A stretch of DNA of 34,888 bases from contig JAFDHD010000020.1 of the NCBI GenBank assembly GCA_019308995.1, positions 1 to 34,888 of the forward strand, given 5' to 3'. Under the pieces are notes generated by a model. That model saw nothing but the letters and a program-made list of their open reading frames with translations. It was not told the DNA's origin and searched no databases. Positions within the stretch are counted from its first letter, which is position 1, and each line of letters opens with the position of its first letter. A program made the position numbers and the translations under genes. Positions 1 through 34,888 of the stretch are shown here, piece by piece. The DNA comes from Deltaproteobacteria bacterium (GTDB taxonomy: Bacteria > Desulfobacterota > Desulfarculia > Adiutricales > JAFDHD01).

Positions 1-288
1 AAATTAACGGGCCAAGAATGCCGCGATGGCTTTGGATAAAAAAATGGCTGAGGTAACAACATTAGCGCTAACCAGTATCATGGGCGATCAATCTGCTGAA
101 GACATCTTTAACAGGCAAAACCTTGGCGCGCTGGCTGGCAAAAAAATACTGCATGCCCCTTTTGAAGCCGAACATTGGCATTCTCCCCTTATTTCTTATC
201 TTTTTCCACCCTCTCAATCTCACGCTTTATATACCATTCGGCCTTCCGGAGATCCTTGACCGTATCGGCATTCTTGGCCCGTTAATTT
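1..288. repeat. 23-bp perfect inverted repeat, arms 1-23 and 266-288
   Basis: Bases 1-23 are the exact reverse complement of bases 266-288, enclosing about 242 bp. The left arm begins at the first base of the window, so the repeat may continue outside it. No transposase is visible between the arms. The arms could be ends of a small mobile element, the scar of a local inversion, or an assembly effect at a contig end; the sequence does not decide. Confidence 0.75.
189..281 (-). pseudogene. Possible C-terminal remnant of a DUF3310-like phage protein
   Basis: On the minus strand, bases 281 down to a stop at 189-191 encode about 30 residues containing DLRKAEWYIKREIE, which resembles the C-terminal helix of DUF3310 phage proteins (pattern DLkKAxWYLxREIE). 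A stop codon at 282-284 closes the frame upstream and no start codon or SD is visible, so this is at best a fragment. It overlaps the right arm of the 23-bp inverted repeat, and the left arm encodes the same few residues (RAKNA) on the opposite strand. The family call rests on a short motif recognised by eye. Confidence 0.3.
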
Positions 289-445
289 AATTCACCGGAA
301 TTAAAAAAAATCGTTCGTGATAATTACTGTGCAGTTTTTGTGCCAGTATCTGAATGGGTTTAGGCGCTATTTAGGCGGGGTTTCAAAAGAAATTGGCTTA
401 AGAGCTAGGCAAATTTGACACCTTAGGCAAGAGTTTCCGGCTGGC
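289..445. other. Non-coding stretch downstream of the PilZ gene
   Basis: With bases 1-288 this makes more than 400 bases without an intact gene. No hairpin followed by a T-run was found to end the minus-strand PilZ transcript, and no promoter-like element was recognised. Confidence 0.4.
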
Positions 446-997
446 TTAAGGCTCTGTTTTCAGACTGCGGATCTCTTCGCGCTGTTTTTGGAAGATATAA
501 TGAACGATGGTGTCCTGGTCTTCAGGCAGGATGTCAATGAACTTTAATCCGAGCTGATATTTGACCTTTTTGGTATCTTGGTCTGTTTTGGATTTCGCCC
601 AGAGCACCTTGGCGGCTATGTCCATGATTCGCTGAGGCTGGTTGGGCAGCATGAGACCGATTTCGAGAAAGGCGCCTTGAGTAATTTTTTTTGCGGTGGT
701 GATACTCAGGCCGGTGGCAGAAATATCTGTCACCCGGCCTTGGTGGCGGTAATCCTTGCGGCCGATCTTTTCGCTCAACAGGCCGATGAGATAATTGAGC
801 TTCCTGTCCATTTGGATCAGGAAAGCCTCAAGCGGGTCATTTTCATTCAGTTCCAGACCTGGTTCGGGTTTTTTAAACATGGCGGAGACAGGACTTAAGG
901 TGCGCATATAGGAATCTGCGTCTTCAAGAATATTGAAACCCAGAGCGCTTCTTATGGGCACCCGGATTTCTACTCGGCTGTCTTGGTTTTCAGGCAT
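446..997 (-). CDS. PilZ domain protein, probable c-di-GMP receptor
   Basis: A 183-residue protein with a C-terminal PilZ barrel. An RxxxR motif is seen at residues 8-12 (RVEIR, followed by VPI) and the second c-di-GMP-binding motif, DISATG (D/NxSxxG), at 91-96. Between them lies a helical insert with the segment FLIQMDRKLNYLIGLL (about 59-74), an arrangement I recall from PilZ-like proteins of delta-proteobacteria; a second RxxxR (RKDYR, 80-84) sits just before the barrel, so which pair binds ligand is uncertain. The start lies inside the end of the upstream diguanylate cyclase gene (8-bp overlap), suggesting translational coupling. Inferred role: reading c-di-GMP to tune motility next to the flagellar genes. 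No transmembrane segment is seen. Confidence 0.85.
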   Translation of the reverse strand: MPENQDSRVEIRVPIRSALGFNILEDADSYMRTLSPVSAMFKKPEPGLELNENDPLEAFLIQMDRKLNYLIGLLSEKIGRKDYRHQGRVTDISATGLSITTAKKITQGAFLEIGLMLPNQPQRIMDIAAKVLWAKSKTDQDTKKVKYQLGLKFIDILPEDQDTIVHYIFQKQREEIRSLKTEP

Positions 998-2489
998 GAA
1001 CGGCTCCCTTTAACGGCGTCTTGATCATAAGATCCTCGACGGTACGAATGGTATTCCGGCCATCTTCCTTGGCCTGGTATAAGGCCCGGTCAGCCAGGCG
1101 GACCAGGTCGTCAGCCTGCCTGACATGGGAAACGTCACTGGCGGCCAGACCTTGGCTGATGGTCAGTCTCAGCGGGACTTCCCTGACGAGAATCGCGGTT
1201 TGAGATATCTTTTTTTGAATACGCTCTGCCAGGAGCAGGGCTTGATCTTGCGGAGTATCCGGGAGGATGACCGCGAACTCTTCCCCGCCGAACCTGGCCG
1301 GGATATCAGTCTCCCGGGCGCAATTGGCAATGATATGAGCCACGGTTTTAAGCACTTCGTCGCCAGTTTGATGTCCATAACGATCATTAACAGACTTGAA
1401 GTGGTCCAGGTCAATCATGAGTAGCGACATGGGTCTCTGGTGGCGCCGAACCCTTTTGTATTCCTGATGGAGGTTCTCCTCAAAGGCTCGGCGGTTAAAC
1501 AAGCCGGTTAAGGGGTCTCGTGTGGCCAGATGCAGGGCCGCTTCATGTTGGTGAGCGTTGTGCAAAGCTTGAGCTGCCTGCATGACCACGCTTTCAAGAA
1601 GCAGCCTTCGGTCATGGTCTGGTTTCGGTTTTTTTAAAAAATAAAGGGCCAGCAGGCCGTTTTTTTCTCCAGCCACAACCAGAGGCAGGACAATCTGATG
1701 CGGAGGACGCCGGGATAGGGGGCGGGCTGGCTTGATTGGCTGCGCCAGATGGTGAATTATATCTTCTGAAGAGAGGTCTCTTTCCATCTGAGGCATCAAT
1801 TCATCGGCCAGGCGGCTGGTCAGGGCTGGACTGAGGCGCCGGCTGGTATAAAAAGTCGCCTGATCCTGGGGCACGAAAGCAGATATGATAATGGTCAGAT
1901 CAGGCTTGACCAGCCAGGCTAAGGCTCGGGTCACCAGGTCGAGGATGGCCTGAGTTTTAAGGGTTGCGCTCAGATCGGTGCTCAATTCATAAAGAAACCG
2001 GATTTGTTTTGTCTTTTCATTGAGTGCGCCCCTTTCTTTGACCAGGAGCTCCTGGTTTTTTTTCAGCTCAAGATTGGCCGACTTCAGGTCGTGGGTCAGC
2101 TGAAGGATCTCGCGAAAGGCTTCTTTATTTTCCAGACCCATTTCGATTACCGGTTTCAGTTTCTCAAACTGCACAGGTTTTGACAGGCAGGCCAGGGCCC
2201 CTGCCATAATCCAGTTCATGGAATGATCCAGGTCAGCTTGCCGGGACATAACGATAATGAAACTATCCAAATTTCTGGCTTCAATTGCCTGGATTAGATC
2301 GGTTGGCGTCAAACCATTGACTGTTTCATCCAGAATAATCAAGGCTGGCTCCAGGTTTGAGAAGAGGTTCAAGGCGCTGTCCGCGTCGGCCGCAGAAAAC
2401 ACTTTAAACCCCTGGGCCCTAAGGACCTTGGCCAGATGATCCCTGTGGGAGTTTTCAGGGTCAACGATCAAGATTGAATCCTTTTTCAA
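990..2489 (-). CDS. Response regulator with GGDEF domain (diguanylate cyclase)
   Basis: A 499-residue cytoplasmic signalling protein. An N-terminal receiver domain (about 5-120) has the expected acidic residue (D10), phospho-acceptor D54 (IILD), S82 and K104 (LSKP). A coiled linker (about 130-165) leads to a GAF-like region (about 165-315), then a GGDEF domain (about 324-485) with DPLTGLFNRR at its start and the catalytic motif GGEEF at 401-405. An RxxD inhibitory site (RETD, 392-395) lies five residues before it, so product inhibition is likely. Predicted reaction: two GTP to c-di-GMP. It overlaps the PilZ gene by 8 bp, so producer and reader are co-expressed. No partner kinase is in the window. 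A promoter was not identified, but a 14-bp palindrome lies about 70 bp upstream. Confidence 0.93.
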   Translation of the reverse strand: MKKDSILIVDPENSHRDHLAKVLRAQGFKVFSAADADSALNLFSNLEPALIILDETVNGLTPTDLIQAIEARNLDSFIIVMSRQADLDHSMNWIMAGALACLSKPVQFEKLKPVIEMGLENKEAFREILQLTHDLKSANLELKKNQELLVKERGALNEKTKQIRFLYELSTDLSATLKTQAILDLVTRALAWLVKPDLTIIISAFVPQDQATFYTSRRLSPALTSRLADELMPQMERDLSSEDIIHHLAQPIKPARPLSRRPPHQIVLPLVVAGEKNGLLALYFLKKPKPDHDRRLLLESVVMQAAQALHNAHQHEAALHLATRDPLTGLFNRRAFEENLHQEYKRVRRHQRPMSLLMIDLDHFKSVNDRYGHQTGDEVLKTVAHIIANCARETDIPARFGGEEFAVILPDTPQDQALLLAERIQKKISQTAILVREVPLRLTISQGLAASDVSHVRQADDLVRLADRALYQAKEDGRNTIRTVEDLMIKTPLKGAVHA

Positions 2490-2831
2490 GGGAAAACTCC
2501 TCTATGCATTTTCTTCTTACCATAAAAGGAGCATTTTTTGTGCCAAATTTTAGCATCTATTTGAATCGATTCAAGGGTATAAAGTCGTCTCAATTGCCTC
2601 TGCCCGGCCGTTACGGAGGCAAAGGAACAGTTCCAGGCTCGGCAAGGAGGTAATATTAGAATTTGCATTAATAATCTGCATGTTAAAGGAAGACATGATT
2701 TGAGAAAACTTGATGAGGCAGGAACGGCTGATCAGGAGGCCGGACCCGCTTCAGAGCGTGCATCTGCTGGCGCTGGTCAAAACTGCCAATGTGGTGCTTG
2801 CCGCTCTAGGTGCGAGGTTCCCAGTGTTTTA
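2490..2831. other. Intergenic region upstream of the diguanylate cyclase gene
   Basis: About 340 bp between two minus-strand genes. It carries the perfect palindrome at 2561-2574 but no recognisable sigma-28 or sigma-54 element and no clear terminator for the GNAT gene. Short open frames here have no convincing SD or protein-like composition. Confidence 0.4.
2561..2574. promoter_or_regulatory. 14-bp perfect palindrome, possible operator
   Basis: TTGAATCGATTCAA is a perfect 14-bp palindrome 72 bp upstream of the start of the receiver-GGDEF gene. It could be a binding site for a dimeric regulator. A single 14-bp palindrome can also occur by chance, and no second copy was noticed in the window. 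Confidence 0.3.
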
Positions 2832-3641
2832 TTATACGCATAAATACCTCCCCAGGGTGCAATATTCTTTAAAGCCTATTTGGGAATAAACTCCCAGCCC
2901 TAGCTCAGATGCCTGCAGGACCCCGATGCGGTAGTTCATCTGCCGGGCTTCGAGCAGAGGAATCAGGGTCATGGCGGTGCCAATTCCCCGATGCCGGGCC
3001 TTCTTCATTGTCGCTATGTAATACAGGCCAGCCACACCGGCCCCTAAAAAGAGCGTGGCCGATGCCACAGGCTCTCCGTGCAGCCGGCCGACATAGTGCC
3101 GCCGCGGATGATTTTTCGTCAGGCCCAGGGCGGCGAAGTGATCGAAGAGGGCTTTGGCCACGAATTTTGGTAAGTTAAAGCCATTCTGAACCGCGCCGGT
3201 CCAGTGTTTTAAATCCTCTTCATTTTGGACATGTTCGATACTCAATCCTTCTGGCAGAGGCGGATTATCATTGAGCGTTTCCATGTCTAGGGCCATGCCA
3301 GGCTGCTCCCCGGCGAAGACAAGGCCGTGAGCTTGAAGATAATTTCCCAGGTCCGGAGGCTGAGAGCAGGGGCCGGTCCACCACATCATCGGTATGTTCC
3401 GGTACTTGAAATAGCTGATCGTCTCCTCGATTCTTTCATGAGCCGTGTCCTGAGAAAGTCGGGCGCACAGCACTCCATTAAAGATAGGGTATGGAATGCC
3501 CGTAAAAATCCAGGTCATGTCCGGGTCCGTGTGAAGTTCCGCTCCCTCTCCGCATCCGAAGCTGGTGTGTTCTTCGATCTGGTTGGCGTCAATGGCAGTA
3601 CACAAGGCGCCTGACGCTAAGTCTTTCAATATTTTATTCAT
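2832..3641 (-). CDS. GNAT family N-acetyltransferase
   Basis: A 269-residue protein with a C-terminal GNAT fold. The acetyl-CoA pyrophosphate-binding motif is visible as KARHRGIGTAMT at about residues 214-225 (RxxGxG/A type), preceded by the beta strand AGLYYIATM and followed by a SQIGFKEY segment (about 253-260) typical of the GNAT C terminus. The N-terminal half (about 1-125) is a less conserved region seen in longer, often two-part GNAT proteins. It transfers an acetyl group from acetyl-CoA to an unknown amine. It stands alone between the c-di-GMP pair and flaG, so a flagellar role is not shown; modification of an amino sugar for flagellin glycans is possible but is only conjecture. Confidence 0.85.
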   Translation of the reverse strand: MNKILKDLASGALCTAIDANQIEEHTSFGCGEGAELHTDPDMTWIFTGIPYPIFNGVLCARLSQDTAHERIEETISYFKYRNIPMMWWTGPCSQPPDLGNYLQAHGLVFAGEQPGMALDMETLNDNPPLPEGLSIEHVQNEEDLKHWTGAVQNGFNLPKFVAKALFDHFAALGLTKNHPRRHYVGRLHGEPVASATLFLGAGVAGLYYIATMKKARHRGIGTAMTLIPLLEARQMNYRIGVLQASELGLGVYSQIGFKEYCTLGRYLCV

Positions 3642-3883
3642 GCAACTGCCTTTCTAAAACCAGGCAAAGGCAAGGAGGGACCTAGACGGCATATCATGTT
3701 TAAGTCCCTGCTATTATAGCGCATGGTTCGATAATGTCCACGATTGTTCGCAAAATGGAATGAAGAAACTTAAGGGAGCTAAAGTCAAATTCAGGCAGAC
3801 ATGGCCTTGGAGCTAGGCTGGTATTTTTTTATGTAAATGAACCGTGGCTGAATTGGGCTGGTTAATTAAAAACAGTAGGTGTT

Positions 3884-4192
3884 TCAGACCGTGAGGTCAA
3901 TAACATGTTCGATCATCTGCTGCAATCGGGCGGCCACTTTCAGGCTCGCCTCAGGCGGAATGATCCTGATGATCTGCTGAGTCTCAATGTTGATCACCTT
4001 AATCACGGTTTTACCTGTGGCCTCATCCACTGAAAATTGCAGGCGGAAATTTGCTTGAAGGGCATATACCTCGAGCGTCGCGGTCATTTTGTCCCAGTTT
4101 TCGGCTTTAGCCTGAGGCCTGGGTTCTGATCGCGTTGCCTCTGCCGTCATATTCGGTCTGACGGAGTTGGTTATGGCTTGAATATCGTTCAC
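3884..4192 (-). CDS. flaG: FlaG family flagellar protein
   Basis: The C-terminal part (about residues 45-102) matches the FlaG family: LQFSVDEATGKTVIKVIN then a segment ending IIRIIPPEA, where family members typically read VDExTGxxVVKVID and IRQIPPEE. FlaG proteins affect filament length and usually sit by flagellin and fliD, as here. The frame is open from an ATG at 4225, but that codon lies right at the -10 element of a sigma-28-type promoter (4231-4257), before the expected transcription start. I therefore chose the GTG at 4192, preceded by an AGG-rich SD (GGATAAGG), giving 102 residues. The gene is divergent from flagellin 1. Confidence 0.85.
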   Translation of the reverse strand: MNDIQAITNSVRPNMTAEATRSEPRPQAKAENWDKMTATLEVYALQANFRLQFSVDEATGKTVIKVINIETQQIIRIIPPEASLKVAARLQQMIEHVIDLTV

Positions 4193-4230
4193 TTGCCTTA
4201 TCCTATAGGATACCCACCTGTTCATACCTC

Positions 4231-4257
4231 TTATCGGTCTTAATCACTTAGAACTTA
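4231..4257 (-). promoter_or_regulatory. Sigma-28 (FliA) type promoter of flaG
   Basis: Read on the minus strand: TAAGTTCT (4257-4250), 11-bp spacer, ACCGATAA (4238-4231). The enterobacterial FliA consensus is TAAAGTTT-N11-GCCGATAA. The expected start of transcription near 4223 gives a leader of about 30 nt before the GTG start of flaG. Confidence 0.75.
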
Positions 4258-4406
4258 ATTTTTTTCTTACTTAAATCTAAGAAAATTCAGCGTCTCTTTT
4301 AACCTCACGGGCCATGGTGGGCCGAGGATGCGAGATGGCATCCGGCTGGTCTGGTTAACGCTTCAGGCATGCTCTCAGAATAATGGCTAATCTTAGCCCT
4401 GGCGCT

Positions 4407-4433
4407 TAAGTTTCACGGCTTTATGGCCGATAA
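4407..4433 (+). promoter_or_regulatory. Sigma-28 (FliA) type promoter of flagellin 1
   Basis: TAAGTTTC (4407-4414), 11-bp spacer, GCCGATAA (4426-4433). The -10 octamer is identical to the FliA consensus. The expected transcription start near 4440 leaves a leader of about 160 nt, long enough for post-transcriptional control. Confidence 0.85.
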
Positions 4434-4553
4434 GAGCTTTGAAGCACGATCAGCAATTTATGGGAAAGAGGGAGGTGTGGAGTCAGGTGTGTCCATCGCT
4501 GATCACTGGCCTTTAATATGAATTAATATGAATTAGGCAAGGATGCCGAATTC

Positions 4554-4570
4554 TCTCGCCTTTGGCGGGA
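4554..4570 (+). promoter_or_regulatory. Leader hairpin just upstream of the flagellin 1 SD
   Basis: TCTCGCC (4554-4560) pairs with GGCGGGA (4564-4570), with a TTT loop, 14 nt before the SD GGAGGA. CsrA recognises GGA motifs, often in hairpin loops or at SD sites; the SD itself has two overlapping GGAs. Together with csrA-fliW in the same locus this suggests translational control, which is an inference. Confidence 0.35.
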
Positions 4571-4598
4571 AGACAAACCTTCATGGAGGAATTAAGTT

Positions 4599-6401
4599 AT
4601 GGGTTTAGTTATTAATCACAACCTGATGGCCATGAATGCGGCGCGCAACCTGACCACGATCTATAAATCGCTGGCCAAGTCAACAGCGGCCCTTTCTTCA
4701 GGTCTTCGGGTCATGTCTGCCGCGGATGACGCGGCTGGGCTGGCCGTCCGCGAACTGATGCGGGCCGACATTGCAGTGCTCAATCAGGGCATGAGAAACG
4801 CCAGTGACGCCATTTCCTTGATCCAGACGGCTGAAGGCGCGCTTGGCGTTGTTGATGAGAAGCTCATTCGTATGAGAGAGCTGGCCGAACAGGCCGCCAC
4901 CGGTACTTATACCACGTCCCAGCGAGCAATAATGAACTCCGAGTATCAGGCCATGGCCGCTGAGATTGACCGAATCGCCAGCGCCACGGATTTTAACAAT
5001 GTCAAGTTGTTAGATGGTTCTCTGGCGGCACTGCACGGTGGCAGTGGTCTGAAGATCCATTTCGGTACTGGAAATAGTTCGGCCGAGGACTACTACTATA
5101 TTAAGGTCGAGGACATGCGGGCCACGCCTACGACCGGACTGGGCGTCGGCACGACTGAAACAACGAATGTGGACGTCTGGTACAACGACAACGTTTACCT
5201 GGGTGCGGCCAACTGCGCTGTCTCCACCACGAACGGCTACCTCTTCTTTGCTTATGACTATGACGCCAGCCGCACCACCGGCTCGGCCGTGAGCACGGAA
5301 CTGGGGAACATCGTTGGTATGTACCAGGTTGCCAGCGCTGCAACCGAAAGCGGCGCTTTCGGCCTGAACGCCCTGGTGGACGCCATTAACCAGGGAACAG
5401 CCGCACGGGTGGCGATAAATTTTGATTACAGCGACCCGGTCCAGGCCGGTTCTTCCCTGGCCGAGGCCTTCAATATTACTTGTGCCGCTCCTATGCATTT
5501 TTCCATGGGCGATGTTAAGATCGCGTTATATCAGTCTGCTACTGATTTCGTGGATAGTGATGCAGACATCTCGATCGATGCAGGTACTCCTACGGTGGCT
5601 GATTTCATGGAGACGATCACCTCGGCCATCAATACGGCCGATGGCAATGTCTTTGCGGTCTGGGACAACACCTCGTCTGGAAACGCGGTCATGGTCTTTG
5701 CCAAGGAGGCTGGAGCGGCCGGAAACGGTTATCAGGCCTGGGAAGATGCTTCTGCTACTGGCGTGACCTTCAAGTTTATTGGCGATAATATTACTACGAC
5801 TTCAGCCGCCGGGGGAATCACAGAAGGAACGTTCTCAGGTGGCGGTGCGAGCTGGGTCACGGCCTCGGTCACCACGGATGATGACGGCCGCTATCGGCTC
5901 AGGATAGACGGTAATGCCACCGGCGCCGGTCATGACATGATGTTCTATGAAGCTGCGGATGCCACCGATTACAATGGCGGCGGAATTTGCGGGGCCAGTA
6001 CCTGGATCGGCGCTCTGACCGCGTACGACGACAGCGCCGCGAGCGAGTGGATCCAGCTCACCGACTCCAGCGGCGTGAGCGGATTCCTGAGCGATCCTGG
6101 TAAGACCATTCTTACCCAGTCTGCGGCTCAGCTGGCTTTGGGTCAAATTACCTTGGCTATCAATAGCAAAGACAACGCTCGCGCTAACCTGGGTGCTTTA
6201 CAAAACAGGCTGGAGAACACCATCACCCAGATCGCCATCCAGGCGGAGAACCTGCAGGCGGCCGAGTCACGTATTTCAGATATTGACGTGGCCCTGGAGA
6301 TGACTGAATTCACCAAAAACATGATCCTGGCCCAGGCGGCGACATCCATGCTGGCCCAGGCGAACGGCTTGGCCCAGTTGGCCCTCTCGGTGCTGGGTTA
6401 A
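4599..6401 (+). CDS. fliC: Flagellin 1
   Basis: A 600-residue flagellin. The N-terminal D0/D1 part (about 1-145) starts MGLVINHNLMAMNAARNL and has the SSGLRVMSAADDAAGLAV signature. The C-terminal D1/D0 part (about the last 100 residues) has ITQIAIQAENLQAAESRI and ends LAQLALSVLG. Between them lies a large variable region of about 350 residues, expected at the filament surface, so the protein is larger than a minimal flagellin (about 270 residues). It polymerises into the filament after export by the type III flagellar system. An SD GGAGG lies 9 nt before the ATG, a sigma-28 promoter at 4407-4433, and a terminator follows at 6455-6495. It is a close paralogue of flagellin 2 (21501-23288). The neighbouring glycosyltransferases suggest it is O-glycosylated. 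Confidence 0.97.
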   Translation: MGLVINHNLMAMNAARNLTTIYKSLAKSTAALSSGLRVMSAADDAAGLAVRELMRADIAVLNQGMRNASDAISLIQTAEGALGVVDEKLIRMRELAEQAATGTYTTSQRAIMNSEYQAMAAEIDRIASATDFNNVKLLDGSLAALHGGSGLKIHFGTGNSSAEDYYYIKVEDMRATPTTGLGVGTTETTNVDVWYNDNVYLGAANCAVSTTNGYLFFAYDYDASRTTGSAVSTELGNIVGMYQVASAATESGAFGLNALVDAINQGTAARVAINFDYSDPVQAGSSLAEAFNITCAAPMHFSMGDVKIALYQSATDFVDSDADISIDAGTPTVADFMETITSAINTADGNVFAVWDNTSSGNAVMVFAKEAGAAGNGYQAWEDASATGVTFKFIGDNITTTSAAGGITEGTFSGGGASWVTASVTTDDDGRYRLRIDGNATGAGHDMMFYEAADATDYNGGGICGASTWIGALTAYDDSAASEWIQLTDSSGVSGFLSDPGKTILTQSAAQLALGQITLAINSKDNARANLGALQNRLENTITQIAIQAENLQAAESRISDIDVALEMTEFTKNMILAQAATSMLAQANGLAQLALSVLG

Positions 6402-6454
6402 GGCTAGAAGAGGCTAAGAGAAGATCACCTGATCGAACTTTAACTCTCAACCGT

Positions 6455-6495
6455 CCGGGACGGGGGAAAATATTTCCCCGTCCCGGGCGCCTTTT
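6455..6495 (+). terminator. Rho-independent terminator after flagellin 1
   Basis: CCGGGACGGGG (6455-6465) pairs perfectly with CCCCGTCCCGG (6476-6486), extended by AAA/TTT inside, followed by GCGCC and four Ts (6492-6495). The very stable GC stem also would protect the flagellin mRNA 3' end. The T-run is short and slightly displaced. Confidence 0.7.
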
Positions 6496-6585
6496 CCCGC
6501 CGCCTCAGGAAAACACCAAAGGGTTCGACCCTTAATATATAATCAGTACAGTAAGTTAACCTGTTAATCACTGAGACTGCCTTTT

Positions 6586-6601
6586 TGGTACGGCCTTTGC
6601 T
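6586..6601 (+). promoter_or_regulatory. Sigma-54 type promoter of fliD-fliS
   Basis: TGGTAC (6586-6591), 5-bp spacer, TTGCT (6597-6601), matching TGGCAC-N5-TTGCW with one mismatch and the correct GG/GC spacing. The predicted transcription start, near 6613, lies about 85 bp before the fliD start. Confidence 0.7.
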
Positions 6602-6696
6602 CTATCAAGGCAAGAGAAAAGGCCTCTTTCCCATTCACAGTCAAAACTTGGCTGCAAGGGAGAAGACAGGGTTAATTTATAACTGCGGAGACGGTA

Positions 6697-8877
6697 ATGC
6701 CCGCTGATGTCAGTCTCACTGGCAGTAATGTCAACTACCTCTCAGGCTCCATTAAATGGACCGGCCTTGGTTCAGGCGTGGATTTTGCCGAAGTTGTTGA
6801 CCAGTTAATCGCCATCGAACGGATGCAGATCAACAGCCTGGAGCTGTGGAAGACCTCCTGGCAGGACAAGACCAAGTCACTCCAGGGCCTCAACAGCCGC
6901 ATGGCCGCAGTTCTTGATTTCTGTGAAGATTTTGACTCATTCGAGGAGTTTTACGTCCGAACCTCTTCCTCGTCCAACACCTCGGTCGTGACCACGACCA
7001 ACACCTCAACGGCCATACCCGGCTCGCACACAGTGGTTGTCGGTGAAGATATCGTCGGCCGGGTGGCGACCCGCAGCTTTGAAGACGGTGTGGCTGTGGG
7101 TGGAAATGCTGCAACACAATTGCTGATCCGGGTGGGCGATCCGAACGATTCCGGGACCTGGCAGACAGTGACCCTGACCGAGGGCGTGGATTGGGATCGC
7201 GCCGCTGACGATATTGATGATCTGGCCACGGCCATAAATAACAAGGATGACGCCGGGGCTGACATCCTTGAGACGGTGCAGGCGGTGGAGGACAAGACCC
7301 GCAGTGGCGACACCTTTAAGCGCCTGATCATCACGGCCAAAGACGGCGGCACGGCCAAGCAGCTCTGGGTGGAACAGCCTGCTGGCATGGACCTGTTTTA
7401 CGAGGACACCACTTACAAGACCTCGATTGACGACCCTTTCTACGAAACTAACTGGAATAATACCGGCGGCGTGGACCTCGGAAAGCAGGGAACCTATACC
7501 GGCAGCACTAATAAAACCTTCACCTTTATGATCAATACCACCGGGAAAGTAGGACAGGAAGACATAAACGTCTCCTGGGCCGACAACGAAGGCAACAGCG
7601 GCACCTTTGTCGTGGACGACTTTGACACCTATGATGTCTTTCAGGGGGTGCAGGTGGAGTTCATTGACTCCACCCCGGGGGACGACTCAGACGATACGGT
7701 CTATGCCGCCGACTCTTTTACCATGAACGTATATCACACCACGCTCCAGGCCGCCCAGGACCAGGGACTGGCTCAGGCGGAGCAGCGGGTGCACTCAGGA
7801 TTTATTGACCTCATCACCCCGGTGACCGACACGACTCAAACATTCACTTATTTATATGAGGGGGTGCAGACAGACATTAATGTTTCGGCAGGCGCCAAGC
7901 TACAGGAACTGGCCAATTTGATTAACGATGACCCAAATAACCGGGGTGTCCAGGCCACCATCATCAATGATGGCACCAGCACGACCACGGCCTACCACCT
8001 GGTTCTTACCGCCCAGGAGACTGGGGCTGAACATACCATCACCGGTATCACCGGGACCCTCGACAACTTCGACTGCAGCGACTCCGATTTTACCATCACC
8101 CAAAAGGCGACCGACGCCATGCTCAAGGTAGACGGGTTTCCCAGTGCCTCCTGGGAGTACCTTCAGCGTTCTACCAATAGCGTCTCGGATATCATCACTG
8201 GAGTGACCCTGAATCTCCAGAGCTCAGGCTCAACCGTGGTGACCGTTTCCAACAACCTAACCGCGGTCAAGACCCAGGTCGAGACCTTTGTCAATTCTAT
8301 CAATTTTCTCATGGACTACATCCGCGAGGAAACCAAATATATCCCCGAAACCGGCGAATCCGGGATTATGATCGGCAACTACGCCTTTACTCTTGTGCGC
8401 AGCGTTATCGGTGACTTGCTGTATCCCGAGGGCCTGGACAGCGATGTTGATCCATACGTCCAGCTGTCCCAGATCGGGATCAAGACGGATCCAGACCAGA
8501 ATGGTAAATGGGTCATAGATTACACGGATTTGAATAATGCTCTTAATGATGACTTAGAGGCCGTGGCGCGTCTTTTCGTTGAAGACACTGATAATAACAG
8601 CACCGGCGTTTGCGCGCGTCTGGTAGAAAAGCTGGACGAATTGACCGACTCAGAAGATGGCATCGCCATCGTGCTCATTGATAACTACAACGGGATAATC
8701 AAAGGCATAGACGATAAAATAGAATATGAAGAGAAACGCATAACTTTACTCAAACAAAGACTCAATGAAAAATTCGCCAGACTCGAAGAACAGCTGAATA
8801 TACTTAACGGTGAGCTGGCGTTTCTGGAAGCTCAGCTGGACAATCTCCCTAGCGTCGGCGGCGCGAAAAAGAGATGA
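6697..8877 (+). CDS. fliD: Flagellar filament capping protein FliD (HAP2)
   Basis: A 726-residue FliD, longer than the 450-550 residues common in the family. The N-terminal FliD domain (about 18-120) contains LGSGVDFAEVVDQLIAIER, the standard FliD start (S/TGLxSGxDxxxxVxxLM). The C-terminal domain (about 480-720) has the VETFVNSINFLMDYIREET segment and a terminal coiled coil (VLIDNYNGIIKGIDDKIEYE onward). The extra length is in the middle, about 130-470, a beta-rich acidic segment predicted to form an enlarged outer domain. FliD forms the cap under which flagellins assemble. It is preceded by a sigma-54 promoter and followed by fliS; the SD GGAG lies a few bases before the ATG. Confidence 0.95.
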   Translation: MPADVSLTGSNVNYLSGSIKWTGLGSGVDFAEVVDQLIAIERMQINSLELWKTSWQDKTKSLQGLNSRMAAVLDFCEDFDSFEEFYVRTSSSSNTSVVTTTNTSTAIPGSHTVVVGEDIVGRVATRSFEDGVAVGGNAATQLLIRVGDPNDSGTWQTVTLTEGVDWDRAADDIDDLATAINNKDDAGADILETVQAVEDKTRSGDTFKRLIITAKDGGTAKQLWVEQPAGMDLFYEDTTYKTSIDDPFYETNWNNTGGVDLGKQGTYTGSTNKTFTFMINTTGKVGQEDINVSWADNEGNSGTFVVDDFDTYDVFQGVQVEFIDSTPGDDSDDTVYAADSFTMNVYHTTLQAAQDQGLAQAEQRVHSGFIDLITPVTDTTQTFTYLYEGVQTDINVSAGAKLQELANLINDDPNNRGVQATIINDGTSTTTAYHLVLTAQETGAEHTITGITGTLDNFDCSDSDFTITQKATDAMLKVDGFPSASWEYLQRSTNSVSDIITGVTLNLQSSGSTVVTVSNNLTAVKTQVETFVNSINFLMDYIREETKYIPETGESGIMIGNYAFTLVRSVIGDLLYPEGLDSDVDPYVQLSQIGIKTDPDQNGKWVIDYTDLNNALNDDLEAVARLFVEDTDNNSTGVCARLVEKLDELTDSEDGIAIVLIDNYNGIIKGIDDKIEYEEKRITLLKQRLNEKFARLEEQLNILNGELAFLEAQLDNLPSVGGAKKR

Positions 8878-8915
8878 TAATGGTTTTTAAATATTACCTG
8901 TAAGTGGAGGTGAGT

Positions 8916-9353
8916 GTGAGTATGAGTGGATACGGACAAATGCAGTATAAGCGAACTCAGGTAACCACCGTTGATAAAGGCCGGTTGATTATCCTGCTTT
9001 ATGAGGGAGCGATCAAGTTCATCCGTCAGGCCAAGGAATGCGCTGAATCCGGAGATATAGAAGGCAAAGCGAATAACATCAACCGGGCCATGGATGTCAT
9101 TGCCGAGCTCAACCACTCGCTTAATATAACTGACGGCGGGGAGATAGCCGCCAACTTGAGAAGATTATACCTGTTTATGTCCGATCAGCTGTTGACGGGC
9201 AAAATCAAGAAAGAGACCCATTATCTGGATGAAGTCATCCGGCTCCTGAGCTCCCTGAACGAGGCCTGGAATGACGTGGTTAGCAAACCGGAGGCCCAGC
9301 AGGCCGTTCCTCAGGAAGAAGCCGCCAGTCAGCGAGCCTCGGTTAAGGTTTAA
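8916..9353 (+). CDS. fliS: Flagellin chaperone FliS
   Basis: The first 60 residues match FliS: GYGQMQYKRTQVTTVDKGR then LIILLYEGAIKFIRQAKECA, followed by the helical NINRAMDVIAELNHSLN segment. FliS binds the C terminus of flagellin in the cytosol and prevents early polymerisation. The frame is open from a GTG at 8904; I chose the GTG at 8916, five bases after an SD GGAGG (8906-8910). The ATG at 8922 is an alternative. The C-terminal tail after about residue 120 is rich in Q, A and E and is not typical. The gene follows fliD by about 40 bp and is likely in the same transcript. Confidence 0.93.
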   Translation: MSMSGYGQMQYKRTQVTTVDKGRLIILLYEGAIKFIRQAKECAESGDIEGKANNINRAMDVIAELNHSLNITDGGEIAANLRRLYLFMSDQLLTGKIKKETHYLDEVIRLLSSLNEAWNDVVSKPEAQQAVPQEEAASQRASVKV

Positions 9354-9382
9354 ACGGGTTTGGTTATTATAAACTCATGGAA

Positions 9383-9405
9383 AATGGCCGGGATTTCCGG
9401 CCATT
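9383..9405 (-). terminator. Terminator of the glycosylation operon
   Basis: AATGGCCGG (9383-9391) and CCGGCCATT (9397-9405) form a perfect 9-bp stem with a 5-base loop. Read on the minus strand the stem is followed by TTTTCC, as expected of a Rho-independent terminator for the operon ending at 9404. It overlaps the stop codon of that gene. On the plus strand it also may stop transcription from fliS. Confidence 0.6.
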
Positions 9406-9847
9406 AGCTTCGGCGATTAATATAATAGGATATCCCCCCCCTGTAAGGGGCATAACGTTTCAGGGTCAAGTGGCCGCGCTCAACTTGCTTCAGTTTTCGG
9501 CCTGTCTGAGCGGCCTCCTCTTCCAGCCTTTTTCTAAGCCTGCGGTCAGTCGCTATCAGTTCGGTGATGAGGCCCTGCAGCTTGTCAAGCAGGCCTTCAG
9601 CCTCCTTTGTATCCGAGTCGGCGATACCCAAAAGGAAATGCTGGCCCTCTTCCTGCCTGATTTCCAGGTTTTCTTCCAGTTTCTTTATTTTATTGATAAT
9701 TTTAGTGCGCTGATTAAACAGGCCGGTGGCAAGATCATCATCGTCAGGGTAATCTTTTTCAAGGATTTCCCGTGTTAAATCCAGACAGCGCCGGTAAAGC
9801 CTGGCCATGGCGGCCAGGCGCTCGAGGATCGCTTTCGATTGAGTCAT
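9404..9847 (-). CDS. FliT-like flagellar chaperone
   Basis: A 147-residue, almost entirely helical and highly charged protein. It has the plan of FliT/FlgN-type export chaperones: an N-terminal helix with MARLYRRCLDLTREIL (about 14-29), a middle region with LFNQRTKIINKIKKLEE, a helix IATDRRLRKRLEEEAAQ (about 98-114), and a short tail with RYAPYRGGISYYINRR, which recalls the Y-rich end of FliT-like proteins. FliT binds FliD and holds it until export. It is convergent with fliD-fliS, 50 bp away, and is the last gene of the minus-strand glycosylation operon. Sequence conservation in this family is low, so the assignment is by architecture and context. Confidence 0.6.
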   Translation of the reverse strand: MTQSKAILERLAAMARLYRRCLDLTREILEKDYPDDDDLATGLFNQRTKIINKIKKLEENLEIRQEEGQHFLLGIADSDTKEAEGLLDKLQGLITELIATDRRLRKRLEEEAAQTGRKLKQVERGHLTLKRYAPYRGGISYYINRRS

Positions 9848-9856
9848 AGGCCGGGC

Positions 9857-10465
9857 CTAATGAAGCCTGCCTCTGAGGTGAGGCAGAAATTCTTTGAAGC
9901 CGTTCAATTCCTCAGCAAGCTCGTATTCCAGTATATCCGCCAGATAGATCCAGTCGTTTTCTTCCTGAATATTTAACAGTTCTGACATCACTTCTGAGAG
10001 GCGTTCCATTTTCTGTTCAATGGAATCCTGATTTTCAGGTTCGCTGCTGAAGTCAATATCCAGGATCCTCCTGGTGTTATCCAGCATGTTGAGCATCAGT
10101 TGCATGGATTCAAGGAAATGAAGATAGTGCTCATTGGCCTCAGTCTCGTCGCCCAGACGAAACATCTCTACGATCTTGGGCAAGGCCGCGAGTAAGGCGT
10201 CAACGACATATTCGCCATGCTCAATAAAATGCAAGGCAATCTCCTCGGCAGAGCGAGTCGTCAGCTCCAGCATTTCGATATCCTGAAGGGAGATTTCCAG
10301 GGCGGCGTGAGGCACATCTTCGTGGTAGCTTCGGCCGTTAACCATTACGTCACCGACAATGCTCCCGCTGACATGCTCCTCCTGTATTTCGCTCAAGATT
10401 TCTTCCAGGTTCTCTCCCCGGATTTTCACGGATTCCAACGGCTGTCCATTAATGGTTATCTTCAT
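9857..10465 (-). CDS. Unknown protein of the flagellar glycosylation operon
   Basis: I do not recognise a family. The 202-residue acidic protein begins MKITINGQPLESVKI, looks like a small alpha/beta domain to about residue 75, with a second VNGRS strand, then becomes helical to the end (AEEIALHFIEHGEYVVDALL; MLNMLDNTRRILDID). It lacks signal peptide and membrane segments. The SD AAAGGAG lies before the ATG, and that ATG overlaps the stop codon of the frameshifted gene upstream (ATGA). The gap to the FliT-like gene is 9 bp. The N terminus is paralogous to the decayed gene at 10462-10727. The place between a truncated Maf-like gene and a chaperone suggests a role in flagellin or FliD handling, which is an inference. 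Confidence 0.75.
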   Translation of the reverse strand: MKITINGQPLESVKIRGENLEEILSEIQEEHVSGSIVGDVMVNGRSYHEDVPHAALEISLQDIEMLELTTRSAEEIALHFIEHGEYVVDALLAALPKIVEMFRLGDETEANEHYLHFLESMQLMLNMLDNTRRILDIDFSSEPENQDSIEQKMERLSEVMSELLNIQEENDWIYLADILEYELAEELNGFKEFLPHLRGRLH

Positions 10466-10727
10466 AACCGCTCCTTTTGTATCGAGTCCTGACCCCGGTT
10501 CCCGATAGAAACCCAGGCAAGTTCAGAAAATGAAGATGTCATGATCTGGTAGGAGGCTTTTTTATAGTTGTCGAACTCATCCTCGTTATCGTTTTCGGCG
10601 ATGAACTTAATGCATTGGGAGCGCTTTCTTTTACCCGCGTGTCCCGCATCTCTCTCAAGATTTCATCCAGAATCTTTCTCGGGATTTTTTCAGGCCCCAA
10701 GGGCTGTCCATCAATGATAATTTTCAT
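10462..10727 (-). pseudogene. Frameshifted or decayed paralogue of the 202-aa protein
   Basis: The frame from 10727 starts MKIIIDGQPLGPEKIPRK then ILDEILREMRD, clearly similar to the start of the 202-aa neighbour (MKITINGQPLESVKIRGEN), but soon turns into low-quality sequence (SSSPKTITRMSSTTIKK) and ends at 10539. Around 10600-10640 a shifted frame takes over with protein-like content (QCIKFIAENDNEDEFDNYKK, then ASYQIMTSSFSELAWVSIGN) and ends with a TGA at 10462-10464 that overlaps the next start as ATGA. That coupling suggests an originally intact gene with one frameshift. The SELAWVS end resembles HELALVS at the end of the truncated Maf-like protein, so local duplication also played a part. 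A sequencing error is possible. Confidence 0.55.
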
Positions 10728-10750
10728 AATTTCACCTTCACTTTCCGGGG

Positions 10751-11470
10751 TTAAGCCTGGCTTTCATTTGAAACCAAGGCAAGTTCATGAAGCAGCAGCG
10801 TCAGGATCTCCGCTTCAGATAAAACTCCCTCCCGGGTTTCAATGTGCCGGGTCAATTCTGCCAGATGTATCTTTTTTTCCGGGTCGAGGCCGCTCAGGAC
10901 CTCTTCCATCCCGGGCAGCTCAATACAGGCTTTTTTCAAATCTCCCGATGTCTCCCGCTTTTTTCCTTGACCGTCCAAAAGGCTTGACCAGAATTCGTAG
11001 TTCTTGGGATCAAGCCTTCTTGAAGGCGGATGAGGCAGCAGAAGGGTAGGCGGCCAGTCAGCAGCTGAGTGGCGGTCTGTCACCAAATGAACCCTGGCCA
11101 TAAAAGGACTGAAGTTAAGACAGCTAAACGCCAGGCGGATCAGCCCGAGTCTGGGTTCGATGGCCCAGATTTCATCCAGCCTTTCGGTGAGAGCTTTGAC
11201 ATGGTATCCCAGTCCCAGGCCAAAGACCGCAAGCCGCAATCCCCTGGCCCTGGCTCGATCCACCAGCGGCGATCTGGCCAGGATTTCTCCCTCACTGACC
11301 GGGTCGAAACGGCTGTGCATGGTGATCCCATTAACGATCGCGAAGAGGTCGCCGCTCTTTGCCTGCTGCACCCTAGCTCCTTTAAGGTCCGGTGCGGAAC
11401 GTATTTCACGGGCTAAATCAGGATCATGTTGGGCAAGGGAACTCAGGTTGTGTTCGAGCAGGTTTTTCAT
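10751..11470 (-). CDS. Truncated Maf-like (motility accessory factor) protein
   Basis: A 239-residue protein that matches the N-terminal part of the Maf flagellin glycosyltransferase family: an initial NLSSLAQHDPDLAREI helix, a KSGD/GI segment, MHSRFDPVSEGEILA (51-65), the Rossmann-type motif VFGLGLGYHVKAL (82-94), and IEPRLGLIRLAF (104-115). Full Maf proteins are about 600 residues and carry the DUF115 domain that moves nonulosonic acids such as pseudaminic acid onto flagellin; that domain is missing. The rest (about 150-239) is not recognised. It may be a stand-alone helper or the remnant of a larger gene. It lies 54 bp behind the GT9 gene in the glycosylation operon. Confidence 0.7.
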   Translation of the reverse strand: MKNLLEHNLSSLAQHDPDLAREIRSAPDLKGARVQQAKSGDLFAIVNGITMHSRFDPVSEGEILARSPLVDRARARGLRLAVFGLGLGYHVKALTERLDEIWAIEPRLGLIRLAFSCLNFSPFMARVHLVTDRHSAADWPPTLLLPHPPSRRLDPKNYEFWSSLLDGQGKKRETSGDLKKACIELPGMEEVLSGLDPEKKIHLAELTRHIETREGVLSEAEILTLLLHELALVSNESQA

Positions 11471-11524
11471 CTTTAATGCTTTACGGTTTAATTTTTATAA
11501 ATTAGTAGCAAATAGAGTGCCATA

Positions 11525-13138
11525 TCAACCCATGGCCTTCTGAAAAAGACACGATTGACGACCCGTATCAACCCGGGAAGAGGAATAGCTCAAGGCCTTT
11601 GAAATTACGGCCCTCATGTTTTGCACCATACCTTGGGCTGTTTTTGGGCTCACTTCAGGAATAAGAAGCGTCCTTATTAGCGGTTTCAGCTCCGGTTCTT
11701 CAGTCCCGATTTTTATGATGTCAGTTACCGGGCCTCTATCTTTCCTTAATGGCAGAAACTCTTCCAGCTCAACCAACCTGCGAACCAGATTCCCCAATCC
11801 AGGCAGTTCCGAGGGTTCAAAGTTCATGAATTCAGACCCTAGTTTCTCCTCCTGAACGCGATAACCGGCGCGCATAAAGGAACGGCCCGCTTCCCGAAAG
11901 GCCAGGGCCAGGATTTCTTCCCGGTCCAATGGCCACGGAATTAGCGGACGGTAGATGGTGCCAAAGTCATCCATCTCTGAAACGAGGATCCGGACGTTTG
12001 ATCCCAGCATTTCTCGGCCGGGCAGGTCAGAGGCCTTCTGGCTGAGGAGATAACGTGCCAGGGAAAAAACCAGGGAAGGCTTGATCATGAACCGGCAGAC
12101 CATCTCGCTACAGCGGGATTCATCCTCTGTGCAAGGCGAACAGTCGGTTACAACCTGGGCGATCAGGTGACCCGGGCCACAGGGGCCGGTTTCGTGACAC
12201 AAGGCCGGGCCCATAAACAAAGCCAGGATCGGTGTTTTGAGTGCAGCGGCCAGATGCATGCTTCCGGTGTCTGATGTGATGAGCAGATCGAGCCTGTCTA
12301 AAACTCCGGCCAGGCCCGGGACACTCGTTCGACCCATGAGGTCAATTACCCTTATTCTTGCCTGCGGCGCCGTGCGGCCCAGCCGGGCCATGAAATCCTG
12401 ACCCAGGGAACGTTCCTCGTTTGTTCCCAGGAGAACCAGATGAGCCCCTTGTTCCATGATTAGTTTTTGGCCCAGGCAGGCATAATTTTCCACAGGCCAC
12501 TGCCGGGACTTGTGCCGGGAACCGAGCTGGATCCCGAGCAGGGGACCATTTAAGCCCGGTCCCAGCAGGTCAGAAGCCAGGCGAGCCGTCTCAGAGGTCA
12601 GAGGATAGGTCAATCCGGCTGACGGTGGAACCCCATGACCGGCATAAGTGGTCAGCAGGTCAACCAGATTGAAGCGGATCAGGCGGCGGTGAGCCATAAG
12701 ATGCATGATGAATCTGGTCCACGGCGCTGTGAGTAAACGCCTTCGGTCTTGGCCAAAGTGTGAACCTTGCCTTTTTTTGGCTGGAATAAGGTGTCCCAGT
12801 AAGGCGGCCACCCGTGAAGTGTTGAGGTTGATCAACAGGTCGTATTCTAGCGCTTTTAATCCTTTGACCGCTGTGGAGAGCTCTTTAAATTTTTCAGAAA
12901 GAAGGGTGCGGCGCTGGGCTATTTCGGCCAGGTTTCCCAGGTCCACGGTCAGGACCGCGTCAAGATTCGGGTTGGTCCGGGCAAGCTCAGCTTGATTTGC
13001 GGTTACCAGAACTGTCAGCTCGCTGTGCGGGTACCTGGCCTTGAGCGCGGCCAGGAGAGGGGTGGTCTGGAGGAAGTCTCCGAACCGGGCCAGTTGGATT
13101 ACAAGGATGTTCTCAGGGTGCAGGTCCGCGTCAGTCAT
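11525..13138 (-). CDS. Glycosyltransferase family 9 (heptosyltransferase-like)
   Basis: A 537-residue GT9 protein. The N-terminal half begins ILVIQLARFGDFLQTTPLL (11-29), the standard GT9 start in which R-x-G-D is key. The C-terminal half has LGIQLGSRHKSRQWP (201-215), and LLITSDTGSMHLAAAL (285-300), the nucleotide-sugar binding signature. A cysteine-rich stretch (CSPCTEDESRCSEMVC, 333-348) follows, as in several GT9 members. About 165 residues beyond residue 370 are an extra, unrecognised C-terminal part. The reaction would be transfer of a heptose-like sugar from an ADP-sugar. In LPS synthesis this is a core enzyme, but here the operon context suggests flagellin glycan assembly. Its start overlaps the upstream glycosyltransferase by 4 bp (ATGA). 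Confidence 0.88.
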   Translation of the reverse strand: MTDADLHPENILVIQLARFGDFLQTTPLLAALKARYPHSELTVLVTANQAELARTNPNLDAVLTVDLGNLAEIAQRRTLLSEKFKELSTAVKGLKALEYDLLINLNTSRVAALLGHLIPAKKRQGSHFGQDRRRLLTAPWTRFIMHLMAHRRLIRFNLVDLLTTYAGHGVPPSAGLTYPLTSETARLASDLLGPGLNGPLLGIQLGSRHKSRQWPVENYACLGQKLIMEQGAHLVLLGTNEERSLGQDFMARLGRTAPQARIRVIDLMGRTSVPGLAGVLDRLDLLITSDTGSMHLAAALKTPILALFMGPALCHETGPCGPGHLIAQVVTDCSPCTEDESRCSEMVCRFMIKPSLVFSLARYLLSQKASDLPGREMLGSNVRILVSEMDDFGTIYRPLIPWPLDREEILALAFREAGRSFMRAGYRVQEEKLGSEFMNFEPSELPGLGNLVRRLVELEEFLPLRKDRGPVTDIIKIGTEEPELKPLIRTLLIPEVSPKTAQGMVQNMRAVISKALSYSSSRVDTGRQSCLFQKAMG

Positions 13139-15468
13139 GACAGGTAATCTCGTCTCATGTGTTCAATCAGTTTTGAGAGGCGATGACGGTAGGTATGTTC
13201 AGCCAGTACCCGTTTGTAGGCCAGTCGGGCCACTTCCTCTCGGGCAGCGTCGTGACGGAGATAAAATCGCGCCAGGTCGAGGGCTTCTGCAGGTTCATGG
13301 TAGCAGATAACTTCACGGCCGATTTGGAACAGGTCTGCCATCTGCCTCTTGGCATCCGACAGGACAAAGGCTCCGCAGGCCGGCAGGTCGAAGACTCGCT
13401 GGTTGAGCCCGGTTTTCATCTGCAGGCTGGTGACATTGAAATTGACCTTGCAGACCGGATAGAACCAGGGCAGCTCTTCGTAGTAGTTGAGAGGGTCCCG
13501 CAGGACGAAACGTTCAGGGTCCAGCAAATCGGCCCAGGCCCGGTCGCCGATGATGGTCGGATGAAGCGGGGCCAGGGACTGAATCATCTCCAGGCGATAA
13601 ACCTGGGTGGCTCGCCAGATCAAAAGGGCCTCGAGATCCACCAGGCCAGCCGCATCGAGTCCGGCTGCGGCTTCATGTTCTAAGACACCCATCCGTTTCA
13701 AGAGCGCCAGGGGTGTCCGGTCGCTGATTTCGATGAACTCACGGGCTGCCTGATCAAGCCGGGACAGGAAGCCTGGTTTGAATCCGAATTTTTCGATCTT
13801 TTTTAAGATGGCCTTGGTCATGGAGTTGCCAACGAAACTGATGCCGCAGCTCAGGTGGGCCAGCGGACTGGGTCGCCCATTGAGGGGTTTGAACACCGTC
13901 TCGTCCGTTCCCAGGGGAAGGTAGTATACACGCTCGATGCCCAGGGATTTAATATCCGCGATATAGTCTGAGTCCCAGAGAAAGATGGAGCAGAAATCCG
14001 ATATATTCTTCTCATAGTGGCGTAGGATGAGCATGGGGCTGTCCACATACCAGGAGGCGTAAGGCATTTTTATTTGTGTCAGAAAGCCGGTCACAGATCC
14101 TTCCATGTCAAAGCCGAGATGGTTGACAGTCAGGACGAAGTCCGGCTTGAACATCTGGATTTCCTCAATCAGACGCTGAATTATTTTCTGGCAGTCAGCC
14201 TCCCTGTCCCGGATCATCACAAGACGGGCCTGGTGTCCAAGGGCCTTGAGGTTGTTCAGGAGTTCTCTGATTAGCAGATGCTTCCCGTGGAGGATCAGGA
14301 TTTTCAGGCTCTCTTTTTTTAAGCGAGGGTAAAAGAGGCGATGATGATTATTATAAAACTCGTCAGCAGATGTCCGGGCGCGGGCGGCCAGACTCAAATC
14401 AAATATTCTTTCCCATTCCGCAACAATGGTCGGCCAGGTGTATTTCTCCTCTATGGCAGTTCGAGCCCTGGCGGCATGAGCAGCGGCCAGACCCGGCTCG
14501 TCAAGCAGCTTCAGTGTCTGCTTGATAAATAAGTCATCATACTCCCTGGTTCCAGGTGTGCCAGCGATCTTGAATTCCGGAACCTGAACCGTCTCCGCCA
14601 AGGCAAACTCATCCGTGGTCAGGATTGGTGTGCCACAGGCCTGAGCCTCAATGGCCACAATACAGCTTATTTCCGGAAAGAGGCAGGGGTAGAGCATCAG
14701 CGAGGCCTGGGCCAGGTGGCGATAGTATTCTTCTTTTGTCAGAGGGCCCAGGGGGACGACATTCAGCGACCGTTTCACCAGATCGTTCAGGTAACTATAT
14801 AATTCGGATAAATCAGGCGCCAGATCAGCAGGCTGGACCTCATACCCGCACAAATACAATCTCAGCTTCGGCCTGGCCTTGACCAGGCTGGGCCAGATGT
14901 CTTCAAGGAGTATTTTGAGCCCGCGCTCAGGCCGTGAGGCGTAAATGACTTTCTGGCGATCTTTATTGACATTGCGGGTTGCCTGATCAATGAGCGCTAG
15001 GTCCACGCCGTTTCGAGTCACCACGGTCTGGCCCTCGAGATCAGGGATGCGGGAGAGGAAATTGTCTCGGTGGAAGCGGCTCAAGGTAAAAAGCAGGTCA
15101 ATGCGGTCCAGCACGGGTCGCAGCCTGTCCGGACGGTCCAGGGTGTCGTGGTTCCAGAGGACTTTAAGCCTGGCCGGGATGGGAATCGTAAAAAAATCGA
15201 AGAACCGGCTGACGATAAAAACATCGAATTGTAAACCGCTGACCCGGCGGACGTAATCTGAAATGGGACGGTAGGTCACACCGTCATACTGGCCGGGCAT
15301 CTCGCAGTTATTGAAGACAATGACTTCATGGCCGCGGGCGGCCAGAGCGCCTGCGGCCTGGATCAGCGCTGTTTCACTGCCGCCCAGGGCCTTTTTCTGC
15401 AGGGTTGCACCGTCAAAGGCCGGCCCGTCAGTGAAAAAGCCGATGGTTTTTCGGTCAGGCCTGTCCAT
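13135..15468 (-). CDS. Two-domain glycosyltransferase (GT4 fused to CgeB-like)
   Basis: A 777-residue protein with two glycosyltransferase units. The N-terminal GT-B unit (about 8-365) has KKALGGSETALIQAAGALAA (25-44), RNGVD (152-156), YASRPERGL (176-184) and an E-x7-E motif at E266 and E274 (PEISCIVAIEAQACGTPIL), typical of GT4. The C-terminal unit (about 386-777) begins LKILILHGKHLLIRELLNNL and contains the MPYASWYVDSPM segment, LPLGTDETVFKPL and a final RQMADLF / ARLAYKRVLAEHTYRHRL region, matching CgeB/DUF3880-type glycosyltransferases (Glyco_trans_1_2). Two active units in one chain could add successive sugars. It overlaps the GT2 gene upstream by 14 bp and the GT9 gene downstream by 4 bp. 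Confidence 0.88.
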   Translation of the reverse strand: MDRPDRKTIGFFTDGPAFDGATLQKKALGGSETALIQAAGALAARGHEVIVFNNCEMPGQYDGVTYRPISDYVRRVSGLQFDVFIVSRFFDFFTIPIPARLKVLWNHDTLDRPDRLRPVLDRIDLLFTLSRFHRDNFLSRIPDLEGQTVVTRNGVDLALIDQATRNVNKDRQKVIYASRPERGLKILLEDIWPSLVKARPKLRLYLCGYEVQPADLAPDLSELYSYLNDLVKRSLNVVPLGPLTKEEYYRHLAQASLMLYPCLFPEISCIVAIEAQACGTPILTTDEFALAETVQVPEFKIAGTPGTREYDDLFIKQTLKLLDEPGLAAAHAARARTAIEEKYTWPTIVAEWERIFDLSLAARARTSADEFYNNHHRLFYPRLKKESLKILILHGKHLLIRELLNNLKALGHQARLVMIRDREADCQKIIQRLIEEIQMFKPDFVLTVNHLGFDMEGSVTGFLTQIKMPYASWYVDSPMLILRHYEKNISDFCSIFLWDSDYIADIKSLGIERVYYLPLGTDETVFKPLNGRPSPLAHLSCGISFVGNSMTKAILKKIEKFGFKPGFLSRLDQAAREFIEISDRTPLALLKRMGVLEHEAAAGLDAAGLVDLEALLIWRATQVYRLEMIQSLAPLHPTIIGDRAWADLLDPERFVLRDPLNYYEELPWFYPVCKVNFNVTSLQMKTGLNQRVFDLPACGAFVLSDAKRQMADLFQIGREVICYHEPAEALDLARFYLRHDAAREEVARLAYKRVLAEHTYRHRLSKLIEHMRRDYLS

Positions 15469-16645
15469 GGCCGGCTATATCCTCAAGAAGTTCGGTACCC
15501 CGGCGGTTGCCAGGGGAGAGTTCAAGGCAGCGCCTCACATGGCGCAGGGCCTGATCGGGGCGGTTCCGGGCCAGGGAGATTCTGGCCAGGGCCAGACTCG
15601 GTTCAGGGTTCGCTGGATCTACCTTGGCCGCCATGCGGTAAGCAGCCATGGCACTCTCTGGATTTTTCATCTTTTCATGGCACCGACCCAGCAGGAGGGC
15701 GGCCATGAATGTGAGGTGGCTGGAATTCAATCCGGACACCGGATCGTTGGCCCCCTGCCTTAAAAAGGCCTGAAGTCTTTTCGCAGCTTCCTTGTAGTCA
15801 GAACGGGCGTAAAGATGGCGTCCTAAATAAAAATGGCTTGGGCCGTATTCTGGATTGGTCTTGATTAATTTTTTAAGACAATCCTCGGCTTCCTGAATTC
15901 GGCCCAGACGTTCCAATGTCTGGGCTTGAAGGATGTGAGCATGAAAATAGAGGCCCTGGTTTTGGTCCGCCTGATTTCGGGCCGCAGCGGCTCGCCTGAG
16001 CCAGGGTAAAGCCTCATCAAAGCGGCGCAGGTTGAATAAAGTCTTGCCGGTCTGGTAGCAAAGATAAAGATCAGGGGCCTGCCTTTTGACCATGTCCTTC
16101 AGAAGACGGAGGTTCCTCTCCCCCTTCTGTTTGGCTTTAACCTTGTCTGCATAACCCCAGTGGATGATTTTGACCGGGGTCATCACCAGGCGGTAGTGAG
16201 CCGGGTGGACTAACTGCTCATGAACCCGCCCCTCAAAATAGACTTCCGGCCGGTTGGGGAAGACTCTTTTCTGGATTAACTGCTCCCCGGAAGGCACAAC
16301 CACCTCAATGCACCACAGGATTGATTCACGCCTGGCGTCAATATGACCTCGAATCGTCTCCACGTCCTCTGGCATGATACGATTGTCTCCGTCCAGCCAG
16401 AACAGCCAGTCTTTAGATGCTGCCGCGATAGAGGCGTTCCGAGCCGTGGCAAAGTCATCAGACCAGGGGATTTCAATGACCTTCGCGCCGTAAGAACGGG
16501 CCAAATCCTGGGTTCCGTCTTTTGAACCGGTGTCAATGACCACAACCTCGTCGAATAAGCGGTGCACCGGACCGAGGCTGTGCCGCAGATTGGCCGTCTC
16601 GTCACGCAGGATCATACACAGGGATAAACTAGGCTCAGATGTCAT
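15455..16645 (-). CDS. Glycosyltransferase family 2 with TPR repeats
   Basis: A 396-residue protein. The N-terminal GT-A domain (about 5-230) shows LSLCMILRDETANLRHSL (7-24), VVVIDTGSKDGTQDLA (34-49) and the metal-binding DxD-type motif WLDGDN (83-88), close to SunS-like GT2 enzymes. The C-terminal half (about 180-390) is made of TPR-like helical pairs (for example YFHAHILQAQTLERLGRIQE and SALALARISLARN-type repeats), which in O-GlcNAc-like enzymes bind the protein substrate. A role in direct glycosylation of flagellin is a reasonable inference. The start overlaps the stop of the small gene upstream (ATGA). Confidence 0.9.
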   Translation of the reverse strand: MTSEPSLSLCMILRDETANLRHSLGPVHRLFDEVVVIDTGSKDGTQDLARSYGAKVIEIPWSDDFATARNASIAAASKDWLFWLDGDNRIMPEDVETIRGHIDARRESILWCIEVVVPSGEQLIQKRVFPNRPEVYFEGRVHEQLVHPAHYRLVMTPVKIIHWGYADKVKAKQKGERNLRLLKDMVKRQAPDLYLCYQTGKTLFNLRRFDEALPWLRRAAAARNQADQNQGLYFHAHILQAQTLERLGRIQEAEDCLKKLIKTNPEYGPSHFYLGRHLYARSDYKEAAKRLQAFLRQGANDPVSGLNSSHLTFMAALLLGRCHEKMKNPESAMAAYRMAAKVDPANPEPSLALARISLARNRPDQALRHVRRCLELSPGNRRGTELLEDIAGHGQA

Positions 16646-16935
16646 AATCGCAGGGCCTCTCCAGGCGGATTCTTTTTATAACCCCGGCTGCCCAGCATTA
16701 AGGTCAAACACTTGCCAGCCGTGGTGTATCGTTTGACCGCCCCATCGCCCGGGCTGGAGATAGAAAACCGGTTTTTCCCCATGACTGATTCACAGAAAAG
16801 GGAAGGGCGGATCGCCTCAAAAACGCCTGGCAGGTCATGGCTCTTCAAAGGGCGTTCGTCAGTGATTTGACGGCATTTCCGGGTATGTTTGTCCAATCCT
16901 TCATTAATGGAAGGAGGAGTCTCGAGATGCGCCAT
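16642..16935 (-). CDS. Small unknown protein of the glycosylation operon
   Basis: A 97-residue open frame of unknown family with a basic C-terminal half containing SVMGKNRFSISSPGDGAVKR and KCLTLMLGSRGYKKNPPG. Two things support it: it lies in the same direction in the 450-bp gap between two glycosyltransferase genes, and its stop codon overlaps the start of the GT2 gene (ATGA). Against it, the AAAGGA before the ATG is only about one base away, too close for a good SD. An upstream stop codon near 16944 rules out a longer form. Confidence 0.45.
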   Translation of the reverse strand: MAHLETPPSINEGLDKHTRKCRQITDERPLKSHDLPGVFEAIRPSLFCESVMGKNRFSISSPGDGAVKRYTTAGKCLTLMLGSRGYKKNPPGEALRL

Positions 16936-17095
16936 TTCCTTTCGTTAGATCGAATTTTTGATTTCGTTTACAGATTTTTGCAGCCCCATTTAAAGATCAG
17001 AGACTCGCCCTAACGGTTCAGTCCCTTGATAAGGTAAGGAGCAATATTCAGGCCAAATCGGCTTTAAGAGTGAGTACCATGAATCACCTGGCAAA

Positions 17096-18706
17096 CTAAC
17101 TGACACTGATGTATCCTTGCCGGGCGGCCAGGTTGGCCTTTTGCGCCAGGTCAATTGACACAGAATCTATCTCGGTTGCCCGGGCCAGGAAGTGATAGGC
17201 CTCGATATTGGCGTTGTACTTCATCAAAAGATCGCCCAGGCGCGTCAGGGCCGGTAAATGGTAAGGGTCTAGCGTCACGGCCCGGTAATAATGTTCAAAA
17301 GCGTTCCACATTGACATGTGCAGATTGAGTCGTGAAAAACCTGGGGTCAGGTCGTGGCCTCGGGCTTCAAGGAGTTGGCCGAGCGCGTGATGCTGGTCCG
17401 CGGATAAATCCCCGTTGTCCGACATATTTCGGAAAGGATCTGATTCAAACGAAGCCTGACCTTCAGCCTGGCGAACCGCCTGCCGAAAGGATTGACCCGC
17501 CCGGCGCCTGTCTCTTTTGTTCAGGGCCAGATACCCTAATGTGAGTCTCGCCCTGAAGCTGCCTTGCGAGGCGGCGTCTTCCAGGTTGATTCTTGCTTCT
17601 GTATGGTTGTTTCTGAGTATCTGAATCAGGCCTAAGAAAAACAAGGCGTCTTTATCAGCTTGATTTAGGCGCTTGGCTCTTTTGAGCATTGTTTCAGCCC
17701 GTATGATCCAATTCCGGCTGCCTTGATCAGGCCAACGCATGGCCGCCAAGAAAAGAACCTTTCCCTGCTGGCCGAAAAAAAGACCTCCTTCCTGCAGCCC
17801 GGTTCCGGGGCGAGCATGGGCGGTGAGGTTTAGCAGTGTTTCAGTCCGATGCCTTATATGATGGGCTGTCATCACTTTTTCCCGGCCCCGCGCCGCGATT
17901 CGTTCTCTTTCTTTCTCGTTATTCAGATAGTATTCCGCCTGTTCGAGCAGGTCGCAAGGACTGAAGGCGGCCAGGTCTTGCCCTGGCTGAAACAGGTCTT
18001 CAAGGCCGTTTGCAGCCGCTTCGGTAAAGAGCATGGTTCCGGAGGCCATGCCTTCAAGCATGCGGGTGGTTACTCCATCAAACAGGTTCTCGTTCAGCAC
18101 CATCCTGGCCTGCCGGTAGAGCCGGGCCGCTGCTTGCGGCGGAACCCATTCTTTTTGCCTGCCACCGGCTGTGCGCACCGAATGCCGTTCTGACAGAAGC
18201 TTGATAATCCGGCGCCGCTTGGGCCTGACGTTTTTGTTCACAGCGCCAACAAAGGCCAGGTCGTAGATTTTTTCCTCAGCCGGACCCTGAAAAAGCTCAG
18301 TTTCAATCCCCACCGGCAGCCAGCAGGTTTTTGCGGCCGAAAGCCTGGACAGTTTTTGAGCACAATCCTTTTGATCAACCAAAACCAGATCGAACAAAGA
18401 GGCGTATTCTTTGTGCCAGAAAAAATTCAGGGGTCCGTCAACCGCGTACCAGACCTTGAGTAAGGAGGTCTTTTCCAGGCCGGAAGGGAAGACTCTTCGG
18501 CCCAGATCGTCTGTCAGGATGACGGCCTCGGGTGAACAAGAAAGGCGGGAGATTATGTACGGGATATCCAGCTTCTGAGCTGGCAGACATAGATCGCACG
18601 CCGGGTCATCACCGGCCCATACGGCCCGGTGTCCCATTTCTTGTAAGGCATGCTTGAAATAATTGCTGCCAAGCAGTAGAAAATCCATGAAAGCTCGAAC
18701 TGACAT
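17096..18706 (-). CDS. CgeB-like glycosyltransferase with C-terminal TPR repeats
   Basis: A 536-residue protein. The first part (about 1-310) resembles the CgeB/DUF3880 glycosyltransferases: FLLLGSNYFKHALQEMG at the start, VWYAVDGPLNFFWHKEYASL, WLPVGIETELFQG, then VLNENLFDGVTTRMLEGMAS with a GTMLFTEAA segment, the conserved C-terminal donor-binding region. The rest (about 330-530) is built of TPR-like repeats (ALFFLGLIQILRNNHTEARI; HLPALTRLGDLLMKYNANIE). It is the first gene of the minus-strand operon, 88 bp from a sigma-54 promoter candidate's start region. ATG codons at residues 1 and 7 both have weak SD sites, so the start could be 18 bases further in. Confidence 0.85.
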   Translation of the reverse strand: MSVRAFMDFLLLGSNYFKHALQEMGHRAVWAGDDPACDLCLPAQKLDIPYIISRLSCSPEAVILTDDLGRRVFPSGLEKTSLLKVWYAVDGPLNFFWHKEYASLFDLVLVDQKDCAQKLSRLSAAKTCWLPVGIETELFQGPAEEKIYDLAFVGAVNKNVRPKRRRIIKLLSERHSVRTAGGRQKEWVPPQAAARLYRQARMVLNENLFDGVTTRMLEGMASGTMLFTEAAANGLEDLFQPGQDLAAFSPCDLLEQAEYYLNNEKERERIAARGREKVMTAHHIRHRTETLLNLTAHARPGTGLQEGGLFFGQQGKVLFLAAMRWPDQGSRNWIIRAETMLKRAKRLNQADKDALFFLGLIQILRNNHTEARINLEDAASQGSFRARLTLGYLALNKRDRRRAGQSFRQAVRQAEGQASFESDPFRNMSDNGDLSADQHHALGQLLEARGHDLTPGFSRLNLHMSMWNAFEHYYRAVTLDPYHLPALTRLGDLLMKYNANIEAYHFLARATEIDSVSIDLAQKANLAARQGYISVS

Positions 18707-18805
18707 GGACTCACAGATTCCAATATGAGGTCTTATGAGTCCGTAAGTTAGAGGTTCTGGCTTAAGTTCAGGTTATAATACGGCCTTTTCCTCTCTCAGG
18801 TTGGA

Positions 18806-18821
18806 TGCAACATTTGCGCCA
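18806..18821 (-). promoter_or_regulatory. Sigma-54 type promoter of the glycosylation operon
   Basis: Read on the minus strand: TGGCGC (18821-18816), 5-bp spacer, TTGCA (18810-18806). One mismatch to TGGCAC-N5-TTGCW with exact GG/GC spacing. The predicted start near 18794 lies about 90 bp before the first glycosyltransferase gene. Confidence 0.6.
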
Positions 18822-19078
18822 CTGGGAAGTGAAGGCCGCTTGCCTGTTCAGCCACCCATTTTAGCTGTAAGAATAATAGGTTAGCTATCAAGAGCTCTTG
18901 CCGGGTCAGTAGTGGTATCTGCGCCGTGGCGGGGGTCGTCAATGAGTTGACGATTCTTTTGTAAATACTATGTTCAAAAGGGTCGGCATTGACCTGTTAA
19001 TCCATGTTCAGGCAGTCAAGAGCAATGGTTTCAACCAATTCTAAGACCTGATCCTCCTATGGGTTTTGATTGTATTTC

Positions 19079-19094
19079 CGGCTTGATCTTTGCA
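19079..19094 (+). promoter_or_regulatory. Weak sigma-54 type site upstream of the flgM pair
   Basis: CGGCTTG (19079-19085), 4 bp, then TTTGCA ending at 19094. GG and GC have the correct spacing and the -12 part is perfect, but the -24 part differs at three positions from TGGCAC. If active it would allow flgM expression at the sigma-54 stage, before sigma-28 is free. Confidence 0.3.
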
Positions 19095-19173
19095 TAAAAA
19101 AGGGTTATAAACGTAATCAAAGAGGAGCTTAAGTAAAACTGGCAAAAAGTTCGACTGAAACTTGAATTTTTAT

Positions 19174-19200
19174 TCAAGATTTTTCCTTATTTACCGATAA
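19174..19200 (+). promoter_or_regulatory. Sigma-28 type promoter of the flgM pair
   Basis: TCAAGATT (19174-19181), 11-bp spacer, ACCGATAA (19193-19200). The predicted start near 19207 is just before the SD GGAAGGAG of the first gene. A 7-bp AT-rich inverted repeat (CTTGAAT at 19161-19167, ATTCAAG at 19172-19178) overlaps the -35 element and could be an operator. Confidence 0.65.
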
Positions 19201-19224
19201 GGTAAATGAGGAAGGAGCCCAGGC

Positions 19225-19650
19225 ATGACTGTTACCCTGTCTCAGATACAAAAGGTCATGCAGGTATATGGAAAACAGGTTCGCAAAGGCGTGCGCCTCA
19301 AACAGGGAAGTGCTGCCGAACAAAGCAAGCCCGCGGACCAGCTCCGCGTTTCCGCCGAAGTCAAGCGCAAGCAGGTTGTAGAACGGGTTGCTTCTGAAAT
19401 TATCATTCACCTGATCAATGGAAATTTTCAGGCCGGCGGCGTTGAAAATGAGATCATGACCAGGCTGAGCCGGGAATACGGCGAACCATTGAATTTGTCA
19501 CAAGACATCGCCAGCGGTCAGCTTATCTTTCACACTGTTGATCATGAACGCGGCGAGATTATCCAGACGCTTGACAATAGGGAATCCGGCAAGCTGGCGC
19601 AAAGAATGATCGAGATAACCAGGGAGATGGTTGATCAAACCATGCTCTAA
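19225..19650 (+). CDS. DVU0524-like FlgM-associated protein
   Basis: A 141-residue, mainly helical protein directly upstream of flgM. Its position and pattern (MTVTLSQIQKVMQVYGKQ at the start, RVSAEVKRKQVVERVASEI in the middle, IEITREMVDQTML at the end) match what I know as the DVU0524 family of FlgM-associated proteins in Desulfovibrio-like bacteria. The biochemical role is not known to me; it may help FlgM or its export. The segment DQLRVSAEVKRKQ resembles the pre-helix part of FlgM (DKVQLSQQSRE). The SD GGAAGGAG is close to the ATG, and a sigma-28-type promoter lies directly upstream. The gap to flgM is 10 bp. Confidence 0.75.
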   Translation: MTVTLSQIQKVMQVYGKQVRKGVRLKQGSAAEQSKPADQLRVSAEVKRKQVVERVASEIIIHLINGNFQAGGVENEIMTRLSREYGEPLNLSQDIASGQLIFHTVDHERGEIIQTLDNRESGKLAQRMIEITREMVDQTML

Positions 19651-19660
19651 GGAGTTCGAT

Positions 19661-19978
19661 ATGGAAATAAACGAATTTGACCCCGGATCCAAGGTTAATC
19701 GCTACCAGGGTGAGGCCAAGGCTGTCGCAGACGAGATAAAAGAGAAGAAACAGCCCGACCAGCCTTCCCCGGTGAAAGAACCTTCCGCTGACAAGGTTCA
19801 GCTTTCGCAGCAATCCCGGGAAATCGCGCGGGCCAAGGAACTGGCCGAAACCGCTCCGGCTGTGCGTCAAGAAAAAGTGGAAGCCATCAAGGCAAAACTT
19901 GCGGCAGGGACTTATGATGTTGAAGCTGAAGATGTGGCTGATCGAATGCTGAAGGAGGCATTGCAAGAGCTGATCTAA
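19661..19978 (+). CDS. flgM: Anti-sigma-28 factor FlgM
   Basis: A 105-residue FlgM. The N-terminal half is polar and likely disordered; the C-terminal half (about 45-105) has DKVQLSQQSREIARAKEL and VRQEKVEAIKAKLAAGTYDV followed by VADRMLKEAL, the family signature of the sigma-28-binding helices. FlgM keeps FliA inactive until the hook is complete, then leaves the cell through the flagellar export channel. The frame is open from an ATG at 19631, but the start at 19661 (MEINEFDPG) has the SD AAGGAG in good position and agrees with family length. A strong terminator follows at 20001-20034. Confidence 0.95.
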   Translation: MEINEFDPGSKVNRYQGEAKAVADEIKEKKQPDQPSPVKEPSADKVQLSQQSREIARAKELAETAPAVRQEKVEAIKAKLAAGTYDVEAEDVADRMLKEALQELI

Positions 19979-20000
19979 CAAACCTGAAGAGATGGCTCAA

Positions 20001-20034
20001 AGGCTCGGGAGCTTAACTCCTGGGCTTTTTTTTT
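20001..20034 (+). terminator. Rho-independent terminator of the flgM operon
   Basis: AGGCTCGGGAG (20001-20011) pairs with CTCCTGGGCTT (20017-20027, with three G-U pairs) around a CTTAA loop, followed by a long T-run to 20034. It separates flgM from the convergent csrA-fliW genes; the downstream A/T tract continues to the stop of fliW. Confidence 0.9.
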
Positions 20035-20038
20035 ATTT

Positions 20039-20491
20039 TTAAGAAGTTTCGGCCTCATGCGAGGGCGCTGAAATAGGATAACGGTGTGAATACTCGGAGT
20101 CATCCAGGATGATTTGCCGAACTATTCTGGATTTGGTGTTAATGATGAGCGGCCCGAGCAGGTTGGCCGTCATGTCCTGGGGACGGCCGTGGGGAATGGT
20201 CATGATGACATACACGACCATATCTTCTGGATCTTCAATGCCAAGGTCGGCCAGGATATCTTCACTCAGGTTCAGGTCATAGTCCGGCTTGAAGGCAAAT
20301 GGATTGGCGATGACAAAGGCCAGGTCAGGCCGGTCCACTGCCTGAAACCAGAAGAACGGTGATTCCGGTTTGTGTTCGATAATCACATAACGTTCCTGAT
20401 CGGAAAATCCGATCAGGCCTCCGGGGACTGAGATAACGGCCTCGTCCTCAACCTCAATCTCACCAAACCGCGTGGTACGGATCTTCACCAC
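20039..20491 (-). CDS. fliW: Flagellar assembly factor FliW
   Basis: A 150-residue FliW. Visible signature parts are the N-terminal VKIRTTRFGEIEVEDEAVIS, then PGGLIGFSDQERYVIIEH, FFWFQAVDRPDLAFVIANP and LLGPLIINTKSRIVRQIIL (about 110-128). FliW binds CsrA at an allosteric site and also binds flagellin; free flagellin competes, which releases CsrA to block flagellin translation. That partner switch is known from Bacillus and Campylobacter. The gene starts with GTG directly after the csrA stop codon, with the SD AAGGAG inside the csrA end, so the two are translationally coupled. Confidence 0.95.
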   Translation of the reverse strand: MVKIRTTRFGEIEVEDEAVISVPGGLIGFSDQERYVIIEHKPESPFFWFQAVDRPDLAFVIANPFAFKPDYDLNLSEDILADLGIEDPEDMVVYVIMTIPHGRPQDMTANLLGPLIINTKSRIVRQIILDDSEYSHRYPISAPSHEAETS

Positions 20492-20740
20492 CTACTCCTT
20501 TGTACTCCTCTTTTGTTTTTCCCAGAAGCTTGCAATCTCGGACAGATCGTCCGGGGCCAGACCGGCGGCCTGCCTGTTCGCTTCCTGAATACGCTCAAAG
20601 ACCTCTTGCCGGTGAACCGGGATTATATTTGGAGCTTGGATGCCAAGGCGGACATATTTACCCTTAATATCAATTACTTGAACCTTGATATCATCCCCGA
20701 TCGCTATCGTTTCACCGGTTTTTCGTGTCAGGATCAGCAA
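20492..20740 (-). CDS. csrA: Carbon storage regulator CsrA
   Basis: An 82-residue CsrA, longer than the 61 residues of E. coli CsrA. Core features are MLILTRKTGETIAIGDDIKV at the start, KGKYVRLGIQAP, and VHRQEVFERIQ with the RNA-binding arginine of the VHRxEV motif. After this comes an extra tail of about 25 residues (GLAPDDLSEIASFWEKQKR). The frame stays open upstream to 20803, but the family start falls on a TTG at 20740 that has a perfect SD AGGAGG five bases before it; I chose that. CsrA binds GGA motifs in mRNA leaders and represses translation. The likely target here is flagellin mRNA, with FliW encoded directly behind. Confidence 0.93.
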   Translation of the reverse strand: MLILTRKTGETIAIGDDIKVQVIDIKGKYVRLGIQAPNIIPVHRQEVFERIQEANRQAAGLAPDDLSEIASFWEKQKRSTKE

Positions 20741-20983
20741 GCAGGCCTCCTGGTATACCGGACCGTTTAACGTTATATACCATATCCCTTCACAAAACGT
20801 CATAAAAAAGATTCAGGAAGAGAGAGACACCCTTTCTTCCCTCCACTGCGGTGAGGTTTTTGAGCTGGAAGGACCGGCGCGATAGCTATGGGGTGCTTCA
20901 GGGGTTTGTCTGCAAGATATTGAAAATAAAATTGAACAAGCATTAAGATATTTTTAAAAAAAGATAAAATCCATTTAAAATAT

Positions 20984-21010
20984 TTAAGTAATTTTTCAAG
21001 AAACCGATAA
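20984..21010 (+). promoter_or_regulatory. Additional sigma-28 type site in the AT-rich region
   Basis: TTAAGTAA (20984-20991), 11-bp spacer, ACCGATAA (21003-21010). It lies about 215 bp upstream of the second site and would give a leader of about 260 nt before the 64-aa gene, or a separate non-coding RNA. In AT-rich DNA the -35 part is more likely to arise by chance, but CCGATAA is not. Confidence 0.5.
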
Positions 21011-21198
21011 GGATTCTAAGAAAGCATATTTAATGATCTATTTAAAATTGGCATTTTTTTAGAAACATTAAAATCATTCTCGTAACCATAAAAATAAAGG
21101 ATGTAATATCAAAGAGATACATAAAATATTTTTCTTAAACATTCATAAAGACTTATTTGAAGGCTGTTGGTTTTAATTAAAATTTCATAAAAAAACAT

Positions 21199-21225
21199 TA
21201 AAGTAATTTGGAAAATATCCGATAA
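21199..21225 (+). promoter_or_regulatory. Sigma-28 type promoter of the 64-aa gene and flagellin 2
   Basis: TAAAGTAA (21199-21206), 11-bp spacer, TCCGATAA (21218-21225), close to TAAAGTTT-N11-GCCGATAA. The predicted start near 21232 lies about 45 bp before the small gene and about 270 bp before flagellin 2. Confidence 0.8.
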
Positions 21226-21275
21226 GATAGACAAAGATTCCTTGATAAAGGTTTAATAAATTCGCGGAGGCCAGC

Positions 21276-21470
21276 ATGGGATACACAATCAATCATAGAT
21301 GGCAGGATTTGAAAGCAGGAGCCGATTTCTATACCGAACCGCACCTGCACTTGATCGAGGGGCTGAGACAAAGGATCAATTTAACCCGGGTCGCTGCTGC
21401 CAACCATTTAAGCCGGTTCGTGCGGCCTGCTGACCTGGATGCGTTTGTTAAAGGCTTTTATTCCTTATAA
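21276..21470 (+). CDS. Small unknown protein co-transcribed with flagellin 2
   Basis: A 64-residue protein of unknown family with an SD GGAGG five bases before its ATG, placed between a sigma-28-type promoter and flagellin 2, 30 bp before the latter. It begins MGYTINHRWQDLKAG; both flagellins begin MGLVINH, so the start resembles the flagellin N terminus. The remainder (LIEGLRQRINLTRVAAANH, then FVRPADLDAFVKGFYSL) is not flagellin-like to my eye. It could be a small regulator, a minor secreted protein, or a leader whose translation affects flagellin 2. No signal peptide or membrane helix is seen. Confidence 0.7.
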   Translation: MGYTINHRWQDLKAGADFYTEPHLHLIEGLRQRINLTRVAAANHLSRFVRPADLDAFVKGFYSL

Positions 21471-21500
21471 AGTCTTATTCCATTAAAAAGGAGAAGGACC

Positions 21501-23288
21501 ATGGGTTTAGTCATTAATCACAACATGATGGCCATGACGGCAGCTCGGCACCTGCAGTCTATCTATGGATCGCTCGGCAAGTCCATCGAGCGCCTGTCAT
21601 CGGGTTTGCGAGTCAATTCCGCGGCCGACGATGCGGCAGGACTGGCGATCCGTGAACTCATGCGGGCAGACATCCGGGTCACCCGGCAGGGGATCAGGAA
21701 CGCCAGCGATGGCATCTCCCTGCTTCAGACCGCTGAGGGCGCACTCTCGGTCATTGATGAGAAACTCGTTCGCATGAAAGAACTGGCCGAACAGGCCGCC
21801 ACCGGTACTTACACCACGGTTCAGCGGGAGATCATGAATTCCGAGTACCAGGCCATGGCCGCTGAGATTGACCGGATCGCCAACGCCACGGACTTTAACG
21901 GTGTCACTATGCTCAATGGCGACATGAGGGACGGCCTGAAGATTCATTTCGGCACTGGCAACAGTTCGGCTGAGGACTACTACTTTATCAGGATTGACGA
22001 CGTACGGGCCACGCCGTCCACCGGTCTTGGCGTCGGCACGACTGAGACCACGAATGTGGACGCCTGGTACAACGACAACGTTTACCTGGGCGCGGCCAAC
22101 TGCGCTATCTCCACCACGAACGGCTACCTCTTCTTTGCTTATGACTATGACGCCAGCCGCACCGCCGGTTCGGCCGTGAGCACGGAACTGGGGAACATCG
22201 TTGGTATGTACCAGGTTGCCAGCGCTGCAACCGAAAGCGGCGCTTTCGGCCTGAACGCGCTAGTAGATGCGATCAACGAAGGTACAGCAGCCCGAGTCGG
22301 GATTAACATCGCATCACCGGGTCCAGATGGGCTTGGGGCAGCTCTGGGGTTGGCTAATTCCGGTGATAACGTGCATCTTACTGTTGGCGATGTTAAGATT
22401 GCATTTTACGGAAGCGCTGCGGCTGCCGGCGGTGGTGCCCAGTATGTTGACAGCGACACTGACATTGCCATTTTGGCGAGTGGTACTGCTGCAGCCAATT
22501 TTGCAAGTATTCTCACCTCAGCTATCAATGCAGCCAATGGCAATGTTTTTGCGGTATGGAATAATGATACCTCTGGGATTGCCGTTATGGTTTTCGCTAA
22601 GCAGGCCGGTGAGGCGGGCAATGGTTACCAAGCAGAGGAAGCTATAGCCGGCACTTCGTTGAAGATGCAATTTTCAGGTGCAAGTATTGACTCTACCACA
22701 AGTGCGACGACTGGAACGTTCTCTGGCGGTGGTGAAAGCTGGGTCACGGCCTCGGTTACCACGGATGAGGATGGTCGTTATCGCCTGAGGTTAGATGGTA
22801 CAATGACCGGTGCTGGCCATGACATTATGTTCTATGAAGCGGCGGATGCTACCGATTACAATGGCGGCGGGATTTGCGGGGCTAGCACCTGGATCGGCGC
22901 TCTGAGCGGGTACGACGACAGTGCCACGAGCGAGTGGATCCAGCTCACCGACTCCAGCGGTGTCAGCGCCTTCCTGACCGAACCCGGCCGGACCATCCTG
23001 ACCCAGTCCGCGGCCCAGTTGGCCCTAGGCGCGCTCAAGACGGCCATTGATTCGAAAGATACGATCCGGGCTACTCTGGGCGCCTTTCAGAATCGCCTGG
23101 AGAACACCATCACCCAGCTCTCGATCCAGGCCGAGAACCTGCAGGCGGCTGAATCCCGAATCTCGGACGTGGATATGGCCTGGGAGATGATGGAGTTTAC
23201 CAAGAACCAGATCATGGTGCAGGCGGCCACGGCCATGCTGGCGCAGGCCAACACCATATCTCAGGTCGCTCTAACGCTTCTCTCCTAA
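21501..23288 (+). CDS. fliC: Flagellin 2
   Basis: A 595-residue flagellin, paralogous to flagellin 1. The N-terminal part has MGLVINHNMMAMTAARHLQ and RLSSGLRVNSAADDAAGLAI; the C-terminal part has ITQLSIQAENLQAAESRIS and ends ALTLLS. The middle of about 350 residues is surface-exposed in such proteins; it contains a stretch (about 175-253) that is nearly identical to flagellin 1 at the DNA level, followed by a stretch that is much more different. The SD is AAGGAGAAGGA before the ATG, with two GGA motifs that CsrA could bind. The promoter is probably the sigma-28-type site at 21199-21225, reading through the 64-aa gene. A 14-bp stem hairpin follows at 23303-23335. Confidence 0.97.
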   Translation: MGLVINHNMMAMTAARHLQSIYGSLGKSIERLSSGLRVNSAADDAAGLAIRELMRADIRVTRQGIRNASDGISLLQTAEGALSVIDEKLVRMKELAEQAATGTYTTVQREIMNSEYQAMAAEIDRIANATDFNGVTMLNGDMRDGLKIHFGTGNSSAEDYYFIRIDDVRATPSTGLGVGTTETTNVDAWYNDNVYLGAANCAISTTNGYLFFAYDYDASRTAGSAVSTELGNIVGMYQVASAATESGAFGLNALVDAINEGTAARVGINIASPGPDGLGAALGLANSGDNVHLTVGDVKIAFYGSAAAAGGGAQYVDSDTDIAILASGTAAANFASILTSAINAANGNVFAVWNNDTSGIAVMVFAKQAGEAGNGYQAEEAIAGTSLKMQFSGASIDSTTSATTGTFSGGGESWVTASVTTDEDGRYRLRLDGTMTGAGHDIMFYEAADATDYNGGGICGASTWIGALSGYDDSATSEWIQLTDSSGVSAFLTEPGRTILTQSAAQLALGALKTAIDSKDTIRATLGAFQNRLENTITQLSIQAENLQAAESRISDVDMAWEMMEFTKNQIMVQAATAMLAQANTISQVALTLLS

Positions 23289-23302
23289 CCGGAGCTTTAA
23301 CA

Positions 23303-23335
23303 AACCCTGCGGGGATTAATCATCCCCGCAGGGTT
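23303..23335 (+). terminator. Hairpin after flagellin 2, terminator or mRNA stabiliser
   Basis: AACCCTGCGGGGAT (23303-23316) and ATCCCCGCAGGGTT (23322-23335) form a perfect 14-bp stem with a TAATC loop, followed only by CTT. The missing T-run suggests incomplete termination, so the next gene (start 23352) may still be transcribed at a lower level than flagellin. Confidence 0.65.
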
Positions 23336-23351
23336 CTTGAAAGGATAGATC

Positions 23352-23975
23352 ATGAATCAAGCCATGTCCAGTCTGGATTACCTGAGCAGTCTTTCTTCCA
23401 TGTTAAGTGAAGGACTTTCAGGTACTCGTGTTGAAGGGCTGCCAGCAGAAATTACCGAGGCTGTGAAGCTGGCTCAGATGGAGATGCAGGGTGTTCCTGA
23501 CGCCCTGGAAAATCTGGAGCGGGCCAGACAGGGTTTTGATAGGCTCGATCAGGCCATTGACCGCCTTCTCATCCTGGCTCAGGAGGCCTCGGAATTAGGC
23601 GATGAAGACCGGAAGGGCAGGGCGGTTCGCCAGGAGGAGTTTATGCGCCTGACGCAAATCGTGGCCCGTCTGGCCGGACGCCGGGATTACCATCAGCCCA
23701 AGCTAAGCCTGTTGAGCAGGCCGCAGGCGCGGGCGGCCAAGATGGCCCTGCAGTGCCTGGTTCCGGTCAAAAACGATTTGGCCAGCCAGCTAAAGGAGCA
23801 GGAGAACAACATTATCCAGGCCGTTGAGGCAACTCTTGAATTTATAAACGCGGTTAAAAAGGCCTTTCCCATGGCTATGGCAGAAGTGCCAGCTTTCTCC
23901 TGGAGTGCGATTTCACCCGGGACGCCCAGGCAAACTATGCACACGGGTCTGTCTCATGGAAGCGCGTTGCACTGA
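23352..23975 (+). CDS. Divergent flagellin-like (D1-type) protein
   Basis: A 207-residue protein with no clear family signature. Residues about 51-121 can be aligned by eye with the N-terminal D1 helices of flagellin: RLDQAIDRLLILAQEASELG parallels the flagellin segment VIDEKLVRMKELAEQAATG, and RQEEFMRLTQIVARLAGRRD parallels NSEYQAMAAEIDRIANATD. A later helix (about 130-170, LKEQENNIIQAVEATLEFI) resembles the C-terminal D1 helix in place and pattern. The D0 ends of a true flagellin are missing or replaced, and the C terminus (after 172) is proline- and serine-rich. SD AAGGA precedes the ATG. It could be a minor filament or junction component or a regulator that mimics flagellin. The homology is an inference. 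Confidence 0.65.
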   Translation: MNQAMSSLDYLSSLSSMLSEGLSGTRVEGLPAEITEAVKLAQMEMQGVPDALENLERARQGFDRLDQAIDRLLILAQEASELGDEDRKGRAVRQEEFMRLTQIVARLAGRRDYHQPKLSLLSRPQARAAKMALQCLVPVKNDLASQLKEQENNIIQAVEATLEFINAVKKAFPMAMAEVPAFSWSAISPGTPRQTMHTGLSHGSALH

Positions 23976-24002
23976 TTGACAAGCCGACATTCCAGGTACA
24001 AA

Positions 24003-24033
24003 GAAGGAGGCCAAACGGTCTCCTTTCTTTCTT
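24003..24033 (+). terminator. Terminator after the flagellin-like gene
   Basis: GAAGGAGGCC (24003-24012) pairs with GGTCTCCTTT (24017-24026) around AAAC, followed by the T-rich CTTTCTT to 24033. It lies between the convergent flagellin-like gene and flgL and could also end flgL transcripts, though the T-run on that side is poorer. Confidence 0.65.
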
Positions 24034-24118
24034 AAGGTTCATCAGAGTAAGTGAAAAAAAGTTCGTAACCAGACTTGAATTGCAACTGATTGTATCACAA
24101 AGAAGGTGTTTGGAATGA

Positions 24119-26383
24119 TCAACGGATGTAGTCGAGCAAGGAGAGGGAGGTAATCATGGACGTTGAGGCTAAGGTGGCCTGATAAGCCATTTCCTGGAGC
24201 TTAAGAGCGGTGATGGCCTCAATAAGATCTGTGTCTTCGATGTCCGACAACCGCTGTGTCGCCCCGATTTTGGTGCTTTCCAGGATGTTGCCTGCCACCT
24301 CAGTGCGGTTGATACGCACGCCTGTTTGAGCCATCTGGGAAGACAGGTTTTCTAATATCTGGTCAAAAACGGGCAGTTCGTCGGCCACGGCCCGCGGATC
24401 ATGATCAAGCAGGGCCTGTTTCAGGCGAAAGAGGCAGTCCAGAAGGTTATCAGGATCGCCGGCTCCACCCATGGCCTCCTCCCCGTTGACGTTGGCTTTA
24501 ACACGGTGGTTGCGCTGTATGTTCACCTCAAGGTCTTCGGTGTTCCCTAAATAGTGACTGACCTCTATGGTGAATTGGTCACTTACGGATAAGGTTCCTT
24601 CATTGGTGAAGGCGATTTGCACTCCCTGATCCAGGTCGGCCTTGGTGCTGTCCCAGATATTGGTTCCTGTGACGCTGGCCGCAAAGGCGTCGTCCGGCCC
24701 CCATGTCAGGCCTCCGTCTTCAGAGACCTTGAATCTGGCTGCAACGTCCTCACTGCCAGCCAGTGACCATGTTCCGATCTGATTAATGAGACCCAAGCCC
24801 GAGCTTCCCTCGGCCAGTGAGACTTGAACCAGCTCCCCGGCCGCAACATCCAGGGGATTGACCGGGTCATGGGCCTGGATGGCTGCCAGAACGTCTGCCG
24901 CGGTGGCGGAAATATTCCCGTCTGCATCGGTAGCCAGGGTCACCTGAATTTCATAGTTTCCTCCGCCAAGGTTGTTTACGGTCACCTCGGTGGTCTGGTT
25001 GGCCAGGTGAGGGTCGTTATAGATAAGGGAAATTTTATTCCCCTCGGTCCCGGAAATCAGTGCCGTGAACTTCAGGTCGTTGTGCCTCCCGGTGGTTAAG
25101 CTGGTGAAGCCCATGGCCGTGACCACACCGGAACCGTCATCGGTTCCAGCCAGGTCGGCCGAAACCAAGGCACTGGCCTCAGGGTCTCCATTGATGGCAT
25201 TCATAACCTGGGTCGCGGTCGTGGTGATGGCCCCGGTTCCATCGGTGGCCAGATTGACGGTGATATCATTACCGTCCACTGCGATGGTGAGGCTCTGGCC
25301 GGAAGCGCCCGGATCAACATAGCGAATCCTGATATCGTTACCAGACTCCCCGGCGTTTTGAGCCGTGAGACGGAGGTCATCGTTTGCGTCAGCCAGGCTC
25401 GTGGTCAGGGAGGCGAAATTGGTGGTCAGGGAGGCATAGGAAAATCCGCGGGAAAGATTTCGCGGGACACCGCTCATGTCAGAGACCACACCGCTGCCAT
25501 CGCTGCCCGGGGCCAGGGAAGCCGTAACAAGCGCACTGGCGCTTGGATCGGTATTGATGGCATTCATGACCTCAGCCGCGGTGCTGACGATGGCCCCGGC
25601 GCCATCGGTGGCCAGGTTGACCTGGATGTTATAGACGCCGCCGCCAAGATCATTGACAACCACCCCCAGGGGCTGGTTGATACCAAGGGGGTCCACGTAC
25701 TCGATACTGATGTTATCTCCGTCAGGCCCGGCGGTCTTGGCGGTGATAGTAAGGTCGTCATGGGTGTTATCGAAGTTGGTGGTCAGGGAGGCGTAAAGGG
25801 CCTCGGCTCCTCCGGCGCTGGTGATCTGGACCATGTATTCTTTACTCTGGCTTCCGGTGTATGTTCCGGCGCTGGCGGCCCTGCCGGTGTAGGCAGAGGC
25901 AGCGGCTAACGCGGCTGTGGCGTCATGGATATTCAGCTCTTTGATAAAGGGAGCGGTATCGGTCTTGCTGCCTGCAAAGATATAGCGCCCTTCCATGCTG
26001 GTGTTGCCCAGGTTAATTATTTCATCAATGATGCCGTCTATGGCTACCGCGGCTACGTCCAGATTCGAGTCCTGGTAAGTTTCGGTTGACATCTGCTCGG
26101 CTAGGACCTTGGCCTCGGTTACGGAATTTTTCATGTTCAGGAGAGCGGATTCGGAAAGCATGAGCAGATTGTTGGCCACGGACAGATCCCGCTGGTACTG
26201 CTCAATATCCGCCAGGACGGTCCGCATGGTCAGGATGTTCGCTCCTCCCAGGATGTCATCCGAAGGCCGATTGACCTTTTTCCCTGAAGAGATGGATTCA
26301 TTGAGCTTGCTCAGATCATAGGTTATCCGCTGCAGATTGAAGTTGATCATTGAGTATAAGCTCTGTTGAGAGACGCGATTCAT
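24119..26383 (-). CDS. flgL: Flagellar hook-filament junction protein FlgL, enlarged
   Basis: A 754-residue FlgL; typical members have 300-550 residues. The N-terminal D0/D1 part (1-145) contains LSKLNESISSGKKVNRPSDD and YIFAGSKTDTAPF (about 134-146). The C-terminal part (about 640-754) contains RLSDIEDTDLIEAITALKLQ and ends MITSLSLLDYIR. The middle holds three copies of a module of about 100 residues (about 199-302, 327-424, 428-535) with the pattern DLxxTAKxAGxxGDxIxI, YVDPxxxNQPL, VxLATDGxGxI, VMNAINxDPxASALV and DGSGVV. A further beta-rich domain follows (about 545-640). FlgL joins FlgK to the filament. It is the last gene of the flg operon, 14 bp after flgK. Confidence 0.95.
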   Translation of the reverse strand: MNRVSQQSLYSMINFNLQRITYDLSKLNESISSGKKVNRPSDDILGGANILTMRTVLADIEQYQRDLSVANNLLMLSESALLNMKNSVTEAKVLAEQMSTETYQDSNLDVAAVAIDGIIDEIINLGNTSMEGRYIFAGSKTDTAPFIKELNIHDATAALAAASAYTGRAASAGTYTGSQSKEYMVQITSAGGAEALYASLTTNFDNTHDDLTITAKTAGPDGDNISIEYVDPLGINQPLGVVVNDLGGGVYNIQVNLATDGAGAIVSTAAEVMNAINTDPSASALVTASLAPGSDGSGVVSDMSGVPRNLSRGFSYASLTTNFASLTTSLADANDDLRLTAQNAGESGNDIRIRYVDPGASGQSLTIAVDGNDITVNLATDGTGAITTTATQVMNAINGDPEASALVSADLAGTDDGSGVVTAMGFTSLTTGRHNDLKFTALISGTEGNKISLIYNDPHLANQTTEVTVNNLGGGNYEIQVTLATDADGNISATAADVLAAIQAHDPVNPLDVAAGELVQVSLAEGSSGLGLINQIGTWSLAGSEDVAARFKVSEDGGLTWGPDDAFAASVTGTNIWDSTKADLDQGVQIAFTNEGTLSVSDQFTIEVSHYLGNTEDLEVNIQRNHRVKANVNGEEAMGGAGDPDNLLDCLFRLKQALLDHDPRAVADELPVFDQILENLSSQMAQTGVRINRTEVAGNILESTKIGATQRLSDIEDTDLIEAITALKLQEMAYQATLASTSMITSLSLLDYIR

Positions 26384-26397
26384 TTATTCCTCTTTCT

Positions 26398-28467
26398 CTA
26401 AACCATCGAAATCAGCGACTGGAGCATTTCATCGCTGGTGGTGATGATCTTGGCCGCGGCCATGTAAGCGTATTGAAACTTGATCATATTCGTCAGCTCT
26501 TCATCAATGGATACGGCCGAGATCGAGTCGCGCTGCTGTTCAAGCTGCATGACCAGATTTTCGGTGAAGTCGGTGTTGCGGTTGATCGTGTGCGCCGTGG
26601 AGCCGATGTCCGCGGCCAGGGTGTTGTAAGCCTCAGAGATGGTGGAGGGGCCATTTTGAAAAAGGTAGGCCCTGTCTTTGAGGTCCGCGATGGTGAGGGC
26701 ATTGACATTACTGCCTCGCGAGGTCTCGCCTTCTGCGCTGACCATACCGGCGTTGATAAAGGATAGATTGTTTTCAATGGTTTGGTTTAACTGAACGGTG
26801 GCGGTGTCGTGACCGGAGAAGAAGGTGTTGAGGCCGAGCGCCATCAGGATGGAGGCGGTGTCATTGGCCAGGGTGTAATCATAACCGTTACTCGTGTCCG
26901 CCTCGATTTTGAGATGTTCTTTTCCAGAATCATCGGCAACGATACTGGCCCGAATACCCGCGATACCGGTGGCAAAGGATTCCCCGATCTGGGCGAGAAT
27001 ATCCTCTCGGGTGTCATTCGGGTTGACGTTAATGGTGTTGACAGCGGGTGAGTTGCTGGCGTCATAGGTGATCAGGTCAAAGGAGCCAGCCGCCATATCC
27101 TCCCCGAAGGTCAGGATATTGGAAAGATGACGGTTGAGATTTGTCTCCTCCATGGCGCTCACAAGTCCGCGCCCGTCGTTATCCTGGGCCAGAGCGACCG
27201 AGACGAGGGCGCGAGCGGCCGCGGCGCCGGCGCCGCTGTCGGTGTTAATAAAATCTATAATATCCCGGGCGGTTGCAGTGAAATTTCCCCCGGAATCCCT
27301 TGCTAAAGAAATGGTAATGTCATTATTGACAACAGTCACGCCCAGGGGTTGATTGAGGCCGCCGGGATCAAGAAAGGTAATGGTGACCTGATCCCCGTCT
27401 GCGCCTGTGTTTTTGGCGGTGAAGACGATGTCGTTGTCCTCTCCGGCCAGATTCGTCTCCAGCCTGGCGAAGGGTGAAACTTCATACGTTCCAGTCGCGT
27501 CTGTCATGTGAACCAGCCCGGCTCCCTGTGCATGCTGGCGGTTGACTTCCTTGATCAGCATGGCGGTGAAGGCGTCGAACTGGGTGTAAAAGTCTTCAAT
27601 AATGTTCTGTCGAATCTTTACCAGTCCGCCCAGCTGGCCCTGATCAAAGGTGTCCGTGATGTCCACCCGGGCGTCTGGAGAACGGTTCCAGTAGATTCGA
27701 TCATTTCCAGCTACATCCTTGGCCGAGCTGAGGGTCCAGTAGACGTTGCCTTCGACCAGGGGGAAGCCCTTGGGTGTTAAAACAAAGGTGCTGCCATCTC
27801 TCGGGTCTTCAAATTCAGTTATTTCTATAAGCCCGGCCAATCTTCTCAGGAGCACGTCGCGCTGATCCCGCATATCGTTGGCGTTGAACCTTCCCATCTC
27901 AGCGCGAGATATAGATTCGTTGAGTTCGGCGATCTCTTCGACCAAGATGTTGACTTCTGTTACGGCATCCTTAATGCGGAGGTTGAGATCCATCAGCTGT
28001 TCGTCGAGGCTGGCGCGCATCTGTGAGATGGTGTTGATGAGGGCGTGGCTGTTTTCCATCAAACTCATGCGCTCCGGGTTGCCTTCCGGGTTGTTGGCCA
28101 CCTCCTGCCATGAGTTCCAGAATTCAGCCAGTACTCTGTTGAGCCCGTTGTCAAGGCTTTCGTTGAAGATGGTCTCAATCTGCCAGATGATTGACTTCTC
28201 GGTTTCATATTTGGCCAGAAGGCTTGATTGCCTGATCAGATTCCGGGTCAGGGTTGCGTCGTACATTCGGCTGATTTTCTCCCCGGAAACGCCGCTGCCC
28301 ATTTCACCAAAGGCAGACTTGTAAGTCGGACTCGGAATAAGTTCTAACTCCTGGCGGGAGTAACCCTTGGTGTTGACATTGGCCATGTTATGGGCCGTGA
28401 CTTCCATTGAGGCCTGAGCCAGGAGTAGCGCCCTGTTGGCGATATGCATGGCGGTGTTGATGGGCAT
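26398..28467 (-). CDS. flgK: Flagellar hook-filament junction protein FlgK (HAP1)
   Basis: A 689-residue FlgK. The N-terminal region has TAMHIANRALLLAQASMEVT and HNMANVNTKGYSRQELEL (26-43), the usual rod/hook-type start, and EFWNSWQEVANNPEGNPER (115-133), a strong FlgK signature. The C-terminal region ends SIDEELTNMIKFQYAYMAAA then KIITTSDEMLQSLI. One copy of the module repeated in FlgL is inserted at about 335-440 (DNDIVFTAKNTGADGDQVTI; GLNQPLGVTV). FlgK forms the first ring between hook and filament. It lies 2 bp behind flgN, whose product is its export chaperone. Confidence 0.96.
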   Translation of the reverse strand: MPINTAMHIANRALLLAQASMEVTAHNMANVNTKGYSRQELELIPSPTYKSAFGEMGSGVSGEKISRMYDATLTRNLIRQSSLLAKYETEKSIIWQIETIFNESLDNGLNRVLAEFWNSWQEVANNPEGNPERMSLMENSHALINTISQMRASLDEQLMDLNLRIKDAVTEVNILVEEIAELNESISRAEMGRFNANDMRDQRDVLLRRLAGLIEITEFEDPRDGSTFVLTPKGFPLVEGNVYWTLSSAKDVAGNDRIYWNRSPDARVDITDTFDQGQLGGLVKIRQNIIEDFYTQFDAFTAMLIKEVNRQHAQGAGLVHMTDATGTYEVSPFARLETNLAGEDNDIVFTAKNTGADGDQVTITFLDPGGLNQPLGVTVVNNDITISLARDSGGNFTATARDIIDFINTDSGAGAAAARALVSVALAQDNDGRGLVSAMEETNLNRHLSNILTFGEDMAAGSFDLITYDASNSPAVNTINVNPNDTREDILAQIGESFATGIAGIRASIVADDSGKEHLKIEADTSNGYDYTLANDTASILMALGLNTFFSGHDTATVQLNQTIENNLSFINAGMVSAEGETSRGSNVNALTIADLKDRAYLFQNGPSTISEAYNTLAADIGSTAHTINRNTDFTENLVMQLEQQRDSISAVSIDEELTNMIKFQYAYMAAAKIITTSDEMLQSLISMV

Positions 28468-28469
28468 GA

Positions 28470-28979
28470 TCAGACCTCGCGGTTGAGCTTGATCGGCCCC
28501 ATGGATTTGGATGCCGCCCGCTCACCGGTGGGCAGATATTGATCTGCCTCGGTTAAACTCACACCGGTGAGAACGGTCAGGGAGTCTGTGATCAGTCCCA
28601 GCGTCTCTTCAATAAAGTTCTGGTTGTCCTGGTTGTGCCTGAAAATATCTGTTTTGATCCGTGCCAGGTCCTGGCTTGATCTTCTAAGGCGGCCGGAATT
28701 TGGCTCTGGAAGAGCTTCGGCCAGAAGGGCCAGCAAAGGCAGGGGCTCGGTCTTAAGGCCCAAATCTTGAGCCAGCTCCTTTATTTTCGTGGACACAGGT
28801 CCGATGAGAAACTTAATATCCTGGACCGTTTTCTCCTTGATCCTGGTGATCTTCTGGAGTCTGTCCAGGTCAAGTTCGATCAGGTTTTGCTGTTCTTCAT
28901 CCAGGAGCTTGCCCAGCTTTTGGTAAAGGCTGATCTGGCGATTAAGCAAATCCAGCAGTTGGTCAGCCGTCTGAAACAT
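28470..28979 (-). CDS. flgN: FlgN-type export chaperone
   Basis: A 169-residue helical protein directly before flgK, the usual place of flgN in this phylum. The N-terminal helices (LLDLLNRQISLYQKLGKLLD, EEQQNLIELDLDRLQKI, about 8-45) carry the FlgN pattern with LLxxExxALxxxDxxxLxxI. The later part (about 110-150) is again helical (NQNFIEETLGLITDSLTVLT). FlgN binds the C termini of FlgK and FlgL and delivers them to the export gate. Distances to its neighbours are 2-3 bp, so all are translated together. Confidence 0.85.
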   Translation of the reverse strand: MFQTADQLLDLLNRQISLYQKLGKLLDEEQQNLIELDLDRLQKITRIKEKTVQDIKFLIGPVSTKIKELAQDLGLKTEPLPLLALLAEALPEPNSGRLRRSSQDLARIKTDIFRHNQDNQNFIEETLGLITDSLTVLTGVSLTEADQYLPTGERAASKSMGPIKLNREV

Positions 28980-28982
28980 ATC

Positions 28983-29447
28983 TCAGATCCTTTCGGAAAG
29001 ATGATGAATAAAGGTTTCAAAATTATTCTCAAAGATGTCCGTACCCTTGTAAGGGCCCTGGCGGTCGTTCTGGGGATTTCTGTAAATTCCTGAAGACGCC
29101 TCGCCGCGTTCTGTTTCCTCGGGCCGATTCAGGTCATTCTGACGCAGCATCTGCTGGTAGAGCATCTGGCCGAGACCGATGCCTTTTCCCTGCGACAGGA
29201 AGATGGAGACTTGCTGGTCGAACATGGACTCATAGACGTTGCGGCCCGATGATTTAGGAAGCAGGCCATTTACAGGAATCGTCTGGCGTAATGTCTTCAG
29301 TAAGATGCTGATAAAAAGACTCTCCACGTCCGCGCAGGACTCTTTCAGCCTGGCCAGCCGTTCCTGCTCGCCCTTCTGAGCGGCCTTAAGCGTCGCGGCC
29401 TCGCAACGGAGCGGGGAAAACGACTTGTACTCGCACTCAAGGCCCAT
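28983..29447 (-). CDS. flgJ: Rod-binding protein, FlgJ N-terminal type
   Basis: A 154-residue protein with the rod-binding domain of FlgJ (about 35-110): ESCADVESLFISILLKTLRQ, then YESMFDQQVSIFLSQGKGIG and LGQMLYQQM. The C-terminal muramidase domain of enterobacterial FlgJ is missing, so another enzyme must open the peptidoglycan for the rod, as is common in delta-proteobacteria. The last 45 residues are polar and probably disordered. The gene lies 2 bp behind flgI and 3 bp before flgN. Confidence 0.88.
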   Translation of the reverse strand: MGLECEYKSFSPLRCEAATLKAAQKGEQERLARLKESCADVESLFISILLKTLRQTIPVNGLLPKSSGRNVYESMFDQQVSIFLSQGKGIGLGQMLYQQMLRQNDLNRPEETERGEASSGIYRNPQNDRQGPYKGTDIFENNFETFIHHLSERI

Positions 29448-29449
29448 GA

Positions 29450-30562
29450 TCAGATTATCTCCAATTCAGCGTGCAATGCGCCAGCCGCCTTGATGGTCTG
29501 GAAGATGACAATCAGGTCCCGGGGGGTGACTCCGATGGCATTGAGGGCCTGAACCAGCTCATTAATCGTGGGACCGCTTTCCAGTACCAATAGCTTTCTT
29601 GCTTCTTCCAGGACCTGGATTTCAGTTTCCGGAGTGACCACAGTTTCAGCGCCGCGCGGGGCAAAGGGAGGAGGCTGAGTCACGACCGGTCTTTCTCGAA
29701 TCTGAATGGACAAAGCGCCATGAGCCACGGCCACGGTTGAAATGCGGACGTTTTCCCCGATGACGATGGTCCCGGTGCGCTCGTTAATAATGACCTTGGC
29801 CACTGAATCGGGCGTGACTTCCAGATTTTCCAGGTCTGCAACCATGACGGCCAGATTATCCCTGAATCCTTCAGGGACCATGAAATTGACCGTACCCGAA
29901 TCAAGAGGACGCGCTGCTGCATTGGCCAGCATCTTGTTGATGAGTTCGGCTATGCGCAGAGCCGTGGTGAAGTCCGCCCGGTTCAATTTCAGGGTCATCT
30001 TGTGTTTGCCTGACCATTGAATTGGAACTTCGCGTTCAACTACAGCACCCCGGATGATCCGGCCCACGGTCGGATGATTCTTCTGCACACCGGCCGCAGC
30101 CCCGGCTACGGAAAATCCGCCAATGCTGACCGGGCCCTGGGCCACGGCGTAAATCTTGCGGTCCATCCCGTAAAGCGGCGTGGATAAAAGGGTGCCTCCT
30201 TGAAGGCTAGTGGCATCGCCCAGAGAAGAAATCAAGACATCAATTTTGTTTCCAGGTTTGGCAAAAGGAGGCAGACCCGCGGTGACCATGACCGCGGCCA
30301 CATTCTTGACCCGGACCTGCCGCGGTGAGACCTGGATACCCATCTGCTTGAGCATGTTGGTCAATGATTGAATGGTGAAGGTGGTGCCGCTTTTGTCACC
30401 GGTGCCACTGAGGCCGGCCACCAGGCCATAGCCGATAAGCTGATTGCTTCGAACACCCTCGAACGTGGCAATGTCTTTCAAACGAATACCCCAGGCTCCG
30501 GAAGCCTGGAAGGCAACAATGATAAGGACCGTAAAGGCTATTATAACTTTTTTCGGCGTCAT
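29450..30562 (-). CDS. flgI: Flagellar P-ring protein FlgI
   Basis: A 370-residue FlgI of normal length. An N-terminal signal peptide (about 1-25, KKVIIAFTVLIIVAFQASG) leads to RLKDIATFEGVRSNQLIGYG, the family start, then GLSGTGDKSGTTFTIQSLTN. Further signatures are RNVAAVMVTA-type sequence (VKNVAAVMVTAGLPPFAKPG), IDVLISSLGDATSLQGGTLL, and a C-terminal LVQALNAIGVTPRDLIVIFQ then TIKAAGALHAEL. The protein is exported by Sec and forms the ring around the rod in the peptidoglycan layer. It follows flgH by 21 bp and precedes flgJ by 2 bp. Confidence 0.97.
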   Translation of the reverse strand: MTPKKVIIAFTVLIIVAFQASGAWGIRLKDIATFEGVRSNQLIGYGLVAGLSGTGDKSGTTFTIQSLTNMLKQMGIQVSPRQVRVKNVAAVMVTAGLPPFAKPGNKIDVLISSLGDATSLQGGTLLSTPLYGMDRKIYAVAQGPVSIGGFSVAGAAAGVQKNHPTVGRIIRGAVVEREVPIQWSGKHKMTLKLNRADFTTALRIAELINKMLANAAARPLDSGTVNFMVPEGFRDNLAVMVADLENLEVTPDSVAKVIINERTGTIVIGENVRISTVAVAHGALSIQIRERPVVTQPPPFAPRGAETVVTPETEIQVLEEARKLLVLESGPTINELVQALNAIGVTPRDLIVIFQTIKAAGALHAELEII

Positions 30563-30583
30563 GAGGTCTTGAGTTCTCCCTGA

Positions 30584-31300
30584 TCAGAAGGGCCAGACAT
30601 GATCCAGGAGTCTGGCCAGCCAGCCCGGACGCTGCTTGGCGCTGATCACGCCCTTGCCAGTGTAAGAGATCCTGGCGTCAGCGATATACGTGGACAGGAT
30701 CGTGTTGTCAGATGATATGTCTGTCGGCCGAATGATCCCTTCAAGAATAATATACTGCTTTTCATGGTTGACCGTGATCTCTCGCGTGCCCCGGATCGAA
30801 AGGTCGCCGTTGGGCAGAATCTGCACCACTCGAGCTGACATCTGGGCTGTCATGTCTTCTTTACGTGTGGTTTGTCCTGAGCCTTTGAAGCTCGAGGAGT
30901 ACTTGGCGCCCAGCATGGAGGAGGGGTTAAAAGCGACATGGGGATTATGCGGGATTCTATCCTGGTATCCGAGGAGGGCGGAGATACCGGCGCTCAACTC
31001 ATATTCTTTGCCCGTTTGTGTATTGGCCTGCTTTGAGGCCTTGGACGTTTCCACAATATTAATGGTTACGATATCGCCGACCCGGTAAGCCTTGAGGTCT
31101 CGATAAAAGGCAGGCATGACGGTTTGGCTAAAAAGAGAGCCTTCGGTCCTGGAAACCGGGGCTGGCTGGGTCAGTATGGGTGCAATGTATTTCGCTTCAG
31201 GCCTGGGGCTTATGGTCAGAGCCGCTCCGCTGCCGCAACCGGCCATAATGACCAGAAGGGCGGTCAGAACGATGAAAGCGGCAAGCTGCTTATTTTTCAT
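30584..31300 (-). CDS. flgH: Flagellar L-ring lipoprotein FlgH
   Basis: A 238-residue FlgH. It has a lipoprotein signal peptide with the lipobox VIMAGC (cysteine at about residue 22). Family features are the YRVGDIVTINIVETSKASKQ segment (about 72-91), followed by ANTQTGKEYE, the FKGSGQTTRKEDMTAQMSAR segment (about 138-157) and NGDLSIRGTREITVNHEKQY, then RPTDISSDNTILSTYIADAR. FlgH forms the ring in the outer membrane, which confirms that the organism has one. It lies 18 bp after flgA and 21 bp before flgI. Confidence 0.97.
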   Translation of the reverse strand: MKNKQLAAFIVLTALLVIMAGCGSGAALTISPRPEAKYIAPILTQPAPVSRTEGSLFSQTVMPAFYRDLKAYRVGDIVTINIVETSKASKQANTQTGKEYELSAGISALLGYQDRIPHNPHVAFNPSSMLGAKYSSSFKGSGQTTRKEDMTAQMSARVVQILPNGDLSIRGTREITVNHEKQYIILEGIIRPTDISSDNTILSTYIADARISYTGKGVISAKQRPGWLARLLDHVWPF

Positions 31301-31318
31301 GGGCTGTCTCCATAAAGT

Positions 31319-32308
31319 TCAAAAGTCAATCCGGGCCAGGTTTGGGCCCAGAATTCTGGCCATAACCACCTTTTTACTCCTGAGATTGAGTACAGGTATT
31401 TTTTCCCCGGCCGCGCCGTCCTGTTTGGCCTTACCGAGCGTTGTGATGCGCAGTGTCCCGGATTCGACCATAATGGTCAGGGTGTCGCCTTTTTTGACCA
31501 CGGGCTGTTTACTCAGGTCCCGGGCCAGGATGGGCTGACCAGGATGAAGGCGGCGCCGGCGGTTGGCTTTCCCAATGACCTCGGCCGGGCTGTTTATAGC
31601 TGCCTGTCTGAGGCGGGCCAGGTTGACCCGGGCCGTTTTTATATCCTTGGCTCGTATGACCTCGCCCCTCTCTATGGTTCGGGCTGCAACCACGGCCTGG
31701 CAAAAGAGGTTAATGCGTCCCGCGACTCTGACATGGGCCGCTTCCTTATTATCAACAAAGCAGTATATGGTCAGGCTCAAATAAGTCGGATTAGGGGTGG
31801 GGTGAGATATAATCTTGTACGTCAGGCGACCAGCAGGAAGACGGGGAAGGGTTCCTGCCCGCAGGCTGACCAGCTCCCAGTCGCTGCTTCGGTAAGGGTC
31901 GTTTGCAGAGAGGTAGTCCTTGAAAATCTTTTTCAGTATTTCCGCGGTAATGGTTTGATATTCCCGGGAAACGGTCACCAGCTGAGGCAGACTCCACTCA
32001 AACCGATCCAGAGGCAGGCTGGAAGCGCGAAGGCGATGCGTCAGGTAGTCCTGGCGAATCTTGATGGATTGACCGGGTTTGGGCGCCTTGGTAATAAAAA
32101 CCAGGCCGATATCTCTTTTCAGGGCGCAATCCGGTCCGGTGATAAAAGCTATATCCTTAAGAAATATTTTTGCGCCGCGGACATGGGCTTTGGACTTCAC
32201 CATGACAGACAGGTCAGCAGCCTGGCCCGCTGTCAGGCGGCAGGCCAGCAGAATGGCCAGGATGAGCGAGAAGACCAGAGACCTGGTTAGACCCGATTTT
32301 AATGACAT
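31319..32308 (-). CDS. flgA: Flagellar P-ring assembly chaperone FlgA
   Basis: A 329-residue FlgA, longer than the 220 or so residues of the enterobacterial protein. A signal peptide (about 1-30, SLVFSLILAILLACRLTAG) is followed by an N-terminal domain (about 35-200) and the SAF-type C-terminal domain with VVAARTIERGEVIRAKDIKT, VIGKANRRRRLHPGQPILAR and KKGDTLTIMVESGTLRITT (about 205-300). FlgA binds FlgI in the periplasm and is needed for P-ring formation. The gene is between flgG and flgH, a standard position in this phylum. Confidence 0.93.
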   Translation of the reverse strand: MSLKSGLTRSLVFSLILAILLACRLTAGQAADLSVMVKSKAHVRGAKIFLKDIAFITGPDCALKRDIGLVFITKAPKPGQSIKIRQDYLTHRLRASSLPLDRFEWSLPQLVTVSREYQTITAEILKKIFKDYLSANDPYRSSDWELVSLRAGTLPRLPAGRLTYKIISHPTPNPTYLSLTIYCFVDNKEAAHVRVAGRINLFCQAVVAARTIERGEVIRAKDIKTARVNLARLRQAAINSPAEVIGKANRRRRLHPGQPILARDLSKQPVVKKGDTLTIMVESGTLRITTLGKAKQDGAAGEKIPVLNLRSKKVVMARILGPNLARIDF

Positions 32309-32325
32309 TTACAAGGTTGCCTCAT

Positions 32326-33108
32326 CTACCGTTTGATATTGACGGCAATACTGAGCATCTCGTCAGCAGACTGTATCGCCTTTGAGTTGATTTCGTAAGC
32401 TCTCTGAGCCACGATCATGTTGACCATCTCCGTGACCACATCCACATTTGACATTTCTATAAATCCCTGGGCAATAGTGCCATATCCCTCTTCCCCGGGA
32501 TTTCCTTCAACCGGAGAGCCAGAGGCATTGGTCTGGCCGTAAAGGTTCTTGCCCAAGGCATACAGGCCGCCAGGATTTTGAAAACGAACCAGTGTGATGC
32601 GGGTAGCGGCCAGCTCCTCGCCATTGGCGTCCAGCGCGGTTATGTTGCCGCCTGAGTCAATATTGATCTGGACCGCCTCCGCTGGCACGGCGAATTCAGG
32701 CTGGAGCGGATTGCCTTCCGCATCAACGATGGTCCCGGTGCTGTCCAGCTTGAAAGACCCGGAGCGCGTGTAAACATCTTCCCCGTTTCTCAAGAGACGG
32801 AAGAAACCGTCCCCCTCGATGGCAAGATCAAGCTGCCTTCCGGTCTGGTGGTAATCACCCTGGGTAAACATCTTTTGTACGGTAATCGGTTTGACACCCA
32901 TGCCGATCTGGATGCCGACCGGAATCTGCTGCCCGGCGGCAGTCTCGGTACCCGCAGCGCGTAAGGTCTGGTAAAGCAGGTCCTGAAATTCAGCCCGGCT
33001 TTTCTTGAAACCATTCGTGTTCACGTTGGCCAGGTTGTGGGCGATAACGTCCAGGTTGAGCTGCTGGGCGTTCATGCCGGTGGCTGCGGTCCATAACCCT
33101 CTAATCAT
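32326..33108 (-). CDS. flgG: Flagellar distal rod protein FlgG
   Basis: A 260-residue FlgG, exactly the length of the family. The N terminus, MIRGLWTAATGMNAQQLNLD then VIAHNLANVNTNGFKKSRAE, and the following FQDLLYQTLRAAG are textbook FlgG. The G-specific middle has DLAIEGDGFFRLLRNGEDVY and TRSGSFKLDSTGTIVDAEGN. The C terminus has FIEMSNVDVVTEMVNMIVAQ followed by RAYEINSKAIQSADEMLSIA. It forms the distal rod through the P and L rings. It is second in the operon, 23 bp behind flgF. Confidence 0.98.
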   Translation of the reverse strand: MIRGLWTAATGMNAQQLNLDVIAHNLANVNTNGFKKSRAEFQDLLYQTLRAAGTETAAGQQIPVGIQIGMGVKPITVQKMFTQGDYHQTGRQLDLAIEGDGFFRLLRNGEDVYTRSGSFKLDSTGTIVDAEGNPLQPEFAVPAEAVQINIDSGGNITALDANGEELAATRITLVRFQNPGGLYALGKNLYGQTNASGSPVEGNPGEEGYGTIAQGFIEMSNVDVVTEMVNMIVAQRAYEINSKAIQSADEMLSIAVNIKR

Positions 33109-33131
33109 ATGTTTTTTCTCCCTTTAACCGG

Positions 33132-33812
33132 TTAAAACAGACGTCCAACGTCATTGATGATCTTGGTGTCGGTTTCTTCAAACGAGTGAATGACCTTTTG
33201 AAACGCCTCATAGGTTCTGGTGGTGTCAATGAGGTTGATCATGGCGTTTACCGGGTTGACGTTGGACATCTCCAGATAACCCTGTTCGATGGTCGTTTTT
33301 TCAGCGGCGCTGCCCGTTACGCCAGCGCTTAGGGGCATGAAAAAATCGTTTCCTTGCTTTTTCAGCATGGAGAGGTTTTCAAATTCGACAATTTCGATGG
33401 CGCCTATGTTTTCATTATCCGCCAGGACACTGCCATCAGGCCCGATGACGACCTCCCGGGCTTCCCTTGGGATGGTCAGTTCTCCCTGGATGGGGTAACC
33501 GTCCTGGGTGACCAGCACGCCGTCGCTGTTGAGCGTAAAGATACCGTTGCGGGTGAAACGTGTTCCAAAAGGGGTTTGGATTTGAAAAAAGCCGGGGCCG
33601 CTGAGCGCGAGATCGAACCGTCCGCCCGTTTGTTTCAGCATGCCCTGGCTGAAGTCAGACTTGGTCGCGGTGACCATAAAGTCTTTAAATACCGGCACAT
33701 CTCTCTTAAAACCCGGGGTGTTGACATTCGAAAGATTATTGGCCGTGACGTTGAGCCGATACTCCTGAGCCATGCTTCCGATAATACTTCTGAAAATATT
33801 GTTAAGCCGCAT
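33132..33812 (-). CDS. flgF: Flagellar proximal rod protein FlgF
   Basis: A 226-residue rod/hook-family protein directly before flgG. The N terminus contains YRLNVTANNLSNVNTPGFKR (about 18-37), then FDLALSGPGFFQIQTPFGTR and FTRNGIFTLNSDGVLVTQDG in the middle and YLEMSNVNPVNAMINLIDTT RTYEAF at the end (split here for length). Shorter than FlgG and preceding it, so FlgF is the best call; the length is slightly below the 240-250 usual for FlgF. It is the first gene of the operon, with a perfect sigma-54 promoter about 50 bp upstream. Confidence 0.92.
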   Translation of the reverse strand: MRLNNIFRSIIGSMAQEYRLNVTANNLSNVNTPGFKRDVPVFKDFMVTATKSDFSQGMLKQTGGRFDLALSGPGFFQIQTPFGTRFTRNGIFTLNSDGVLVTQDGYPIQGELTIPREAREVVIGPDGSVLADNENIGAIEIVEFENLSMLKKQGNDFFMPLSAGVTGSAAEKTTIEQGYLEMSNVNPVNAMINLIDTTRTYEAFQKVIHSFEETDTKIINDVGRLF

Positions 33813-33861
33813 GCTGTTTTTTCCGTCTTAAGTTAGATTTCACTTTTCTGGTTTCATGGTG

Positions 33862-33877
33862 AGCAAATTGCGTGCCA
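33862..33877 (-). promoter_or_regulatory. Sigma-54 type promoter of the flgF operon
   Basis: Read on the minus strand: TGGCAC (33877-33872), GCAAT, TTGCT (33866-33862), a perfect match to TGGCAC-N5-TTGCW. The predicted start near 33850 lies about 38 bp before the flgF ATG. It indicates RpoN control with an enhancer-binding regulator encoded elsewhere. Confidence 0.85.
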
Positions 33878-34078
33878 TGGGATGACAGGCTAGTGTCCGC
33901 GGGCCTGTCCAGTTGTATCTATTTGATATTACGTCCATTTGCATGCCAGGTAATAAATTAGCCTTCAAGTCAATCTTATGAGGGTTATCAGAAAAATTTG
34001 CCTAGTAACTTCATGTCTTAATGCTGCTTACGGCCATGTTCCTTCATCAGCTAAAAACAACCGCGATTCCCGGTCTAG

Positions 34079-34106
34079 TTATCGGTAAATCTCATCAAAT
34101 ACTTTA
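34079..34106 (-). promoter_or_regulatory. Variant sigma-28 type site upstream of the flg operon
   Basis: Read on the minus strand: TAAAGTAT (34106-34099), 12-bp spacer, ACCGATAA (34086-34079). Both boxes are good but the spacer is one base longer than at the other sites. If active it would add late, sigma-28-driven transcription of flgF to flgL, with a leader of about 260 nt. Confidence 0.45.
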
Positions 34107-34200
34107 ATTTTGTTTGAGTATTGCTTCAGGAAAACTTAGAGAAAGGTTTAGCTTCGAGGCAGGTGCTGATCGTTACCTTTGCCAGCAGCTCGAGGGCTTC

Positions 34201-34737
34201 TTATTCAACCCTTTTTTGAACTATCTCTTTGAGGACATTGAAGAATTTATTTCTAATCTTTTCGATGTGTAATGCTTCCTCATAACTGACACGAACCCTA
34301 TCTTTGGTCATATATCTTTTTGGTTCAATTTGTAATGCATATGAATTGACCTGTCTTTTCCAGAACCATTCTGCGCATCCGAATTGAACGTATTCCGGGT
34401 CTATTTCCGGGATTTTTTTCAGGTCGCGAAATAATTCTCTTCCAAGGTCACTGTTTTCTAGGCACAGAGCCAGATAGGCTATTCGGTATTCAACGCTTGT
34501 AAGGCTGGTTGAAGTTGGCAAGGGCTCGATGTTTTTAAGGTTCCTTTGATAATGATGCAGAAAATGTCCATAACAGCTTTGCAAGGTGAAGCAATATGGC
34601 AGCTTTGAAAAACCATCAATTATTGCAATGATAGGCGCATCAATAGTGTTAATATTCAGCCTGTTTAAGGATTGGCGCCGTTGCTTGTGAAAATGAGGAT
34701 TGTTCTCAAAGTCTTTTAATTTTATGAAAGTTTCCAA
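34201..34737 (-). CDS. Unknown protein with a TLQSCYGHF motif
   Basis: A 178-residue protein that I do not recognise with certainty. Visible parts are IDAPIIAIIDGFSKLPYCFT then LQSCYGHFLHH (about 32-62), YRIAYLALCLE (84-94), and VQFGCAEWFWKRQVNSYALQ followed by IEPKRYM (117-143), and a charged helix at the end. The order of a cysteine motif preceded by T and S and a later strand ending in EP faintly recalls the TYW3/Taw3 fold (TSSCSGR and FxFEP), but this is only a suggestion. It lacks signal peptide and membrane segments. Its base composition is more AT-rich than the flagellar genes. There is no sign that it belongs to the flagellar system. Confidence 0.7.
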   Translation of the reverse strand: METFIKLKDFENNPHFHKQRRQSLNRLNINTIDAPIIAIIDGFSKLPYCFTLQSCYGHFLHHYQRNLKNIEPLPTSTSLTSVEYRIAYLALCLENSDLGRELFRDLKKIPEIDPEYVQFGCAEWFWKRQVNSYALQIEPKRYMTKDRVRVSYEEALHIEKIRNKFFNVLKEIVQKRVE

Positions 34738-34888
34738 TGGCCTGATCCTTAATCTGTGAAAAACGAGATTTAATCTTACAATTCAATTACTAGGGCTTCA
34801 ACCTGGCCGGACATTTTATCTTAATTATGGATCTATGAACATTGTCGTTGATCTGAATTTGGAGCATAGATTGCAAGCCATAACCTAT

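What the first reader, a model, noticed from the sequence alone, without database searches (positions are those of the whole stretch)
24119..28467. A repeated beta-rich module expands FlgL threefold and also sits in FlgK
A module of about 100 residues with the pattern DLxxTAKxAGxxGDxIxI, YVDPxxxNQPL, VxLATDGxGxI, VMNAINxDPxASALV, DGSGVV occurs three times in FlgL (residues about 199-302, 327-424, 428-535) and once in FlgK (335-440). FlgL becomes 754 residues. The flagellins carry a possibly related stretch (GNAVMVFAKEAGAAGNGYQ). Similar repeats are found in phage tail and large surface proteins as far as I recall. The junction proteins may thus be decorated with surface modules, perhaps for adhesion or glycan attachment.
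Basis: partly seen in the sequence, partly recalled or inferred. Interest (0 to 1): 0.6.

Follow-up and report, generated by a model that had tools for sequence, protein, structure and literature searches.

The report
Phage-virion domain decorating flagellar hook, junction
Three proteins of this bacterium's flagellum (the hook protein and the two proteins joining hook to filament) carry extra copies of a roughly 100-residue outer domain that otherwise turns up mainly in the shells and tails of bacterial and archaeal viruses, so two unrelated tube-building machines appear to share one set of decorative parts.

Summary
FlgL (754 aa) contains three copies and FlgK (689 aa) one copy of a ~100-residue module; copies are 35-57% identical and score far above 500 shuffles. 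A fifth copy, outside the window, lies inside the D2 domain of the hook protein FlgE. The flagellin resemblance is not significant. AlphaFold gives one confident fold (pLDDT 93): a beta-rich domain with a helix. It passes no Pfam cut-off; its nearest Pfam family is the phage tail-sheath beta-sandwich domain II (20 of 63 copies match weakly). The module is common in phage virion proteins: an optional insert in P2-type tail sheaths, head-decoration-like proteins, a major tail protein, tail fibres, and a Methanosarcinales virus protein 55% identical to FlgL copy 2. In the window's order FlgK and FlgL carry 1-5 copies; elsewhere in the phylum the usual flagellar carrier is FlgE. FlgK/FlgL copies form one clade; the window species' FlgE copy groups with phage copies, suggesting separate acquisition, though a single flagellar origin is not rejected (AU p 0.10-0.18). 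Most likely a portable, outward-facing structural domain exchanged between virions and flagella. Adhesion or glycan attachment is untested.

The parts
24119..26383 (-). flgL, 754 aa, flagellar hook-associated protein 3 carrying three modules in its outer region
   Evidence: TIGR02550 2.4e-61; Flagellin_N and Flagellin_C at the two ends
25475..25792 (-). module copy L1 (FlgL residues 198-303)
   Evidence: profile score 128 bits
25112..25414 (-). module copy L2 (FlgL residues 324-424); 55% identical to a Methanosarcinales virus protein
   Evidence: 143.5 bits; AlphaFold pLDDT 93; tblastn 8e-16
24779..25096 (-). module copy L3 (FlgL residues 430-535)
   Evidence: 99 bits
26398..28467 (-). flgK, 689 aa, hook-associated protein 1 with one module
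   Evidence: TIGR02492 3.1e-99; FlgK_D1 1e-51 at residues 96-318
27151..27468 (-). module copy K1 (FlgK residues 334-439), directly after the D1 domain
   Evidence: 129 bits; FlgK_D1 ends at 318

Best explanation
The repeated unit is a portable, independently folding beta-sandwich-like domain of about 100 residues, distantly related to domain II of phage tail sheaths. It is used as an optional outer decoration on helical or icosahedral protein assemblies: phage tail sheaths, tail tubes, capsids and tail fibres, and the flagellar hook (FlgE), hook-filament junction (FlgK, FlgL), cap (FliD, in one other lineage) and filament (flagellin, in one other lineage). In the window's lineage it entered FlgK/FlgL before the order diversified and multiplied there by duplication to 1-5 copies; a further copy was inserted into FlgE D2 in the window's genus. 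Shown: homology, fold (predicted), insertion points, distribution. Inferred: exchange between phage and flagellar genes, and that the domains project from the tube and thicken, stabilise or laterally cross-brace the hook-junction region, without being needed for the conserved D0/D1 assembly core.
For: Homology: one profile retrieves FlgL, FlgK, FlgE, phage sheath, phage decoration and tail proteins, mostly at E 1e-17 to 1e-37. Fold: pLDDT 93, pTM 0.86; five phage proteins in BFVD match at TM 0.57-0.79, E 6e-6 to 3e-4; best solved structure is the phiCD508 tail at TM 0.59, E 0.5. Sheath kinship: 20 of 63 copies match Phage_sheath_domII, best 1.7e-4; Vibrio phage Valp1 sheath 6e-4 over the module; solved sheath 8fop 1.3e-3. 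Portability: the FlgE module splits Pfam FlgE_D2 between profile positions 43 and 47; in P2-type sheaths only 12 of 238 records cover at least 80% of a query that includes the module. Distribution: 31 of 41 genomes of the order carry it, in FlgK (1-3 copies) and FlgL (2-5); 17 of 297 genomes in the phylum sample, where the carrier outside the order is mostly FlgE. Tree: FlgK+FlgL copies are one side of a branch (90/73); own FlgE copy groups with phage copies (98/92); starred branches force at least 3 label changes. The near-invariant residues look structural, not catalytic.
Against: Single origin of all flagellar copies is not rejected (AU p 0.10-0.18), so repeated transfer is favoured, not proven; direction of transfer is unknown. 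The full FlgL model has pTM 0.43, so the projection of the modules is not seen, only inferred from the known position of D0/D1. The match to a solved sheath domain is weak. No functional data exist.
Confidence: 0.62

Rival explanations
1. The modules are adhesive or glycan-carrying surface domains: hook and junction displaying ligands for surfaces, cells or polysaccharides, as proposed for Ig-like domains on phages.
For: Outer position; tandem multiplication; Evseev et al. 2022 (PMC9230969) discuss adhesion as one role of extra sheath domains. A glycosyltransferase cluster lies between the two flagellin genes of the window.
Against: No conserved surface-binding residues; near-invariant positions are Gly/Ala/Thr/aliphatic. 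FlgL and FlgK form short rings (general knowledge), so they are a poor platform for adhesion compared with the filament, whose flagellins lack the module here.
Confidence: 0.2
2. The module is merely the known Flagellin_IN or an ordinary variable domain of axial proteins, drifting without special origin; phage copies were taken from flagellar genes.
For: Three of 63 copies match Flagellin_IN at E up to 0.1, best 0.005; the helix-strand pattern is similar by eye; an axial-protein origin is possible since the direction of transfer is unresolved.
Against: Phage_sheath_domII is matched by 20 copies, Flagellin_IN by 3. Phage carriers are more varied (sheath, decoration, tail, fibre) than flagellar ones.
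Confidence: 0.15
3. All flagellar copies descend from one ancestral acquisition, with losses and divergence, rather than several transfers.
For: AU test does not reject a single flagellar clade (p 0.10-0.18).
Against: Best tree needs 5 changes, starred branches at least 3. The FlgE module is confined to the window's genus within the sampled order, while FlgK/FlgL modules are order-wide.
Confidence: 0.3

Closest known systems
Phage tail sheath beta-sandwich domain II (Pfam PF17481)
   Same: Weak but repeated matches over most of the module (20 of 63 copies); the TAK-x-x-G-x-x-G-N-x-I hairpin also occurs in the solved sheaths 3lml (Lin1278) and 8fop; fold match to the phiCD508 tail
   Different: Scores below Pfam's cut-off (15 against 31.4 bits for copy L2); found here in flagellar and other proteins, and as an optional insert rather than a fixed part
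Promiscuous Ig-like domains of phage virion proteins (Fraser et al. 2006, cited in PMC9230969; extra sheath domains of Evseev et al. 2022, PMC9230969)
   Same: Optional beta-sandwich domain found in several unrelated virion proteins, placed away from the assembly core
   Different: Matches no curated Ig family; has a helix in the middle; also inserted in flagellar axial proteins, for which the held library gave no earlier report
Flagellin hook IN motif (PF07196)
   Same: Known from the outer parts of flagellar axial proteins, often repeated (general knowledge); three copies match weakly
   Different: Half the length (55 positions); 60 of 63 copies show no match
Variable outer domains of FlgK/FlgL/FliD/flagellin (4UT1, FliD heads; PMC5072837)
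   Same: Position outside the conserved core, variable between species
   Different: A search with the module and its C-terminal neighbour in FlgK finds no FlgK, FliD or FlgL structure

Membership tests
FlgL (TIGR02550) | curated score over the whole protein | tested here: met
   208 bits against cut-off 127
FlgK (TIGR02492) | curated score over the whole protein | tested here: met
   333 bits against cut-off 171
FlgE hook protein (carrier outside the window) | Flg_bb_rod, D1, D2 and C-terminal domains in order | tested here: met
   all four found, D2 interrupted by the module
Phage_sheath_domII PF17481 | Pfam gathering score | tested here: not met
   15.0 bits against 31.4 for copy L2; best of 63 copies E 1.7e-4. 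Distant relative, not a member
Phage_sheath_domII PF17481 | same fold as solved sheath domain II | tested here: inconclusive
   TM 0.59, probability 0.80, E 0.5 to a phiCD508 tail chain
Flagellin_IN PF07196 | Pfam match of the module | tested here: not met
   3 of 63 copies at E up to 0.1, best 0.005
Bacterial Ig-like (Big) domains | Pfam match and all-beta Ig fold | tested here: not met
   one copy, Big_8 at 0.054; model has helices 69-78 and 80-85
Promiscuous virion decoration domain (a way of working, not a sequence family) | present in several unrelated virion proteins and optional within one of them | tested here: met
   sheath, head-decoration-like, major tail, fibre; 12 of 238 P2-type sheath records
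Adhesin / glycan-binding module | binding to a surface or glycan | not testable with these tools
   needs binding assays

The most novel reading that the evidence does not exclude
Phage virions and bacterial flagella draw on a common pool of exchangeable outer domains: a phage tail-sheath-type domain has been inserted at least three separate times into flagellar axial proteins (FlgK/FlgL, and FlgE of two lineages), giving the flagellum a virion-like coat at hook and junction.
Probability: 0.4. Interest if true: 0.72.

Novelty: new variant of a known kind. Interest (0 to 1): 0.55.

Why it matters
Outer domains of flagellar proteins are hypervariable and their source is mostly unknown. Here one such domain can be traced: the same unnamed, uncurated family decorates phage sheaths, capsids and tails and, in flagella, the hook, junction and (elsewhere) cap and filament. 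That gives a concrete case of likely domain traffic between two unrelated tube machines, a new domain family to curate, and a testable set of with-and-without comparisons.

Tried and rejected
Flagellin relationship in this window: rejected by shuffles, with and without circular permutation. Flagellin_IN or Big domain as identity of the module: not met. Phage scan with the 63-row alignment failed for lack of conserved stretches; single-copy scans gave few new loci. The full-length FlgL fold is too uncertain to give domain placement. A sheath-module query was mis-framed and replaced. Literature searches in the held library for the module shared by flagella and phages gave nothing relevant; subscription journals are mostly not held, so absence is weak evidence.

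Full report
Check of the observation. The two ORFs are FlgL (24119-26383, minus, 754 aa) and FlgK (26398-28467, minus, 689 aa), by curated models TIGR02550 and TIGR02492. The module occurs at FlgL 198-303, 324-424, 430-535 and FlgK 334-439. Identities between copies are 35-57%, local alignment scores are 14-32 standard deviations above shuffles, and third codon positions are 32-53% identical, so these are real and old duplications. The ortholog of copy L1 in the sister genome is 82% identical, more than any two paralogs, so duplication came before the two species split. The modules are somewhat richer in G+C (0.57-0.60) than the rest of the two genes (0.53-0.54), with ordinary third-position composition. 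The remark on flagellins does not hold for this window: only about 20 residues align and shuffled flagellins do as well.

What else is in the genome. A search of the whole 3.78 Mb assembly finds exactly one more copy, in the hook protein FlgE on contig 23, next to a FlgD-like ORF. Pfam FlgE_D2 is split there: profile positions 8-43 before the module and 47-142 after it, a clean insertion into the D2 domain. The same-genus genome has it too (71% identical FlgE). In FlgK the module follows directly on D1. In FlgL the three copies fill most of the space between the two halves of the conserved core.

Fold. With a 63-copy alignment AlphaFold2 gives pLDDT 93 and pTM 0.86: strands, a short helix, strands, a helix pair, strands. 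The whole FlgL model shows the same order of elements in all three copies but is uncertain overall (pTM 0.43). Foldseek finds phage proteins in BFVD (TM up to 0.79, E 6e-6). The best solved structure is a chain of the phiCD508 tail at TM 0.59 but E 0.5; the paper names gp55 as the three-domain tail sheath protein of that phage (PMC11948020), and I infer from the 460-residue length that the chain is this sheath protein. No solved structure is a close relative by sequence.

Relatives. No Pfam or NCBIfam model reaches its cut-off on the module. The only Pfam family matched by many copies is Phage_sheath_domII (20 of 63, best 1.7e-4), and for Vibrio phage Valp1 the match covers the module of an annotated tail sheath protein. 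In viruses the module is found as an insert in P2-type sheaths (phrog_23), in head-decoration-like proteins (phrog_909, labelled major head protein; that they are decoration proteins is my reading), in a major tail protein (phrog_158), in an Ig-domain protein and in tail fibres. FlgL copy L2 is 55% identical to a protein beside the major tail protein of a Methanosarcinales virus, closer than to FlgL copy L3 (35%). Outside viruses and flagella it sits in M14 carboxypeptidases of Solirubrobacter and Nonomuraea.

Distribution in flagella. In the window's order 31 of 41 genomes have it. In the genes read in full, FlgK has 1-3 copies and FlgL 2-5, with FlgL often 1100 aa. In a sample of 297 genomes of the phylum 17 have it, and outside the order the usual carrier is FlgE; other carriers are a tail sheath, a decoration-like protein and one flagellin with a 1125-residue frame. 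A FlgL of another family in the same class carries it too (L181). A FliD from a Blastopirellula MAG has three copies. Large FlgL proteins without a detectable copy exist in the same class, though some of those genes were read only in part.

History. On a tree of 74 copies the 28 FlgK/FlgL copies are one side of a branch (90/73), six FlgE copies of other lineages form a second group (96/91), and the window species' FlgE copy joins phage copies (98/92); starred branches force at least three label changes. The AU test does not reject one flagellar group (p 0.10-0.18). So separate acquisitions are the better reading, not a proven one, and the direction is open.

Mechanism. D0/D1 of FlgE, FlgK and FlgL build the tube and what lies between them faces out (established knowledge of these proteins). 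The domain is optional, multiplies freely, tolerates insertion in many hosts, and its near-invariant residues are structural. The simplest account is an outer structural decoration that thickens or braces the assembly, as proposed for extra sheath domains (stabilisation or adhesion; PMC9230969). Adhesion or glycan attachment remains possible and untested.

Side finding. A 1083-residue phage tail-fibre-like protein (L085/L161) carries five N-terminal half-modules followed by five C-terminal half-modules (AAAAABBBBB), and a prophage-like protein of a Dethiobacter MAG two and two (AABB). This looks like modules inserted one inside another at the same internal joint, and marks that joint as a place that accepts insertions.

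Noticed in passing
L085:2798-6097 (same as L161:2804-6103) and L049:3383-4579: Half-modules arranged AAAAABBBBB and AABB, as if copies were inserted one inside another at the joint between the halves.
   Followed up: partly
window 11525-18706: Cluster of glycosyltransferase and TPR-glycosyltransferase genes between the two flagellin genes, possibly for flagellin or surface glycosylation.
   Followed up: no
window 4599-6401 and 21501-23288: Two similar flagellin genes about 15 kb apart on the same strand, with long identical stretches in the outer domain.
   Followed up: no
L044, L045, L050: Solirubrobacter and Nonomuraea M14 carboxypeptidases carry the module just before the catalytic domain, in neighbouring paralogous genes in Solirubrobacter.
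   Followed up: no
G002, G012, G014, G016, G017, G018, G020: FlgE of relatives in the order is up to 1330 aa, with large inserts between conserved ends in which no module was found.
   Followed up: partly
L125: A flagellin (1125-residue frame) of another lineage in the phylum carries the module (2e-7) and a weak Flagellin_IN match.
   Followed up: partly
L124: A 5445-residue frame, probably a giant surface protein, has one weak module match.
   Followed up: no
window 990-2489: Response regulator with GAF and GGDEF domains near the flagellar genes.
   Followed up: no
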